DNA of 64,000 nucleotides from Rossellomorea marisflavi (GTDB lineage: Bacteria; Bacillota; Bacilli; Bacillales; Bacillaceae_B). The stretch lies in the NCBI RefSeq assembly GCF_009806575.1, contig NZ_CP047095.1, forward strand, positions 1,988,001 to 2,052,000. The letters run 5' to 3'. The position numbers were made by a program, and so were the translations under genes. The notes beneath the pieces were generated by a model. The model searched no databases. It was not told the origin of the DNA and was given only the letters and a program-made list of their open reading frames with translations. Positions 1 to 64,000 of the stretch are shown in pieces; positions within the stretch are counted from its first letter, which is position 1; each line of letters opens with the position of its first letter.

Positions 1-807
1 ACGACGATCGGCAGGGGCGGGAGCGATACATCCGCCTCAGCCCTCGGTGTCGCCCTGAAGGCCGAGTATATCGATATCTTCACCGATGTGGAGGGGATCA
101 TGACGGCGGACCCGCGCATTTCATCCAGGGCGCGGCCCATCAAGGTCGTTTCCTATAATGAAGTATGCAATATGGCGTACCAGGGGGCAAAGGTCATTCA
201 TCCGCGAGCGGTTGAAATCGCCATGAACTCGAATGTGCCCATCAGGATCCGGTCCACCTACTCTAAAGACCCGGGTACCCTCGTCACCACGCCTGGTTCC
301 ATGAAGGACCATGAACATTTCAGGAGTCACCCCGTCACTGGCATCGCCCATGTACAGTCCCTAACGCAGATCAAGGTATTCGCCCGCAAGGATCAATATG
401 ATCTGCAGGCGGAAGTGTTCAAGGCGATGGCGAGGGAAGGGATCTCCGTGGATTTTATCAACATCTCCCCCCGTGGAGTCGTTTATACGGTATCTTCGAC
501 TTTGAGCGACCGTGCCATAGCCGTCTTGAAAGGGCTCGGTCATTTTCCCCATGTAGAACGGGAATGTGCGAAGGTATCAGTGGTTGGAGCGGGGATGACA
601 GGTGTGCCGGGAATTACATCCGTCATCGTGTCCGCTCTATCTGATTTAGGTATCAGGATCCTGCAGTCTGCAGACAGCCATACAACCATCTGGGTACTCG
701 TTAAAGAACATGATCTTGTGAATGCCATCAATGCCCTTCATGATGCCTTTCAACTGCAAGAGAGGGATGCTGCCTGGTTAGCGCATCAATTTGAGGAGAG
801 TGAATAG
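1..807 (+). CDS. dapG: Aspartokinase I (DapG), 5'-truncated by the window edge
   Basis: Aspartokinase phosphorylates L-aspartate, the first step of the lysine, diaminopimelate, threonine and methionine pathway. Frame 1 is open from the first base and encodes the C-terminal 268 residues. It opens with the kinase motif TTIGRGGSDTSA, continues through the end of the catalytic domain (DVEGIMTADPR), and ends in two ACT regulatory domains (about residues 120-268). The usual length is about 400 residues, so roughly a third is missing on the left. dapA starts three bases after the stop, as in the Bacillus dapG-dapA operon. DapG is the diaminopimelate-sensitive isozyme in B. subtilis; the assignment here rests on this context. 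Confidence 0.95.
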   Translation, partial: TTIGRGGSDTSASALGVALKAEYIDIFTDVEGIMTADPRISSRARPIKVVSYNEVCNMAYQGAKVIHPRAVEIAMNSNVPIRIRSTYSKDPGTLVTTPGSMKDHEHFRSHPVTGIAHVQSLTQIKVFARKDQYDLQAEVFKAMAREGISVDFINISPRGVVYTVSSTLSDRAIAVLKGLGHFPHVERECAKVSVVGAGMTGVPGITSVIVSALSDLGIRILQSADSHTTIWVLVKEHDLVNAINALHDAFQLQERDAAWLAHQFEESE

Positions 808-809
808 TT

Positions 810-1673
810 GTGAATTTTGGCCGTGTATCAACAGCGATGGTCACACCGTTTGATCGCAAAGGAAATATCGATTTCTATAAAACAACTCAGTTGATCAACT
901 ATCTGATCGAACATGGGACTGATTCCCTCGTGGTTGCCGGGACAACAGGGGAATCCCCGACGCTTACAAAGGAAGAAAAGCTGGCATTATTCCGCCATGC
1001 AGTCAAAATCACAGATGGCAGAATCCCTGTCATCGCGGGTACCGGAAGCAATAATACAAAAGAATCCATCGATCTATCCAAAAAAGCGGAAGCAATCGGT
1101 GTCGACGCCATCATGCTTGTCGCACCGTATTATAGTAAACCAAGCCAGGAAGGCATGTTCCGTCATTTTAAAGAAGTCGCAGACGCCGTCGCATTGCCTG
1201 TCATGCTTTATAATGTTCCTGGCAGGTCCGCTGTCACCATTTCACCGGATACCATCATCCGATTATCGGAAGTGCCGAATATCATGTCGGTGAAAGAAGC
1301 AAGCGGCGATCTGGGTGCCATGACGAAGATCATCGCGTCTACTGCTGACGACTTTCTCGTGTATTGTGGGGATGATGGTCTGACCTTGCCTGCGCTGTCA
1401 ATCGGTGCCGATGGGATCGTCTCCGTTGCTTCCCATATCATCGGGAAAGAAATGCAGCAGATGACGGAGGCCCATTTCTCCGGAGATACGGGTCGGGCAG
1501 CGAAACTTCATCAAGAGTTGCTGCCTTTGATGGAAGGGCTATTTGCCACCCCGAGCCCTGGACCTGTCAAGACCGCCCTGCAGCTTAAGGGTCTTGATGT
1601 CGGTTCCGTCCGTCTTCCGTTGATTCCACTGACGGAAGATGAAAGGAAGAGCCTCAGCAAACTTTTATCATGA
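810..1673 (+). CDS. dapA: 4-hydroxy-tetrahydrodipicolinate synthase (DapA)
   Basis: Condenses pyruvate with aspartate semialdehyde on the way to diaminopimelate, lysine and spore dipicolinate. The protein has 287 residues, near the family norm of about 290. Visible active-site features are GTTGES (44-48), Tyr134 in MLYNVPGR, Arg139, and the Schiff-base Lys162 in SVKEAS. The start is GTG, with GAGGAGAG placed seven to ten bases upstream inside the end of dapG. Two bases separate it from dapG, so the genes are co-transcribed. A hairpin follows the stop. Confidence 0.97.
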   Translation: MNFGRVSTAMVTPFDRKGNIDFYKTTQLINYLIEHGTDSLVVAGTTGESPTLTKEEKLALFRHAVKITDGRIPVIAGTGSNNTKESIDLSKKAEAIGVDAIMLVAPYYSKPSQEGMFRHFKEVADAVALPVMLYNVPGRSAVTISPDTIIRLSEVPNIMSVKEASGDLGAMTKIIASTADDFLVYCGDDGLTLPALSIGADGIVSVASHIIGKEMQQMTEAHFSGDTGRAAKLHQELLPLMEGLFATPSPGPVKTALQLKGLDVGSVRLPLIPLTEDERKSLSKLLS

Positions 1674-1679
1674 ATAAAC

Positions 1680-1709
1680 AATGGTCCCGGCATGTTTGCC
1701 GGGGCCATT
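1680..1709 (+). terminator. Hairpin after dapA
   Basis: A 13-bp stem (AATGGTCCCGGCA with TGCCGGGGCCATT, one G-T pair) lies six bases after dapA. No clear T-run follows, so termination may be partial. Confidence 0.55.
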
Positions 1710-1844
1710 CGTCATATAAGGGTGTTCTCTGAGAGAAATTTCAAGGGCAAAGGAGGATTCCTACCGGCCATTCACGAAATAGTACATATTCGAACGTGCA
1801 CTTTTCTACATAGACGTCAGCCAGAAGGTAGAGGATAATTTTGG

Positions 1845-1874
1845 TTGTATTATGAAAAGGGTTTCCTTTATAAT
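1845..1874 (+). promoter_or_regulatory. Candidate sigma-A promoter for rnjB
   Basis: TTGTAT (1845-1850), 18 bp, then a perfect TATAAT (1869-1874). It lies about 50 bp before the rnjB start. The -35 box is weak. Confidence 0.45.
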
Positions 1875-1922
1875 GATCCTAACTGATATAAGATCGGGGA
1901 AAGCACAACATAGGAGGACATA

Positions 1923-3599
1923 ATGGTGAGTAATAGCAGAGTGAAACACGAGGAAATCAAAATCATCCCCTTGGGCGGAGTAGGGGAAATCGGTAAGAAT
2001 ATGTATATTGTAGAAGTCGATGAAGATATTTTCGTCATCGATGCGGGGCTGATGTTCCCTGAAAATGAAATGCTCGGGATCGATATCGTGATACCGGATA
2101 TCCAATACCTTGAACAAAACCGGGGAAGAGTAAAAGGGATCTTCCTGACCCATGGTCATGAAGATAGCATCGGGGCCATTTCTTACCTACTGGATAAGGT
2201 ACGGGCACCGGTTTACGGGACTAGATTGACCAATGCCCTCGTGAAGGCAAGGCTGAAAGATGAGCAGGTGCGCACAGACGTAAAGTTCTACACCATTCAT
2301 TCGGACAGCAGGCTTCAGTTCAACGGTGTGGATGTGACATTCTTCAAGACGACTCACAGCATACCGGACTCAGTCGGTGTTTGCATCCATACGTCCCAAG
2401 GGGCCATCGTGCATACAGGCGAATTCAAGTTCGATCAGTCCGCCAAGCACTTCTATCGCCCGGACCTCGGAAAGATGGCGCAGATTGGGGAGGAGGGTGT
2501 CCTCTGTCTTCTGTCGGATAGCACTGAAGCAGAGAGACCTGGTTTCACCACTTCGGAATCCGTCATTGAAACGCATCTGAACAGTGCGTTCAGAAAAGCA
2601 AGGGGCCGGGTGATCGTAGCATGCTTCGCTTCGAATCTCATCAGGCTGCAGCAGGTATTTGATGCAGCTGAACAGAACAAGAGGAAAGTCGTGGTCGTCG
2701 GTAAAAGCCTGAAGCGAGTGTACGATGTCGCCCTGAAGCTTGGGTATCTCCATGTACGGGAAGACTTGATCATAGGGATCGACCAGATTGGCGACTATTC
2801 AAGTGATGAAGTGGTCATCCTTGCCACCGGCTCACACGGAGAACCATTCGAGGCCCTTCAGCGTATGGCCAAGCGTTCCCACAGGCATGTGAACATCGAG
2901 AAGGGAGATACCGTTTTGATCACGGCGACACCTTCACCGGGCATGGAAGTGATAGCCGGAAGAACGATCGACATGGTGTACAGAGCGGGAGCGGAAGTAT
3001 TGACCGCTGATAAGAAGGTGCATGTTTCCGGCCATGGCTCACAGGAAGACCTGAAACTTATGCTCAATATCATGAAACCGAAATACTTCGTCCCGATTCA
3101 AGGGGAATATAAAATGCTTATTGCCCATAGTAAGATCGCACATGATATCGGTCTTCCTTTCAAGCAGATCTTCATCCTCGACAAGGGAGATATCCTCCAG
3201 TATAAAGACGGGAAGATGAGGATGGGTGGCAGGGTCCAGGCCGGTAATGTCCTGATCGATGGGATAGGAGTGGGGGATGTCGGCAATATCGTCCTCAGGG
3301 ACAGAAGACTCCTCTCTGAAGATGGTGTATTCACTGTCGTCGTCACAATCAACCGGAAATCAAAGAGCATTGTTGCAGGACCGGAAATCATCTCCAGAGG
3401 ATTTGTTTATGTGAGGGAATCAGAAGCCCTCATTGAAAAAGCGTCAGAGATCGTCGAGAGTGTGGTTCATAATTATCTCCAGAAAGGGTCATTCGAATGG
3501 ACGACCATCAAGCAGGATGTAAGGGACCAGCTCAACTACTTCTTATACAATAAAACGAGAAGAAGACCGATGATTCTCCCGATCATCATGGAAGTTTAA
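1923..3599 (+). CDS. rnjB: Ribonuclease J2 (RnjB)
   Basis: A metallo-beta-lactamase/beta-CASP RNase, partner of RNase J1 in 5'-to-3' decay and processing of RNA. It has 558 residues (B. subtilis J2 has about 555). The N-terminal lactamase motif is THGHEDS at residues 76-82. The canonical HxHxDH lacks its last His (Ser82), which fits the weakly active J2 paralogue rather than J1. The beta-CASP region and a C-terminal domain follow. An AGGAGGA site sits five bases before the ATG. The position directly after dapA matches the B. subtilis order. A strong terminator ends the unit. Confidence 0.93.
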   Translation: MVSNSRVKHEEIKIIPLGGVGEIGKNMYIVEVDEDIFVIDAGLMFPENEMLGIDIVIPDIQYLEQNRGRVKGIFLTHGHEDSIGAISYLLDKVRAPVYGTRLTNALVKARLKDEQVRTDVKFYTIHSDSRLQFNGVDVTFFKTTHSIPDSVGVCIHTSQGAIVHTGEFKFDQSAKHFYRPDLGKMAQIGEEGVLCLLSDSTEAERPGFTTSESVIETHLNSAFRKARGRVIVACFASNLIRLQQVFDAAEQNKRKVVVVGKSLKRVYDVALKLGYLHVREDLIIGIDQIGDYSSDEVVILATGSHGEPFEALQRMAKRSHRHVNIEKGDTVLITATPSPGMEVIAGRTIDMVYRAGAEVLTADKKVHVSGHGSQEDLKLMLNIMKPKYFVPIQGEYKMLIAHSKIAHDIGLPFKQIFILDKGDILQYKDGKMRMGGRVQAGNVLIDGIGVGDVGNIVLRDRRLLSEDGVFTVVVTINRKSKSIVAGPEIISRGFVYVRESEALIEKASEIVESVVHNYLQKGSFEWTTIKQDVRDQLNYFLYNKTRRRPMILPIIMEV

Positions 3600-3606
3600 T
3601 CCGAAG

Positions 3607-3644
3607 AGGCTATCTGTTGACCATGCAGATAGCCTTTCCGTTTT
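3607..3644 (+). terminator. Intrinsic terminator after rnjB
   Basis: The 10-bp stem AGGCTATCTG / CAGATAGCCT is followed by TTCCGTTTT. Confidence 0.8.
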
Positions 3645-3715
3645 ACGCACGGGTATAAATCCTCTCCTTTATTAAATAATAATGGTAAGCACTGAGCGAA
3701 AAGGAGTTGGACTGA

Positions 3716-4456
3716 ATGGATACAAGAATGGAACAGGAAGATCAGCCGGGCAAGGATGATAAAGATAAACCGTCAGGCTTGATGGAGAAGATCCAGCAGC
3801 TTGGGCAAACGAATGTGCCCCAGCTTTCACAGGATTCAAATATTCACTGTCTGACGATTGTGGGACAGATCGAGGGTCATATGCAGCTCCCCCCACAAAA
3901 TAAAACAACGAAATATGAGCATATCCTTCCTCAGCTCGTAGCAATTGAACAGAATCCTAAAATTGAAGGGCTCGTCGTCATACTTAACACCGTAGGCGGA
4001 GATGTGGAAGCAGGTCTTGCCATATCAGAGATGATCGCTTCTCTGTCGAAACCGACAGTATCCCTCGTTCTCGGAGGAGGGCACAGCATAGGAGTCCCAA
4101 TTGCTGTTTCATGTGATTATTCATACATCGCAAGCACTGCCACCATGACGATCCATCCCGTACGATTGACTGGTCTCGTGATCGGGGTGCCGCAGACCTT
4201 CGAGTATCTCGATAAGATGCAGGATCGTGTCGTGAGCTTTGTAACCAAGCACAGCAACATTTCCGAATCGGATTTCAAGGACCTCATGTTTGCAAAGGGG
4301 AATCTGACCCGTGATATCGGAACGAACGTCGTCGGTGATGATGCGGTCAAATACGGACTCATCAATGGAATCGGAGGGATCGGTCAGGCAATCAAAAAAA
4401 TCAATGAGCTGATCGAACTGAACCGAACAGATGAAGAAGAGGGATTGATCCAATGA
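3716..4456 (+). CDS. tepA: Translocation-enhancing protein TepA, ClpP-like peptidase
   Basis: The 246-residue cytosolic protein belongs to the ClpP/crotonase-fold serine peptidases. TepA (YmfB) has been linked to secretion and to spore protein degradation in B. subtilis. The core runs from [15 protein letters not shown] to MTIHP. Likely catalytic residues are Ser124 in GGHSIG and His147. The first 35 residues are charged and probably disordered. An AAAGGAG site precedes the ATG. Its stop overlaps the ylzJ start (ATGA), so translation is coupled. Its place between rnjB and spoIIIE matches B. subtilis. Confidence 0.9.
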
Positions 4457-4659
4457 TCCTCTACACCATCATCCCCCAGGAAGCCGTATTCGCGACAGAT
4501 CCGGAAGTCTATGCCTCCCAGATGATGATCGACTATGAAGGAGTGCCGCTGATGGTCCAGAAGGAAGAGGAGAACTACCGTGTGTTAAGAGTGATGAGCA
4601 GTGATCCTTCCCATTTCCTCGATAGCCGATTCTCTCCCGGAATGATCCTTGGTAATTAA
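4453..4659 (+). CDS. ylzJ: YlzJ-like small protein
   Basis: A 68-residue protein of unknown function, overlapping tepA by four bases (ATGA). It carries short patches typical of the YlzJ family ([17 protein letters not shown]). Position between tepA and spoIIIE supports the assignment. No signal peptide or membrane segment is seen. Confidence 0.8.
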
Positions 4660-4692
4660 GGCATAAAGAGGATTCTTTCACCATGAAGGGTA

Positions 4693-4701
4693 TGGTATAC
4701 T
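4693..4701 (+). promoter_or_regulatory. Extended -10 promoter candidate for spoIIIE
   Basis: TGGTATACT is an extended -10 element (TGn plus TATACT). A poor -35 (TTCTTT) lies 17 bp upstream. It is about 135 bp before the spoIIIE start. Confidence 0.4.
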
Positions 4702-4732
4702 AAAGAAGAGACATAAGATGAACTTGACGGAT

Positions 4733-4785
4733 GGGGACTGACACCTGTGGCGACGAAGGATGCCGATAAGGGTCAGCCCTTTCTT
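4733..4785 (+). other. Leader hairpin upstream of spoIIIE
   Basis: GGGACTGAC can pair with GTCAGCCC (one bulge) across about 30 bases, followed by TTTCTTC. It could be a weak attenuator or a processed leader. Confidence 0.3.
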
Positions 4786-4837
4786 CATCTTCACGTACAT
4801 AATCCGAAAGACTTCTTAAGAATTTAGGTGAATTCAA

Positions 4838-7183
4838 TTGGCGAAAAAAAAGAAAAGGAAAAAAAAGGGATCGAACACCAACGCACTGAAGCAGACCATA
4901 AAATACGAAATTACCGGCTTGATGCTGTTGACGCTCAGTTTGATCTCCGTCATCAAGTTGGGGGCGGTGGGAAGAGCCGTCGTCCATTTCTTCAGGTTCT
5001 TCATGGGAGAATGGTATATGGCAGCCTTGCTTCTCATGATCTACATCGCGGGATACCTGATGGTGAAACGGGAAGTACCGCTTCTCTTCAGCAGGAGATT
5101 GGTAGGGATATATATCATCGTCGCGAGTTTCCTTCTCCTCAGCCACGTGAAGCTTTTCGATCTGCTGAGCAATGATGGGGCCTTTGAGCATCCGAGTGTC
5201 ATCATGAACACATGGGATCTCTATTGGATGGATATCAGGGGAGAATCCAGCACCTCCGACATCGGAGGCGGGATGATCGGCAGCGTCCTGTTCGCCGTGT
5301 CCTATTTCCTCTTTGATTCACAGGGGGCACGGATCATGAGTGCGACCTTCATCATCATCGGGATCATCCTGGTGACCGGTCGATCCCTTGGGGATGTACT
5401 CGGTCGGATCGGAAAAAGATTCGGGGCATTCATCACCTCCCAGTGGGAAGCATTCAAGGTGGATATGGCAGAATGGAAAGAAGAAAAAGCGAAAAAGAAG
5501 CTGGAAAAGCCAGCTGTTGAAAAGAAAATGCAGGAGAAGGAAACGAAGGTGCCTTCCGTCGATCCGATACCAGATGTTGAGCCTCAGGTCGATACCCTTG
5601 AACCGATCATATCGAATTTTGCCGAGAAGGCCTATGCCCATGAACGCTCCGATAAAGAAGAGCCGGTAGCAGGGGAGCCGAAAGATGATTCAACTGATAA
5701 GGGCGTTCAAGATGATGCTCCTCCGATCACCTTCACCGAAGTTGAAAATAAAGATTATAAGCTTCCGTCGATTTCTCTGTTGAAAAGTCCGAAAAAGACA
5801 GATCAGAGCAACGAATACCAGCTGATCCACGCGAATGCCGCAAAGCTCGAACGCACCTTCCAAAGCTTTGGTGTCAAAGCGAAGGTGACTCAAGTCCATC
5901 TTGGGCCTGCCGTAACCAAATATGAAGTGCACCCGGATGTCGGGGTGAAGGTGAGCCGCATCGTCAATCTCAGCGATGATCTCGCATTGGCGCTCGCTGC
6001 AAAAGACATCAGGATCGAAGCACCGATACCGGGGAAATCGGCCATAGGAATCGAAGTGCCGAATTCGGAAGTGGCCATGGTATCCCTCAGGGAAGTGCTC
6101 GAATCAAAGGAAAAAAACAAACCTGATTCAAAACTCCAGATCGGATTGGGCAGGGATATTACAGGGGAAGCCGTACTTGCCGAACTGAATAAGATGCCCC
6201 ATCTCCTTGTAGCGGGAGCCACGGGTAGCGGGAAGAGTGTGTGCATCAACGGCATCATCACGAGTATTCTCATGAGGGCCAAGCCCCATGAGGTGAAACT
6301 CATGATGATCGATCCCAAAATGGTGGAGCTCAATGTGTATAACGGAGTTCCCCACTTGCTGGCGCCCGTCGTGACGGAGCCAAAGCGTGCCTCTCAGGCA
6401 TTGAAAAAAGTCGTGAATGAAATGGAGCGCAGATATGAGCTCTTCTCCCATACAGGGACGCGGAATATTGAAGGGTACAATGACTATGTCAAAAGACAAA
6501 ACCTTGAGAACGAAGATAAACAGCCGCTTCTTCCTTATATCGTGGTCATCGTCGACGAGCTTGCCGACTTGATGATGGTTGCATCGAACGATGTAGAGGA
6601 TGCCATTACCCGTCTTGCGCAGATGGCCCGTGCTGCAGGGATCCATTTGATCATTGCCACACAACGACCGTCGGTGGATGTCATCACAGGTGTCATCAAG
6701 GCGAATATCCCTTCAAGGATTGCCTTTGCTGTATCCTCCATGACAGATTCAAGAACCATCCTCGATTCTGGCGGAGCAGAAAAACTCCTTGGGCGGGGAG
6801 ATATGCTCTTTATGCCTGTCGGGGCTTCCAAACCAACCAGGGTACAGGGAGCCTTCTTATCCGATGAAGAGGTCGAAGAAGTCGTGGACTTCGTTATATC
6901 CCAACAAAAAGCACAGTATCAGGAAGAAATGATCCCGGATGAAGTCCAGGAAGAATCCGGCAGTGGGGAAGCGGAAGATGAGCTGTATGATGATGCAGTC
7001 CAATTGATTGCTGAAATGCAGACTGCTTCTGTATCCATGCTGCAGCGACGTTTCAGGATCGGCTATACGAGAGCCGCCAGGATCATTGATGAAATGGAGG
7101 TGCGGGGAGTCGTCGGGCCATATGAAGGAAGCAAGCCCCGAAGCGTACTCGTGGGTAAACCATCTGAAGAACAATCCTCCTAA
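4838..7183 (+). CDS. spoIIIE: DNA translocase SpoIIIE (FtsK/SpoIIIE family)
   Basis: A membrane-anchored, septum-located ATPase that pumps the chromosome into the forespore. It has 781 residues. The N-terminal 190 residues hold about four membrane segments, followed by a charged linker (200-330). The motor domain has Walker A GATGSGKS at about 460-468 and Walker [11 protein letters not shown] at about 568. A winged-helix gamma domain occupies about 710-781 ([16 protein letters not shown]). The start is TTG (MAKKKK), with a modest AGGTG site. Sequence and position match B. subtilis SpoIIIE. Confidence 0.96.
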
Positions 7184-7218
7184 TAGCCCATACCTTTTGA
7201 AACATGAGCTGAAAGACC

Positions 7219-7249
7219 CCGCTTGAGCACCTGCTCAAGCGGTTTTTTT
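7219..7249 (+). terminator. Intrinsic terminator after spoIIIE
   Basis: Perfect 11-bp stem (CCGCTTGAGCA / TGCTCAAGCGG) with seven Ts. Confidence 0.92.
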
Positions 7250-7480
7250 GTCCGATCAAAAAAGTTATCCACCAATGGGTTATACTATTGGTATCGCTTT
7301 CTTTAAGAACGTATTATTTCACTAATATGAAGATTGCTACATATCAGGGTCCTAAACGTAAAAAACAAAGGATTAAATGATAAAAACATGAAAAAATCAA
7401 GCGTTTTTTCCATAATACAGGACAGTCGGAAGATAAATTTTTTAATAAATCATTTTTTTCGACAAAATCACACAATGCTA
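7250..7480 (+). other. AT-rich gap between spoIIIE and the GntR gene
   Basis: This stretch is clearly more AT-rich than its surroundings. No coding region with a ribosome site, no tRNA and no clear hairpin was found. Confidence 0.5.
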
Positions 7481-7509
7481 TTTATTTATGTTTTGAAAAG
7501 TGTTATAGT
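7481..7509 (+). promoter_or_regulatory. Candidate promoter of the GntR/nucleoside importer unit
   Basis: Extended -10 TGTTATAGT (7501-7509), with a weak TTTATT 17 bp upstream. It lies just before the operator palindrome at 7535. Confidence 0.45.
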
Positions 7510-7534
7510 ATTTTCGATTAGTAGGAAAGATATA

Positions 7535-7550
7535 CATCAGAGGTCTGATG
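7535..7550 (+). promoter_or_regulatory. Palindromic operator candidate
   Basis: CATCAGAGGTCTGATG has perfect 7-bp arms around GG. It sits about 25 bp after the -10 and 28 bp before the GntR start, the usual place for an autorepressor site. Confidence 0.55.
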
Positions 7551-7577
7551 ACTTGAGAAAATTTGGTGGTGGTTCCG

Positions 7578-8303
7578 TTGACAATTAAGACAGACAATCG
7601 GCATTTGTATTTGCAGGTCATTGATCGCTTGAAGAAAGACATCGAAGCGGGGATGTACAGAGAGAAAGAAAAACTTCCTTCCGAATTCGACCTTTCCAAA
7701 CAGCTCGGCGTTAGCCGCGCTACGCTGAGGGAGGCACTCAGGATCCTTGAGGAAGAGAGTGTCATCGTCAGGCGGCATGGAGTCGGTACATTTGTCAATG
7801 CCAAACCCCTTTTCACTTCGGGTATCGAACAGCTCAGCAGCGTGACCAATATGATCAGGCAGGCTGGGATGGATCCGGGGACTATTTTTTTGAGCTCGAC
7901 GACCCAGGAAGCAACCGAGGAAGATATGAAACGCTTCTCATTGGAAGAACCAGAGGATGTCATCCTCATCGAGAGGGTGCGTACGGCGAATGGGGAACCT
8001 GTCGTCTACTGCATGGATAAGATCCCGGCGAGAATCATGCCTCGGAATTTCACCCATGAAGACAATTCCATCTTCTCTGTTCTGGAGAAAAGGGAGAATA
8101 AGAGAATCACATATGCGGGCGCACATATCGAGCCTCTCGGATATCATGATAAAATCTCCCCGATCTTGAACTGCGAGCCTGAAACGGCACTCCTTGTGCT
8201 GAAACAGATGCACTTCAGTGAGAATGATGAACCGATCCTCTACTCGGTGAACTACTTCCGCTCGGATAAGTTCAGCTTTCACGTGCTTAGGAAGCGTGTA
8301 TGA
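7578..8303 (+). CDS. ymfC: GntR-family transcriptional regulator (YmfC-like)
   Basis: A GntR/HutC-type regulator. The N-terminal winged helix (about residues 1-75) includes [22 protein letters not shown]. The C-terminal UTRA effector domain is at about 90-240. The start is uncertain: TTG 7578 (MTIKTDNRH) aligns with relatives and has GGTGGTGG four bases upstream, while TTG 7563 or GTG 7566/7569 would add 3-5 residues. It lies directly upstream of a purine-nucleoside-type ABC importer. It probably represses its own unit through the 7535-7550 palindrome, but the effector is unknown. Confidence 0.85.
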
Positions 8304-8346
8304 TCCGCCTTTCTACTAATTTATAACAATACTAGGGGGTACTCAG

Positions 8347-9438
8347 GTGAAAAAGCGTAAATTTGGTTTGGCGATGTCATTCGTGTTGGCTGCAGGAACA
8401 ATTCTCGGTGCGTGTGGGACAAGCGATGACAAAGATAATGCAAGTGACGGTAAAGGCAAGGATGATAACTTCACAGTGGCAATGGTAACAGATGTCGGCG
8501 GTGTTGATGATAAATCATTCAACCAATCAGCTTGGGAAGGCCTTCAAGCTTATGGGAAAGAAAACGGTTTGGAAAAAGGGAAAAAAGGATTCGATTACCT
8601 TCAATCCCAATCCGATGCTGATTATGCTACCAACCTGAACAACTTGGCTCGCCAAGACTTTGACTTGATATATGGAATTGGATTCATGATGAAAGGTGCG
8701 ATCGAAGATATCGCCAGCCAACAGAAGGATGCTCACTTCGCCCTTGTGGATGAAGTTGTAGAACAACCGAATGTTGCCAGCATCATGTTCAAAGAGCAAG
8801 AAGCTTCTTTCCTTGCAGGAGTAGCGGCTGGTCTTGCTACCAAAACCAATAAAATCGGATTCATCGGCGGAGTGGAGAGCCCGGTTATCGAGCGTTTCCA
8901 TTCAGGATTCATCGCCGGTGTCAAAGCAAGCAACCCTGATGCAGAAATCGTTGCAGACTATGCTGGTGCTTTCGATAAAGCAGAGCTTGGACAGACGATT
9001 GCTTCAAAAATGTACTCTTCTAAAGTAGATGTCATCTTCCACGCAGCTGGTGGAACAGGTAATGGATTATTCAAAGAAGCACGTGATCTGAAAGCAAAAG
9101 ATCCTTCCCGTGAGCTTTGGGCGATCGGTGTCGATTCTGACCAGGTAGACGAAGGAAAAGTGGGCGACCACAATATCGTCCTGACTTCTGCCCTTAAACG
9201 AGTGGACAATGCAGTGAAAGATGTAGCGACTCAAGCGAAGGACGGAGATTTCCCTGGTGGGAAAGAAATCCTGTTCGGCCTTAAAGAAGACGGTGTAGGT
9301 CTTGCGGAAGTGAACGAAGAACTTTCCAACAAAGACGAAGTCGTGAAAGCCGTTGATGAGTGGAAAGAAAAAATCAAGAGCGGTGACGTGGAAGTACCTT
9401 CTTCCATCAAAGACGCTGAAAGCTTCAAAGCCAACTGA
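8347..9438 (+). CDS. BMP-family nucleoside-binding lipoprotein of an ABC importer
   Basis: The 363-residue extracytoplasmic binding protein has a lipoprotein signal with lipobox LGAC and lipidated Cys23, then a basic membrane lipoprotein domain ([20 protein letters not shown] onward). Relatives such as B. subtilis NupN (YufN) bind guanosine and other purine nucleosides. The start is GTG, with AGGGGG nine bases upstream. Forty-three bases separate it from the GntR gene. A terminator follows before the ATPase gene, which would give more binding protein than transporter. Confidence 0.92.
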
Positions 9439-9451
9439 TTGTAGTTCATTG

Positions 9452-9494
9452 GGGATAAGCGGGCCAAGGATAGCCGGTCTCTTATCCCTTTTTT
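9452..9494 (+). terminator. Terminator between binding protein and ATPase genes
   Basis: GGGATAAG (9452-9459) pairs with CTTATCCC (9481-9488), followed by six Ts. It is probably leaky, since the transporter genes follow on the same strand. Confidence 0.75.
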
Positions 9495-9585
9495 GCAGCA
9501 AAATATAAGAAAATTAAAAATCTAATTGAAGGGTAGAAACCGATTCTATCTTTCACTTAGTTTTTTACAAGGGAAATCAATCTTA

Positions 9586-9596
9586 AGGTCTGACCT
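9586..9596 (+). promoter_or_regulatory. Short palindrome upstream of the ATPase gene
   Basis: AGGTCTGACCT has perfect 5-bp arms. It shares AGGTCTGA with the operator candidate at 7535-7550, so it may be a second site for the same GntR regulator. Confidence 0.3.
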
Positions 9597-9644
9597 CTAA
9601 CTACTAGATAAATTGTCCCTAGCCTATCGCAAGGAGTGAATAAA

Positions 9645-11180
9645 ATGGATTATGTAATCGAGATGCTGAATATCCGAAAGGAGTTCCCTGGCATCGTAGC
9701 TAACGACAATATTACTCTCCAGCTCAAACAAGGTGAAATTCATGCGCTTCTTGGTGAAAATGGAGCCGGTAAGTCCACGTTGATGAACGTGTTGTTCGGC
9801 CTCTATCAACCTGAACAGGGTGAGATCCGCGTACGGGGGAAAAAAGTGGACATCACGAATCCCAACATTGCCAATGATCTCGGGATCGGAATGGTCCACC
9901 AGCATTTCATGCTCGTTGATACGTTCACTGTAACGGAGAATATTATCCTTGGCCGGGAACCAAAATCCGGTGCCACGGTGGATATCAAAAAAGCAGAAAA
10001 AGAGATATCGGACATTTCAGAGAAGTATGGCCTGAGGGTCGATCCTTCTGCGAAGATATCGGATATTTCAGTCGGGATGCAGCAGAGGGTGGAGATTCTC
10101 AAAACGCTCTACCGCGGTGCTGAAATCCTCATCTTTGATGAACCGACCGCCGTCCTGACGCCGCAGGAGATCAAAGAGCTGATCCAGATCATGAAGACGT
10201 TGATCAAAGAAGGAAAATCCATCATCCTTATCACTCACAAACTAAAGGAAATCATGGAAGTGTGCGATAATGTAACCGTTATCAGAAAAGGGAAAGGGAT
10301 CGGGACTGTCAGTGTGTCAGACACGAATCCGAACCATCTGGCGAGCCTGATGGTAGGAAGGGAAGTCACGTTCAAAACGGAAAAGATTCCTGCGTCCCCT
10401 AAGGATGTGGTTCTCGAAGTTCGCGACCTTCAAGTGAAGGACTCCCGGAATGTACCGGTCGTCAAAGGATTGAATCTCGACCTGAAAGCAGGGGAAATCC
10501 TCGGCATTGCAGGAGTTGACGGAAACGGTCAAAGTGAACTGATCGAGGCCATCACCGGGCTCATGAAAGCAGACAGCGGTTCGATCAAACTGAATGGCAA
10601 AGAGATATTGAATATGAAACCGAGGAAAATCTATGAAGCGGGTGTCGGACATATCCCGCAGGATCGCCATAAGCACGGGCTGGTACTGGACTTCCCGATC
10701 GGTGAAAATATCGTTCTTCAAAACTACTATAAAAAGCCGTATTCAAATAAAGGGATTCTCAGCTATAAGAATATTTACAATCATGCAAGAAAGATCATCG
10801 CAGAGTTTGATGTTCGTACGCCGTCGGAATACACACTGGCAAGATCATTGTCCGGGGGGAACCAACAAAAGGCGATCATCGGAAGGGAAGTCGATAAAGA
10901 TCCGGATCTTCTCATCGCAGCCCAGCCTACCCGTGGCCTCGATGTTGGGGCAATCGAATTCATTCATAGGCGTCTCATTGAACAGCGGGACAATGGAAAA
11001 GCCGTATTGCTGCTTTCGTTCGAACTCGATGAAATCCTGAATGTAAGCGACAGGATTGCTGTGATCTATGAAGGGCAGATTGTCGCAATCGTCGATCCGA
11101 AAGAAACGACGGAACAGGAGCTCGGTCTCCTGATGGCTGGTTCGAAAGGGAAAGGAACGGGGGAAACATCACATGTCTAA
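9645..11180 (+). CDS. ABC importer ATP-binding protein, two nucleotide-binding domains (NupO-like)
   Basis: The 511-residue cytosolic ATPase has two fused ABC domains, as in RbsA/NupO. Domain 1 has Walker A GENGAGKST (37-45), signature ISVGMQQRVE and Walker B ILIFDEPTAVL. Domain 2 starts near residue 255 with a degenerate P-loop (GVDGNGQSE) and an LSGGNQQK signature. The ATG at 9645 is chosen because AAGGAG lies eight bases upstream; an in-frame GTG at 9636 overlaps that site. Its end overlaps the first permease by eight bases. Confidence 0.93.
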   Translation: MDYVIEMLNIRKEFPGIVANDNITLQLKQGEIHALLGENGAGKSTLMNVLFGLYQPEQGEIRVRGKKVDITNPNIANDLGIGMVHQHFMLVDTFTVTENIILGREPKSGATVDIKKAEKEISDISEKYGLRVDPSAKISDISVGMQQRVEILKTLYRGAEILIFDEPTAVLTPQEIKELIQIMKTLIKEGKSIILITHKLKEIMEVCDNVTVIRKGKGIGTVSVSDTNPNHLASLMVGREVTFKTEKIPASPKDVVLEVRDLQVKDSRNVPVVKGLNLDLKAGEILGIAGVDGNGQSELIEAITGLMKADSGSIKLNGKEILNMKPRKIYEAGVGHIPQDRHKHGLVLDFPIGENIVLQNYYKKPYSNKGILSYKNIYNHARKIIAEFDVRTPSEYTLARSLSGGNQQKAIIGREVDKDPDLLIAAQPTRGLDVGAIEFIHRRLIEQRDNGKAVLLLSFELDEILNVSDRIAVIYEGQIVAIVDPKETTEQELGLLMAGSKGKGTGETSHV

Positions 11181-12222
11181 TCGTCTAACTAATATATTGA
11201 TCCCTATCATTTCGGTAGTACTTGGCATTCTTGCAGGAACCATCATCATGCTCGTCAGCGGATATAACCCGATTGAAGGGTATTCCGCACTGTGGGATGG
11301 GATCTTCGGGGAAGTCTACTTCGTCGGGGAAACCCTCCGTCAAATGACGCCTCTGATCCTGGCGGGTCTAGCCGTTGCATTTGCATTCAGGACAGGCTTG
11401 TTCAATATCGGGGTCGAAGGCCAGCTCATCGTAGGATGGCTCGCCGCCGTATGGGTGGGAACATCCTTTGGCGATCTGCCGAAGTTCATCCATCTGCCTC
11501 TCGCTGTCATCGCAGCGGCATTGGCCGGAGCCCTCTGGGGATTCGTGCCAGGACTTTTGAAAGCCAGATTCAGGGTGCACGAAGTCATCGTAACCATCAT
11601 GATGAACTATATTGCCCTGCAGGCATCGAATGCCATCGTGCGTGATGTATTGACAGACAGGAAGGAACGGACCGATTATGTAGCGGAATCAGCTTCCCTC
11701 AAGTCGCCATTCCTCGAATCCATCACGGACTTCTCACGGCTCCACTGGGGGATCATCATTGCCCTCGCGTGTGCATTCATCATGTGGTTCCTTCTTGAGA
11801 AGACGTCTCGCGGATATGAACTGCGTGCGGTCGGATTCAACCAGAATGCGTCTCAATATGCTGGAATGAACGTAAATGGGAATATCATCCTCTCCATGGT
11901 CATCTCAGGAGCGTTTGCGGGACTCGCCGGATCCATGGAAGCACTCGGGACATTCGGGTACGCTTCCATCAAGGGAGGATTCACAGGGGTCGGATTTGAT
12001 GGGATTGCAGTCGCGCTTCTGGGCGGAAATGCAGCAATCGGGGTTATCTTCGCGGCACTCCTGTTCGGTGGCTTGAAAGTAGGAGCCTTGAATATGCCGC
12101 TTGATGCAGGAATTCCGAATGAGCTTGTCGATATCATTATCGCCCTCATCATCTTCTTTGTGGCATCAGGTTACATCATTCGTTATATGATTCAACGATT
12201 CAGAAAAAAGGGGGTGAAATAA
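11173..12222 (+). CDS. ABC importer permease 1 (NupP-like)
   Basis: The 349-residue integral membrane permease belongs to the branched-chain/BMP class (BPD_transp_2), with about ten hydrophobic segments. Typical sequences are FRTGLFNIGVEGQL and the cytoplasmic EAA-like loop around VGFNQNASQYAGM. It overlaps the ATPase gene by eight bases and its stop abuts the second permease. With the binding protein it forms a purine-nucleoside-type importer; the exact substrate cannot be read from sequence. Confidence 0.92.
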   Translation: MSNRLTNILIPIISVVLGILAGTIIMLVSGYNPIEGYSALWDGIFGEVYFVGETLRQMTPLILAGLAVAFAFRTGLFNIGVEGQLIVGWLAAVWVGTSFGDLPKFIHLPLAVIAAALAGALWGFVPGLLKARFRVHEVIVTIMMNYIALQASNAIVRDVLTDRKERTDYVAESASLKSPFLESITDFSRLHWGIIIALACAFIMWFLLEKTSRGYELRAVGFNQNASQYAGMNVNGNIILSMVISGAFAGLAGSMEALGTFGYASIKGGFTGVGFDGIAVALLGGNAAIGVIFAALLFGGLKVGALNMPLDAGIPNELVDIIIALIIFFVASGYIIRYMIQRFRKKGVK

Positions 12223-13182
12223 GTGGGGTTCATTGATATCTTAACCATACTTATTCCATCAACATTGTTATGGGCAGCACCACTTATTTTCACTTCACTG
12301 GGTGGAGCATTTTCAGAGCGGTCTGGGGTCGTCAATATCGGCCTCGAAGGATTGATGGTCATCGGAGCCTTCTCTTCCATCGTCTTTAACCTTGCGTTTG
12401 CCGATACGTTCGGTGCCGCCACCCCATGGGTATCCCTTATTGTGGGTATGCTTGCCGGGGCATTGATTTCCATCCTGCATGCGGTCGCTTCGATCAGCTT
12501 CAGGGCAGACCAGACCGTTTCCGGTGTGGCGATCAACCTCCTTGCCGTTGGACTGACACTTTTCCTTGTAAAGCGCATTTATGGAAAAGGGCAAACAGAC
12601 ATCATTTCAGAAGGTTTCTCGAAGATTGATGTGCCAGTGCTCCATAAGATCCCGGTGATCGGCGACATTTTCTTCAGCAACACGTACTGGCCGCCTTTTG
12701 TGGCGATCATCGCTGCATTCCTCGTCTGGTTCATCATGTTTAAGACGCCATTCGGTTTGCGCCTGCGATCCGTTGGTGAACACCCGATGGCAGCCGACAC
12801 GATGGGTATCAATGTGACGCGCATGAGGTATATCGGCGTCATCCTCTCCGGAGCCTTCGCTGGTATCGGGGGAGGGGTATACGCACAGTCCATTTCGTCC
12901 GATTTCAGTCATGCTACGATCAGTGGACAAGGCTTCATGGCCCTGGCTGCCCTGATCTTCGGGAAGTGGCATCCGCTAGGCGCCATGGGTGCAGCGATCT
13001 TCTTCGGATTCGCCCAAAGCCTCAGCATCATCGGAAGCAGCCTGCCGCTATTCGAGAATATACCGAGCGTCTATCTCTTGATTGCGCCTTACGTCCTCAC
13101 GATCCTGGCGCTTACAGGGTTCATCGGACGTGCAGATGCACCGAAAGCCCTTGGAACACCGTATATCAAAGGAAGTCGTTAA
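12223..13182 (+). CDS. ABC importer permease 2 (NupQ-like)
   Basis: The 319-residue membrane permease pairs with the upstream one. It shares the family hallmark SGVVNIGLEGLM near the N-terminus and the loop VGEHPMAADTMGI. It starts with GTG immediately after the preceding stop, using GGGGTG inside the upstream gene end. It is the last gene of the importer and is followed by a terminator. Confidence 0.92.
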   Translation: MGFIDILTILIPSTLLWAAPLIFTSLGGAFSERSGVVNIGLEGLMVIGAFSSIVFNLAFADTFGAATPWVSLIVGMLAGALISILHAVASISFRADQTVSGVAINLLAVGLTLFLVKRIYGKGQTDIISEGFSKIDVPVLHKIPVIGDIFFSNTYWPPFVAIIAAFLVWFIMFKTPFGLRLRSVGEHPMAADTMGINVTRMRYIGVILSGAFAGIGGGVYAQSISSDFSHATISGQGFMALAALIFGKWHPLGAMGAAIFFGFAQSLSIIGSSLPLFENIPSVYLLIAPYVLTILALTGFIGRADAPKALGTPYIKGSR

Positions 13183-13184
13183 TG

Positions 13185-13214
13185 AAAAGGAGCCCTTCAA
13201 CAAGGGCTCCTTTT
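13185..13214 (+). terminator. Terminator of the importer operon
   Basis: A perfect 13-bp stem (AAAAGGAGCCCTT / AAGGGCTCCTTTT) with CAAC loop. Confidence 0.85.
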
Positions 13215-13368
13215 GCATGTTTACAGCGATAAACACATATAATAGTCCATTAAGGTTTTACCAACGGAGGAAGATGCTTGTAAACGCGTGTGGCAAACAT
13301 GTATAGTTAGACGTAAATACCCGCAAAATAAAGGTGTTTATGCAAGATATGAAGGAGGCTTGAGCCGA

Positions 13369-14640
13369 ATGTCTGATATTAATGAAGTAATCAAGAAGAA
13401 AAACGGATATACGCTACATATCGTCAAAACTGAAAAATTCAAAACGAACAGCATCGTCTTTAAAATGAAGGCGCCGTTGGATCAAGATACGGTGACATTG
13501 AGAGGACTGCTTCCGCATGTTATGCAAAGCAGTACAAAATCCTTCCCTTCCACGACGAAACTGCGCTCCCACCTCGATGAACTCTATGGGGCAAACTTTT
13601 TTGTCGACCTTGGAAAGAAGGGGGAATACCACATCGTCAGCATGTCTGTCGAGATTGCCAATGAAAAATTCCTTGCTGATTCCGAGCCTCTTCTGCAAAA
13701 GGGGATCGAATTCTTGACTGAGGTCCTTTTCCATCCCCATGCCACTGATGAATTTGACCATGCAACGGTCGAGAAAGAAAAGCGCAATCAAAAGATCAGA
13801 ATTCAATCGGTCTACGATGATAAAATGAGGTATGCGAACTCCCGTCTGGTGGAGGAGATGTGCAAAGGCGAGCGATTCGCCCTTCACGTAAACGGGGAGA
13901 AGGAAGAGGTCGATGCCATTACCCCGAAGGCGCTTTATGACTACTATGAGCGCGTGATGAGGGAAGATCAGTTCGATCTTTATGTGATCGGCGACGTCGA
14001 TGCGGATGAAGTAGAAAAGCTGTGCGATGGTCTCATGGATCTTACCGACCGGGATCCTGAGCGCGTTGACCAGGGGATTCAAAAGGAAATCAAGAAAGAA
14101 AATGTCATCAAGGAACAGCAGGATGTCAAACAGGGGAAACTGAATATCGGTTACCGCACCCACACTCAATATGGGGATGAGGACTATTTTGCCCTTCAGG
14201 TGTTCAACGGGATATTCGGAGGGTTCTCCCACTCCAAACTGTTCATCAATGTACGTGAAAAAGCAAGTCTTGCCTACTATGCAGCAAGCCGCCTTGAAAG
14301 TCATAAAGGGCTTCTCATGGTGATGAGTGGAATCGAGTCGAAGAATTATGATCAAGCGGTGGGAATCATCGATGAACAGCTTCAGGCCATGAAGTCAGGG
14401 GATTTCACCAGTGACGAACTGGAACAGACCAAGGCAGTCATGCGCAATCAGATGCTTGAAACCATCGATACCCCGCGTGGTCTTGTGGAAGTCCTTTACC
14501 AAAATGCCTTCGCCGGAATCGATATCGGCTTGAATGACTGGCTCTCAAAAATCGACGCGGCCACAAAGGATGAAGTGGTGAAGGCTGCCCAAAAAGTCCA
14601 ACTGGATACGATTTACTTTTTAACAGGAACGGAGGGGTAA
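13369..14640 (+). CDS. ymfF: M16-like pseudopeptidase YmfF
   Basis: The 423-residue protein has the insulinase/M16 fold but no HxxEH zinc motif, so it is probably the inactive partner of YmfH. The pair is linked to the 5-aminopentanol modification of elongation factor P in genome annotation, next to ymfI. The start ATG at 13369 gives MSDINEVI and has AAGGAGG ten bases upstream. In-frame starts further upstream lack a ribosome site. Four bases separate it from ymfH. Confidence 0.88.
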   Translation: MSDINEVIKKKNGYTLHIVKTEKFKTNSIVFKMKAPLDQDTVTLRGLLPHVMQSSTKSFPSTTKLRSHLDELYGANFFVDLGKKGEYHIVSMSVEIANEKFLADSEPLLQKGIEFLTEVLFHPHATDEFDHATVEKEKRNQKIRIQSVYDDKMRYANSRLVEEMCKGERFALHVNGEKEEVDAITPKALYDYYERVMREDQFDLYVIGDVDADEVEKLCDGLMDLTDRDPERVDQGIQKEIKKENVIKEQQDVKQGKLNIGYRTHTQYGDEDYFALQVFNGIFGGFSHSKLFINVREKASLAYYAASRLESHKGLLMVMSGIESKNYDQAVGIIDEQLQAMKSGDFTSDELEQTKAVMRNQMLETIDTPRGLVEVLYQNAFAGIDIGLNDWLSKIDAATKDEVVKAAQKVQLDTIYFLTGTEG

Positions 14641-14644
14641 TGAT

Positions 14645-15934
14645 ATGAAGAAGATTACCTTCGATCAGCTGCAGGAAAACCTTTATTATGAGAAGATGGC
14701 AAACGGGTTGGATGTGTACATCCTTCCAAAGGAAGGATTCAATAAGACCTATGCGACCTTCACGACGAAATACGGAAGCATCGATAACCACTTCGCCCCT
14801 CTTGGAGAAGAAGAATTGGTCAAGGTCCCAGACGGCATCGCGCATTTCCTCGAGCATAAGCTCTTTGAAAAAGAAGACGGAGATGTGTTCCAGCAGTTCA
14901 GTAAGCAAGGCGCTTCTGCCAATGCCTTCACTTCTTTCACACGCACAGCCTATCTTTTCTCCAGTACGACCAACGTGGAGGGTAACCTGGAAACATTGAT
15001 CGACTTTGTCCAGGATCCATATTTCACGGAAAAAACGGTTGAAAAAGAAAAGGGGATCATCGGACAGGAAATCACGATGTATGATGATAACCCGGATTGG
15101 CGCCTGTATTTCGGCGTCATTGAAAACATGTACAAAAATCATCCTGTAAAAATCGATATTGCAGGAACGATCGAGTCCATCACCCCGATCACGAAAGACA
15201 TGCTCTATCAGTGCTACGGCACGTTCTATCATCCGAGTAACATGCTGCTATTCGTCGTCGGTTCTGTCGATCCTGAAGCCATTATGAATCAAGTCAGGGA
15301 TAATCAGGGCAAAAAGGATTATGAAAAGATGCCTGAGATCAAAAGGGAATTCGAGCAGGAACCGGATGAAGTGGCAGAAAAGAAAAAAGTCTTGAAAATG
15401 AACGTTCAAAGTCCCAAATGCCTGGTTGGCCTGAAGGCATCCAACCCGCATCAGCAAGGGAAAGAAATGCTGAAGCAGGAACTGTCCATAAATGTTTTCC
15501 TCGACATACTGTTCGGGAAGAGCTCGAGTCATTACTCGGATCTTTATAATGACGGGCTGATCGATGAGACGTTCAGCTACGATTATACCCAGGAAAATGG
15601 TTTTGGTTTCCTTACTGCCGGTGGGGATACGGAAAAGCCGGATGAGTTATCCGAGCGCATCCAGGGGCTCCTTCTGAAGGCTGTGAACGAGCCGATCGTA
15701 ACCGAAGAAAACCTGGCGAGGACGAAAAAGAAGAAAATCGGAGCCTTCCTCCGCGCCATCAATTCGCCGGAATTCATCGCCAATCAGTTCACCCGATATG
15801 CATTCAATGAAATGGATCTTTTCGATGTCGTACCGACACTTGAAAGTCTGACAGTGGACGACATCACCAATGCAGCGGCAGGTCTGATCGATGAAAAAAG
15901 GATGACGGTGTGCCAGGTGGTACCAAATTCATGA
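14645..15934 (+). CDS. ymfH: M16-family zinc peptidase YmfH
   Basis: The 429-residue insulinase-type peptidase keeps the zinc site: H67-F-L-E70-H71 with a downstream glutamate near residue 140. It probably works as a heterodimer with the inactive YmfF. GGAGGGG lies upstream of the ATG. A hairpin terminator follows, then ymfI. The natural substrate is not known. Confidence 0.9.
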   Translation: MKKITFDQLQENLYYEKMANGLDVYILPKEGFNKTYATFTTKYGSIDNHFAPLGEEELVKVPDGIAHFLEHKLFEKEDGDVFQQFSKQGASANAFTSFTRTAYLFSSTTNVEGNLETLIDFVQDPYFTEKTVEKEKGIIGQEITMYDDNPDWRLYFGVIENMYKNHPVKIDIAGTIESITPITKDMLYQCYGTFYHPSNMLLFVVGSVDPEAIMNQVRDNQGKKDYEKMPEIKREFEQEPDEVAEKKKVLKMNVQSPKCLVGLKASNPHQQGKEMLKQELSINVFLDILFGKSSSHYSDLYNDGLIDETFSYDYTQENGFGFLTAGGDTEKPDELSERIQGLLLKAVNEPIVTEENLARTKKKKIGAFLRAINSPEFIANQFTRYAFNEMDLFDVVPTLESLTVDDITNAAAGLIDEKRMTVCQVVPNS

Positions 15935-15940
15935 TGATTG

Positions 15941-15975
15941 AGGGGAACTGTCCATCACCGGCAGTTCCCCTTCTT
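15941..15975 (+). terminator. Terminator between ymfH and ymfI
   Basis: AGGGGAACTG / CAGTTCCCCT stem followed by TCTT. Its T-run is short, so read-through into ymfI is likely. Confidence 0.6.
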
Positions 15976-15994
15976 ACGTAAAGGAGGAATGACC

Positions 15995-16705
15995 ATGAAA
16001 TACGCTCTCATTACCGGAGCTTCAGGAGGCATCGGTAAAAGCACGGCAAAGAAACTTGCCAGTGAAGGATGGAGTCTCTATCTCCATTATCATCGGAATG
16101 AAGAAGCCATCACTACCCTGATGGAGGAGATTAAAGGAGTGGACGTGATCCCCGTCAAGGCGGATCTTACTTCTTCCGCAGGAGTGCGGACATTAACCGA
16201 ACAGATCTTTGATCTGGATGCCATTGTGTACTGTAGCGGAACGTCTCACTGGGGGATGTTCCAGGATCAGCCGGAAGAAAGCATGGACGAGATGATCAGC
16301 CTTCATGTGAAGAGTCCGATGCTTCTGGTACAAGCACTGTTGCCGAAGCTGTTCCGGAAAAAGGGATCCATTGTCCTCATGAGCTCCATCTGGGGCCAGA
16401 CGGGTGCCTCTTGCGAAGTCGTGTACTCAGCCGTGAAAGGAGCCCAGCTTTCATTCGTAAAGGCCCTGAGCAAAGAAGTCGCCCTGAGCGGCGTCCGGGT
16501 CAATGCCGTGGCCCCCGGTGCTGTGAGCACCAATATGCTTTCGGATTTTTCAGAAGAGGACATACAGGAAATCAAAGACGACATTCCCATGGGGAAACTC
16601 GCTCATCCCGACCAAATTGCAGACGCCGTCGAATTCCTCCTTTCACCGAAATCAGCCTACATAACCGGCCAAACACTGTCCGTCAACGGAGGCTGGTATA
16701 CCTAG
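15995..16705 (+). CDS. ymfI: SDR reductase YmfI (elongation factor P 5-aminopentanone reductase)
   Basis: The 236-residue short-chain dehydrogenase has the NAD(P) motif TGASGGIGKS near the N-terminus, catalytic Ser in VLMSSIWG, and YSAVK as the Tyr-x3-Lys pair. YmfI in B. subtilis makes the 5-aminopentanol modification of EF-P, needed for swarming; that role is transferred by homology and synteny. The start ATG 15995 is chosen because AAGGAGG ends seven bases upstream; ATG 15989 is too close. Confidence 0.87.
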   Translation: MKYALITGASGGIGKSTAKKLASEGWSLYLHYHRNEEAITTLMEEIKGVDVIPVKADLTSSAGVRTLTEQIFDLDAIVYCSGTSHWGMFQDQPEESMDEMISLHVKSPMLLVQALLPKLFRKKGSIVLMSSIWGQTGASCEVVYSAVKGAQLSFVKALSKEVALSGVRVNAVAPGAVSTNMLSDFSEEDIQEIKDDIPMGKLAHPDQIADAVEFLLSPKSAYITGQTLSVNGGWYT

Positions 16706-16860
16706 AAAAGCGGATCCGGGGAGGTCTGACCCGACAAGCATAAGGTTCCCGGCCCGGAAAGGCGTCCTTTGCCTTCGTGGACTGAGGACCTTATGACCTC
16801 GAGGGTCACCCCGGAGTAGCTGGACAAAAAGAAAAGCGGATCGGGGGGAGAACCGACCCG
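16706..16860 (+). repeat. Palindromic interspersed repeat plus a truncated second head
   Basis: Three nested stems can form: TCCGGGG (16715) with CCCCGGA (16809), TGACCC (16727) with GGGTCA (16803), and CATAAGG (16739) with CCTTATG (16789). The segment starts AAAAGCGGATC, and a second AAAAGCGGATC begins near 16832 followed by GACCCG, like a broken second copy. There is no coding potential. From memory it resembles a repeat dispersed in Bacillaceae intergenic regions (GACAAGCATAAG...CTTATGACCTCGAGG), which needs a search to confirm. Confidence 0.65.
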
Positions 16861-16951
16861 TAAGTTGCCCAATGGAATTTGAGACCGTACGCATAATTCC
16901 TTTGAAAAGATGCAAACTAAGCTTGTATCTCAATAAAGGAGGTCATATGAC

Positions 16952-17209
16952 ATGTCAGTTTTAGAAAACTGGTCTGATTGGAAAAACTTCTTGGGTGATC
17001 GCTTACACCAGGCTCAGCACAGCGGAATGGAAAATGAAACCGTGAATGATCTTGCTTATCAAATCGGTGACTATCTTTCCAAACAGGTGGAAGCTAAGAA
17101 TGATCAAGAAAGAGTCCTTGCAGATCTTTGGTCTGTAGCATCACCTGATGAGCAGCATGCTATCGCCAACATGATGGTTAAGCTTGTCAACAATAACGGA
17201 ACTCGCTAA
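16952..17209 (+). CDS. ymfJ: YmfJ, DUF3243 protein
   Basis: An 85-residue, probably all-helical protein of the DUF3243 family, function unknown. The sequence LENWSDWKNFLGDRLHQAQ and its position between ymfI and ymfK match B. subtilis YmfJ. AAAGGAGG lies nine bases before the ATG. A strong terminator overlaps the stop codon, so it is probably monocistronic. Confidence 0.87.
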   Translation: MSVLENWSDWKNFLGDRLHQAQHSGMENETVNDLAYQIGDYLSKQVEAKNDQERVLADLWSVASPDEQHAIANMMVKLVNNNGTR

Positions 17210-17236
17210 AGAGAGGGGATTTTCCCTCTCTTTTTT
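17209..17236 (+). terminator. Terminator of ymfJ
   Basis: AAGAGAGGG / CCCTCTCTT stem followed by Ts, starting at the ymfJ stop codon. Confidence 0.88.
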
Positions 17237-17382
17237 ACATTGACCCATTCAATCGTGAAAATAGAGAAAATGTAGGCAAATATGTAGGTTTTTCTTTTAT
17301 ATTAGAAAAAAATACTTTATTATAATACCTAGAGTTCAAAAATCCCCGAGTCTGGATCATCGCCTTTGAAGGAGGAAACCCG

Positions 17383-18174
17383 ATGGAAAGGAAAGAGTGG
17401 TACCTGGAATACGAGATTCAAAAAAACCGACCCGGCCTGTTGGGGGACATTTCTTCCCTGCTTGGGATGCTCTCGATCAATATCGTCACCATCAACGGGG
17501 TGGACGAAGGGAGAAGGGGGATGCTGCTCCTTGCTGACACGGATGAGCAGATCGGCAGACTCGAATCGATCCTGCAGACAATGGATACCATCAATGTGAC
17601 CAAGCTTCGAGAACCGAAACTGAGGGATCGTCTGGCTGTAAGGCATGGCCGCTACATCCAGCGGGATGCAGATGATAAGAAGACGTTCCGTTTCGTGCGG
17701 GATGAGCTCGGGCTCCTTGTCGACTTCCTTGCAGAGCTTTTCAAGCAGGAAGGACACAAGCTAGTAGGACTGCGCGGTATGCCCCGCGTGGGGAAAACCG
17801 AATCCATTGTCGCCTCTAGCGTATGTGCCAATAAAAAATGGCTCTTCGTTTCATCGACACTATTGAAGCAGACCATCAGAAGCAAGCTGATCGAAGATGA
17901 ATACTCCGACGATAATCTCTTCATCATCGACGGGATCGTATCCACTCGAAGGGCAAATGAACAGCATTGGCAGCTGGTCAGGGAAATCATGCGCATGCCG
18001 GCGGTCAAAGTGATCGAACATCCCGATGTATTTGTACAAAATTCCGAGTATACCCTGGAGGATTTTGATTACATCATCGAATTGCGAAACAATCCCGAAG
18101 AGGAAATTACATATGAGTTGGTCGAACAAAATAATTTATTTCAAAATTCCGATTTCGGCGGTTTTGATTTTTGA
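17383..18174 (+). CDS. ymfK: YmfK, ACT-like plus P-loop protein (DUF3388)
   Basis: A 263-residue conserved Bacillaceae protein of unknown function. Residues 5-75 look like an ACT domain (YEIQKNRPGLLGDISSLLGM). Residues 132-139 read GMPRVGKT, a Walker A match, followed by a Walker-B-like NLFIIDG near 185. The C-terminus is acidic. AAGGAGG precedes the ATG by seven bases. It lies 19 bp before ymfM. A ligand-sensing nucleotide-binding switch is possible but only inferred. Confidence 0.85.
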   Translation: MERKEWYLEYEIQKNRPGLLGDISSLLGMLSINIVTINGVDEGRRGMLLLADTDEQIGRLESILQTMDTINVTKLREPKLRDRLAVRHGRYIQRDADDKKTFRFVRDELGLLVDFLAELFKQEGHKLVGLRGMPRVGKTESIVASSVCANKKWLFVSSTLLKQTIRSKLIEDEYSDDNLFIIDGIVSTRRANEQHWQLVREIMRMPAVKVIEHPDVFVQNSEYTLEDFDYIIELRNNPEEEITYELVEQNNLFQNSDFGGFDF

Positions 18175-18193
18175 TATTGGAAGGTGTTAAAAA

Positions 18194-19102
18194 GTGTCTG
18201 AATTAGGAAAACGTTTAAAAGATGCAAGGGAGTCTCAAGGCTACAGCCTCGATGACCTGCAGCGGATCACGAAGATCCAGAAACGCTATTTGACCGGAAT
18301 CGAGGAAGGTTCGTACGATTCCATGCCCGGTAAATTTTATGTGAGGGCCTTCATCAAACAGTATTGCGAAGCAGTCGGGCTGCCTCCTGAAGAAATCTTT
18401 GAGGAGTACAAGTCCGAAATTCCTGTCACGCAGCACGAAGAAATCCCTGATTCACTTTCAAGGGTCCAGACGAGGAAGACGGTCTCCGAAAGTTCCTCGA
18501 AGGTCCTCGATTTCATCCCGACGCTGCTCATTGTAGTGGTGATCATCGGCATCTTATTTATCGCGTGGTTTTTCTTGTCCGGGAAAATGGGCAATAATGA
18601 CGCTGCTGACAATGATACGAACAAAAACAGCCAGGTAGCGGTGGATGAAAAGGATGTACCGAAGGAAGCCGATGATTCAAAAAAATCAGCTGACAATAAA
18701 GAAAAACCTGCAGCCGATAAGGACAAAAAGCAGGATAAAGAAGCGGATTCAAACGATACTAAAAAAGAAGACGCACAAACACTTGAGCAGACTTCTGTCC
18801 AGGGATACAAGACCACCTATGAATTGAAAGGGACAGATCAATTCGATCTTACATTATCTGCTGACGGTGATTCATGGATCGGTGTATATAATGAAGATGA
18901 TAAGGTGTTGTTTGAAGGCACCCTGACGAAAGGGAGCGAAGAGGACTTCGATTTCTCAGGAGAGTCCCAGGCCTACCTCATCATCGGGAATGCTGCCAAC
19001 ACAGTGATCACCCTCAATGGGGATGAGGTCGAGTACGGAATCCCGACCGATGTCGTCAGGCAGGATGTTATCATCAATTACAGCAAAGAATCTTCAGAGT
19101 AA
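18194..19102 (+). CDS. ymfM: RodZ-like protein YmfM
   Basis: The 302-residue membrane protein has a cytoplasmic HTH_25 domain (1-70), a single membrane segment near 108-132 (FIPTLLIVVVIIGILFIAWF), a Lys/Asp-rich linker (140-205) and an extracellular C-terminal DUF4115 beta domain. RodZ proteins link MreB to the membrane during rod elongation. It starts with GTG, GGAAGGTG upstream, 19 bp after ymfK, and precedes pgsA as in B. subtilis. Confidence 0.9.
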   Translation: MSELGKRLKDARESQGYSLDDLQRITKIQKRYLTGIEEGSYDSMPGKFYVRAFIKQYCEAVGLPPEEIFEEYKSEIPVTQHEEIPDSLSRVQTRKTVSESSSKVLDFIPTLLIVVVIIGILFIAWFFLSGKMGNNDAADNDTNKNSQVAVDEKDVPKEADDSKKSADNKEKPAADKDKKQDKEADSNDTKKEDAQTLEQTSVQGYKTTYELKGTDQFDLTLSADGDSWIGVYNEDDKVLFEGTLTKGSEEDFDFSGESQAYLIIGNAANTVITLNGDEVEYGIPTDVVRQDVIINYSKESSE

Positions 19103-19122
19103 GGAAAGGGAGTTCCCTTTCC
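19103..19122 (+). other. Perfect inverted repeat between ymfM and pgsA
   Basis: GGAAAGGGA and TCCCTTTCC flank GT, directly after the ymfM stop. No T-run follows, so it is more likely an mRNA stabiliser or weak attenuator than a terminator. Confidence 0.5.
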
Positions 19123-19151
19123 GCTAGTGCACTGGATTGGAGGCAATACAT

Positions 19152-19730
19152 TTGAATTTACCAAATAAAATCACCATCTCCCGGATCATCCTGATCCCGT
19201 TATTTCTCATCATCATGCTGGTTCCCTGGAACTGGGGGGATATGCGCTTCCTTGGGGCAGATCTTCCTGTCAGCCAATTCGTGGGGGCTCTCATATTCAT
19301 CATCGCGTCGACGACGGACTGGATCGATGGATATTATGCAAGGAAGCTGGATCTTGTCACCAACCTCGGGAAGTTCCTTGATCCCCTAGCGGATAAGCTT
19401 CTTGTATCTGCAGCCTTGATCGTACTGGTTGAAATGGGAGTGGCTCCTTCTTGGATCGTCATCATCATTATCAGCCGTGAGTTTGCCGTGACCGGCCTTC
19501 GCCTTGTGCTAGCAGGAGAAGGGGAAGTGGTGGCTGCTGGGCAGCTGGGTAAGATCAAAACGTGGGCACAGATCATCGCCATATCGGCATTGCTGTTGAA
19601 TAATGCCATCTTCGAACTCATGAACCTGCCGTTTGATATCATTGCCCTATGGATTGCCATGTTCTTCACCATTTGGTCCGGTTGGGACTATTTTTACCAT
19701 AATCGCAAAGCGTTTGTTAATTCTAAATAA
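19152..19730 (+). CDS. pgsA: CDP-diacylglycerol-glycerol-3-phosphate 3-phosphatidyltransferase (PgsA)
   Basis: An essential membrane enzyme making phosphatidylglycerol phosphate from CDP-diacylglycerol. The 192-residue protein has about five membrane segments and the CDP-alcohol transferase signature D-G-x2-A-R-x8-G-x3-D-x3-D (DGYYARKLDLVTNLGKFLD). The start is TTG at 19152 (MNLPNKIT), eight bases after GGAGG; the in-frame TTG at 19137 overlaps that site and is rejected. Confidence 0.95.
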   Translation: MNLPNKITISRIILIPLFLIIMLVPWNWGDMRFLGADLPVSQFVGALIFIIASTTDWIDGYYARKLDLVTNLGKFLDPLADKLLVSAALIVLVEMGVAPSWIVIIIISREFAVTGLRLVLAGEGEVVAAGQLGKIKTWAQIIAISALLLNNAIFELMNLPFDIIALWIAMFFTIWSGWDYFYHNRKAFVNSK

Positions 19731-19736
19731 TGTAAG

Positions 19737-19776
19737 GAAGGGGTTGATTCAATTGGAATCATCCCTTTCTTCTTTC
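19737..19776 (+). terminator. Hairpin between pgsA and cinA
   Basis: GAAGGGGTTGATTC pairs with GAATCATCCCTTTC (one mismatch, one wobble), then TTCTTTC. Confidence 0.65.
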
Positions 19777-19793
19777 ACTGGGAGGAAATAATC

Positions 19794-21032
19794 ATGAATG
19801 CAGAAATTATCGCAGTCGGATCGGAATTACTTTTGGGGCAGATCGCTAATACCAATGCCCAGTTCATCTCAGAAAGGCTTGCCGAAGTAGGGGTGAATGT
19901 GTTTTATCATACAAGTGTGGGAGACAACCCGGCAAGACTTGAAGAAGTCATCAAGCATGCTGAAGAGAGGGCGGATCTGCTCATCTTTACAGGAGGTCTC
20001 GGACCGACCAAGGATGATCTCACCAAAGAGACCATTGCAAGGAGTCTGGGCGTCAGCCTCTCGATGGATGAAGATGCCATGGACTCCATCAAGGCTTATT
20101 TTGAGAAAGTAGGCAGGGTGATGACACCCAACAACGAAAAGCAGGCTTTGATACTCGAGGGTTCGGTACCATTGAAAAATGATTTTGGCATGGCACCCGG
20201 GATGGTGTTTCAACAAGCGGGTAAAGCATATATCCTGTTGCCTGGCCCGCCTTCTGAAATGAGGCCGATGTTCAGTACCTACGGGATTCCTGCCGTCATG
20301 AACCTCATGAAACGAAAAGAGGTGATCCACTCCCGTGTTCTCCGTTTCTTCGGAATCGGCGAGTCGCAGCTAGAAGCCGACCTTGAAGAACTCATCGACC
20401 GCCAGACGAATCCGACGATCGCACCTCTTGCAGGTGACGGTGAAGTGACCTTGCGATTGACGGCCAAGCACGAATCAAAAGATGTCGCGGAGACACTTCT
20501 GAATGAGCTGGAATCAGAAATCCGCGGAACCGTCGGGGAGTATCTATATGGATACGATCAAGATTCACTCGAACGGGTGGGCTTCAGACTCCTGAAAGAA
20601 AAAGGCTTGACCCTTGCGGCAGCTGAGAGCCTGACGGCAGGCTTGTTCCAATCCAGCCTCGCCTCGATTGCAGGAGCTTCTTCCGTCCTTGAGGGCGGAG
20701 TGGTGTGCTATCAGGATTCTGTGAAAAGGAATGTGCTGAACGTACGGGAGGAAACATTGAAGAACCAAGGTGCGGTCAGTCGTGAATGTGCCATTGAGCT
20801 TGCAGCAAATGTGCGGTCACTGTTCAAAACCGATATCGGCATCAGCTTTACCGGCGTAGCAGGACCTGAAGCGCAGGGGGATCTGCCTCCTGGTACCGTC
20901 TGGATCGGCATAGCCGCTGGTGAGGAAGAGCCGAAGGCATACCAGCTCACTCTGGCCGGAAGCCGGAACGGCAACCGCAGCCGGACGGTGAAGTATGGGT
21001 GGCATTATTTGGTGAAGGAATGCAATGAATAA
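19794..21032 (+). CDS. cinA: Competence/damage-inducible protein CinA
   Basis: The 412-residue protein has an N-terminal molybdopterin-binding-like domain (about 1-170, [12 protein letters not shown]) and a C-terminal CinA domain (about 250-410, [25 protein letters not shown]). The C-terminal type has nicotinamide-mononucleotide amidohydrolase activity in other bacteria. GGAGG precedes the ATG. It lies just upstream of recA, as in many Firmicutes, with a terminator between them. Confidence 0.93.
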
Positions 21033-21040
21033 GAAACGGG

Positions 21041-21069
21041 ATGGGTGCCCACTGGGTGCCCATTTTTTT
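21041..21069 (+). terminator. Terminator between cinA and recA
   Basis: ATGGGTGCCCA / TGGGTGCCCAT forms a self-complementary stem (two wobble pairs) followed by seven Ts. Confidence 0.8.
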
Positions 21070-21122
21070 GTAGGATTGGAAACAGTGAGAGAATCATGGG
21101 AAATAGCGAAGGACAAAAAAAC

Positions 21123-21136
21123 CGAATGAATGTTCG
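21123..21136 (+). promoter_or_regulatory. LexA (SOS) box upstream of recA
   Basis: CGAATGAATGTTCG matches the Gram-positive LexA consensus CGAAC-N4-GTTCG with one mismatch. It ends nine bases before the recA -35 box, so LexA would block polymerase. Confidence 0.82.
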
Positions 21137-21145
21137 ACTTTTTGC

Positions 21146-21174
21146 TTGTTTTCTATTAAAAAAACCTTTATAGT
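21146..21174 (+). promoter_or_regulatory. recA promoter
   Basis: TTGTTT (21146-21151), 17 bp, TATAGT (21169-21174). It is next to the LexA box and about 70 bp before the recA start. Confidence 0.6.
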
Positions 21175-21246
21175 TATAGATAGGTTGGAAGTGAGACAAG
21201 CGTATAGATTGTTAACCAGTTAACCATTCTGAAGGAGGAATCATTT

Positions 21247-22284
21247 GTGAGTGAACGTAAAGCAGCCTTGGATATGGCGTTAAAACAAATAGAGAAACAA
21301 TTTGGTAAAGGTTCCATCATGAAATTGGGAGAAAAGACCGACAGGGAAATCGTGACGGTCCCAAGTGGATCCCTTGCCCTTGATGCAGCACTTGGGGTAG
21401 GCGGATATCCACGTGGAAGAATCATTGAAGTGTATGGACCGGAATCGTCCGGTAAGACAACCGTTGCCCTCCATGCCATTGCAGAAGTACAGGCACAGGG
21501 CGGTCAGGCAGCTTTCATCGATGCAGAGCACGCATTGGACCCTGTCTACGCACAGAAATTAGGGGTCAATATCGATGAGCTCCTTCTTTCGCAGCCGGAT
21601 ACAGGGGAACAGGCATTGGAGATCGCCGAGGCCCTCGTCCGAAGCGGAGCCGTCGATGCCATCGTCATCGACTCCGTGGCAGCACTTGTTCCGAAAGCCG
21701 AGATTGAAGGGGAGATGGGGGATTCACACGTGGGGCTCCAAGCACGTCTCATGTCCCAGGCCCTCAGGAAGCTTTCTGGTGCCATCAATAAATCGAAGAC
21801 CATCGCCATCTTCATCAACCAGATCCGTGAAAAGGTTGGGGTTATGTTCGGAAACCCGGAAACGACACCTGGTGGACGCGCCCTTAAATTCTACTCTTCC
21901 GTGCGCCTTGAAGTCCGTCGTGCCGAGACCCTCAAGCAGGGGAATGAAATGGTGGGGAATAAGACCAAGATCAAAGTCGTCAAGAACAAGGTCGCTCCTC
22001 CATTCCGGGTTGCAGAGGTGGATATCATGTACGGTGAAGGGATCTCAAAAGAAGGTGAAATCGTCGACCTTGGTTCTGAACTCGACATCATCCTTAAGAG
22101 TGGTGCCTGGTATTCCTATAACGAAGAACGTCTTGGTCAAGGACGTGAAAACGCAAAAGTATTCCTCAAAGAGAATCCGGACATCCGTAATGAAATCATG
22201 CTGAAGATCCGTGATCACTACGGTTTGGATACTGGTCGCGCCGAGACAGAGGATATGGAAGAAATGAGTCTGTTAGACGACTGA
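21247..22284 (+). CDS. recA: Recombinase RecA
   Basis: The 345-residue ATP-dependent strand-exchange protein and SOS co-protease. Walker A GPESSGKT is at 64-71, the Walker B region [12 protein letters not shown] near 135, and the DNA-binding loop includes [17 protein letters not shown]. The start is GTG with GAAGGAGG upstream. SOS control is supported by the LexA box at 21123. The sequence is very close to B. subtilis RecA with a shorter acidic tail. Confidence 0.98.
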
Positions 22285-22371
22285 TGCTTTCCTGCCGGGC
22301 TTTGGCTGCATTACCTTCGCCGACTGGGGATCGTTGCATGTAGCGAAATGATGCAGATCACACTGCCTTTT

Positions 22372-22413
22372 GAAAAGCGGACTGGTTACGGCCAGTCTGC
22401 TTTTCTGCTTTTT
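22372..22413 (+). terminator. Terminator of recA
   Basis: GAAAAGC-GGACTGG pairs with CCAGTC-GCTTTTC, then CTGCTTTTT. Confidence 0.82.
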
Positions 22414-22530
22414 AAGGAATGAATTGCCCGGGAACTGACCACAATGATACTAATGTCATTCATTTTAAGGTATAAAACGTGCCGATTGATGGGATTGCTT
22501 GATAAATCTGGACACAAAGGTCCCAACCCC

Positions 22531-22559
22531 TTGACAATAAATTTTCTGAGATTTAAAAT
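22531..22559 (+). promoter_or_regulatory. Strong sigma-A promoter for rny
   Basis: Perfect TTGACA (22531-22536), 17 bp spacer, TAAAAT (22554-22559). It gives a leader of about 120 bases before rny. Confidence 0.75.
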
Positions 22560-22688
22560 TAACATGTATATTTTACAATATTTTCGAATGACATTTGAAA
22601 GCCTAGCGCTGTATGTTGAGGTCAATTTGTGCAATGTACAAGCCGACATGTAAAAAACATGATGAAAGTGATAGCAAGAGGAGGTGAA

Positions 22689-24251
22689 ATGATGCAACCT
22701 ATAACACTCATCTCCATTTTGCTTAGCCTTATCGTCGGTGTCGTTGTTGGATACTTTATTCGCAGATCCATTGCCGAAGCGAAGATTGCAGGGGCCAAAG
22801 GTTCCGCAGAGCAGATTTTGGAAGAGGCCAGGCGCGAGGCGGATGCTCTGAAAAAAGAGGCCTTGCTTGAGGCAAAGGACGAAAATCATAAACTTCGCAC
22901 TGAAATGGAAAATGAACTCCGTGAACGAAGAAATGAACTGCAAAAACAAGAAAATCGTTTGATGCAAAAAGAGGAGAATCTGGACCGTAAAGATGAGACA
23001 CTCGATAAACGGGAATCTCAGCTTGAACGCAGAGAAGGTACTCTAAACGAGAGACAACAACATATTGAAGAGATGGAAAGCAAAGTGGACGAGATGGTAA
23101 GATTGCAGCAAACGGAGCTTGAACGCATCTCGAGCCTGACGCGAGAAGAAGCGAAGGGCATCATTCTTGAGCGTGTGGAAAACGAATTGTCCCATGATAT
23201 TGCCATCATGGTTCGCGAACACGAAACCCGTGCAAAGGAAGACGCAGACAAGAAAGCGAAGGAGGTCCTATCCCTCGCAATTCAGCGTTGTGCTGCAGAA
23301 CATGTGGCCGAAACGACTGTCAGCGTCGTGAACCTGCCTAACGATGAGATGAAAGGTCGTATCATCGGAAGGGAAGGAAGAAACATCCGTACTCTGGAAA
23401 CACTAACAGGAATTGATCTCATTATCGATGATACCCCAGAGGCGGTCATTCTTTCAGGATTCGATCCGATCCGCAGGGAGACTGCTCGAATCGCACTGGA
23501 GAAATTGGTCCAGGATGGTCGTATTCATCCGGCACGCATCGAAGAAATGGTCGACAAATCCCGTCGTGAAGTGGATGAATATATCCGCGAGATTGGTGAA
23601 CAGACCACATTCGAAGTAGGTGTCCACGGATTGCATCCTGATCTCATCAAGATCCTCGGTCGCTTGAAGTACCGTACGAGCTATGGACAGAACGTCTTGA
23701 AGCATTCCATCGAAGTAGCTCATCTATCCGGGCTATTGGCGGCAGAACTTGGTGAAGATGAACGTTTGGCTAAACGGGCTGGTCTCCTTCATGATATCGG
23801 GAAGGCCATTGACCACGAAGTGGAAGGCAGTCACGTTGAAATCGGCGTCGAGCTTGCCACTAAGTATAAGGAACATCCGGTCGTCGTGAACAGTATCGCA
23901 TCCCATCACGGGGATACCGAGCCGACGTCCATCATCGCAGTACTCGTCGCTGCAGCAGATGCACTTTCTGCAGCAAGACCGGGTGCAAGAAGCGAAACCC
24001 TTGAGAACTATATCCGACGCTTGGAGAAACTGGAAGAGATTTCAGAGTCCTATGAAGGAGTCGAGAAATCATTCGCCATCCAGGCAGGGCGCGAAGTCCG
24101 GATCATGGTCCGGCCGGAAGCCATCGATGATCTGGAATCTCACAGACTGGCACGGGACATCCGGAAACGGATCGAAAGTGAACTGGATTATCCGGGACAT
24201 ATTAAAGTCACGGTAATTCGTGAGACAAGGGCAGTAGAATACGCAAAATAA
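22689..24251 (+). CDS. rny: Ribonuclease Y
   Basis: A membrane-anchored endoribonuclease that initiates mRNA decay. It has 520 residues, equal to B. subtilis RNase Y. An N-terminal membrane anchor (about 4-25) is followed by a long coiled coil (about 30-200), a KH RNA-binding domain (near 210-275, [15 protein letters not shown]) and an HD domain with [10 protein letters not shown] near 365. The start is ATG 22689 or 22692, both after AGGAGGTG. RicA (YmcA), which modulates RNase Y in B. subtilis, is encoded at 48.6 kb. Confidence 0.96.
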
Positions 24252-24253
24252 CT

Positions 24254-24298
24254 GGTTGACTCAGGAAGGGGCTCCCCTTTCTGAGTCAGCTTTTTTAT
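24254..24298 (+). terminator. Terminator of rny
   Basis: TTGACTCAG plus AAGGGG pair with CCCCTT plus CTGAGTCAG, followed by CTTTTTT. Confidence 0.9.
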
Positions 24299-24328
24299 TG
24301 ATTCAAATGCATCCATATGTGATACAAT
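24298..24328 (+). promoter_or_regulatory. Candidate ymdB promoter
   Basis: TTGATT (24298-24303) and an extended -10 TGATACAAT (TACAAT 24323-24328), spacing 19. It is about 33 bp before ymdB. Confidence 0.45.
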
Positions 24329-24360
24329 AACGGAATGAAGCAAACAGAAGGGATTTTTTT

Positions 24361-25164
24361 ATGAAATTATTATTTGTAGGAGACGTCGTAGGTTCAATGG
24401 GCCGGGAGATGATCTCTGAATATCTACCTAAATTGAAGAAAAAACATCTGCCGGATTTTACGATCGTGAACGGGGAGAACGCCGCTTCAGGCCGGGGCAT
24501 CACGGAAAAGATTTATAAGCAATTCATTCAGGACGGCGCCAACATGGTAACGCTTGGGAACCATGCTTGGGATAATAAAGACATCTTTGATTTCATCGAC
24601 GGAGCCAAACAGATTGTGCGACCTGCAAACTTCCCAGAGGGTACGCCGGGACAAGGGTTGGTATTCGCCCAGGTTCACGGCAAGGAAATTGCCGTGATCA
24701 ATGCACAGGGAAGGACATTCATGCCGCCACTTGATGATCCATTTGCCGTTCTGGACGACTTGGTGACCGAAGCAAGAAAACGGACGCCGATCGTTTTCGT
24801 TGATTTCCATGCCGAAGCGACGAGTGAAAAACAAGCGGTTGGGTGGTTCTTGGATGGAAGGGTGTCCGCCGTCATCGGGACGCATACCCATGTACAGACG
24901 GCAGACAACCGGATATTACCGAATGGCACGGCATTCATGTGTGATGTCGGCATGACGGGCCCTTACGATGAGGTACTTGGCATGAGCAAGGACTCGGTTA
25001 TCAAACGGTTCCAGACAAGTCTGCCGGTGCGCTTCGAAGTGCCTAAAACCGGTCGGAAAACCTTGAGTGCCTGCTTGATCGATATTGATCATAAAACGGG
25101 AAAAGCAACGAAAATCGAACGCATCCTCATCAATCAAGATCATCCGTTCATGACCGAATACTAA
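24361..25164 (+). CDS. ymdB: YmdB metallophosphoesterase
   Basis: The 267-residue calcineurin-like phosphodiesterase hydrolyses 2',3'-cAMP and affects the biofilm/motility decision in B. subtilis. Metal-binding motifs are FVGDVVG (Asp8), NGENAASGRG, LGNHAWDN, DFHAEATSEKQAVG and GTHTHVQTAD. AAGGG lies upstream of the ATG. Position between rny and spoVS matches B. subtilis. Confidence 0.94.
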   Translation: MKLLFVGDVVGSMGREMISEYLPKLKKKHLPDFTIVNGENAASGRGITEKIYKQFIQDGANMVTLGNHAWDNKDIFDFIDGAKQIVRPANFPEGTPGQGLVFAQVHGKEIAVINAQGRTFMPPLDDPFAVLDDLVTEARKRTPIVFVDFHAEATSEKQAVGWFLDGRVSAVIGTHTHVQTADNRILPNGTAFMCDVGMTGPYDEVLGMSKDSVIKRFQTSLPVRFEVPKTGRKTLSACLIDIDHKTGKATKIERILINQDHPFMTEY

Positions 25165-25186
25165 AATTCATTCCTTTTTCCTCCAT

Positions 25187-25214
25187 ACCGGAATGATTTG
25201 TCCATTTCCTGAAT
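25187..25214 (+). promoter_or_regulatory. Candidate sigma-H promoter of spoVS
   Basis: CCGGAATGA and CTGAAT about 12-13 bp later resemble the sigma-H pattern (AGGAww ... GAAT). spoVS is known to be sigma-H dependent in B. subtilis. The match is imperfect. Confidence 0.35.
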
Positions 25215-25297
25215 ATAGTAGCAGTGGAATTGTTTATACCAAGTTTGTTCTTTACCACAAGCATACGGTATAGGGGAAATGACAAGGAGGAAAAGGA

Positions 25298-25558
25298 ATG
25301 GAAATATTAAAAGTTTCAGCAAAATCTAATCCTAATTCTGTAGCAGGTGCACTTGCCGGTGTTCTTCGTGAGAGAGGGGGAGCTGAAATCCAGGCGATCG
25401 GTGCCGGTGCGCTGAACCAGGCTGTAAAAGCCGTAGCCATTGCCCGCGGATTTGTGGCTCCGAGTGGTTTAGATTTGATCTGTATTCCGGCATTCACAGA
25501 TATCCTGATCGACGGGGAAGAACGAACCGCGATCAAGTTGATTGTAGAACCAAGATAA
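25298..25558 (+). CDS. spoVS: Stage V sporulation protein S (SpoVS)
   Basis: The 86-residue Alba-fold protein is needed for spore coat assembly and normal septation in B. subtilis. The sequence (MEILKVSAKSNPNSVAGA) is nearly invariant in Bacillus. AAGGAGG precedes the ATG by about eight bases. It is a single-gene unit with its own terminator. Confidence 0.97.
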   Translation: MEILKVSAKSNPNSVAGALAGVLRERGGAEIQAIGAGALNQAVKAVAIARGFVAPSGLDLICIPAFTDILIDGEERTAIKLIVEPR

Positions 25559-25561
25559 TGA

Positions 25562-25602
25562 ACAATAAGGGCTGTCCGCCATGGTGGACAGCCCTTATTT
25601 CG
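25562..25602 (+). terminator. Terminator of spoVS
   Basis: AATAAGGGCTGTCC-CCA pairs with TGG-GGACAGCCCTTATT, then TCG. Confidence 0.88.
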
Positions 25603-25639
25603 TTGATTACTATAAAGATAACAACCGGGAGGTGCAAGT

Positions 25640-26569
25640 ATGATCATCGATACACATTGCGACGTACTTATGAAGCTATATATGCATCAGGGTCGGTATT
25701 TATTCAATACGAAGAGTGGATTGATGATCACCTACCCACAGCTGGTGCAGCAACACAGCCGGGTGCAGCTCTTCGCCATATTCATCCCCACCCATCTGAA
25801 GCCGGGGGAAAGATTCCAGGCTGCCCTGACGATGGTCAATCTCTTTCACCGTCAAGTGATTTCCCCCAATGATAAGATGGTGATGGTACGTTCAAGAGAG
25901 GATGTTCTCGCCTTGGAAGAAGATGAAATCGGTGCCATGCTCACTCTTGAAGGCATTGAAGCAATCGAGGAAGACATGGAGAAATTGGAGATCCTCTATC
26001 GCCTCGGGGTCTCGTCTGTCGGTCTGACCTGGAACTGGGCCAATGCCGCAGCCGACGGTGCACTTGAACCGAGGGGGGCGGGTCTGACGAATTTCGGGAA
26101 GGAAATCATCACATTCCTCAATGATCACGGTATGTGGACCGATATGTCTCATCTCAGTGAACAAGCATTTTGGGATGCCCTGCCACTTGCCGAACATCCT
26201 ATCGCTTCCCATTCGAATGCCTATACGATTTGTCAAAACCCACGAAATTTAAAGAATGATCAAATAGAGGCGCTGATTGCAAAGGACGGATTCATCGGCA
26301 TCACCTTCGTCCCTCCATTCTTGAATACAGCGAAAGAGGCCTCCATGTATGATGTGATCCGTCATGTCGATCATGTGTGCAGTCTTGGAGGAGAGGACCA
26401 TATCGGATTTGGGTCTGATTTTGACGGAATCGATCAAACGGTGAGCGGATTGTGCCGCTATACCGATTACGGTTCGCTGATCGGGATGCTCTTGCGCTAT
26501 TTTTCCGATGCCCAAGTGAGAAAATTCATTGGGGGAAATGTTCTGAAAAGACTTCCCGTGATCCTGTAA
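25640..26569 (+). CDS. Membrane dipeptidase, M19 family
   Basis: The 309-residue zinc dipeptidase of the renal dipeptidase family cleaves dipeptides, including D-amino-acid-containing ones in some members. The binuclear metal site is visible: His6 and Asp8 in DTHCD, Glu104 in LTLEG, His171 in DMSHLSE, His191 in SHSNA, with GFGSDFDG (Asp250). GGGAGGTG precedes the ATG. There is no signal peptide, so it is probably cytosolic. It sits between spoVS and korA. Confidence 0.92.
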   Translation: MIIDTHCDVLMKLYMHQGRYLFNTKSGLMITYPQLVQQHSRVQLFAIFIPTHLKPGERFQAALTMVNLFHRQVISPNDKMVMVRSREDVLALEEDEIGAMLTLEGIEAIEEDMEKLEILYRLGVSSVGLTWNWANAAADGALEPRGAGLTNFGKEIITFLNDHGMWTDMSHLSEQAFWDALPLAEHPIASHSNAYTICQNPRNLKNDQIEALIAKDGFIGITFVPPFLNTAKEASMYDVIRHVDHVCSLGGEDHIGFGSDFDGIDQTVSGLCRYTDYGSLIGMLLRYFSDAQVRKFIGGNVLKRLPVIL

Positions 26570-26698
26570 TCCATAGTGGAATGGTGCGAATTGCAGGTAG
26601 TGATTTTCAGGCAAAAGTGATACACTGATTAAGTGAGTCAGGCATATGGGGAGACCGTTTCCCCCTATAATAGATTGCTAAGGAAGGGATTGAATGGA

Positions 26699-28450
26699 AT
26701 GAAGCATCAGCTTTCCTGGAAGGTCGGCGGACAACAGGGAGAAGGGATTGAGAGTACAGGAGAAATCTTCTCCATGGCTTTGAACCGTCTCGGTTATTAT
26801 TTATATGGATATCGTCATTTCTCCTCTAGGATCAAGGGAGGACATACAAATAACAAGATCCGCGTTTCTACGACGCAGGTAAGAGCGATTGCCGACGATC
26901 TGGATATTCTCGTTGCATTCGATCAAGAAACGATTGATGTGAATTATAAGGAATTACATAATGAAGGAATCATCATTGCCGATGCGAAGTTCAAGCCTGT
27001 CAAACCAGAAGATACAGCTGCAGAACTATATGTGGTCCCCTTTACGGAGCTTGCCACAGAGCTTGGAACGTCCCTGATGAAGAATATGGTGGCGGTCGGC
27101 TCAACATGTGCAGTGATGAACCTTGACCCTTCTGTATTCAAAGAAGTGGTCGTTGAGATCTTCGGCCGTAAAGGGGATGCCGTCGTCGAGAAGAACATGG
27201 AAGCGATCAGACAGGGCTATGACAAGATGAAGGACGATCTTGGTGAAAAAGCAGGCTCCCTAGAGCTGGAAGCGGCTGATGGGAAAAAGCGTATGTTCAT
27301 GATTGGAAATGATGCCATTGCCCTTGGTGCCCTTGCAGGAGGAGTGCGTTTGATGGCTGCATACCCCATTACGCCGGCATCAGAGATCATGGAGTACCTC
27401 ATCAAGAAGCTGCCCCTCGTTGGCGGTACCGTGATTCAGACCGAGGATGAGATTGCTGCCGCTACGATGGCGATCGGTGCGAATTATGGAGGCATCCGTT
27501 CATTCACGGCATCTGCGGGACCAGGTCTCTCACTCATGATGGAGGCTATCGGATTATCGGGGATGACCGAACAGCCCCTTGTTGTCGTGGATACACAAAG
27601 GGGAGGGCCTTCCACAGGACTTCCTACAAAGCAGGAACAGTCCGACCTCATGGCGATGATTTACGGGACACACGGCGAAATCCCTAAAATCGTCCTTGCT
27701 CCGAGTACGGTGCAGGAAGCTTTTTATGATACGGTTGAAGCCTTCAATCTGGCAGAGGAGTATCAGTGCCCTGTCATCATTCTTTCCGATCTGCAGCTTT
27801 CATTAGGAAAACAGACGGTGGAGCCGCTGGATTATTCAAAAGTGGAAATCAGGAGAGGGAAGCTTGCGGATAATGAGCTGGATGAACTTGAGCCGAAGCA
27901 CTACTTCAAGCGCTATGAAGTGACCGGCGATGGCGTGTCCCCAAGGGTGATCCCCGGAATGAAGAACGGTATTCACCATGTTACCGGGGTGGAGCATGAT
28001 GAAACAGGGAAACCGTCTGAATCCCCAGTGAACAGGCAGGCCCAAATGGATAAAAGGATGCGCAAATTGAATGATATCCGCTTTGACACGCCGGTTCATA
28101 TTCATGCAGCCCATGAGGAACCGGATGTCCTTCTGGTCGGATTCAATTCCACCAGGGGAGCGATCGAGGAAGCCATGGTGCGTTTGGAGGAAGATGGGAT
28201 CTCAGTCAACCATGCCCATGTCCGCCTCATCCATCCTTTCCCCACGGAAACCATACAGCCTCAGCTTGCATCGGCGAGAAAAGTGGTTGTGATCGAGAAT
28301 AATGCTACAGGACAGCTGGCGAACATCCTGAAGATGAATGCAGGCTATGGCCAAAAGGTCGTCAATATGACTAAATATGACGGGACGCCTTTCCTCCCGC
28401 ATGAAATACATGAAAGATGTAAGGAGCTGACGCAAAATGGCAACATTTAA
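26699..28450 (+). CDS. korA: 2-oxoacid:acceptor oxidoreductase subunit alpha (KorA)
   Basis: The large subunit of a ferredoxin-dependent 2-oxoacid (probably 2-oxoglutarate) oxidoreductase, 583 residues. The N-terminal gamma-type domain (about 1-185) has GGQQGEGIESTGE and FSSRIKGGHTNNKIR. The alpha domain (about 210-450) has AAYPITPASEIMEYL and FTASAGPGLSLM. A C-terminal domain follows. The start ATG 26699 (MKHQLSWKV) has AAGGAAGG about ten bases upstream and aligns with relatives; an upstream GTG at 26633 is rejected. korB overlaps by 14 bases. Confidence 0.93.
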   Translation: MKHQLSWKVGGQQGEGIESTGEIFSMALNRLGYYLYGYRHFSSRIKGGHTNNKIRVSTTQVRAIADDLDILVAFDQETIDVNYKELHNEGIIIADAKFKPVKPEDTAAELYVVPFTELATELGTSLMKNMVAVGSTCAVMNLDPSVFKEVVVEIFGRKGDAVVEKNMEAIRQGYDKMKDDLGEKAGSLELEAADGKKRMFMIGNDAIALGALAGGVRLMAAYPITPASEIMEYLIKKLPLVGGTVIQTEDEIAAATMAIGANYGGIRSFTASAGPGLSLMMEAIGLSGMTEQPLVVVDTQRGGPSTGLPTKQEQSDLMAMIYGTHGEIPKIVLAPSTVQEAFYDTVEAFNLAEEYQCPVIILSDLQLSLGKQTVEPLDYSKVEIRRGKLADNELDELEPKHYFKRYEVTGDGVSPRVIPGMKNGIHHVTGVEHDETGKPSESPVNRQAQMDKRMRKLNDIRFDTPVHIHAAHEEPDVLLVGFNSTRGAIEEAMVRLEEDGISVNHAHVRLIHPFPTETIQPQLASARKVVVIENNATGQLANILKMNAGYGQKVVNMTKYDGTPFLPHEIHERCKELTQNGNI

Positions 28451-29303
28451 AGATTTCAGGAATAATGTCAAGCCGAACTGGTGTCCCGGATGTGGTGACT
28501 TCTCTGTCCAGGCCGCCATACAGCGTGCTTCTGCGAATGTAGGACTGGACCCGGAACAGCTGGCCGTTGTCTCGGGCATCGGTTGTTCCGGCAGGATTTC
28601 CGGCTATATCAATTCATACGGCTTCCACGGAATCCACGGCCGCTCCCTGCCCATTGCCCAAGGCTTAAAAATGGCGAATAAAGAGTTGACGGTGATTGCT
28701 TCCGGAGGCGACGGTGATGGTTTTGCAATCGGCCTCGGCCATACCATCCATGCAATCCGGAGGAACGTCAACATCACGTATATCGTGATGGATAATCAGA
28801 TTTATGGATTGACAAAAGGGCAGACTTCCCCGAGGTCGTCAACCGGCTTTAAAACAAAATCCACTCCACAAGGGAGCATCGAACCTGCTCTTGCACCAAT
28901 GGAGATGGCTTTGACCGCAGGTGCCACATTTGTTGCACAGAGCTTTTCTTCTGACCTCAAGGAACTAACTGCACTGATTGAAGCAGGGTTGAACCATGAA
29001 GGGTTTTCTTTGATCAATGTATTCAGTCCATGTGTGACCTATAATAAGATCAATACGTACGACTGGTTCAAAGAGAACCTCACAAAGCTATCCGACGTGG
29101 AAGGATATGATCCTTCGAACAGGGAGCAGGCCATGAGTCTCCTTATGGAGAAGCAGGGGCTCGTGACGGGACTCATCTATCAGAATAGCGATCAACCTTC
29201 CTATCAGCAATTGATCCCTGACTATTCAGAACAACCACTGAGTTCTCATGATATCCGTCTCGAAGAAGAAACCTTCGATCAATTGGTGAAGGAATTTATG
29301 TAA
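28437..29303 (+). CDS. korB: 2-oxoacid:ferredoxin oxidoreductase subunit beta (KorB)
   Basis: The 288-residue thiamine-diphosphate-binding subunit pairs with KorA. Visible motifs are WCPGCGDF (16-22), GIGCSGR, the ThDP motif GDGDGFAIG, and MDNQIYGLTKGQTSPRS. It overlaps the end of korA by 14 bases, so translation is coupled. A terminator follows. It is the last core gene before the accessory block. Confidence 0.94.
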   Translation: MATFKDFRNNVKPNWCPGCGDFSVQAAIQRASANVGLDPEQLAVVSGIGCSGRISGYINSYGFHGIHGRSLPIAQGLKMANKELTVIASGGDGDGFAIGLGHTIHAIRRNVNITYIVMDNQIYGLTKGQTSPRSSTGFKTKSTPQGSIEPALAPMEMALTAGATFVAQSFSSDLKELTALIEAGLNHEGFSLINVFSPCVTYNKINTYDWFKENLTKLSDVEGYDPSNREQAMSLLMEKQGLVTGLIYQNSDQPSYQQLIPDYSEQPLSSHDIRLEEETFDQLVKEFM

Positions 29304-29307
29304 AACA

Positions 29308-29340
29308 AACCGGGCTCTCGCGGTAGAGTCCGGTTTTTTT
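29308..29340 (+). terminator. Terminator of korAB
   Basis: ACCGGGCTCT / AGAGTCCGGT stem with seven Ts. Confidence 0.9.
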
Positions 29341-29370
29341 ATGTGCTGGAACGGGAGCGTCCTGCCTTAT

Positions 29371-29886
29371 TCATTGATGTCCACGCTGCATGCTTCTCAC
29401 GTAGCCTCGTTTTAGATCCAGGAACCTTTTCTTCAAGCGTTCGAGTGCCGCGACCACTTCAAGTTGCCTTTTCTTTTCCTCATATATAGAGGTGTTCAGC
29501 TTCCTGATCTCTTCATTCTTCTCGTCAATTATCCTTGTGAACTCTCCGAATTCCGCTTCCTTTTTGTGACGTTCCTTCACGAGCGCTGATTCCAGCTGCA
29601 TGACGTTTTCTTTCAGCTTTTCGACTTCAGTGGTATCGTTCTTCAAGATGCCTTCATTATCCCTGATAAGGAATGAGAGGCTGGGGCGTCCTACGTCTTC
29701 CTTTGCGATTCGCTCGCTCAGGCGCCTGTTTTCTTCCTTCAGCTCCTCGACTTGGCGCTTCAGGGTCAGGATGGCTTTTCTTGACTGAGTGGACTCCAAT
29801 GCTTCATATTCCTGTTTGAACCTTTGCATTTCCGATTTATAATGGATGATCAGCTGATTGAGCTGGATGGGATCGAGCCGATTCAT
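29371..29886 (-). CDS. Coiled-coil protein of unknown function
   Basis: The 171-residue protein is almost wholly coiled coil: long Glu/Lys/Leu heptads with few glycines or prolines. The basic C-terminus reads RGYVRSMQRGHQ. The ATG at 29886 is chosen because GAGAGGTG lies a few bases upstream on the minus strand; a more upstream ATG lacks a site. It ends shortly after the korB terminator and diverges from the Cys-rich gene at 30357. It is one of three coiled-coil proteins in the accessory block, so a structural role in an outer spore layer is possible. No family is recognised. Confidence 0.75.
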   Translation of the reverse strand: MNRLDPIQLNQLIIHYKSEMQRFKQEYEALESTQSRKAILTLKRQVEELKEENRRLSERIAKEDVGRPSLSFLIRDNEGILKNDTTEVEKLKENVMQLESALVKERHKKEAEFGEFTRIIDEKNEEIRKLNTSIYEEKKRQLEVVAALERLKKRFLDLKRGYVRSMQRGHQ

Positions 29887-29967
29887 GCGGGTCACCTCTC
29901 TTTCGTTTCGGTTTCTTTTACTTCTATATATATGTATGAACCGGGTCATTCGTCCATCCAATGAATA

Positions 29968-30005
29968 AAGCCGTGTAAACTTCCCAGCGTTTACACGGCT
30001 TTCTT
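29968..30005. other. Perfect 13-bp inverted repeat in the divergent intergenic region
   Basis: AAGCCGTGTAAAC and GTTTACACGGCTT flank an 8-base loop, followed on the plus strand by TCTTTC. It resembles an intrinsic terminator but no gene ends here on either strand. See the separate observation on an orphan transcript. Confidence 0.6.
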
Positions 30006-30201
30006 TCTATATTTTTATCCGCACACGAATATTCATTCTAAGCGTAAACGTTTGATTCTTACTTAATCAATCTCAAAATCTCTTTGAATGATGCGTCCAT
30101 TGCCGTTTCCGATGCGGGCGCATGTATGGAATGCATTCATAAGAGGTTGCTCTTCACCTTCCTTTTACATCCTATGCACGTCCATCGGAAAATTGTTGGA
30201 T

Positions 30202-30231
30202 AGGTGTCAGGGGGCCTGCGCCTTTTTTTTT
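30202..30231 (+). terminator. Orphan intrinsic terminator
   Basis: AGGTG and CAGG pair with CCTG and CGCCT (one bulge), followed by nine Ts. It lies 125 bp upstream of the next gene and no coding region ends at it, so it may terminate a small RNA. Confidence 0.6.
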
Positions 30232-30286
30232 ATATGGAATACCATGCCGGTTATATTTTTTTGAGGAATCTAGGTGTTTTCTCTAT

Positions 30287-30313
30287 ACCGATTCGCGATG
30301 CCCCCATAGGATA
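30287..30313 (+). promoter_or_regulatory. Candidate sigma-K promoter
   Basis: AC (30287), 16 bp, CATAGGATA (30305-30313). This fits the sigma-K pattern AC-N16-CATAnnnTA exactly. It is about 43 bp before the gene at 30357. Confidence 0.6.
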
Positions 30314-30356
30314 TAGTGTTAAATAAATATTCATGTAGACGAAAGGAAGGATTTGT

Positions 30357-31538
30357 TTGAATAAGCGTAAACAACTTAGGGGTTCCCAGACTCCTACGCC
30401 AACACCATCACCATCTCCTATTCCATTGGATCCCAATGATCTTGCTCCAGAATGTATTCGTGTCGACAAAGTATATGATTGGGTGTTTTATGCCAATCGA
30501 TACGAAAACAAAAACTTCATCCCTGATGAAGACTGCCGTGCAGCGGTCAGTGCAGCACTAGCGGCCGGCCAACGTGTGGAAGTACAAACGGCACCGGTTG
30601 ATCCTGCAAGTGTCAGTGTGACTGGTACCATCCTTGAAAACGGAAACCCGGGCCGCGTCCTGATCGTATGGACAGTCCCAGTAGAAGTCACTATCCTCAT
30701 CGCAGGTGTACCAGCGTGTACGTTCACAGTTCGGACTCAATTCACTGATGAGATCATGCTTTGTGTGCCGACTGGCATCACGAATGCCAACCTGAACATC
30801 CGTGCTACGCAAGTCATCGCGTCTTCCGGTGGCGTCCTAATGGGACCAGATCCATTCGGACCGATGATTCCGCTTCGTGTTGTCCTTTGTAAAGATGTTC
30901 AAGTGGAATTCCCTGTAAAGTTGGAAGTACTGGCTAAATTCTGCTTCCCGCGTCCAAACAACATTCCAGTACCAGAAGAGCAGCTTCAATGTGACTTGAG
31001 CCTTCTTGAATTCCCTCGTCAATGCCCTGGCTTGTTCCCTGTTGCAAACTGTGAGTGTCAAGGTACAGCTCTTGCGAGGAATGAAGATACCGAAGCCACA
31101 TTCGGCACTGGAGCAGCGGCTGAACTTGTTACAGGTCTATCCACTCTCAGAGCGGAAATCTGTCAAGAGTGTTCCCTTGGGGACAGCACATGGTCTTACT
31201 CCTTTGTTGATACGGAAGTTGGACCGACTCCTGCACCTACTGCAACTGGATTCCAACCGGACTTCAGCTTCAGCTTCAACCCGTCTTCCATTGACCGCGT
31301 AACATGTGGAACAGACGCATTGACTGCTGTCGGAGAAGGGATCCGCTACTTCGACGGCGCCCCTGAGCAATTGTTCTACGAACTTCAAATCTTCACAGGC
31401 TTGCTTGGACCGATTGCTGAAGGCTTCCGCCTGATCCTTCGTAACACTGCCAATGCCGTCATTTTCGACAGTGGAGTAGTAGAAGCTCTCGTTGAATTCA
31501 GCGAGTGTCAAACATTCAATGACCTATTGAACGGCTAA
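30357..31538 (+). CDS. Cys-rich protein with Thr/Pro/Ser tract, probable spore-surface protein
   Basis: A 393-residue protein with no recognised family. Residues 11-22 are TPTPTPSPSPIP, a mucin-like tract suited to O-glycosylation. The remainder is beta-rich and holds 14 cysteines spread through the chain, as in crosslinked coat or exosporium proteins. A second Pro/Thr stretch (VGPTPAPTATG) is near 300. It has no signal peptide. The TTG start has AAGGAAGG six bases upstream. The sigma-K promoter candidate argues for late mother-cell expression. The outer-spore-layer role is inference. Confidence 0.72.
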   Translation: MNKRKQLRGSQTPTPTPSPSPIPLDPNDLAPECIRVDKVYDWVFYANRYENKNFIPDEDCRAAVSAALAAGQRVEVQTAPVDPASVSVTGTILENGNPGRVLIVWTVPVEVTILIAGVPACTFTVRTQFTDEIMLCVPTGITNANLNIRATQVIASSGGVLMGPDPFGPMIPLRVVLCKDVQVEFPVKLEVLAKFCFPRPNNIPVPEEQLQCDLSLLEFPRQCPGLFPVANCECQGTALARNEDTEATFGTGAAAELVTGLSTLRAEICQECSLGDSTWSYSFVDTEVGPTPAPTATGFQPDFSFSFNPSSIDRVTCGTDALTAVGEGIRYFDGAPEQLFYELQIFTGLLGPIAEGFRLILRNTANAVIFDSGVVEALVEFSECQTFNDLLNG

Positions 31539-31543
31539 TGATT

Positions 31544-31576
31544 AGGGAGAGAGAGGAAACTCTCCCTCCTTTTTTT
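31544..31576 (+). terminator. Terminator after the Cys-rich gene
   Basis: AGGGAGA / TCTCCCT stem followed by CC and seven Ts. Confidence 0.85.
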
Positions 31577-31577
31577 A

Positions 31578-31604
31578 ACATGGAAAGAATCTGTACATAT
31601 GATG
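31578..31604 (+). promoter_or_regulatory. Candidate sigma-K promoter
   Basis: AC (31578), 16 bp, CATATGATG (31596-31604), one mismatch from CATAnnnTA. It lies immediately after a terminator and 30 bp before the next start, as expected for a new unit. Confidence 0.5.
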
Positions 31605-31633
31605 AAAGAAAAGGATCAATGGGGGTGTTGGCG

Positions 31634-32698
31634 ATGATGGAAAGGGACGATGGTGAGGCATTGAAGGCATTGGACGATATTCGGGTCATATCGGAAGAAG
31701 TGGAGTCGTTGTTCGGGGAATTGACAGAACGCGGTCCAGGCCGCATGGAGAAGGCAAGGATGCAGGAGGAAGCAGATGGCCGCAGGATCGTGGAATCCCT
31801 CCAGGCTCAACTGAAAGAATGGAAAACCAGGGAACGGGAGCAAGGTGAAGTGATCCTTGTCCTTAAACGAAAAATGGAACAGCTCAAGGAGAAGATCCAT
31901 CATGATCGAGTTGCGAGCGTGAAGCCATCGTCCCCTTCAGTGGAAGTCATCATGATCGAGAACAAGGGTCCGCACATGCTGAAAGCGGTGAAGGAAAGGG
32001 TTATGAAAGTCGTATATGAGGCACCATCCAGAAATTCATTTGTCAGGATCGACTGCGATAGTATGCTCATGGGTTTAGAGACGAACAAAAAGATGGTGGA
32101 GCTTTTTTATAAACAGATGAATTCCTATACAGAAAGGTGGAGATATACGATGTGGAATTTTTTATCCGGTAAGGAGCACGCCGAAATGAACGCTGAGGTT
32201 TTACAGAGGTTGGAAGAAATCGATGAGCAGCTTCGTGTATACTCATCGAAATTTATGGAAGTGAAGGAAGCGATAGCCGAACAGCAAAGCAGGAACGACT
32301 CCGCTCAAAACCATCTCACTGAAGTGAAGAAGATCCAGGAAGAAATCAATAAGATTGAAAGCTATTATGAGGAAGAGATCCAAAGCCTGAAGCAGCAGAT
32401 CGACCATTTCAAGGAGAGGGAAGGGGAGCTCCAACGGGAAATCACCCTTCTGCATGATCAGCAAAAAAATGCCCCCAAACAAAGTGCGAGGGAGCTTGAA
32501 CTGGAAGCTGAAGTTGAATCATTAAGGAGTAAAATCAAGCAACAATCGAACAAAAAAAATGATCTGTATAAGCAGATGAAGACCCAGAAGAAAGAGGAAG
32601 TCCCGCAGGTGAACCCGGAATTCGATGAGTATGGAAACATTCCCCTGCCCTCCGATTCCAAGAGGACGATGTTCAATCCGCAAAAGTACTTCCGATGA
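31634..32698 (+). CDS. Long coiled-coil protein of unknown function
   Basis: A 354-residue protein. The N-terminal third (to about 110) is coiled coil, a short globular part with VEVIMIENKGPHMLKAVKERV follows (about 115-180), and a long second coiled coil runs from about 195 to 330. The tail is PSDSKRTMFNPQKYFR. The ATG at 31634 has GGGGGTG six bases upstream; ATG 31619 has a site too close and would lie near the predicted transcription start. It heads a unit with the 44-residue peptide and the JAMM protease. A structural spore role is inferred. Confidence 0.72.
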   Translation: MMERDDGEALKALDDIRVISEEVESLFGELTERGPGRMEKARMQEEADGRRIVESLQAQLKEWKTREREQGEVILVLKRKMEQLKEKIHHDRVASVKPSSPSVEVIMIENKGPHMLKAVKERVMKVVYEAPSRNSFVRIDCDSMLMGLETNKKMVELFYKQMNSYTERWRYTMWNFLSGKEHAEMNAEVLQRLEEIDEQLRVYSSKFMEVKEAIAEQQSRNDSAQNHLTEVKKIQEEINKIESYYEEEIQSLKQQIDHFKEREGELQREITLLHDQQKNAPKQSARELELEAEVESLRSKIKQQSNKKNDLYKQMKTQKKEEVPQVNPEFDEYGNIPLPSDSKRTMFNPQKYFR

Positions 32699-32721
32699 CC
32701 CATGGAAGGGGGTGAAACATC

Positions 32722-32856
32722 ATGATGAAGAAAGATCAAAACCAAATCTACAGACAGAAAAAGAGCATTCCCATCGGCATTAAAAAAGAACAAAGGGAAA
32801 AAATCGCAGCAGAGCGCACCAAGTTCAAGTTTAAAGGGTGTGGGTGCAACGCATAA
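32722..32856 (+). CDS. 44-residue basic peptide ending in a Gly-Cys motif
   Basis: A short gene with an excellent ribosome site (GGGGGTG, seven bases before the ATG), 23 bp after the coiled-coil gene. The product is highly basic (MMKKDQNQIYRQKK...) and ends FKGCGCNA. The JAMM protease gene starts inside its last codons (17-base overlap), so the two are translationally coupled. No family is recognised. The two C-terminal cysteines could serve in crosslinking or metal binding. Confidence 0.7.
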   Translation: MMKKDQNQIYRQKKSIPIGIKKEQREKIAAERTKFKFKGCGCNA

Positions 32857-33250
32857 AGAATCAGTCATTCTTTCAAGGAATCTCTATAGCAGATTGATCC
32901 TGGAAGCGAAATCTTCCATGCCGAATGAAGCATGCGGACTCCTATCCGGAACCGGTTCACGATGCACGGGGGTTTGGCCGATGAGAAATACCGAACCATC
33001 CCCCTATTCCTTTGCCATAGATGAATCGGAGAAGGAACGTGCTGTTAGGGATATGCATGAACGCAATGAGACATTTATCGGATTGTACCATTCTCATCCG
33101 AATGGCCTGCCTGTCCCTTCGCAGGATGATATCGATCATGCACCAGATGTATTCTACTTCATTATTTCCGTCGGTGGCGCGGAAGAAGGAATCCGTTGCT
33201 ACAGAATCCGGGGGAGACAGGTCACACATCTGACCATCATTGTGGAATAA
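32840..33250 (+). CDS. JAMM/MPN metalloprotease-like protein (M67 family)
   Basis: The 136-residue single MPN domain has the complete JAMM zinc site: Glu30 (NEACGLLSG) and H84-S-H86-P-x6-S94-x2-D97. Bacterial members remove or process ubiquitin-like or sulfur-carrier proteins; no such carrier is encoded nearby. The GTG start overlaps the 44-residue peptide gene by 17 bases and has only AAAGG upstream, so translation depends on the peptide gene. A strong terminator follows. Its substrate may be a partner in this block, which is speculative. Confidence 0.85.
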   Translation: MGATHKESVILSRNLYSRLILEAKSSMPNEACGLLSGTGSRCTGVWPMRNTEPSPYSFAIDESEKERAVRDMHERNETFIGLYHSHPNGLPVPSQDDIDHAPDVFYFIISVGGAEEGIRCYRIRGRQVTHLTIIVE

Positions 33251-33275
33251 GAGTGCAATGGCACTCTTATTCCCA
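33245..33275 (+). terminator. Terminator after the JAMM gene
   Basis: GAATAAGAGTGC / GCACTCTTATTC stem, loop AATG. Confidence 0.78.
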
Positions 33276-33344
33276 TTTGTCTTCCTAACTGAAAGAGTAG
33301 ATTACGAGATTCGGTGAAACGCACAAGCGGTTTTCTCCTGTATG

Positions 33345-33353
33345 CATATAGTA
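33345..33353 (+). promoter_or_regulatory. Partial sigma-K-like -10 element
   Basis: CATATAGTA fits CATAnnnTA and lies 30 bp before the glycosyltransferase start. The nearest AC (33323) is 20 bp away, too far, so only the -10 is supported. Confidence 0.35.
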
Positions 33354-33383
33354 TAGAGAGACAAGCAGGAAAGAGGTGATTAT

Positions 33384-34082
33384 GTGAAAGTCTCAATCAT
33401 CATCCCATTTTACAATTGTCCCTATGTCGATCAGGCGATACGGAGTGCCATCCACCAAACCTATCCTGATCTTGAAGTCATTGTAGTGGACGATGGTTCT
33501 ACCAAGTTCACCGAGAAGATCGCACCGTATAAACATCGAATCAAATACATCCGAAAAGCGAACGGTGGAACGGCTTCAGCTCTTAATGAAGGTTTGCGGC
33601 ATGCAACGGGTCATTACTTTGCCTGGCTGAGCTCAGATGATCAATTTGTCGCAGATAAAATACAAAAGCAAGTGACGTTCATGCAGAGGAACGGATCAAG
33701 ACTCTCCTATACGGCCTTTAAAACCGTGGATTCAAACAATACGATTATTAGCGAAATACGTTCTGCACCCATGAGACATGGGACATTCAAGCAGCGGTTG
33801 CTTCAAGGGTGTCCAGTGAATGGATGCACGGTCATGGCAGAGATTGCCCTCATGAAGCAGGCAGGCTGGTTTGACGAAGGATATAAATATGCCCAGGACT
33901 ATGAAATGTGGTGCCGCCTCAGTTTGTTCACTCACATGCACTATTTCGATGAATCACTTGTGCTGTACCGAGTTCACCCTGGGATGGGTACGGCCCGTTT
34001 CGGAGGCGGTATTGCGAATGAAGCACAACAGATCCAACAAACGTACAGCAAGCTTTTCCAATCTGCCAAACGGAAAAAATAA
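33384..34082 (+). CDS. Family 2 glycosyltransferase
   Basis: The 232-residue cytosolic GT-A enzyme has no membrane segment. Motifs are VSIIIPFYNC (residues 3-12), VVDDGST, NGGTASALN and the metal-binding-type SSDDQF near 92. It is a close paralogue of the protein at 36621. The start is GTG, with AGAGGTG upstream. It transfers a sugar from a nucleotide donor; donor and acceptor are unknown. Context suggests spore-surface glycan. Confidence 0.88.
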   Translation: MKVSIIIPFYNCPYVDQAIRSAIHQTYPDLEVIVVDDGSTKFTEKIAPYKHRIKYIRKANGGTASALNEGLRHATGHYFAWLSSDDQFVADKIQKQVTFMQRNGSRLSYTAFKTVDSNNTIISEIRSAPMRHGTFKQRLLQGCPVNGCTVMAEIALMKQAGWFDEGYKYAQDYEMWCRLSLFTHMHYFDESLVLYRVHPGMGTARFGGGIANEAQQIQQTYSKLFQSAKRKK

Positions 34083-34091
34083 ATAGAGCCT

Positions 34092-34360
34092 GCTGGGACA
34101 AACGTGTTTTAGTCATAGTAAAACCCGAATTCATTTGCCTGCGATCAGGCAAAATAGTTCGGGTTTTTAATTTGTTTCATGACCATTACTCTTTTAGATT
34201 CTAGCGGTTGATTGGAGTGCAAGACGAAGACTCCTGTGGGAAGAGCGGCACCCTCAGGCATGCCGAGGAGGTTCACGGGCTACCCGCGGAAAGCAAAGTC
34301 TTGCACGGAAATCATTAGAGGTATACAGGACCTACATCGATAGTGTTCGTCATTAAATAA
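34092..34360 (+). repeat. Composite repeat, copy A
   Basis: Shares long near-identical segments with 49054-49267: GCTGGGACAA, a hairpin-terminator module starting CATAGTAAAACCCGAA, TTCATGACCATTAC, GAGGAGG-TCACGGGCTAC, TGCACGG and TGTTCGTCAT-AAAT. Copy A is longer in the middle (about 34200-34270). That part resembles, from memory, a repeat common in Bacillaceae (ACTCCTGTGGGA...GAGGAGG). No coding potential. Confidence 0.75.
34121..34168 (+). terminator. Terminator inside repeat copy A
   Basis: Outer stem AAACCCGAA / TTCGGGTTT and inner stem TTTGCCTG / CAGGCAAA, then Ts. It serves the glycosyltransferase at 33384 and may also act on the convergent epimerase gene. Confidence 0.8.
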
Positions 34361-34392
34361 TCCCATTTTAGTTTCTAGCAACCTCTTTCTTT

Positions 34393-35301
34393 CTATCGGC
34401 GGCGGAGCGTTTCAGAAATGCCCATGTCCATATCATACCGGTGAGCCCACCCAAGGGTCCGGTTGATCAAAGCCGGATCCAGACAGCTGTGTTTAATATC
34501 GCCGGGGCGATCCGCACCGTGCGTATAGGGGATGGATTGACCCGTGTGATTTTCAAGGGTCTTGATGACCTCGAGGAGTGATGTGGGGATACCGGTCCCT
34601 ACGACAAATGTGCCTACATCCTGAATATCCCCGGCCGCCCTGTTGGCTGAAACGATGTCTTGCACATACACATAGTCTCTCGTCTGCAATCCGTCTCCGT
34701 TCACCTTTAACGGTTCTCCTTTTGACAGTTTTTCGGTAAAGACGGCGATGACTCCGCCTTCCCCTTTTGCCGTCTGTCTGGGACCATACACATTCCCATA
34801 TCTTAAAATGGTGTAGGGAATGGAGAAGAGGTCGTGATAGAGTGTGATATAGCGCTCAGCCACCAGCTTCGAAAGCCCGTAGTAGGAAAGGGGAGAAACG
34901 GGAAGGTCCTCAGTGAGGACCGATTCAGGTGAATTCCCGTAGACAGCGGAAGTGGACGAAAAGACGAACTTTTTCAGTGACAGGCTCCTGCATGCTTCCA
35001 GGATGTTGATGGTTCCACCCACGTTCACCAACATATCCGTATGCGGGTCTTCCAATGACCGGTTCACATCTGCTTGTGCTGCAAGGTGATAGATGACATC
35101 CGGCTTGATGGAAGTGATCAGTTCCCTTGTTTCTTGAGAACTGATATCCAATTGGTGAAACGAAGCGGCATCAGGCAGATGCTCTAGTTTTCCGCTGCTC
35201 AGATCATCAATGATATGGACGTCTAAGCCGTCTTTGATAAGGCTGTCGGCCAGGTGGGAGCCGATGAAACCTGCTCCACCGGTTACAATTGCTTTTTTCA
35301 T
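34393..35301 (-). CDS. NAD-dependent sugar epimerase/dehydratase (GalE-like)
   Basis: The 302-residue extended SDR has TGGAGFIGSH (7-16), catalytic Ser/Thr in SSTSAVYG (115-117), and Tyr141-x3-Lys145 (YGLSK). It probably interconverts a UDP-sugar at C4. The ATG at 35301 has GAGGTG upstream on the minus strand; an upstream in-frame ATG lacks one. It has a sigma-K promoter candidate and lies in a minus-strand pair with the glycosyltransferase at 35378. Substrate is not determinable. Confidence 0.88.
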   Translation of the reverse strand: MKKAIVTGGAGFIGSHLADSLIKDGLDVHIIDDLSSGKLEHLPDAASFHQLDISSQETRELITSIKPDVIYHLAAQADVNRSLEDPHTDMLVNVGGTINILEACRSLSLKKFVFSSTSAVYGNSPESVLTEDLPVSPLSYYGLSKLVAERYITLYHDLFSIPYTILRYGNVYGPRQTAKGEGGVIAVFTEKLSKGEPLKVNGDGLQTRDYVYVQDIVSANRAAGDIQDVGTFVVGTGIPTSLLEVIKTLENHTGQSIPYTHGADRPGDIKHSCLDPALINRTLGWAHRYDMDMGISETLRRR

Positions 35302-35322
35302 AGTGTTCACCTCTGTTTTTAA

Positions 35323-35350
35323 TACACTATGCAAAGAAGCTGATTCGGGT
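35323..35350 (-). promoter_or_regulatory. Candidate sigma-K promoter of the epimerase gene
   Basis: On the minus strand: AC, 17 bp, CATAGTGTA, a full match to CATAnnnTA, about 22 bp before the ATG. Confidence 0.55.
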
Positions 35351-35377
35351 TGAACAGCACGCCCATGAAAAGTCGTT

Positions 35378-36448
35378 TTAGATGCCTAAAGTTCTGAGCA
35401 TGCCATTGAAGTGAATCCTATATGCTTCGTGACCAAACTGCGATTTAAGATGGAGAAGGGCGTTTTCGATGATGTACGATCGCAATTGTCCATCATCCAT
35501 CAGTTTCAGCCCCTGCTCGACTGCTGTCTGAACATTGCCGATCGAGTAGTATTTTCCCGTTTGGTTATGAAGGATAGTGCTCCTGATCCCATCTGAGTCT
35601 GATGTGAGGACGGGACATCTGCAACTCATCGCTTCCAAAGGTGAGTAAGGGGCCCCTTCGACCTTGGACGTGCAGCATAGAAACCCTCCGGAATCTCCGA
35701 TCTTCGAGAAAAAATGGGGCATCTGGGAATGTGGTACATTCTGTAGGAGATGAAGGTGTGCATCAAGATGATAGATGGATTTCAGTGTATTGAAATCCTG
35801 GCGTTCTTTAGGTGTGGAAAGGCTGGGATCTTCAAACATATATAGCTGGATTCCCGGCTTCCTCTTGATCATTTCGTGACCGATATGCAGGAACTCCCTC
35901 CAGTTTTTATTATCTTCCAACCTACCGATCCAGGCGATGATGGGGGAGGGATGTTTCGGGAGCGCCTTATAGGTGAAGGCATCCGCATCAAAGCAGTTAT
36001 TGAATCCGAATGTTGGGGTCCCGGGGAAAAACTCATTGAATATGGCACCTATATGCGGGGTTTTCGGATAGAGCAGCCCATCGCAGAATTGATTCACATA
36101 GGGGATCGCATTTCTCATTTCAGCCCTCGCTGTTGCCTGGGGACCATACCCCTGGATTTCTAATAGGATCTTCCCCTTGTAACCAAGTTTCCGGAAACGT
36201 TCCATTCCCCGGTAATCAGAAGTGATGATGACGGCATCGTATCGGCCTTTTTTCAGGATCCTCTGGATGTCGGCATCCTGATCGGCTATAAATACATTGG
36301 CTTCTTCATGGTTCAACAGATCCCGTTTCTTGCTGTAGTAGAGGAAGTCACACTGAATCCCTGCAGATTTTAATGCGGCAGCCCTCTGTCGATTCAGCGT
36401 TTCTACACCGCCGCTGGGTACATAGAAGACAAATAAAACGTTTAACAT
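35378..36448 (-). CDS. GT-B glycosyltransferase (GT4-like)
   Basis: The 356-residue protein has an N-terminal Rossmann-like half beginning VLFVFYVPSGGVETLNRQRA. The C-terminal donor-binding half has AWIGRLEDNKNWREF and the E-x7-E type motif EGAPYSPLEAMSCRCPVL. No membrane segment. AAAGGAGG lies six bases before the ATG. It lies 76 bp upstream of the epimerase gene on the same strand and is divergent from the gene at 36621. Its own promoter is unclear: AC-N16-CATA is present but the -10 is incomplete. Confidence 0.86.
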   Translation of the reverse strand: MLNVLFVFYVPSGGVETLNRQRAAALKSAGIQCDFLYYSKKRDLLNHEEANVFIADQDADIQRILKKGRYDAVIITSDYRGMERFRKLGYKGKILLEIQGYGPQATARAEMRNAIPYVNQFCDGLLYPKTPHIGAIFNEFFPGTPTFGFNNCFDADAFTYKALPKHPSPIIAWIGRLEDNKNWREFLHIGHEMIKRKPGIQLYMFEDPSLSTPKERQDFNTLKSIYHLDAHLHLLQNVPHSQMPHFFSKIGDSGGFLCCTSKVEGAPYSPLEAMSCRCPVLTSDSDGIRSTILHNQTGKYYSIGNVQTAVEQGLKLMDDGQLRSYIIENALLHLKSQFGHEAYRIHFNGMLRTLGI

Positions 36449-36620
36449 AGTATCCTCCTTTAACCGAATGGACTCATTGGTCCTTATTATCAGGTATATG
36501 TAAAATGCGGGAAGTTGTACAGGACATTCAGGGAATAACCATTGAAATCCCTGTTTTTACTGTCAACGGATACAAGCATGACATAGTATGGAGAAGAAAA
36601 GCTTATGAGGGGGTGAAAGG

Positions 36621-37328
36621 ATGGTTATGATTCCGAAAGTATCTATTATCATTCCGTTCTACAATTGTGCTTACGTGGATCAGGCAATCGAAAGCGCCCT
36701 CAATCAATCATATCCGTCAATCGAAGTGATTGTGGTGAATGATGGCTCCACCATGCATCTGGAAAAGCTTGAACCTTATGCAGATCGGATTTCGATTCTC
36801 CATAAAGTCAACGGAGGAACGGCAACGGCATTGAACTGGGGAATGGATACCGCTTCCGGGACCTATACCGCCTGGCTGAGTTCAGATGATCTATTCCTAC
36901 CGGAGAAGATTTCCCTGCAGGTAGAGTATATGGAGCGGAATCGGATCGACCTCTGCTTCAGTGATTATCTTCTTATCACGGATGCAGGAACAGAATGGAT
37001 GTGGTCGGTCAATGAATCCTTTGAGGAAATAAAAGGGCTTAAAGACGTGCTGTCGTATCGGAATCCCATTAATGGATCAACGATGCTCATGAAGAGGACG
37101 ATCTTCAGGGAAGCCGGATTCTTTGAACCGAAGTACCGCTTTACCCATGATTATGATATGTGGATGCGGCTGATGTTGAAGGGATACTCATTTGGTTACA
37201 TTCACCGGCCGCTTATTAAGTATCGCACCCATCCAGCGTCAGGCAGTATGAACCATCAGGCCGATATCCGTAGGGAAATGAATGATCTGCAGCTGCTATA
37301 CCGAGAAAAAAGGAGAGAAGAGGATTGA
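36621..37328 (+). CDS. Family 2 glycosyltransferase, paralogue of 33384
   Basis: The 235-residue GT-A enzyme has VSIIIPFYNC, VVNDGST, NGGTATALN and WLSSDDLF. These motifs are in the same order and spacing as in the 33384 protein, so the two arose by duplication. GGGGGTG precedes the ATG. It is the first gene of a plus-strand run reaching 39679. An incomplete sigma-K-like element (AC-N14-CATAGTATG, ending 36590) lies upstream. Its stop overlaps the next start. Confidence 0.87.
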   Translation: MVMIPKVSIIIPFYNCAYVDQAIESALNQSYPSIEVIVVNDGSTMHLEKLEPYADRISILHKVNGGTATALNWGMDTASGTYTAWLSSDDLFLPEKISLQVEYMERNRIDLCFSDYLLITDAGTEWMWSVNESFEEIKGLKDVLSYRNPINGSTMLMKRTIFREAGFFEPKYRFTHDYDMWMRLMLKGYSFGYIHRPLIKYRTHPASGSMNHQADIRREMNDLQLLYREKRREED

Positions 37329-38284
37329 GAGAGCTTATACTATCGGGAGCCACCCAGAAATCCGGACTTAAGAAGGATTGGGAACAGTTTAAAAAAGGCC
37401 TGGTCCTTTCGTTTCACACCAAAACCCAGCAGATACAAAAGGTGATTGAATATACCTCCCCAAAGGAAGTTTGTGCAGAAGATGAGCCCTCTATATCGTT
37501 CACGGCTGCCACGTTGAGGAAGAACAAGCTCTATGTTCCAACGCATACCGAAATATTGGTATACGATTTGAATACCTATCGGCTCGAGAAATATTTCACA
37601 TATCCTTCATTGAATGATGTCCATCACGTGTATCCAAGAAACAATGGGAATCTGCTTATTTGTAACACCGGGCTTGATATGGTGATCGAGACGTCCCCTA
37701 AAGGTGTGATCCTGAACGAATGGAATGTAGGCAGAGGGGGGCCATGGAAAAGTTTTGATCCGTCGATCGACTACCGGAAAGTCCCTACCACCAAACCCCA
37801 TAAACATCATCCGAACTTTGTGTTTGAACTGGACGATGAAATATGGGTGACAAGATGCCTGCAGAAAGACGCGATCTGTTTGACCGATCCTTGGAAAGAG
37901 ATAACGATCGGCAGGCAGCTCATCCATGACGGAGTCCTTTATAAGAACCATCTTTATTTCACGCAGGTGGACGGCCACATTATCAAAGTGAATGCAGGGA
38001 GCCTGCAGGTCGTTCAGGACATCGACCTCTCAACCGTGGCTTCACACGAGGAAAAACTGGGGTGGTGCAGGGGCATCAGACCGCTTACAGAGGATATCAT
38101 CCTTGTTGGCTTCACACGGATCAGACCGTCAAGCAGGGTGAATGAAGACGGATCCAGGGAATATTACGGGCAGCATGGTGTCCTTCCAACCCGAATAGCC
38201 TGTTATAACATCAAGGAAATGGTTTTGATGTGGGAGAAGGATCTTGAGCCTTATGATATGAATGCCATCTATTCTATTAGCTGA
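37325..38284 (+). CDS. Probable beta-propeller protein of unknown function
   Basis: A 319-residue protein with repeated short beta segments of the type LYVPTHTEILVYDLNTYRLEK, LLICNTGLDMVIE and LYFTQVDGHIIKVNAG. This suggests a propeller fold. No signal peptide or catalytic motif is recognised. The TTG start overlaps the upstream stop (GATTGA), with GGAGAG upstream, so it is coupled to the glycosyltransferase gene. Position inside a glycan cluster suggests a sugar-binding or modifying role, unproven. Confidence 0.75.
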   Translation: MRELILSGATQKSGLKKDWEQFKKGLVLSFHTKTQQIQKVIEYTSPKEVCAEDEPSISFTAATLRKNKLYVPTHTEILVYDLNTYRLEKYFTYPSLNDVHHVYPRNNGNLLICNTGLDMVIETSPKGVILNEWNVGRGGPWKSFDPSIDYRKVPTTKPHKHHPNFVFELDDEIWVTRCLQKDAICLTDPWKEITIGRQLIHDGVLYKNHLYFTQVDGHIIKVNAGSLQVVQDIDLSTVASHEEKLGWCRGIRPLTEDIILVGFTRIRPSSRVNEDGSREYYGQHGVLPTRIACYNIKEMVLMWEKDLEPYDMNAIYSIS

Positions 38285-38303
38285 TTAAAGGAGAGTGGAA
38301 GAG

Positions 38304-38462
38304 TTGTTGCCCAGAAAAAATACGTACCGACATCCCGGCAGGAGTGTTCCCATTTCAGCTAAAAAACCGCTACCGAAACCCCAAACGAATACCCCTCCGA
38401 GATATGCCATCCCCGATCCCAGGTTGAGAGAAGTGCTCGACCGGTATGCAGGGGAGTGGTGA
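38304..38462 (+). CDS. Small Pro/Arg-rich protein
   Basis: A 52-residue gene with AAGGAG about ten bases before a TTG start, filling the gap between the propeller gene and the glycosyltransferase gene, which starts three bases later. The product is basic and proline-rich (KKPLPKPQTNTPPRY), with a helical tail LREVLDRYAGEW. No family is recognised. Spacing and ribosome site support a real gene. Confidence 0.6.
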   Translation: MLPRKNTYRHPGRSVPISAKKPLPKPQTNTPPRYAIPDPRLREVLDRYAGEW

Positions 38463-38465
38463 ACG

Positions 38466-39679
38466 ATGAAAATCTTGATCGCTACCATCTTCCCATTACC
38501 GGGGGGAGGTATTTGGTCATTTGTGTCCCACCTTCATGATGGTCTTGTCGCGCAAGGACACTCCGTCGATATCATCTGCTCGAACCACACCAATACACAG
38601 GTATTGAATCTCTTAAAAGGGAATACAGTCGAACTTGTGCCCTTCCGTCCCATGATTGAGCGAAAGCTGAGGAAGTCCATTCCGAAATTGATCCAGCACC
38701 CATGGGTTTATCATGCTGAAGTGAACAGGTATCAATTTGAAAGGGGACTGACAGAGCTTGATTTGTCACAATATGACCTCATCCACTGTCAGGATGTCCT
38801 TTCTGCGGTATCGATCAGCAGGATGAAACCTGCACGTACCCCCATGGTCACGTCCATCCACGGTTTTTTGTCCGGGGCGATCTTCCATCAAATCAAAGCC
38901 ACTAATCCCGGCATCGCCGATGATGATATCTGGAACAGTTTCGTCCTTCAGTACTACGCCAGATTGGAAAAAATCGGCTATGACAGCAGTGCATGCCTCC
39001 ATACTTCAAGCAGATGGATGCGGGGGATCCTGCTGAATCAATACAGCGTTCCCTCTCGTAAGATCATGACCTTCAACTATGGGGTCCCGATTGAACAGTT
39101 CCCTGCATACTCGGGACAGCGTCCATCCGGTAAATGCACGATTGTGGCCATCAGCAGATTGGTCTACCTCAAAGGCCTTCATCACCTTCTTGAGTCCCTA
39201 GAAATGCTCTCCCCGTCGTTGGATTGGGAATGCCAGATCCTCGGGAGGGTGAGATGAAGGATAAACTGATGGACCAGGCTAGACAGCTTGGAATCGATTC
39301 AAAGGTGAACTTCCTTGGAAATCGGAACGATGTTGTACAAATCCTGCAGATGGCGGATGTTCTGGTGATTCCGAGTCTCCAGGAAAATCAGCCGTTTGCG
39401 GTTATTGAAGCACAAATGATGGGAGTACCGGTGATTGCATCCAATGCAGGCGGACTTCCTGAAATGGTGGAGCACCAAGCAACGGGCCTGATCGTGGAAA
39501 AAGCGAATAGCCATCAGCTCTCCAGGGCATTGGATCATATCATCCGTCACCCTGCAGAGCGGGACCGGATGGGACAGCAGGCATGGAAAATGAGCAGGGA
39601 AAAATGGGGTCTTGCATCTCTCATTGAGAATGCTTCAGCATTCTATCAGTCAGCGATGAACACGAACATCAAGACCTGA
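38466..39679 (+). pseudogene. GT4-family glycosyltransferase disrupted by a frameshift
   Basis: Two reading frames join into one GT-B enzyme of about 404 residues. The first (38466-39257) holds the acceptor half (ATIFPLPGGGIWSFVSHLHDG) and the first donor strand (IVAISRLVYLKGLHHLLE). It ends at ECQILGRVR. The second frame resumes at GEMKDKLMDQARQLG and carries the donor motif ENQPFAVIEAQMMGVPVIAS. One G appears to be missing in the run at 39243-39245 (family pattern ILGxGEM). The remainder is intact, so a recent mutation, slippage or sequencing error is likely. Confidence 0.85.
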
Positions 39680-39719
39680 TCTATCCGCCCTTTTATTGAA
39701 ACAGTGAGAAGAGTCTAGG

Positions 39720-39746
39720 ACAGCTCCCGCTTTCTATCATAATGTA
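39720..39746 (+). promoter_or_regulatory. Candidate sigma-K promoter of the UDP-sugar operon
   Basis: AC (39720), 16 bp, CATAATGTA (39738-39746), a full match to the sigma-K pattern, 30 bp before the first gene of a four-gene operon. Confidence 0.62.
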
Positions 39747-39776
39747 TTAAGACGAAACAGAAAGGAGAGCTCACAG

Positions 39777-40871
39777 GTGAAAATCGTTACAGTACTGGGG
39801 ACAAGGCCGGAGATCATAAGGCTGAGCCTCATCATGAAAAAGCTTGATCAGCTTGCCGATCGGCATGTCATCGTGCACACAGGGCAGAACTTCACCCACT
39901 CACTGAACGGGGTGTTTTATCAGGAGCTTGGTCTGCGTGCACCCGACTACGTCCTGTCGGATAAGCAGCAGTCCCTCGGAAAGCAGCTATCCGCCCTCTA
40001 TGAAGGACTCGAAGACATTCTGATCCGTGAGAAGCCGGATAAAGTGCTTGTGCTTGGCGACACGAACAGCGGGCTGAGTGCCATCCTGGCAGAGCGGATG
40101 ATGATTCCTGTCGTCCATATGGAAGCAGGGAACCGCTGCTTCGATCTGAATGTACCGGAAGAGAAGAATCGAAAGATCATCGATTCTGTCTCATCATTCA
40201 ATCTTGTCTATACCCCTTATAGCAAAACCAATCTTCTCAATGAAGGAATGACACCAAGCAAAATCATCACAACAGGCAACCCCATCTATGAAGTATTGAA
40301 GCACTATGAATCGAACATTGATGACAGCACCATCCTTACAGGCCTTTCATTGAAAGAAAGGGACTACTTCTTGGCCACGATCCACAGGGCAGAAAACGTA
40401 GACAACCCCGACCATCTTACCTCCATCATCCAAGCCATGAACCGCATAGCTGCCACCTACAAAAAAAGAATCATCTTCAGCGCGCATCCGAGAACACGTT
40501 CCAAGTTATTGGCCATGCCCCACCTATCCATCGATCCGAGAATTGAATTCCATGAGCCTTTCGGATTCTTTGATTTTATTCAGCTCGAAAAAAAGGCGTA
40601 CTGCGTTTTGACCGACAGCGGGACTGTCCAGGAAGAATGCTGTATCTTCCATGTGCCGGCCGTCACAGTCAGGAAGACGACCGAGAGACCGGAAACCGTC
40701 GATTGTGGCAGCAACTTCATTTCCGGCCTGGAGGAAGCAAACATCGTGAATGGTGTCAAAGTCATGTGTTCCAAGGCTGCAAATTGGCATTGTCCTGCAG
40801 AATACTTGGATGAACATGTGTCGGATAAAGTGATCAATATACTTTTAGGAGGTACAGAAATTGTTTACTAA
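39777..40871 (+). CDS. Non-hydrolysing UDP-GlcNAc 2-epimerase-like enzyme (WecB/CapG type)
   Basis: The 364-residue GT-B-fold epimerase has VLGTRPEIIRLS at the N-terminus, GDTNSGL, HMEAGNRCFD and PEEKNRKIID. Such enzymes invert C2 of UDP-GlcNAc or of 6-deoxy derivatives. Being next to a CapE-like dehydratase and an RmlD-like reductase suggests a CapG-type role on a UDP-6-deoxy-HexNAc. The start is GTG, with AAAGGAG upstream. It overlaps the next gene by 11 bases. Confidence 0.88.
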   Translation: MKIVTVLGTRPEIIRLSLIMKKLDQLADRHVIVHTGQNFTHSLNGVFYQELGLRAPDYVLSDKQQSLGKQLSALYEGLEDILIREKPDKVLVLGDTNSGLSAILAERMMIPVVHMEAGNRCFDLNVPEEKNRKIIDSVSSFNLVYTPYSKTNLLNEGMTPSKIITTGNPIYEVLKHYESNIDDSTILTGLSLKERDYFLATIHRAENVDNPDHLTSIIQAMNRIAATYKKRIIFSAHPRTRSKLLAMPHLSIDPRIEFHEPFGFFDFIQLEKKAYCVLTDSGTVQEECCIFHVPAVTVRKTTERPETVDCGSNFISGLEEANIVNGVKVMCSKAANWHCPAEYLDEHVSDKVINILLGGTEIVY

Positions 40872-41853
40872 TAAAACAATCCTAGTGACGGGAGGAACGG
40901 GATCATGGGGGAACGAGCTCGTATCCCAGCTTCTCGAGAAAAATCCGAAGGAAATCAGGATTTTCTCCCGGAATGAAACGAGTCAGGTACTGACAAAGCA
41001 GAAATTCGAGAACGATCCACGACTGACGTTCCTGATCGGGGACGTGCGGGATAAGGAGGCGGTGATGGAGGCGGCTCAGAAAGTCGATTATATCTTTCAT
41101 CTTGCTGCACTTAAACATGTACCGGTCTGCGAGCATCAGCCTCTTGAGGCACTGAAGACGAATGTGATGGGTACCCAGAATATCATCGATGCCGCCATTG
41201 AGAATGAAGTGGAAAAAGTGATCAATATCTCCACTGACAAAGCGGCGAATCCCTCCAATTTCTACGGTTTTACGAAAGCCATGGGGGAGAAACTGATCAT
41301 CAATGCCAATGTCCTGACCGATAAAACGAAATTTGTGTGCGTACGGGGAGGAAATGTACTGGGGACAAACGGAAGCGTCATCCACGTCTTCAAGCATGGA
41401 ATCAAGGAAAAGTCGAAAATCGGGATAACGGATAAAAACATGACCCGTTTCTTCCTCACGATCAAAGACGCCATCAAGCTGTTGTTCAAGGCCACCTATG
41501 AAAGCCACGGAGGAGAAATTTTCGTCATGAAGATGCCGACGTGCAAGATCATGGATCTGGCTCAAGTACTCATCGATCGATATTCACCTGATCAGGAAGT
41601 GACAGTGGAAGAACTCGGGATCCGACCGGGAGAAAAACTGCATGAATTACTTCTGACGGAATTTGAAAGTCACAATACCATTGTATATGACAACGAATAC
41701 TTCGTGATTTTACCTACGATCCATATCGAAGGGCTGACGGAATTCTACAAAGATTTTCCACAGGTGGATCTCGATACGTATTCTTCCAGCGATAACATCA
41801 TCAATTACGATCAGATCAAGTCCATGCTGAAGGACGGGGGCTTCTTGGAATGA
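40861..41853 (+). CDS. UDP-N-acetylglucosamine 4,6-dehydratase/5-epimerase-like (CapE/WbjB/FnlA)
   Basis: The 330-residue extended SDR of the polysaccharide-biosynthesis dehydratase family has TGGTGSWGNEL near the N-terminus, STDKAANPSNFYGFTKA with the Tyr-x3-Lys pair, and GIRPGEKLHE. It is predicted to make a 4-keto-6-deoxy UDP-HexNAc. The TTG start has AGGAGGT seven bases upstream. It overlaps both neighbours, so the operon is translationally coupled. Confidence 0.88.
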   Translation: MFTNKTILVTGGTGSWGNELVSQLLEKNPKEIRIFSRNETSQVLTKQKFENDPRLTFLIGDVRDKEAVMEAAQKVDYIFHLAALKHVPVCEHQPLEALKTNVMGTQNIIDAAIENEVEKVINISTDKAANPSNFYGFTKAMGEKLIINANVLTDKTKFVCVRGGNVLGTNGSVIHVFKHGIKEKSKIGITDKNMTRFFLTIKDAIKLLFKATYESHGGEIFVMKMPTCKIMDLAQVLIDRYSPDQEVTVEELGIRPGEKLHELLLTEFESHNTIVYDNEYFVILPTIHIEGLTEFYKDFPQVDLDTYSSSDNIINYDQIKSMLKDGGFLE

Positions 41854-42665
41854 AAATCCTCGTATTGGGAGGCAGGGGCATGGCAGGCCATGTCATCACT
41901 TCCTATATGAAAAAGCAGGGACACGATGTCCTGTACACCACACGGAATGAAGATGGGATCCAACTTGATGTAACCAGCCTTGCAGGTGTACGGAATGTCA
42001 TCCTGAGCCACAAGCCGGATGTGCTCATCAACGCCGTCGGTCTCCTGAATGAAGATGCAGAGGCAAGGCTGAAGGATGCCATCATCGTGAACGGGCTCCT
42101 GCCCCATTATTTGACGGAAGTCCTTGATGAATATGGAGGGAAACTTGTCCATATCAGTACGGACTGCGTCTTTTCAGGAGAAAAGGGCAGCTATGTCGAG
42201 GATGATGAAAAGGACGGCACCACCGCCTATTCGAAGACGAAGTCGATCGGTGAGGTGACCCGGTCCCCCCATCTGACGGTCAGGACCTCGATCATCGGAC
42301 CTGAATTAAAAGAGAATGGAATCGGCCTCTTTCACTGGTTCATGAAGCAAAAAGGGGAAATAAAAGGATACGCGAATGTGTTCTGGAACGGTGTGACCAC
42401 TCTGGAACTTGCCAAGGCAATCGATCACCTGATCCAAGCCGGTGCAACAGGACTCTATCATCTATGCACGCCGGGCAGAATCAGCAAGTATGAGCTGCTT
42501 CAGCTTTTCAAGGAAACTCTTCAAAAAGATGATGTGACCATTACCCCTTCTTTGACACCGGTTCATGATAAAACGCTTGTTCATACGCGAAACGACGTTC
42601 ATTTTCACGTTCAGGACTACAAAAGCATGCTCTCAGAAATGGTCGAATGGATGCGGCAAAAATGA
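41850..42665 (+). CDS. RmlD-like 4-keto-sugar reductase
   Basis: The 271-residue SDR resembles dTDP-4-dehydrorhamnose reductase: GGRGMAGHVI at the N-terminus, HISTDCVFSG, and AYSKTKSIGE with Tyr-x3-Lys. It likely reduces the 4-keto group of the CapE product. Unlike CapF of the FucNAc pathway, it lacks a C-terminal cupin domain, so the final sugar may differ from UDP-L-FucNAc. ATGA overlaps occur at both ends. Confidence 0.86.
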   Translation: MKILVLGGRGMAGHVITSYMKKQGHDVLYTTRNEDGIQLDVTSLAGVRNVILSHKPDVLINAVGLLNEDAEARLKDAIIVNGLLPHYLTEVLDEYGGKLVHISTDCVFSGEKGSYVEDDEKDGTTAYSKTKSIGEVTRSPHLTVRTSIIGPELKENGIGLFHWFMKQKGEIKGYANVFWNGVTTLELAKAIDHLIQAGATGLYHLCTPGRISKYELLQLFKETLQKDDVTITPSLTPVHDKTLVHTRNDVHFHVQDYKSMLSEMVEWMRQK

Positions 42666-43528
42666 AACGCGTCCTAGTGACAGGGGCATCGGGATTCACC
42701 GGGCGTCATGCTTGTGCCTTGTTCGCTAGCATGGGTCACGCTGTATACGGCCTTGTAAGGACACCTACGATGATGAAAGACGTGACGCTAGTTCATTGTG
42801 ACCTCATGGATGAACAGCAGGTCCAGAGGGTGGTGGAAGAGGTGAAACCCGACATCACCCTGCATCTGGCTGCGCAAAATCATGGTGGTATATCCTGGGA
42901 GAAACCTGCTCTTACGTTCCGCATAAATGTAGTGGGTACCCTGAATCTTTTGGAAGCCTTGAGGATCAGCGCACCAGATTCCGTGATGCTGGTCACGGGA
43001 TCGGTACTTGAATGGAACGCGGGCTCCATGCCGGCCCATCCCTATGGCGTATCGAAGGTCATGCAGACAGCCCTTGCTTCCTCTTGGTCACAGCTATTCG
43101 GCTTGGATGTGCGAATTGCCCGCTCTTCTAATTTATGCGGTCCTGGTGAATCCACGGGCATCTGTTCCCTGTTAGCCAGAAGCTGTGTTGAAGGGAAGGA
43201 AGCATTTCACTTTTCCAATATACTCGATCAGAGGGATTTCCTGGATGTCAGGGATGCGGTTCGTGCCTATGCAAGGATTATTACAGATGGTGAGCGCGAA
43301 GGGGATTATACTGTAGCCTCCGGTCGGAACCGGACCCTCCTGGAAGTGGCAAGGGAAACAAGGGATATAGCCGGTAGCGGAATCTCCTTCACCACAGACG
43401 CCTTTCAGCACACTTTCCAGGAAGTGTATTCCACGAGGGGAATCCGGGCGTTGGGGTGGGAACCAGTTATTCCGTTCAAGCAGACGCTTGCAGATATCCA
43501 TGACTATATGAATAAAACAAAAAGGTAA
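42662..43528 (+). CDS. NAD-dependent epimerase/reductase (GDP-6-deoxymannose reductase-like)
   Basis: The 288-residue extended SDR has TGASGFTGRHA (residues 7-17), LVTGSVLEW and HPYGVSK as the catalytic Tyr-x3-Lys. It resembles RMD-type reductases and GalE-like epimerases; the donor nucleotide is not clear. The ATG at 42662 overlaps the upstream stop (ATGA); an in-frame ATG at 42647 would add five residues. It is the last gene of the sugar-nucleotide operon. Confidence 0.84.
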   Translation: MKRVLVTGASGFTGRHACALFASMGHAVYGLVRTPTMMKDVTLVHCDLMDEQQVQRVVEEVKPDITLHLAAQNHGGISWEKPALTFRINVVGTLNLLEALRISAPDSVMLVTGSVLEWNAGSMPAHPYGVSKVMQTALASSWSQLFGLDVRIARSSNLCGPGESTGICSLLARSCVEGKEAFHFSNILDQRDFLDVRDAVRAYARIITDGEREGDYTVASGRNRTLLEVARETRDIAGSGISFTTDAFQHTFQEVYSTRGIRALGWEPVIPFKQTLADIHDYMNKTKR

Positions 43529-43548
43529 TCGGAGACGATTACCTTTTT
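43519..43548. terminator. Bidirectional terminator
   Basis: AAAAGGTAATCG / CGATTACCTTTTT with GAGA loop, between convergent genes; A-runs and T-runs on both sides serve both strands. Confidence 0.9.
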
Positions 43549-43563
43549 GCCGTTCCATAGGAA

Positions 43564-44445
43564 TCAGAAGTAGATGGAGAATTTCTTGAACAGTGTTTCA
43601 ATACTGGTCTTCCTCTTCTTCATATACTCTGTTCGTTTTTTGAGAACCCCATCCTGGAGCACCCTTCGATCAATCTTGATGGGAGAACCATGAACAATGA
43701 GAGATTTGGCCCTTTCGATCCGCGCATCGTCAAAATGGAGATAGGCCATTCTCATAAGGTTGTAGTAGATTCCCTCGTAGTTTACGTTGTACGGATGGGC
43801 CGTCCTGAACAAATGAAGGATCGTGACCGTGGGATCGCAGTGGCAACGGTAACCGAAAAGCCACAGTTTGATCGAAATTTCTACATCTTCGTGCCCCCAC
43901 GAATAAAATCCGGGTTCAAATCCGCCAATATCGTCAAACGTCTCTTTCTTCATAACAATGCACGCACCGGGAAGGATGGCTGTTTCAAAAAGCGCACGGC
44001 CCCTGGGATTCCATTTGATTTTCAGGGAAGGAGTCAGAGATTGGCCGTAGCCCACGATGGAAGGGTCCTCCAGCGAACCGATGGCTGGACAAACGGCATC
44101 GGTTACCCCGCTTGCCACCGGATAGACAAGGCGGTCCAACCAGAAATTCTCAAAGGTCATATGGGCATCGCAAAAAGCGATATAGGGGTAGTTGGCAGCA
44201 TCCGCCCCCAGATTCCTGGCAACAGATGGCCCCACCCCTTCTGCCCGCACATAGGTCACTTTTTGTTTATGTTCATAGGTGGAAAGGAAGGCGAAGCCAT
44301 CATCAGTGGAGGCATCGTCCACAAGGATTGCCTCGACCTCGACATTTGTCTTGACGCTGAAAAGGGAATCCAACGTCATCTTTACATTCTTGCCTTCGTT
44401 CTTCACAGGGAATACAACGGAAACTTTGGGTATATGCCTGCTCAT
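43564..44445 (-). CDS. GT2 glycosyltransferase resembling polypeptide GalNAc-transferases
   Basis: The 293-residue GT-A enzyme has VSVVFPVKNEGKN at the N-terminus, CDAHMTF at 92-98 (a D-x-H metal motif, Asp93/His95) and YSWGHEDVEISIKLW at 181-195. The D-x-H motif and the WGxEDxE(I/L)S element are the hallmarks of eukaryotic polypeptide GalNAc-transferases (GT27) and related GT2 enzymes. No lectin domain or membrane anchor. AAAGGAG precedes the ATG. It has a sigma-K promoter candidate. A protein acceptor is plausible but unproven. Confidence 0.85.
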   Translation of the reverse strand: MSRHIPKVSVVFPVKNEGKNVKMTLDSLFSVKTNVEVEAILVDDASTDDGFAFLSTYEHKQKVTYVRAEGVGPSVARNLGADAANYPYIAFCDAHMTFENFWLDRLVYPVASGVTDAVCPAIGSLEDPSIVGYGQSLTPSLKIKWNPRGRALFETAILPGACIVMKKETFDDIGGFEPGFYSWGHEDVEISIKLWLFGYRCHCDPTVTILHLFRTAHPYNVNYEGIYYNLMRMAYLHFDDARIERAKSLIVHGSPIKIDRRVLQDGVLKKRTEYMKKRKTSIETLFKKFSIYF

Positions 44446-44476
44446 ATCGACGCTCCTTTGCTACTTGCCTCTGAAT

Positions 44477-44503
44477 CAGTGTATGTCGCTCCGGTCCGAC
44501 CGT
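44477..44503 (-). promoter_or_regulatory. Candidate sigma-K promoter (possible sigma-E overlap)
   Basis: Minus strand: AC, 16 bp, CATACACTG, one mismatch from CATAnnnTA. CATACACT also fits the sigma-E -10, but no good sigma-E -35 is seen. Confidence 0.45.
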
Positions 44504-44558
44504 GAATCATGCAATTAACATAAGTCGCAAAAGGAGTTCATAAGATGAGTATTGGGTG

Positions 44559-45728
44559 ATGCACATGGTGAAATGGAAAGTGGACGGGAGAGAGATGGGC
44601 GAACTTGCCGATCACCTCCTTCCATTTGTTCAATGGTTCTGCGCAGAGTATAAGTTCGAGTATAGAAGGGATCCATCAGGAGAAATGGAAGTATTCTCAC
44701 CATTGTTTGGAAAAAAAGTGGAGGTCGCTGTAACGGGGATCAAAGAAGAAGCTTTTTTTCGCATGTTCAAATCCCTTATGGAGGTCCATGGGATAAAGGT
44801 TCGTTCTAAGGAAACCAGGGAAGGGGAGGCACCGGACAAATTCATCGACGTACAATTTGTTCAGACGGAAGATAAAGAAAGATCCTTATCGTTTGGGTTT
44901 TCCAATGCCGTCGAGGCAGTCGATGTGAAAAGTCTCATCAAAATCTATCAAGGGGAAATTAAATTCGGAAGCATCAACGTGCTGCAGGGTCGACCCTTTG
45001 ACCATCGATATCGTTTTGTTTTCAAGGGGATGGAATGGGATGACTTCCTTACAGGTGAAGCGCCCACCATTGTGGCCAACTGCATTCTGAAATCCATCCT
45101 GAAGGCGGATTTGATTCCATATCTGACCCTTCTGTCCACTGGAAGGGAGCCGATCCCGATGGAGAGGGTGAAGACACCGGTTAAAGAAGAAAGGGTACAG
45201 GAGATCGAGGACAGGGACTATGAGGAAGCGAAAAGAAGAAAACAGCGGCAGCGCGCCGAGAAAATCGTGAGTGCCCATTCATACTTTGATTATAACGTGA
45301 TGCCGAATCGGAAGCTGGATAAGTATACGGTAAAAGCGGATTTCTTCATTAAGAATACTGGGACAGTCGTCCTTGATCATCCAAAGCTCTGTTTTCGGGT
45401 CGATCCTCACGACCGGGTCGAAATCGGCGGTCAGATCCTTCCTCCCGAAATGAGTGAACTTTTCTCCCTTCAGGGTCAGACCGGAGCGCAAGGATGGCAG
45501 TATGCAGGAAAGGACTGGTTGGAAAAGGCGTACGAAACAGGGGAATACTGGATTGAATCGATTCAGCCCCTTCAATTGGCTCCTGGGGAAACCATCAAGG
45601 TTGAAGGTGTCCAGTTCTCGATCGAAGCACTGAACGAGCAAAAAGCAGCCACGATCGCAGGGTTTGTTTATGTAGAAGGAGAGAATCTTCAGATTCAATC
45701 GCAAAACAAAATCCTCATTACATTTTGA
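44559..45728 (+). CDS. Conserved hypothetical protein with C-terminal beta-sandwich
   Basis: A 389-residue protein with no recognised family. The N-terminal part (1-85) is alpha/beta. A basic linker (EAKRRKQRQRAEK) lies near 230. The C-terminal 150 residues look like an immunoglobulin-like beta domain (VKADFFIKNTGTVVLDHPKLCFRVDP). No signal peptide. The start is ambiguous: GTG 44556, ATG 44559 or ATG 44565. AAAGGAG is correctly placed for a 4-codon reading frame (ATG 44545), whose TGA overlaps ATG 44559, suggesting coupled re-initiation. It is divergent from the GalNAc-T-like gene. Confidence 0.72.
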   Translation: MHMVKWKVDGREMGELADHLLPFVQWFCAEYKFEYRRDPSGEMEVFSPLFGKKVEVAVTGIKEEAFFRMFKSLMEVHGIKVRSKETREGEAPDKFIDVQFVQTEDKERSLSFGFSNAVEAVDVKSLIKIYQGEIKFGSINVLQGRPFDHRYRFVFKGMEWDDFLTGEAPTIVANCILKSILKADLIPYLTLLSTGREPIPMERVKTPVKEERVQEIEDRDYEEAKRRKQRQRAEKIVSAHSYFDYNVMPNRKLDKYTVKADFFIKNTGTVVLDHPKLCFRVDPHDRVEIGGQILPPEMSELFSLQGQTGAQGWQYAGKDWLEKAYETGEYWIESIQPLQLAPGETIKVEGVQFSIEALNEQKAATIAGFVYVEGENLQIQSQNKILITF

Positions 45729-45731
45729 TAA

Positions 45732-45772
45732 AGCCGCCCTGGTTGAAATCAATCGGGGCGGCTGCTTGTTAT
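45732..45772. terminator. Hairpin between convergent genes
   Basis: AGCCGCCC plus GGTTGA pair with TCAATC plus GGGCGGCT, followed by GCTTGTT. Confidence 0.65.
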
Positions 45773-46830
45773 GATTCGGATTTGGTGGCCCCGAGATATT
45801 TGGGTCTGATCTGGCGCCTGCGATGATGCTCGATCATTCCCTTCAGCTCCTGGACTTGAGACGAAAGGGAGTGATTCGTCGAACGGATGGTCTGGATTTC
45901 TTCAAAAAATCGACGATCCGTTTCTTCGATCAGCTCCTGCATGAATACATGCTGACGCTGGATGCCGAGCAACTGGAGAGCTTCCATTTCATCCATTCGG
46001 TCCTCCTGCTCTTTTCGCTTTTGATCTATATCACCGAATCTTGATTCCATGAGCCATTCGTAATCCTTCATTTCCTGCTGGATCCCCAGCATCATTTCCT
46101 TGATGATCGTCATTTTTTCAATTTCGGCCTCTTTCAGCCGTTCTTTTGCCTGCTGAAGGGTAGAAAGGGCGATGGTCCGTTCCGACACCAATTCCTCGAA
46201 CTGCTCTGTTTTCATAAGCAAGCTTGTGAATAGCGCATTTTTGGAATCCTCCGAATGAGCCAATGCGTTCCGCAAGTCATCGATATGAGCTTGTTGATTG
46301 AGCAATTTTTCATCCTTTTTCAACGCGTCGGTCTTGATGCGATCATACCATTCTTTCAGTGTATCATTCTCATCCGAAAGCGCCGAAGCTTCCTGTTCCC
46401 GTTCTGAAAGAGCCAGGATCAAATGGGCATTCTTCTCCTTCAGTGCATTGACCTCAGCCAGCAGGGTAAAAGATTTTTCCTTCCATTCCTGTAAGGACGA
46501 TTCAGTGGTCAACAGTTGCTCCCTAAGATTGCGCGATTCCATGGCGTTTTCCTCTGATTTATGGAAGTAATGATTCCGATCCCTGATCAAATCCTCCTCT
46601 ATTGCCTGTTGTGCTTCAATTTCTTCCTGAGATGTTTCCCACTGTGATTGAACTTCCGATAAGCGCTTTTTATAAAATGCCGCTTCTGCAAATAGTGCCC
46701 CTCGACTCAGACGTGCAATCTCTCGTTTCAACAGATGCAGCTGCGATTTCAAAAAGATGGTTTCCCCGTTTTCAATATAATACGAGGGTTCTTGATCTCC
46801 CTGTCTGATAGCTTTCTCCTCCTTCATCAT
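45769..46830 (-). CDS. Long coiled-coil protein of unknown function
   Basis: The 353-residue protein is nearly all coiled coil (about 25-335) with a basic tail [19 protein letters not shown]. No membrane segment. The start is odd: the tandem ATGs (46830, 46827) have no ribosome site upstream, while AAGGAGGAG lies just inside the frame. A sigma-K-like -10 (CATACGGTA) lies about 12 bases upstream. It closes the accessory block next to miaB. A structural role in the outer spore is guessed from context only. Confidence 0.7.
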
Positions 46831-47046
46831 TGTTTATTTTTACCGTATGCACCCATCCTCGAGGCGCAACCGGTGAGAATGCCTAATTTGCATGGTGACC
46901 GGGTTTGCATGGTCGATAGATGCAGGGAGCTATTGTATGATCTTCCAAAAACCGATATACTTAAACAAGCAGAATACCTTCTTATTGAAGCGGTTACAGT
47001 CCGGGGAGGTCGTTCTCAGGTTACAAAGCTTGAAAGGGGACTACTC

Positions 47047-48603
47047 ATGAATGAGGAACAGCGAAAACATGGACAGCAGGCGAATCCCACCTCACCAAAA
47101 GGCGAGAAGGATTACAGTCAATATTTTCAGAGCGTCTATATTCCGCCTTCGTTGAAAGAAGCCAAAAAACGCGGGAAAGAGGAAGTCCAGTATCATAATG
47201 ACTTCACCATTGATGATAAATTCAAAGGCCTTGGAACAGGAAGGAAATTCTACATACGTACATATGGTTGTCAGATGAACGAACACGATACCGAGGTCAT
47301 GGCGGGGATCTTCATGGCCCTGGGCTATGAAGCCACGAACACGACGGATGATGCGGATGTGATCCTTCTGAACACATGTGCCATCCGGGAGAACGCCGAG
47401 AACAAAGTGTTCGGTGAACTCGGTCATCTCAAGGCACTGAAACGGGAGAATCCTGAACTGCTCATCGGCGTATGCGGATGCATGTCCCAGGAAGAATCGG
47501 TCGTCAATAAGATCCTGAAGACCTATCAGCAGGTGGATATGATCTTTGGCACCCACAATATACACAGGCTCCCAGAGATCCTTGCCGAGGCCTATATGTC
47601 CAAGGCCATGGTCGTGGAAGTCTGGTCCAAGGAAGGGGATGTGATCGAGAACCTTCCGAAGGTCCGCAGAGGGAATATCAAGGCCTGGGTGAACATCATG
47701 TATGGCTGCGATAAGTTTTGTACGTACTGCATCGTTCCTTACACGCGTGGGAAGGAACGGAGCAGAAGACCGGAAGAGATCATCCAGGAGGTCCGGATGT
47801 TGGCCGCTCAAGGGTACCAGGAAGTCACCCTTCTTGGTCAGAATGTCAATGCGTATGGCAAGGACATTGAAGACCTTGACTACGGACTCGGGGACCTCAT
47901 GGATGAATTGAGGAAGATCGATATCCCGAGGATCCGCTTCACGACCAGTCATCCCCGCGACTTTGATGATCATCTCATCGAAGTCCTTGCGAAGAAAGGG
48001 AACCTCGTCGAACACATCCATCTTCCGGTTCAGTCCGGTTCCACCCCTGTCCTGAAGATCATGGCCAGAAAGTATTCCCGTGAGGCCTTCCTTGACCTCG
48101 TGGCGAAAATCAAGGCGTCCATGCCGGATGTAGCCCTGACGACCGACATCATCGTCGGTTATCCGAATGAAACAGAAGAACAATTCGAAGAGACCCTCTC
48201 TTTGTACAGGGAAGTGGGCTTCGAATCGGCCTACACGTACATCTACTCCCCACGGGAAGGGACCCCGGCAGCCAAAATGAAGGATAATGTTCCTGACGAT
48301 GTGAAGAAAGACCGATTACGCAGGCTGAACGAAGTGGTGAATGAATTGTCTGGCAAGGCCCTCCTTCCGTATAAAGGCGAAATCGTGGAAGTCCTGGTGG
48401 AAGGAGAAAGCAAGAAGAATCCGGAGGTCCTCGCCGGATACACAAGAAGGAACAAATTAGTGAATTTCAAAGCGCCCAAGACGGCCATCGGCAAAATCGT
48501 GAAGGTGAAGATCACCGATACTAAAAGCTGGTCGCTCGACGGGGAAATGATCGAAGAAGGCTTAATCGGATCTGAATTTCAAATACCGGCAGAGGTGAAA
48601 TGA
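47047..48603 (+). CDS. miaB: tRNA (N6-isopentenyladenosine-37-C2) methylthiotransferase MiaB
   Basis: A radical-SAM enzyme adding a methylthio group to i6A37 of tRNAs reading U-starting codons. It has 518 residues. The UPF0004 domain cysteines are in [15 protein letters not shown] and GVCGCM. The radical SAM cluster motif C221-x3-C225-x2-C228 is in [10 protein letters not shown], with a C-terminal TRAM domain. The ATG at 47047 (MNEEQRKHG) matches relatives and has AAAGGGG upstream; earlier in-frame starts are rejected. It is co-transcribed with ricA one base later. Confidence 0.97.
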
Positions 48604-48604
48604 T

Positions 48605-49036
48605 ATGGCGAAATATACAAAAGATGATATTATCAAACATGCAGGCGATCTTGCTCAGATGATCGCGGATACTGAAGAAGTGGATTTTTTCAAACGTGCA
48701 GAGGCACAGATCCATGAAAATCAAAAAGTAAGAGAAATGATTGCAAGCATCAAGAGTCTTCAGAAGCAGGCGGTCAACTTCCAACACTACGGTAAAAGCG
48801 AAGCACTGAAGATGGTTGAAGCAAAAATCGAAAACCTGGAAAAAGAAATTGACGCTATTCCCATCGTCCAGCAATTTAAAGAATCCCAGGAGGATGTGAA
48901 TGATCTGCTTCAGATCGTCGCATCTGTCATCTCCAACAATGTCACCGATCACATCATCGAAACGACAGGCGGTGACGTCCTCAGGGGAGAAACCGGATCC
49001 CAGGTCCGCAATTCCATGCCTGGCAGCTGCTCGTAA
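48605..49036 (+). CDS. ricA: RicA (YmcA) regulatory protein
   Basis: The 143-residue helical protein belongs to the YlbF/YmcA family. In B. subtilis, RicA with RicF and RicT forms a complex that modulates RNase Y and supports biofilm, competence and sporulation. GAGGTG lies upstream of the ATG, inside the end of miaB. It is followed by the terminator in repeat copy B. RNase Y is encoded in this same window. Confidence 0.93.
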   Translation: MAKYTKDDIIKHAGDLAQMIADTEEVDFFKRAEAQIHENQKVREMIASIKSLQKQAVNFQHYGKSEALKMVEAKIENLEKEIDAIPIVQQFKESQEDVNDLLQIVASVISNNVTDHIIETTGGDVLRGETGSQVRNSMPGSCS

Positions 49037-49053
49037 GTTTCCCATTCAAAGAT

Positions 49054-49267
49054 GCTGGGACAATTGTGTCCAATCATAGTAAAACCCGAACGATCTTGCC
49101 TAAGATCGTTCGGGTTTTTTATTTGGTTCATGACCATTACGCTTTCATTTCTTTCAAGAAGCGTAGGTATGCGGGACCCATGTCGAGGAGGCTCACGGGC
49201 TACGCGCGAAAAGCGAAATCATGCACGGTATAAAGTACCTATACTGATTGTGTTCGTCATCAAATCG
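49054..49267 (+). repeat. Composite repeat, copy B
   Basis: The second copy of the element at 34092-34360, same orientation, about 15 kb away. Shared pieces are GCTGGGACAA, CATAGTAAAACCCGAA, TTCATGACCATTACG, CGAGGAGG-TCACGGGCTAC and TGTTCGTCAT-AAAT. The middle is shorter than in copy A. Confidence 0.75.
49082..49120 (+). terminator. Terminator inside repeat copy B
   Basis: Perfect 16-bp stem (AAACCCGAACGATCTT / AAGATCGTTCGGGTTT) and a T-run, ending the miaB-ricA unit. Confidence 0.92.
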
Positions 49268-49337
49268 TCTCTTTATTTGTTGTACCAACCGCTTTTTTCT
49301 TCGTCCATCTTTTCGCCTCGCATCCGCTCTCCTTTTC

Positions 49338-49366
49338 GTAACATCCCTTGGGTATTCGCATACAAT
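49338..49366 (+). promoter_or_regulatory. Candidate sigma-E promoter of cotE
   Basis: CATACAAT (49359-49366) is a perfect sigma-E -10 (CATACAnT). GTAACAT lies 14 bp upstream as a partial -35. B. subtilis cotE has a sigma-E promoter. Confidence 0.55.
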
Positions 49367-49410
49367 ACAGTATCTCGCAACAATCCTTTCATGCAATCCA
49401 ATTTACTCGC

Positions 49411-49438
49411 ACAAACACCTAAGTCATCGCATAAGATG
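49411..49438 (+). promoter_or_regulatory. Candidate sigma-K promoter of cotE
   Basis: AC (49411), 17 bp, CATAAGATG (49430-49438), one mismatch from CATAnnnTA. B. subtilis cotE also has a second, sigma-K promoter. Confidence 0.45.
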
Positions 49439-49468
49439 AATTGAAAATGAATGAGGAGGTACGCTCGA

Positions 49469-50005
49469 ATGGCAGAATATAGAGAGATCATTACAAAAGC
49501 GGTCGTAGCGAAGGGACGCAAATTCACTCAGTCCCATCATACGATTTGCCCGCCGCATCACCCATCGAGCATTTTAGGCTGCTGGATCATCAATCACGAG
49601 TACAAGGCACACAAAGTAGGGAAAAAAGTAGAGATTCAGGGTTGTTATGATATCAACGTATGGTACTCCCACAGTGATAACACGAAAACGTCCGTGGTTA
49701 CTGAGCGAGTCGAATATACAGACGTCATCAAATTGAAATACCGCGATCCTGATTGCTCGGATGATCTTGAAGTGTGCGCACGCGTACTCCAACAGCCGAA
49801 CTGCTGCGAAGCGGTCATCTCACCGAATGGGAATAAAATCATCGTTCATGTAGAACGTGAATTCCTGGTGGAAGTGATCGGTGAAACGAAAGTATGCGTC
49901 CTGGTGAATCCTGACGGCTGTGATGATCATGATTGGGACTGCGACCTGGATGACGAAGAGTTTGAAGAATTGGATCCGGAATTCCTTGAAGGCATCGAAG
50001 AGTAA
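49469..50005 (+). CDS. cotE: Outer spore coat morphogenetic protein CotE
   Basis: The 178-residue protein directs outer coat (and, in exosporium-bearing species, exosporium) assembly. The N-terminus [19 protein letters not shown] and the [16 protein letters not shown] region match B. subtilis CotE, and the acidic tail is typical. It has a higher Cys count than the B. subtilis protein (near [15 protein letters not shown]). The ATG at 49469 has GAGGAGGT eight bases upstream. Sigma-E and sigma-K promoter candidates lie upstream. Confidence 0.96.
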
Positions 50006-50011
50006 AGATTG

Positions 50012-50074
50012 CTAGGAAGACGGCCTCTTCCTAGTTTTTTTATTGAAACCATCCAACCGGATGGTTTCTTCTTT
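50012..50074 (+). terminator. Tandem terminators after cotE
   Basis: First: CTAGGAAGA / TCTTCCTAG with seven Ts (50012-50041). Second: GAAACCATCC / GGATGGTTTC with TTCTTT (50045-50074). Confidence 0.88.
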
Positions 50075-50150
50075 GTGGAACGCCACTGCCCGATTGCATG
50101 TAAGTATGCTAAAATGGGTGGGAAGACCGATCACGAAAGGATTTTTAACG

Positions 50151-52313
50151 ATGAAAAAAACAGTGGTTCTGGCAGAAAAGCCTTCTGTCGGAAGAGATAT
50201 CGCACGGGTGCTGAACTGCACACAAAAAGGAAACGGATTCATGGAAGGGAAAGAGTATATCGTAACCTGGGCCCTTGGGCATCTGGTTACCCTTGCAGAC
50301 CCCGAAACCTATGATGACAAGTACAAAACGTGGAAGATAGAAGACCTGCCGATGCTACCGAAAGATCTTAAGCTGGTGGTGATCAAAAAAACAGGCAAAC
50401 AATTCAATACCGTAAAAACCCAGATGAATCGGCCAGATGTGAAAGAAATCGTCATTGCCACGGATGCCGGGCGTGAAGGTGAACTCGTCGCCAGGTGGAT
50501 CCTGGAAAAGGCGAAGCCGCAAAAACCGTTGAAGCGTCTGTGGATCTCATCCGTCACCGATAAAGCCATTCAGCAGGGCTTCAGCCGGTTAAAGGATGGA
50601 AAAGCCTATGAAAACCTCTACAGAGCTGCAGAGGCAAGGTCCGAAGCGGATTGGTATGTCGGCATGAATGCCACGAGGGCCTTGACGACCAAACATAATG
50701 CCCAGCTTTCCTGCGGCCGGGTACAAACCCCGACGCTTAGTATCATCGCTCAGCGGGAAGAGGAAATCAGGAACTTCAAGCCGGTCCCATACTATGGCAT
50801 TCAAGCGGTCACCGCAAAAGGGACCTTTACATGGCTAAAAGGTCAGGAGTCAAGGTCGTTTTCAAAAGAAGAGGTGGATCAGGTAGAAGCTGCCTTGAAG
50901 GCTCAAAAAAAACCGCTTACGATCGATACTGTCAAAAAAGCAACGAAAAAAAATCCTGCCCCTTCTTTTTATGATTTGACTGAACTACAGCGTGATGCCC
51001 ACAAGATATACGGCTTTTCGGCAAAAGAAACGCTGTCAATCATGCAGAAATTGTACGAACAGCATAAATTGGTCACCTACCCGAGGACCGACAGCAAGCA
51101 TCTGTCGAGTGATATGGTCGACACACTGAAAGATCGTCTGATGGCCGTCAATGTCCAGGAGTACAGAAGCATCGTCCATCATGCAATGAAAGGAAAGCTT
51201 ACCCTTTCAAAAGCGTATGTTGACGACACCAAGGTCAGTGATCACCATGCCATCATTCCAACGGAGGAAACACCTTTTCTCCAGAAACTCCAAGACAGGG
51301 AACGGAAAATTTACGATCTGATCGTGAAGCGATTCGTCGCGGCATTCTATGCACCGTATTCTTATGAGCAGACCACCGTCACGGGAAATATCGGTCAGAA
51401 CCGATTCCAGCTCAAAGGAAACAGGGTGCTGGATCAAGGGTGGAAGGCCGTTTATGAGAAGGAAAGCGTCGAAGGCCTGAAGGCAACGCTAGCCGAAGGG
51501 GAGAGTCTGCCGCTATTGTCGGTAAAGCAGACGGAAGGGAAAACCACGCCGCCGGGAAGATTCAATGAAGGAACCCTTCTGACCGCCATGGAGAATCCGC
51601 GGAAGTATATGAAAGGCAGCGATCAAGACCTGTTGGAGGCCATTTCGGAAACCGGGGGACTCGGTACCGTGGCGACCCGTGCCGACATCATTGAAAAACT
51701 ATTCCACACGGCGCTCATCGAAGAGACGGGGAAAGAAATCACCATCACGTCCAAAGGGAAACAGCTACTTGACCTGGCACCTTCCGAGCTCAGGTCTCCG
51801 ACACTCACTGCAGAATGGGAAATGAAGCTGGAGCAGATTGCCAGTGGCAAACTGAGCAAACAAGAATTCATGAAGGAAATCAAGGAATATACGAAAAAGT
51901 CGGTCCATGAAATCAAGCAATCCACTAAAAAATTCTCCCATGACAATCTCACAGGAACGAGATGCCCGGATTGCGGGAATCTCATGCTTGAAATTAAGAA
52001 TCGTAATGGGAAAATGCTCGTTTGTCAGGATCGTGAGTGTGGACATCGCAAAAACGTCAGTAAAAAGACGAATGCACGCTGCCCGAACTGCCACAAGCGC
52101 CTTGAACTTAAGGGAGAAGGCGATGGACAACTGTTCGTATGTGTGTGCGGTCACAAAGAAAAGCTTTCTACCTTCAATCAGCGGAGGAAGAAGGAAAAGG
52201 GCGGAAAAGCAACCAAAAGGGATGTCAATCAATACTTGAAAACCCAGCAGAAAGATGAACCGGTGAATACAGCTCTCGCCGATGCCCTTGCCAAATTGAA
52301 ACTTGATCAATAA
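50151..52313 (+). CDS. topB: DNA topoisomerase III (TopB)
   Basis: A 720-residue type IA topoisomerase that decatenates DNA. The Toprim domain has AEKPSVGRDIA (from residue 8) and TDAGREGEL. The catalytic Tyr310 is in TYPRTDSKHL, and SCGRVQTPTL is conserved. The C-terminus has Cys4-type zinc ribbons (CPDC...CQDREC; CPNC...CVCG). The ATG at 50151 (MKKTVVLAEK) has AAAGGA upstream; an earlier in-frame ATG lies in the terminator region and is rejected. Confidence 0.96.
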   Translation: MKKTVVLAEKPSVGRDIARVLNCTQKGNGFMEGKEYIVTWALGHLVTLADPETYDDKYKTWKIEDLPMLPKDLKLVVIKKTGKQFNTVKTQMNRPDVKEIVIATDAGREGELVARWILEKAKPQKPLKRLWISSVTDKAIQQGFSRLKDGKAYENLYRAAEARSEADWYVGMNATRALTTKHNAQLSCGRVQTPTLSIIAQREEEIRNFKPVPYYGIQAVTAKGTFTWLKGQESRSFSKEEVDQVEAALKAQKKPLTIDTVKKATKKNPAPSFYDLTELQRDAHKIYGFSAKETLSIMQKLYEQHKLVTYPRTDSKHLSSDMVDTLKDRLMAVNVQEYRSIVHHAMKGKLTLSKAYVDDTKVSDHHAIIPTEETPFLQKLQDRERKIYDLIVKRFVAAFYAPYSYEQTTVTGNIGQNRFQLKGNRVLDQGWKAVYEKESVEGLKATLAEGESLPLLSVKQTEGKTTPPGRFNEGTLLTAMENPRKYMKGSDQDLLEAISETGGLGTVATRADIIEKLFHTALIEETGKEITITSKGKQLLDLAPSELRSPTLTAEWEMKLEQIASGKLSKQEFMKEIKEYTKKSVHEIKQSTKKFSHDNLTGTRCPDCGNLMLEIKNRNGKMLVCQDRECGHRKNVSKKTNARCPNCHKRLELKGEGDGQLFVCVCGHKEKLSTFNQRRKKEKGGKATKRDVNQYLKTQQKDEPVNTALADALAKLKLDQ

Positions 52314-52318
52314 CTGTC

Positions 52319-52344
52319 AAGACGGTCTTTGGACCGTCTTTTTC
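52319..52344 (+). terminator. Terminator of topB
   Basis: AAGACGGTC / GACCGTCTT with TTTC. Confidence 0.85.
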
Positions 52345-52386
52345 TATGGGTAAAAAGAAATAAGTTTCATTATTTTGAATATTTGG

Positions 52387-52415
52387 TTGATTTGTCTGTC
52401 AAATCATATTAAGAT
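52387..52415 (+). promoter_or_regulatory. Candidate promoter of the cstA gene
   Basis: TTGATT (52387-52392), 17 bp, TAAGAT (52410-52415). Both boxes match four of six consensus bases. Confidence 0.35.
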
Positions 52416-52450
52416 TGCGGTTATATTCATACATAAAGGGGGATCGGCAC

Positions 52451-53892
52451 ATGCTCACGTTCATCGCGGCATTATTCATTCTGATTGCAGGCTACTTCGT
52501 TTATTCAAAGGTGGTCGAAAAGATTTTCGTCATCGACGACCGAACGATCACCCCGGCTTATTCAAAACGGGACGATTTGGATTACGTACCGATGAGCTGG
52601 TGGAAGGCAAGCCTCATCCAGCTTCTGAACATAGCGGGACTTGGACCGATCTTCGGTGCCATTATGGGTGCTCTGTACGGTCCGGTTGCATTCATCTGGA
52701 TCGTCATCGGCTGTTTGTTTGCAGGGGCTGTACATGATTACTTTTCAGGGATGTTGTCTTTGCGGCATGGAGGGGCACAGTTCCCTGCCATCGTGGGTAA
52801 TTATCTCGGGAAACCCGTGAAGGTGGCGATGAATCTCCTATCCATCGTCCTCATGATTCTCGTAGCCGCAGCCTTCACAGCCGGACCTGCCCAGCTTCTA
52901 ACAGAGCTGACTCCTTTATCATTCATGACATGTCTCATTCTCATATTCATTTATTTTGTTGTCGCTACAGTTCTTCCTGTCAACAAAATCATCGGAAGGA
53001 TTTATCCATTCTTCGGGGCTATCTTGATTTTCATGGCCGTATCCATCGGCATTGGTTTATTCTTTTTTGAACATCCGATCCCGAACCTTACCCTGAAAAA
53101 TTTACATCCGGGAGATCTACCCATCTGGCCGCTGTTGATGGTAACCGTTTCATGCGGCGCGATTTCGGGGTTTCATTCCACACAGAGTCCGATCCTTTCA
53201 AGAACATTAAAGAAAGAGAGCGAGGGGAGGAAGGTATTTTACGGTGCCATGGTGGCAGAGGGTGTCATCGCTTTGATTTGGGCGGCAGCCGGGATGGCTT
53301 TCTTCAACGGAACGCCGGGTCTTCAAGAGGCTCTTGCCACAGGGGGCCTGCTGGTGTGGTCAATGAGATCAGTGTCACAACCCTTGGTACCGTGGGTGGC
53401 ATATTTGCCATCTTGGGGGTCATCATCCTCCCTATTACGACAGGGGACACAGCCCTGCGCTCTTCGAGGATGATGCTGGCTGAATTGATCCGCGATATCC
53501 GAAAGCGGGACACGGACAATAAGTGGCTCCCTGTCCTGTTGGTCATCCCGGTTGCACTCCCGACATTCCTCCTGACTCAGATCGACTACAGCTTTTTATG
53601 GAGATATGTGGGATGGTCCAACCAAGTGGTGGCAACTGTCATGCTGTGGACAGGTTCCATTTATTTACTCAGGAAGGCTGCCTTCCATTGGATTTGTACG
53701 ATTCCCGCCTTATTCATGACAGCGGTCGTGAGTGTGTATATCTTTTATGCACCTGAAGGATTCGGACTTGATTATAAGCTGTCCATGATCCTTGGATCGG
53801 TGATTTGGGCGGCGGTCCTGATCTGGTTCCTTCGTCAATGGAAGATGAGCCGGCCCGTCCGCTCCCTCAAGCCTGGAACCCTTCATTCATAA
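52451..53892 (+). pseudogene. cstA: CstA-family carbon starvation/peptide transporter, frameshifted
   Basis: A multi-pass membrane transporter of the CstA family, linked to peptide or pyruvate uptake. The first frame (52451 to about 53346) carries PMSWWKASLIQLLNIAGLGP, VHDYFSGMLSLRHGG and GFHSTQSPILSRTLK. The continuation in a second frame carries PAGVVNEISVTTLGTVGG and ILPITTGDTALRSSRMM. A single missing G in the G5 run at 53342-53346 (GGPAGVVNE needs six) explains the shift. Restored length is 480 residues. AAAGGGGG precedes the ATG. It may be a recent mutation or a sequencing error. Confidence 0.85.
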
Positions 53893-53908
53893 GGGGTTGG
53901 ATCAAAGA

Positions 53909-53940
53909 GCCGGACGGTTAGTCAAACCGTCCGGCTTCTT
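53909..53940 (+). terminator. Terminator after cstA
   Basis: GCCGGACGGTT / AACCGTCCGGC stem, then TTCTT. Confidence 0.82.
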
Positions 53941-54060
53941 AACGTGTTTCAGTTTATCCCCGAAGCCCTTAAACAGGAGAACCGGTTCAGAAACCACTGC
54001 TTCTAAAGGTGGACAGCCCCGAATAAAGATGAGTAGGGGAAGACCAATCAGAAAGGAGCG

Positions 54061-55401
54061 ATGGTGGTGGATCAACACAAGGATCTGTTACAAGATGAGC
54101 GGAGGGTATGGCATTCCATGAAGCCTTATAATCCAGATGCGACCATGGTCGTGACCAAAGCAGCCGGTGCGTGGGTGACCGATCATGAGGGCGCGCGTTA
54201 CCTCGATGGAATGGCTGGGTTATGGTGTGTGAACATAGGATACGGAAGAGAAGAGCTGGCGACTGCCGCTTACGAACAATTGAAGGAGATGCCTTACTAT
54301 CCCCTCACTCAAAGTCATCGGCCAGCAATCGAACTGGCGGAGAAGCTGACCGAGCTTATCGGGGATGACTATGTGTTCTTTTTTTCCAACAGCGGTTCAG
54401 AGGCAAACGAGACGGCATTCAAGATTGCCCGTCAATATCATCAGCAAAAGGGGGAGGCCAATCGGTATAAGATCGTGGCAAGATACCGGGGATACCACGG
54501 GAATACCCTCGGGGCTTTATCTGCAACCGGACAGGCCCAGAGGAAATATAAGTACGAACCACTGGCACCGGGATTCATCCATGTTAGGCCACCCGATGCC
54601 TACAGGGATGAACCGGGATCAACCGGAAAAGACCTCCCTGCCGTCCAGGCGCTCAATGAAACACTGACATGGGAACTCAGTGAAACGATTGCAGCTGTCA
54701 TCATGGAACCGATCATCACAGGCGGTGGGATCGTCATGCCTCAGGATGGATATATGAAGGCAGCGAAGGAGGTATGTGAAGCCCATGGGGCACTGCTGAT
54801 CGTGGACGAAGTCATAACAGGATTCGGACGCACGGGAAAAGCATTCGGATTCATGCATTACGGGATTAAACCGGATATCATCACGATGGCAAAGGGGATT
54901 ACCTCAGCGTATCTCCCTCTTTCTGCGACGGCTGTCAGGAGAGATGTGTACGAGGCGTTCAAGGGTCGTGAGGAATACGATTACTTCCGGCATATCAATA
55001 CATTCGGGGGGAGTCCTGCCTCATGCGCAGTGGCTATGAAAAATATCGATATCATTCAAAAAGAGCAGCTTATTGACCGCTCTGCAAGACTGGGTGAAAA
55101 GGCCTTACATTTTCTCCGCCAAAAACTGTCTGCCCATCCTCGGGTCGGTGATGTGAGAGGAAAAGGACTCCTCCTTGGAATCGAGCTGGTGAAGGATAAG
55201 TCGACCAAAGAGCCGCTAGACGGGAAATCTGTAAGCAGTGTAGTGGACTATTGTAAGCAAAAACGTATCCTGATCGGTAAAAATGGAGCCACGGTAGCGG
55301 GATTCAATAACGTCCTTGCCCTCTCACCTCCCCTTGTGATTGAGGAGGACGATCTTGAGCTGATGCTTGATACCGTTGTTGAAGGGATCAATCGTCTATA
55401 A
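54061..55401 (+). CDS. Class III PLP-dependent aminotransferase
   Basis: The 446-residue enzyme resembles omega-amino-acid:pyruvate transaminases. Motifs are SNSGSEANETAFK (PLP phosphate), YRGYHGNTLGALSATG, LIVDEVITGFGRTG and the PLP-lysine region ITMAKGITSAYLPL. The substrate is uncertain (beta-alanine, putrescine or similar). The start is ambiguous: ATG 54061 is only two bases after AAGGAG, so GTG 54064 or 54067 may be used. It is monocistronic with a terminator. Confidence 0.9.
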   Translation: MVVDQHKDLLQDERRVWHSMKPYNPDATMVVTKAAGAWVTDHEGARYLDGMAGLWCVNIGYGREELATAAYEQLKEMPYYPLTQSHRPAIELAEKLTELIGDDYVFFFSNSGSEANETAFKIARQYHQQKGEANRYKIVARYRGYHGNTLGALSATGQAQRKYKYEPLAPGFIHVRPPDAYRDEPGSTGKDLPAVQALNETLTWELSETIAAVIMEPIITGGGIVMPQDGYMKAAKEVCEAHGALLIVDEVITGFGRTGKAFGFMHYGIKPDIITMAKGITSAYLPLSATAVRRDVYEAFKGREEYDYFRHINTFGGSPASCAVAMKNIDIIQKEQLIDRSARLGEKALHFLRQKLSAHPRVGDVRGKGLLLGIELVKDKSTKEPLDGKSVSSVVDYCKQKRILIGKNGATVAGFNNVLALSPPLVIEEDDLELMLDTVVEGINRL

Positions 55402-55409
55402 GATTGATC

Positions 55410-55436
55410 AAGCCCTCGCAGTTGCGAGGGCTTTTA
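55410..55436 (+). terminator. Terminator of the aminotransferase gene
   Basis: AAGCCCTCGCA / TGCGAGGGCTT stem followed by TTA. Confidence 0.82.
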
Positions 55437-55445
55437 TGGTCACGA

Positions 55446-56342
55446 TCAGTGCCGTTTTTCAGATGGTTTGGCAGGCGATGCACCTGGAACGCTCCTCTTC
55501 TCGGCTTCCACTTGATCGGATGAAAAAATGGTCACGATCATTTGTCCCCCTACGACTTTGGACCGGATCAGGATGGGCTGATGATAAGGGTTGCGGAATG
55601 CAAAATCGGGTCCATACCAGCTGACGGTCGCGTCTCTTCCTTTCGGGACGTACGGGACCCTTTTGGAATGATGATAGCGCTCCACGATCGTCACCCCTGC
55701 ACGATCAACGGCATTGAAGAGAGTAGATGAAACCTGGCAGATCCCTCCCCCGATATCTTCCGATAATTCTCCCTTGACGATAACGGGAGCCTTCATATAA
55801 CCCTTTCCTTTTGTACGTTTACCCACCGTCTTGTTGAATGAGAACGTCTCGCCGGGAAAGACGACTGTGTTGTTGATTTGCCCGGAAGCCAGGATGATAT
55901 TATTCGTTCGTTCTTCATTTTTTTTATTGAAATACGTTACATAGGATCCGATGCGATTCGTGCGTATATGGGCAAGGATTTCTGTATCAACCTTAGGGTA
56001 GGTTTTCAGGGTCGGAGCATCAGTGGAGCGCACTCCTTTGTAAAGATAATTCATCATGGCTTCTCTTAAGCCGTTGCGGTCAAGCATGAGTCCTGTTTGT
56101 CCGGGGATGATACGATTATGCTCATCAATTTTGGCATTGATGGGCGCTTTATACGTCTTTTCCTGCAGAAGGGAAACAAGATGGTTAAAATGGTCTTCAT
56201 TAAGTATCGGTAGATCAAGGTAGGGAAGAGCCAGAGATTCCTCCTTGACCGTAATGATTTCATCCCCTGTATCAAGTTCAAGGGGCTGCTGATTCGATAG
56301 TCCGATCATGGCAGCAATTAAAAAAGTGGTCCAAGCCATCAT
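55446..56342 (-). CDS. VanW-family protein
   Basis: The 298-residue protein has an N-terminal membrane/signal segment (WTTFLIAAMIGLSN), a peptidoglycan-binding-like region (about 60-125) and a C-terminal VanW domain with FPGETFSFNKTVGKRT and GGGICQVSSTLFNA. VanW proteins are cell-envelope proteins of unknown activity; B. subtilis YoaR is similar. The ATG pair at 56342/56339 has AAAGGGTG upstream on the minus strand. A hairpin lies in its leader. Confidence 0.88.
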   Translation of the reverse strand: MMAWTTFLIAAMIGLSNQQPLELDTGDEIITVKEESLALPYLDLPILNEDHFNHLVSLLQEKTYKAPINAKIDEHNRIIPGQTGLMLDRNGLREAMMNYLYKGVRSTDAPTLKTYPKVDTEILAHIRTNRIGSYVTYFNKKNEERTNNIILASGQINNTVVFPGETFSFNKTVGKRTKGKGYMKAPVIVKGELSEDIGGGICQVSSTLFNAVDRAGVTIVERYHHSKRVPYVPKGRDATVSWYGPDFAFRNPYHQPILIRSKVVGGQMIVTIFSSDQVEAEKRSVPGASPAKPSEKRH

Positions 56343-56369
56343 TATCACCCTTTCCCTTTTAGTATGGTC

Positions 56370-56393
56370 CCCCCGTATACGGTCATACGGGGG
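56370..56393 (-). promoter_or_regulatory. Inverted repeat in the leader of the VanW gene
   Basis: CCCCCGTAT / ATACGGGGG with a 6-base loop, about 28 bp upstream of the VanW start. There is no T-run. It could be an operator or an mRNA structure. Confidence 0.45.
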
Positions 56394-56503
56394 AAGGATG
56401 ATTACCAAAAATTAATGGTTATGGAACGGCTCAATTAACGAAAAAGTATGAGGAAGAGTACGGGCAAGCGTCCGGAAGAAATCAATAAGAAAGGGGGCAT
56501 TTG

Positions 56504-57298
56504 ATGGCACTGATGATGATGAAAGTACTCATGACCGCATCCATATTAAGTGCGGCGCCTTTAAGAGTCGACTATTTGACGGACACGCTTTCGTGGAAGG
56601 ATACGAACCTGCTTCTTCCCAAGTATTCATATTTCGAGCTCATCGATGTGGAGACAGGCAAGACGTTTCAAGTCCAGCGACGGGCGGGGAATAAACATGC
56701 GGATGTCCAACCGGTGACTGAAGAGGACACGAAGGTGATGAAAGAAATCTACGGAGGACATTGGAGCTGGAACAGGAGGGCGATCCTGGTGAAGTCGGGA
56801 AGCCTCCTCATTCCTGCTTCCATGAACGGAATGCCTCACGGGGGAGGAGCTCTTCAGAATGGATTCCCGGGACATTTCTGCGTCCATTTCCTTGGAAGTA
56901 CGACCCATAAGACGCCGCGTCCGGATTTCGCCCATACCCTGATGATCCATAAAGCTGCCGGAGAACTTCCGGAGTTCATTGCGTCCTTGAAACCAGAGGG
57001 AGCAATGAGGGTAGTTGAGATGGCAGTGAAACAACGAGATGAAGAGTTGCTCGGAAAAATGCTCATGGAAGGAAGTGGGATGGAGTCGGAGGCCCTTCTG
57101 AAGAAGGTGGAAACGATGAAGATATCTTCCTTCGAAGTGAAGGAAACAAACCCGTTCCTGTCCAGCGTCACTGCCAAGGTGAAGTGGACGGACGGGAAAC
57201 GGAGAGTCCATCATTCTGTTATGAAATTAAACCTTCACCAAGCAGAAGGGATCTCGGGTTGGAAGATTGATGGCAAGGAACTGAGCGGTTCATTTTGA
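56504..57298 (+). CDS. Conserved secreted protein, function unknown
   Basis: A 264-residue protein with a short N-terminal hydrophobic segment (LMMMKVLMTASILSAAP), suggesting export. The core has FQVQRRAGNKHADVQPV, GGHWSWNRRAILV and HFCVHFLGSTTH, with conserved His/Cys that resemble an L,D-transpeptidase-type or other envelope enzyme site; this is not certain. The ATG at 56504 has AAGGGGG about six bases upstream. It is divergent from the VanW gene and followed by a terminator. Confidence 0.75.
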   Translation: MALMMMKVLMTASILSAAPLRVDYLTDTLSWKDTNLLLPKYSYFELIDVETGKTFQVQRRAGNKHADVQPVTEEDTKVMKEIYGGHWSWNRRAILVKSGSLLIPASMNGMPHGGGALQNGFPGHFCVHFLGSTTHKTPRPDFAHTLMIHKAAGELPEFIASLKPEGAMRVVEMAVKQRDEELLGKMLMEGSGMESEALLKKVETMKISSFEVKETNPFLSSVTAKVKWTDGKRRVHHSVMKLNLHQAEGISGWKIDGKELSGSF

Positions 57299-57311
57299 TC
57301 ATGATTGGTTT

Positions 57312-57344
57312 AGGCGGATGGGTTCATTCCATCCGCCTGTTTCC
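57312..57344 (+). terminator. Terminator upstream of mutS
   Basis: AGGCGGATGG / CCATCCGCCT stem, 7-base loop, then GTTTCC. Confidence 0.75.
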
Positions 57345-57377
57345 ATTGTTTCCGGCATGAAACCTCATGGTTAGATA

Positions 57378-57386
57378 TGATATAAT
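57378..57386 (+). promoter_or_regulatory. Extended -10 promoter of mutSL
   Basis: TGATATAAT combines TGn with a perfect TATAAT; no good -35 is seen. It is 39 bp before the mutS start. Confidence 0.55.
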
Positions 57387-57425
57387 GAGACGTCTAGCAG
57401 AATACGGAAAGGTTTGAATGAACCC

Positions 57426-60020
57426 ATGACTCAATACACGCCAATGATTAAACAATACTTACAGGTGAAGGCAGAATATCAGGATGCCTTTTTATTTTTT
57501 CGTTTAGGGGACTTTTATGAAATGTTCTTCAATGATGCCATCTCAGCTTCTCAGGAATTGGAAATCACCCTGACAAGCCGAGATGGGGGAGGACAGGAGA
57601 GGATTCCGATGTGCGGAGTTCCATACCATTCTGCTCCCAATTACATAGAGCAACTGATCAACAAAGGATACAAGGTCGCCATTTGTGAACAGACTGAAGA
57701 TCCAAAGCATGCAAAAGGGGTCGTAAGACGTGAAGTCGTACAGCTCATCACCCCTGGTACAGTGATGGAAGGTAAAGGGTTGAGCGATAAAGAGAACAAC
57801 TATATCGCCAGCGTGGTATCCTTTGATGATGGCACATACGGCCTCGCCTACAGCGATCTGTCAACGGGCGAAACCAACGTCACCCTTGTAGCCGACGGCA
57901 TGGCGCAGCTATTGAATGAGCTGTCCACGATCGGGGCAAAGGAGGTAGTCGTAGCGCCGGATCTGGAGGAGGAGCACCAGCTCAAGCTCAAAGAACGCCT
58001 TGAAGTGACCCTTTCTTTTGAGGTCGGGCATGGATCAGCTGTTTCATTCGAGCACTTACTGGAAGAACTTCAGCAGGAAAAATTGAAACAGACGGCAGCC
58101 CTTCTCATGCATTATCTATTCAGGACTCAAAAGCGGAGCCTGGACCATCTGCAAAAGGTGGAAACCTATCATTTGAACCATTTCATGAAAATGGATTACT
58201 ATTCCAAAAGAAACCTTGAGCTGACGGAAACCATCCGTTCCAAAGGAAAGAAAGGATCTCTTCTCTGGCTCCTGGATGAAACGATGACCGCTATGGGAGC
58301 GCGTCTTCTCAAACAATGGATCGACCGGCCGCTCATTTCACGCCGGGAGATTGAAAAGAGGCAGATGGTCGTCGAAGTATTCCTTGAACGGTTCTTTGAA
58401 AGACAGGACCTGAGGGAGAGGCTGAAAGAAGTCTATGACCTTGAAAGACTTGCAGGACGAGTGGCGTTTGGAAACGTGAACGCAAGGGATTTGATCCAGT
58501 TGAAGAAATCCCTCCAGCAGATTCCGATTTTGAAATCCCTCATCGCCTCACTGGATCATCATTCCATCGACCGCTACAGTAAAGAATTGGATCCTTGTGA
58601 AGATCTGACGGATCTCCTGGAACTTGCCCTCGTGGAAAATCCCCCTCTTTCCATCAAGGAAGGCAGCTTGATCCGGGATGGCTATCATGAAGAGCTTGAT
58701 CAATACCGTGATGCCAGTCGAAACGGAAAGTCGTGGATTGCCGCTCTTGAACGGGACGAGCGCGAACGCACAGGGATCCGTTCCTTGAAGGTCGGCTTCA
58801 ACCGTGTCTTCGGCTATTATATTGAAGTAACAAGAGCCAACCTTCATCACCTTGAAGAAGGAAGGTATGAGAGGAAGCAGACGCTCACGAACGCTGAGCG
58901 TTTCATTACCCCGGAGCTGAAAGAAAAAGAAGCGCTCATCCTGCAGGCAGATGAACGCAGCGTCGATCTTGAATACGAATTGTTCATCGGGATCAGGGAG
59001 CAAGTGAAAGAATTCATCCCGCGCCTTCAGCGCCTGGCTAAGGTTGTAAGTGAACTCGATGTTCTTCAATGTTTTGCCACGGTCAGTGAAAAAAGGCACT
59101 ACAGCAAGCCGGTCTTCAATGAACAAAGACGGATCGCCGTCAAGGATGGCCGTCACCCTGTCGTTGAAAAGGTCATGGGAGCAGATGGATATGTGCCCAA
59201 TGATTCCTACATGGACAGCGAGCGTGAAATCCTCCTGATCACTGGACCGAACATGTCCGGGAAAAGTACGTATATGAGGCAGCTCGCCCTCACAAGCATC
59301 CTGGCCCAGATTGGCTGCTATGTCCCGGCCGCTGAAGCTGACCTTCCGATATTCGATCAAGTATTCACGCGGATCGGAGCGGCAGACGATCTGATATCTG
59401 GACAGAGCACGTTCATGGTGGAAATGCTTGAAGCCAGGAACGCCATCGTCAATGCGACGGAGGCGAGTCTGATCCTGTTTGACGAAATCGGACGCGGGAC
59501 GTCCACTTACGATGGAATGGCCCTGGCACAGGCGATCATCGAGTACATCCATGGGCATATTGGTGCCAAGACGTTGTTCTCGACTCACTATCATGAACTG
59601 ACAGTACTGGAAACCGAACTGCCTAAAGTCAAAAATGTTCATGTGAGTGCCATGGAGCAGAGTGGGAAACTGGTGTTCCTTCACAAAATCAAAGATGGGG
59701 CGGCAGATCGAAGCTACGGTATCCATGTGGCGGAACTTGCCGAGCTTCCAGAGATCCTCATCACAAGAGCCAATGAGATCCTTTCGACCCTAGAAAGCAA
59801 AAAAGGGATGGAAGAATCAGCAGCGACCATTGTAAAGGAGGATGAGCCTGGCCAGCTTTCCTTTTTCGAAGAAGGAAAGAAACAGAAGACCGTTGCAAAA
59901 GAGCTATCCACAAAGGAAACAAAAATTCTGGATGAGCTTAAGAAATTGGACATTCTTGATATGACTCCGATTGATGCCATGAACACCCTTTACGGAATCC
60001 ATAAGAAACTGAAGAAATAA
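57426..60020 (+). CDS. mutS: DNA mismatch repair protein MutS
   Basis: The 864-residue mismatch sensor has the mismatch-recognition motif [12 protein letters not shown] near residue 26, Walker [11 protein letters not shown] near 606, and [13 protein letters not shown] short beta-clamp-type region lies near the C-terminus (QLSFFEE). The start ATG 57426 (MTQYTPM) matches relatives. A 3-codon frame (ATG 57418, well spaced from GGAAAGG) ends in TGA overlapping this ATG, suggesting coupling. mutL follows after 12 bp. Confidence 0.96.
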
Positions 60021-60032
60021 GGAGGCAGTATC

Positions 60033-61862
60033 GTGAAGATCTTTCAGCTCGATGACTCCCTATCAAATAAAATAGCAGCCGGGGAAGTGGTGGAGCGTCC
60101 TGCATCCGTGGTAAAGGAACTACTGGAAAATAGTATCGATGCCGGTGGAACGATCATTGAAATCCATGTGGAAGAAGCGGGACTGAACTCCATCAGGATC
60201 ATAGATAACGGGGATGGGATCGACGAAGAAGATGTCAAGACGGCATTCAAGCGCCATGCCACCTCGAAGATCAAGGATGAGAACGATCTCTTCCGTATCC
60301 GCACCCTCGGATTCAGGGGTGAGGCACTGCCGAGTATCGCCTCCGTCTCCCACTTCACGATGAAGACCTGCACAGGAGAGGGACCGGGTACAAAAATCGA
60401 GCTTGCCGGGGGGATCGAAGAAACCTTCGAAAAGACCTCCTCTCGAAAGGGGACGGATATCACTGTATCCCAACTGTTCTTCAATACACCTGCAAGGTTG
60501 AAATATATGAAGACGATTCATACGGAACTCGGCAATATCACCGATGTGGTCAACCGTATTGCCCTGTCTCACCCTGAGATTTCCATCAAGCTCCTCCATA
60601 ATGGAAAGTCCCTCCTCCATACGAACGGGAACGGAGATGTGAGGCAGGTCCTGGCATCGATCTACGGACTCGCGATTGCGAAGAATATGGTGCCGATCCA
60701 TGTACAATCCCTGGATTTCAAGGTCACAGGCTATGTGTCCATGCCGGAGATCACCAGAGCTTCCCGCAACTATATTTCAACGATGATCAATGGGCGCTTC
60801 ATTAAGAATTATGCATTGGCCAAAGCAATCGCAGAAGGATATCACACCCTTTTACCAATTGGCCGGCATCCCATTGTCCTGTTGAATATTGACATGGATC
60901 CGGTCCTCGTGGATGTCAACGTCCATCCTTCCAAAATGGAGGTAAGGATCAGCAAGGAGCAGGAGCTTAACGCCCTGATCAGTGAGGGGATCAAAACCGT
61001 ATTCAAAAAGAAGGAACTCATTCCGACCGGGTCTGTCGCACCGAAATCGATGGCACCCAAGTCTGAGCAAACCTTCATGACCCTCGACCATGTTTCTCGC
61101 CCGAAGCCGACTATTCCTGAGATGGTAAAGGAACGGCAGCCGGTGATGGTGGAGACTGAGATCAAGGAGGAGGCGTATTCAGAGCCAGCCTCCATGGACG
61201 TCCCTCATGAGACGGAGACACCCTTTCGCACCGTTCCGGTTGAACCATCCGTGGAGCCGGATGAAAGCAAGGATCAATCAAGGGTCCCGCCCCTGTATCC
61301 GGTCGGACAGATGCATGGAACGTATATCTTTGCACAGAATGACCAGGGCCTGTATATAATCGATCAGCATGCCGCCCAGGAGCGGATCAAATATGAATTT
61401 TTTAAAGAAAAAGTGGGTCAAGTCGCCAAGGAGCTGCAGGAAATGCTTGTGCCCATGACCCTGGAGTTTTCCACTGATGAATTCATCAAGATCAATGAAT
61501 GCAGGGGTATGCTCGAAGAGGTCGGGGTTTTCCTTGAGGACTTCGGTCATAACAGCTTCATCGTCAGATCTCACCCGCAGTGGTTCCCTAAGGGTGAAGA
61601 GCAGGAAACGATCGAGGATATGATTGAGCAGGTCCTGAAAATGAACCGCATCGATATTAAGAAGCTGCGAGAAGAAGCGGCCATCATGATGAGCTGTAAG
61701 GGGTCCATCAAGGCGAACCATCACCTTCGCAATGACGAGATCCTTTCACTTCTTGATGAGCTGAGAAGTACGTCGGATCCGTTCACTTGTCCGCACGGAC
61801 GACCGATCATCATTCACTATTCCGTTTATGAGATGGAAAAAATGTTTAAGCGGATCATGTAA
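60033..61862 (+). CDS. mutL: DNA mismatch repair protein MutL
   Basis: The 609-residue partner of MutS. The GHKL ATPase domain has ENSIDAG (32-38), DNGDGI and [12 protein letters not shown]. The C-terminal endonuclease domain has [12 protein letters not shown] (about 444-455), SCKGSIKAN and CPHGRPI (about 586-592), the nicking-competent type found in bacteria lacking MutH. The linker (about 330-420) is Pro/Glu-rich. The start is GTG, with AAGGAGG upstream. Confidence 0.96.
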
Positions 61863-61903
61863 AAGAAAGCAGGGAGATGCGGCGCATCTCCCTGCTTTCT
61901 TTT
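61861..61903. terminator. Bidirectional terminator between mutL and the DUF4385 gene
   Basis: An 18-bp or longer stem (AAAGAAAGCAGGGAGATGC with its complement) with flanking A and T runs, between convergent genes. Confidence 0.9.
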
Positions 61904-62349
61904 CATCCGTACTTTTTCTGATGCTGCTTCTTCCTCTTAAGATAATCCGGATCTTCTCTTACCTGGATCCACTTTTTCTCGAAGATAGAAGCGGATTCAG
62001 CTTTTTCATCATCTATTTCCCTATCATTCACATTTCCATCATTGTCATATTTCTTGCCTCCGGGGTAATTGGCATATCTCCTGGACCTTGTATACCCCAT
62101 CTGCAGGAACTTCCGCGCCATATCCATCCCCACAAAATCATCCTTCTTTTGATAATCCAGAAACATCGCATGGATCTTGTCTGATGATTCCTTTGCAATC
62201 GCAGGTGTCTTGAACTTCCAATGAGGCAGGATTTCGCTTTTATATGGTTCGACCATCAGGACTCCTTGTTCCCCCCGGCCGACGCGATAAAGCTCAGGGG
62301 ACTCCCTGAAATCAATCTGTTTATAGTCTAGGGAATAGTCAAAAGCCAT
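61903..62349 (-). CDS. DUF4385 protein
   Basis: A 148-residue cytosolic protein with DYSLDYKQIDFRESPELYRV, GRGEQGVLMVEPYKSEILPHW and FVGMDMARKFLQMGYTRSRRY, hallmarks of DUF4385 (function unknown). The ATG at 62349 has AGGAGGTG upstream; the longer in-frame reading upstream has no ribosome site. The C-terminus is basic (KRKKQHQKKYG). Confidence 0.88.
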   Translation of the reverse strand: MAFDYSLDYKQIDFRESPELYRVGRGEQGVLMVEPYKSEILPHWKFKTPAIAKESSDKIHAMFLDYQKKDDFVGMDMARKFLQMGYTRSRRYANYPGGKKYDNDGNVNDREIDDEKAESASIFEKKWIQVREDPDYLKRKKQHQKKYG

Positions 62350-62490
62350 CACTCCACCTCCTACGGTCCTTTTACCCCATACCGGCAAGGAAGAAACGGA
62401 TTGTTCTCTCTCTTCATTGAAGGAATTTTGAGAATGAAAGGGTAATAGTATATAGAAGGAATGAAAGCGTTTTAATATAAGCGTGAGAGG

Positions 62491-63501
62491 ATGAAAGCAA
62501 CGATGGAAGATACATATTTGGAACCTTCTTATCGAGTGGACAAGCGTAGCTTTACGAAAAGGGAGCATGATCGGTTTGTTAAGCTGAAAGGTGTGGGGGA
62601 TTGGTCAGGAGTCACATGGGATCAGGTGGGTAGACCGTTCAAGGTGAACCGGTTTTCCAAAGAGAAGAAAGAGTGGGAGCTGAGGGAAGGGAAGACCCTG
62701 CCGGTCCATGCTTCCTGGGAGATGTTCAATCGTTCCTTCCATGATTGGTTCGTGAAGGATGTGCCGGAAAGTCTGAGTCAGAACAGAAAGAAGATTGTGG
62801 GGGAGACCTTGAAGCTCCATCTGACTTCATCCGTTGAAGCGATGAAAGACCATTTGCGTCTGCACTTATGGAATTATGTCCATCGGATCCAGGATGGAAT
62901 ATGGGATCCCAGGGGGAAACGGGAGCTGTTCAAGGGGTTGGATGTGCTCAAACCGAAAATCTTGTTCCTGGGTGCTGCCGAAGGGTATGAGGCGATGCAG
63001 TTGGCCGCCATGTACCCGGGAAGCAGCATCGTAATGGTGGATTATGATCCCTTCTGTAAGGACACCCGGTATGAGGATTTCCCAGAATCCTATCCATTTC
63101 TCGGGGAAAATCCAGACACCGGGGGGATGAAAGTCTACCATAAGAGCGATTTTCCTACAGACTACGTAGTCAGTGATATCAGGGAACTTCCGTATGGCAA
63201 GGAATTCGATATCGTCCTGAGTGTCGGGTTATTGGAGCATTTCCCCGATGAACATAAGCCTGAAGTCGTCGATTGGCACCGGAAATTCCTTAAGCCTGGA
63301 GGATATATGATCCTGACGACCCCGAGAGCCCAGTGGAAGTCAAAGGTGTATTACGATCTTATGGCAGATGTGATGAACCATACGTACCGTGAGCTCATGA
63401 CTGTAGAACAGATGGGACTCTATCTGTATGAAAACGGGGCCGACATCCTCCAGCATGGATACATCAAAGTGCATAACGGGATTATCGCAAAGGCGAGATA
63501 G
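62491..63501 (+). CDS. Class I SAM-dependent methyltransferase
   Basis: A 336-residue protein. The first 145 residues form an extra N-terminal region of unknown function. Residues 150-335 form a Rossmann methyltransferase: ILFLGAAEGYEAMQLAA (SAM motif I), IVMVDYDP (acidic motif II), FDIVLSVGLLEHF (motif IV) and KFLKPGGYMILTTPR. Substrate is unknown. The start is ATG 62491 or 62503; neither has ideal ribosome-site spacing. The next gene follows after 12 bp. Confidence 0.82.
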   Translation: MKATMEDTYLEPSYRVDKRSFTKREHDRFVKLKGVGDWSGVTWDQVGRPFKVNRFSKEKKEWELREGKTLPVHASWEMFNRSFHDWFVKDVPESLSQNRKKIVGETLKLHLTSSVEAMKDHLRLHLWNYVHRIQDGIWDPRGKRELFKGLDVLKPKILFLGAAEGYEAMQLAAMYPGSSIVMVDYDPFCKDTRYEDFPESYPFLGENPDTGGMKVYHKSDFPTDYVVSDIRELPYGKEFDIVLSVGLLEHFPDEHKPEVVDWHRKFLKPGGYMILTTPRAQWKSKVYYDLMADVMNHTYRELMTVEQMGLYLYENGADILQHGYIKVHNGIIAKAR

Positions 63502-63513
63502 GGAGGTGTTATC

Positions 63514-64000
63514 TTGGAGATAAAACTCAAGAAGAATCGAAAAAGAACAATCATCATAGGTGGAATCGCCTTCCTGTTTCTATGCATGACTTCTCTCATC
63601 CTTTATGCCGATTCGTTCATTGGACGCTCACTTCCTCAGATCGAAGGAAAATTGAGCGTTCCCGGCCTCTCTGAAGAGGTAGAGGTGGTCAGGGACAGCA
63701 AAGGCGTCCCCCATCTCGCTGCTTCCAATGACCGCGACCTTTATTTGGCGCAAGGATACATTCAGGCGCAAGATCGGCTGTTCCAGATGGACCTCAGCCG
63801 AAGGCAGGCATCAGGCCGATTGAGCGAGGTGGTGGGGGAAAAGGCAGTTGACCGGGACAAGTTCTTCCGTACCCTCGGTCTCAGGCGGGCTGCCGAAGCT
63901 TCCCTTGAAGGATATTCACCTGAAGTCAAGGAGGTGCTGACCTGGTTTGCGGATGGAGTGAATGCCTATATAGAAGAATCGAAGAAGAACAAGTCCTTGC
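63514..64000 (+). CDS. Penicillin acylase family protein, truncated by the window edge
   Basis: An open frame of 162 residues running off the right end. The TTG start has GGGAGGTG five bases upstream. An N-terminal membrane segment (IIIGGIAFLFLCMTSLILY) is followed by the start of the alpha chain of an Ntn-hydrolase: VVRDSKGVPHLAAS, LYLAQGYIQAQDRLFQMDLS and SGRLSEVVGEKAVDRD. Family members hydrolyse amides such as penicillin side chains or acyl-homoserine lactones. The catalytic Ser lies beyond the window. Confidence 0.88.
   Translation, partial: MEIKLKKNRKRTIIIGGIAFLFLCMTSLILYADSFIGRSLPQIEGKLSVPGLSEEVEVVRDSKGVPHLAASNDRDLYLAQGYIQAQDRLFQMDLSRRQASGRLSEVVGEKAVDRDKFFRTLGLRRAAEASLEGYSPEVKEVLTWFADGVNAYIEESKKNKSL

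Follow-up and report, generated by a model that had tools for sequence, protein, structure and literature searches.

The block of genes between korB and miaB in Rossellomorea marisflavi, a marine relative of Bacillus, is, judging from its sequence, very probably a locus that serves the outermost layer of the spore and is expressed late in the mother cell. The window, i.e. the whole stretch of 64,000 nucleotides that was analysed, contains about 20 genes in this block, and glycosyltransferases and nucleotide-sugar enzymes are encoded among them (Pfam, NCBIfam; Table 1). Promoter-like elements, their conservation in relatives, gene families and synteny were computed. The original prediction, a late-sporulation module for an outer glycosylated layer, is supported by a shuffle test, by the lack of such elements at genes outside the block, by the coat protein gene and by the nearby cotE; the case for a sporulation role rests on the position and conservation of the elements rather than on their raw count.

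Gene content of the block

The coat protein gene at the left end was assigned by a match of 76.2 bits to NF052457 (curated cut-off 71; residues 33-228 of 393). Among the sugar genes in the middle, the closest solved relative of the 39777 product is CapG (7ya2, 324 bits), and the glycosyltransferase gene that is in two pieces here was matched in one frame in each relative compared. The 41850 product was rejected as a CapF-type reductase, since NF047837 is not among its 10 matches listed, and a plain L-FucNAc pathway is therefore not claimed; we take an L-quinovosamine type to be a possible pathway lead. The tRNA-Sec that ARAGORN called at 40296-40384 falls within wecB, antisense to it, and was discarded as false; no RNA families were found in 28000-50500.

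At the right end, GT2c was found (E 1e-50) wherever a genome has a close coat orthologue (27 of 27) and in 2 of the 34 other genomes. Relatives of the 44556 protein and coat-family matches occur together in 38 of the 61 genomes; one genome has only the former and one only the latter. For this comparison, two fragments (genome G011) and those coat-family matches that lie within giant frames were dropped; the genome counts stand, because the genomes concerned all have another coat-family match.

No flippase, polymerase or ABC exporter was seen in the window block (Pfam and hydropathy), and none of its proteins has at least three hydrophobic segments in the hydropathy scan; in the stretches of 16 relatives, not all of which reach coilC, the proteins with at least three such segments are SLC13-type permeases. 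The lack of a visible transporter is as expected for a glycan that the mother cell makes in its cytoplasm.

Table 1. Features of the korB-miaB block and of the neighbouring cotE (positions in the window)
Feature	Position	Strand	Basis or remarks
Coiled-coil protein coilA	29371..29886	-	Divergent from coat gene; no family; weakly conserved
TAGGT, possible GerE box	30271..30275	+	5' of coat-gene -35; TRGGY type
Sigma-K-type promoter, coat protein gene	30287..30313	+	Exact, N16
BMQ_0737-family morphogenetic spore coat protein	30357..31538	+	NF052457; TTG start, TP-rich stretches
Terminator-like inverted repeat and T run	31545..31576	+	Just 5' of coilB promoter; read by eye
Sigma-K-type promoter, coilB	31578..31604	+	One mismatch, N16, CATATGATG
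Coiled-coil protein coilB	31634..32698	+	No Pfam family; syntenic in relatives
Unannotated 44-aa basic protein	32722..32856	+	Ends KGCGCNA; conserved small ORF, coding signature
JAB/M67 metallopeptidase	32840..33250	+	PF14464, 71.5 bits
Family 2 glycosyltransferase GT2a	33384..34082	+	PF00535
NAD-dependent sugar epimerase, GalE-like (galE)	34393..35301	-	PF01370; TIGR01179 below cut-off
Sigma-K-type promoter, galE	35323..35350	-	Exact, N17
Glycosyltransferase	35378..36448	-	PF00534
Family 2 glycosyltransferase GT2b	36621..37328	+	Family by Pfam
Unknown-family protein	37325..38284	+	No Pfam/NCBIfam match; syntenic, travels with glycosyltransferases
Glycosyltransferase gene, PF00534-type, two pieces	38466..39679	+	38466-39257 and 39224-39679, different frames
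Sigma-K-type promoter, nucleotide-sugar operon	39720..39746	+	Exact, N16
Non-hydrolysing UDP-HexNAc 2-epimerase (wecB)	39777..40871	+	TIGR00236, 277 bits
UDP-GlcNAc 4,6-dehydratase family	40861..41853	+	PF02719; CapE-like
RmlD-like reductase	41850..42665	+	PF04321
SDR sugar reductase	42647..43528	+	Best solved match GDP-6-deoxy-D-lyxo-4-hexulose reductase
Family 2 glycosyltransferase GT2c	43564..44445	-	PF00535; constant right-end gene
Sigma-K-type promoter, GT2c	44477..44503	-	One mismatch, N16, CATACACTG
Coat-family partner protein	44556..45728	+	Conserved C-terminal domain, about 230-390
Coiled-coil protein coilC, right end	45769..46830	-	Kept in 4/6 examined genomes without coat gene
Sigma-K-type element before cotE	49341..49367	+	Internal positive control
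CotE	49469-50005		PF10628, 288 bits

Promoter elements in the window

All five AC-N16/17-CATAnnnTA elements that had been noted for the block were recovered in place, three of them exact and two with one mismatch, and four have the claimed spacer of 16. They end 44 (30357), 30 (31634), 22 (35301), 31 (39777) and 32 nt (44445) before the gene start and thus have the layout of a sigma-K promoter, i.e. an AC -35, a spacer of 16/17 and a CATAnnnTA -10 shortly 5' of a gene. The nearby cotE is preceded by an element of the same pattern.

Within 120-nt upstreams, the exact element was found at 3 of 19 block genes and at none of 41 other window genes, the cotE element being just beyond the 120-nt limit and hence uncounted. 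Shuffled upstreams of the 19 block genes contained a mean of 0.042 exact elements, and three or more were reached in 0 of 5000 shuffles; the equal motif frequency in shuffled sequence that had been named as a refuting outcome was thus not found, and the block exceeds its shuffles. When 48 letter permutations of the pattern were compared, the true one alone exceeded one block gene, and in a scan of spacings 4-44 (160-nt upstreams) spacing 16 gave two genes and spacing 17 one; seven of the 39 other spacings gave one gene and none gave more. Taken by themselves, the two one-mismatch forms would not be significant (about 0.1 per upstream expected from shuffles), and the CATAnnnTA word on its own occurs in the window at about the chance rate (17 seen, 14.4 expected). 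The N16 pattern has no genome-wide excess (60 matches, versus 144 for the pattern read backwards), and the raw motif count was therefore rejected as proof. Only seven of the first 30 of these 60 matches lie within 150 nt 5' of a sense ORF; other pattern matches in the genome include those at cotE and gerPA.

Sigma-K, sigma-E and GerE

The genome encodes sigK (373.8 bits, cut-off 298.65), and a second, weaker match to the sigma-K model (266 bits) is probably sigma-E. The two factors share the -10 and differ at the -35, C versus T; a sigma-K promoter has been mapped for sps, and the cotE P2 promoter is governed by sigma-K (PMC517825). The common -10 and the 266-bit match would allow for transcription of the block by sigma-E, at an early mother-cell stage, rather than by sigma-K, but this is very unlikely in view of the distinguishing -35 position: AC was found 16/17 5' of CATAnnnTA at 80 of 140 distinct upstream sites (versus 13 of 190 inside genes) and the sigma-E-type AT at 13 of the same 140, which are orthologues and not independent. 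The spacing of 16-17 also agrees with sigK-dependent promoters of Bt, where bclA is preceded by CAC-N16-CATATGTTA (PMC4750369).

A GerE-family ORF (74 aa) is present in the genome. Of 35 orthologous coat promoters, 28 have the motif TRGGY, which we take to be the GerE consensus, at most 32 nt 5' of the -35 (6.4 expected from shuffles); the motif was found above none of 17 coilB elements and none of 18 GT2c elements.

Conservation of the elements in relatives

In the loci of relatives, the exact element precedes 79 of 393 block genes (fully identical upstreams counted once); of the 288 genes in these loci that are not part of the block, it precedes one. The genes that carry it are mostly first genes of predicted transcription units, and interior genes are nearly devoid of it. 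Among orthologues (upstreams identical over the last 80 nt counted once), conservation is strong for the coat gene, coilB and GT2c: the element is exact in 27 of 34 distinct coat-gene upstreams (34/34 with at most one -10 mismatch), in 16/27 for coilB and in 15/20 for GT2c (20/20 with at most one mismatch); coilC has an exact promoter in 4/8 orthologues, and none in the window. The coat-gene promoter is kept down to about 60% protein identity, with a drifting spacer; in the loci L032 and L059 of two close relatives the coat gene is preceded by CATAGGATG, and in three loci (L073, L075, L088) CATA is missing there.

Conservation is weak for galE (4/21 exact) and wecB (3/16), whose elements are largely confined to the window and the two relatives closest to it; the assignment of the sugar genes is accordingly less secure than that of the coat gene and GT2c. 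The element is also scarce at GT2a (2/22) and the 35378 glycosyltransferase (1/18), and it was absent before GT2b (0/5), 37325 (0/16), the split glycosyltransferase gene (0/17), 44556 (0/14) and coilA (0/6). The counts at galE, wecB and GT2a, compared with those at the ends, would suit a reading in which sigma-K governs no more than the genes for the coat protein, the coiled coil, GT2c and coilC, and in which the intervening sugar genes are expressed constitutively or under some other control. We regard this as unlikely, though the best of the alternatives, as the middle genes are above their shuffles (galE 4 versus 0.25; wecB 3 versus 0.05; 35378 with at most one mismatch 11/18 versus 3.2) and as genes with no homologue in the window block also carry exact elements (5/89, versus the 1/288 outside).

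Comparison with known loci

The block resembles the sps operon and spsM of B. subtilis (crust glycan, legionaminic acid) in its combination of glycosyltransferase and nucleotide-sugar genes and in its logic, a mother-cell surface glycan under sigma-K (PMC517825, PMC7439481, PMC4191935), with sigma-K control being predicted here. The claim that the enzymes differ from those of sps holds overall, in that amino-sugar enzymes of CapG/RmlD type are encoded between constant ends with an exchangeable middle, and fails for the 40861 dehydratase, whose family PF02719 is shared with SpsM (PMC4191935). Unlike the single 11-gene operon of B. subtilis, the genes appear to form several short units around a coat protein; NeuB-like or CMP-sugar families, as for legionaminic acid, are absent among the block's listed Pfam/NCBIfam matches, the NCBIfam lists for four proteins being those of the first 25 matches.

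The coat protein belongs to the same NCBIfam family as the outer layer protein BMQ_0737 of B. megaterium, a GFP fusion of which was among the outermost proteins of the spores (PMC4656864); however, the match is only just above the cut-off, and in Rossellomorea the gene is linked to glycan genes. Exosporium genes of Bt and the B. cereus group (bclA, exsY and others) likewise have a SigK consensus upstream, with spacer 16 at bclA and bclB and, for some, with GerE (PMC4750369), but Pfam showed no collagen-like protein among the 18 window proteins that were scanned.

Constant edges, sugar cassettes at one site and CapG- and CapE-like enzymes are also features of O-antigen and capsule loci, from which the block differs by its sporulation-type promoters and the lack of visible export or polymerase genes. 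These enzyme kinds and the lack of a genome-wide pattern excess might speak for a locus that serves vegetative cells, for a capsule, an exopolysaccharide or a wall glycan, and in which the promoter-like words arose by chance. This reading is very unlikely, given the adjacent coat protein and cotE genes, the promoter conservation in relatives and the lack of a visible flippase, polymerase or ABC exporter in the window block.

Predicted pathway and spore-surface diversity

For the preferred reading as a late mother-cell locus, we infer sigK dependence, transcription units, sugar, acceptor and layer as follows. SigK RNA polymerase, probably joined by GerE at the coat gene, would read several short units: the coat gene; the coiled coil with the 44-aa protein and the JAB peptidase; the epimerase; the nucleotide-sugar operon (39777-43528); and GT2c. 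Within the cytoplasm of the mother cell, the conversion of UDP-GlcNAc to a 2-acetamido-2,6-dideoxy-L-sugar would proceed via the 4,6-dehydratase, the RmlD-like reductase and the CapG-like 2-epimerase, and soluble glycosyltransferases would build the glycan on the assembling surface, with the TP-rich stretches of the 30357 product as a possible acceptor. A flippase or ABC exporter would not be needed, because the spore surface faces the sugar-making cytoplasm.

In related species the block ends are kept and the middle sugar genes are swapped, and many relatives have genes for PAPS supply (ATP sulphurylase, SLC13-type permease, APS kinase, CysQ) and sulphotransferases; the window block of R. marisflavi lacks this PAPS cassette. 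Plasmid transfer of the locus was considered and rejected, since the sole plasmid match carries recA, pgsA and cotE and looks chromosomal. We tentatively suggest that the korB-miaB gap may be a serotype-like hotspot, in which a fixed frame (left: coat, coiled coil, 44-aa GCGC peptide, JAB; right: GT2c, partner, coilC) holds exchangeable cassettes, the PAPS supply and sulphotransferases of many relatives lead to a sulphated spore glycan, and JAB trims the small peptide or links it into the layer.

To our knowledge, spore-surface glycan loci have so far been described in B. subtilis and in the B. cereus group, and no such locus was reported in the titles or abstract openings of the open-access papers listed. 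Spore-surface glycans influence adhesion and wetting (PMC4191935, PMC7439481). If the sulphation cassette acts at the spore surface, spores would carry sulphated glycans. A locus in which conserved late promoters and a fixed frame go together with exchangeable sugar cassettes offers direct gene targets and would account for the diversification of spore surfaces between close species.

Source genome and relatives
The Rossellomorea genome that holds the window comprises 4.55 Mb, and the coat protein of R. marisflavi JCM 11544 shows 100% identity to the protein of the coat gene 30357 (genes are named by their start in the window). Relatives were drawn from 61 genomes, some with longer stretches, and 31 named loci. 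The upstream test set consisted of the 120-nt upstream regions of 60 called window genes (19 in the block, i.e. the korB–miaB interval, and 41 others); orthologue promoters were counted over distinct 150-nt upstream regions.

Promoter elements in the window and the genome
All five AC-N16/17-CATAnnnTA sites of the original prediction (three exact, two with one mismatch) were recovered at their positions, and their reading as sigma-K promoters was right as far as sequence can tell. Exact elements occur within 120 nt upstream of 3/19 block genes and 0/41 other window genes. Dinucleotide shuffles average 0.042 (0/5000 reach the block's three), which bears out the predicted excess over shuffled DNA for the block upstream regions; genome-wide the enrichment did not hold: the N16 pattern has 60 exact matches, and the pattern in reverse has 144. 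In a scan of spacings 4–44 (160-nt upstream regions), spacing 16 gave two genes and 17 one, and the remaining 39 gave one gene at 7 spacings and never more; among 48 letter permutations of the element, the true one alone gave more than one block gene. For the first 30 genome N16 matches by position, a sense ORF follows within 150 nt at seven (30357, 39777, cotE, a gerPA-family gene, and one gene each encoding a cupin, a PrpF and a small HTH-like protein, the last assigned by eye); the other 23 lie inside called genes (14) or are intergenic without such an ORF (9).

The genome also carries sigK and a 74-aa GerE-family ORF. In 28/35 coat promoters (6.4 expected) the word TRGGY, presumably a GerE box there, occurs at most 32 nt above the -35; it also stands above the galE element in 3/5 (0.8 expected) and is absent above the coilB (coiled coil; 0/17), GT2c (glycosyltransferase; 0/18) and wecB (0/3) elements.

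Features of the block and of related loci
Feature	Location	Strand	Remark
Element	30287-30313	+	
Element	31578-31604	+	
Element	35323-35350	-	
Element	39720-39746	+	
Element	44477-44503	-	
Small gene	32722-32856	+	44-aa basic protein, C-terminal KGCGCNA, good ribosome site
Split glycosyltransferase	38466-39679	+	two frames in window, single frame in every relative compared
Partner protein 44556	44556-45728	+	residues about 230-390: uncharacterised domain co-occurring with coat-family matches, mostly same contig within 25 kb
Actin-like protein	L123 9800-11380		korB–miaB interval; DUF7852 protein adjacent
Actin-like protein	L127 4677-6256		korB–miaB interval
Actin-like protein	L141 13408-14979		korB–miaB interval
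Coat-family-like domain	G000:C1:1016820-1017395		inside open frame of 2533 codons
Coat-family-like domain	G000:C1:1024590-1025189		inside open frame of 2573 codons; stop within the match

Conservation of the elements
Upstream of 30357 orthologues, the element is retained in Rossellomorea, Metabacillus, Salibacterium, Pontibacillus, Melghiribacillus, Cytobacillus, Alteribacillus and Aliibacillus, its spacer having diverged. No exact element was found in L032, L059 (CATAGGATG), L073, L075, L088 (AAATAGGAT), L056 and L089; for L089, whose match starts only from residue 28, the sequence that was read is not upstream. Exact elements precede orthologues of coat (27/34), GT2c (15/20), coilB (16/27), coilC (4/8) and cotE (2/2), as well as galE (4/21), wecB (3/16), GT2a (2/22) and 35378 (1/18). 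None precedes GT2b (0/5), coilA (0/6), 44556 (0/14), korB (0/2), miaB (0/2) or ymcA (0/3), nor the interior genes for the JAB peptidase (0/31), the dehydratase (0/16), 37325 (0/16), sdr (0/15) and the split glycosyltransferase (0/17); interior RmlD has 1/17.

Across the relatives' loci, the element lies within 120 nt of 79/393 block-interval genes versus 1/288 outside genes; of the 393, 89 are without a window-block homologue, among them 5 with the element. AC stands at 16/17 before CATAnnnTA at 80/140 distinct upstream sites versus 13/190 within genes (Fisher 2e-24; orthologues are not independent), and AT at 13/140 upstream sites.

Gene contents
The product of 30357 belongs to NF052457, the BMQ_0737 family (76.2 bits, cut-off 71); other block genes encode glycosyltransferases, sugar epimerases and reductases, a JAB peptidase and coiled coils, and two block proteins (37325 and 44556) received no family assignment. 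Against solved structures, 39777 (wecB) matches CapG best (324 bits), followed by two entries named UDP-GlcNAc 2-epimerase (289 and 276), then 213, 153, and 129 or less. The dehydratase 40861 matches a FlaA1-type UDP-GlcNAc C6 dehydratase (259), CapD (246) and CapE (232); PseB and FnlA models score below their own cut-offs. With matches of this kind, the proposed 2-acetamido-2,6-dideoxy-L-sugar is a putative product. A hydropathy scan found no window-block protein with at least three hydrophobic segments; 52451, outside the block, has six. The frame change of the split glycosyltransferase is either a recent break or a sequencing error.

The 44-aa ORF sits between coilB and the JAB gene, whose start it overlaps. 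Similar small ORFs occur in 53/55 relative rows, many being the same genome twice and some ORFs just loosely similar; the exceptions, L054 and L081, are one organism. Substitutions among 19 distinct copies number 998/952/3240 by codon position, and synonymous changes among differing codons are 2322/4042 in its frame and 243/4094 and 365/4069 in the others; on these counts the predicted gene has a clear coding signature. The gene list of NZ_CP089998.1 lacks it at the equivalent place. This 690-kb record, labelled plasmid, has recA, pgsA, miaB and cotE and is probably a chromosome piece.

Locus architecture across relatives
Many relatives share the order korB, coilA (frequently too diverged for a match), coat, coilB, JAB ... 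GT2c, 44556, coilC, miaB, ymcA, cotE. The middle resembles the window's in some; in others it is of DegT/UDP-sugar dehydrogenase/GFO/hexapeptide (L037), pyruvyl-transferase (L048) or sulphotransferase (L045, L047) type, or a single glycosyltransferase only (L035, L043). L051-L053, L054, L056, L057 and other genera's loci are arranged differently.

No coat match was found in eight same-genus genomes; korB was located in seven and six were examined, where the korB–miaB interval holds coilC alone (three), nothing (one), coilC with other genes (one), or other genes including GT2c-like and sugar genes (L141). The actin-like assignment is by PF17989 in L123 and by eye in L127 and L141. GT2c (E 1e-50) is present in 27/27 genomes that have a close orthologue of the coat gene, and in 2/34 others. 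A 44556 relative (E 1e-10) and a coat relative (E 0.001) occur together in 38/61 genomes, each alone in one, and neither in 21; where a 44556 relative is present (39 genomes), the coat relative is within 3 kb in 12, at 3–25 kb in 23, and on a different contig or unpaired in 4.

Sulphation genes in relatives
ATP sulphurylase, SLC13-type permease, APS kinase or CysQ genes occur in 14/24 of loci L031-L054, some truncated by the stretch end (PAPS-supply genes in L034, L036, L038-L042, L044-L047, L049, L050 and L054); L048 contains a short piece of a sulphurylase gene. CysQ, apsK and sopT of L045 score above NCBIfam cut-offs. Sulphotransferase family matches number 4/7 in one protein set (L034 two, L044, L049) and 1/8 (L045) and 0/10 in two others; the window block shows no PAPS-supply or sulphotransferase genes among its Pfam matches. 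Upstream of sulphurylase, CATAAAATA or CATAAACTA occurs in L045, L047, L125, L128 and L129. Because no exact sigma-K element was found before the cassette (0 of 6 ATP sulphurylase, 12 APS kinase, 13 CysQ and 9 permease upstream regions, several with cut or doubtful starts; a further look at relatives' loci gave none either), it is mainly its place in the locus that would tie sulphation to sporulation.

Implications
The best reading of the block, from its sequence, is a locus under sigma-K control that builds a glycosylated outer layer of the spore; this would be a known kind of system in a variant that is itself new.
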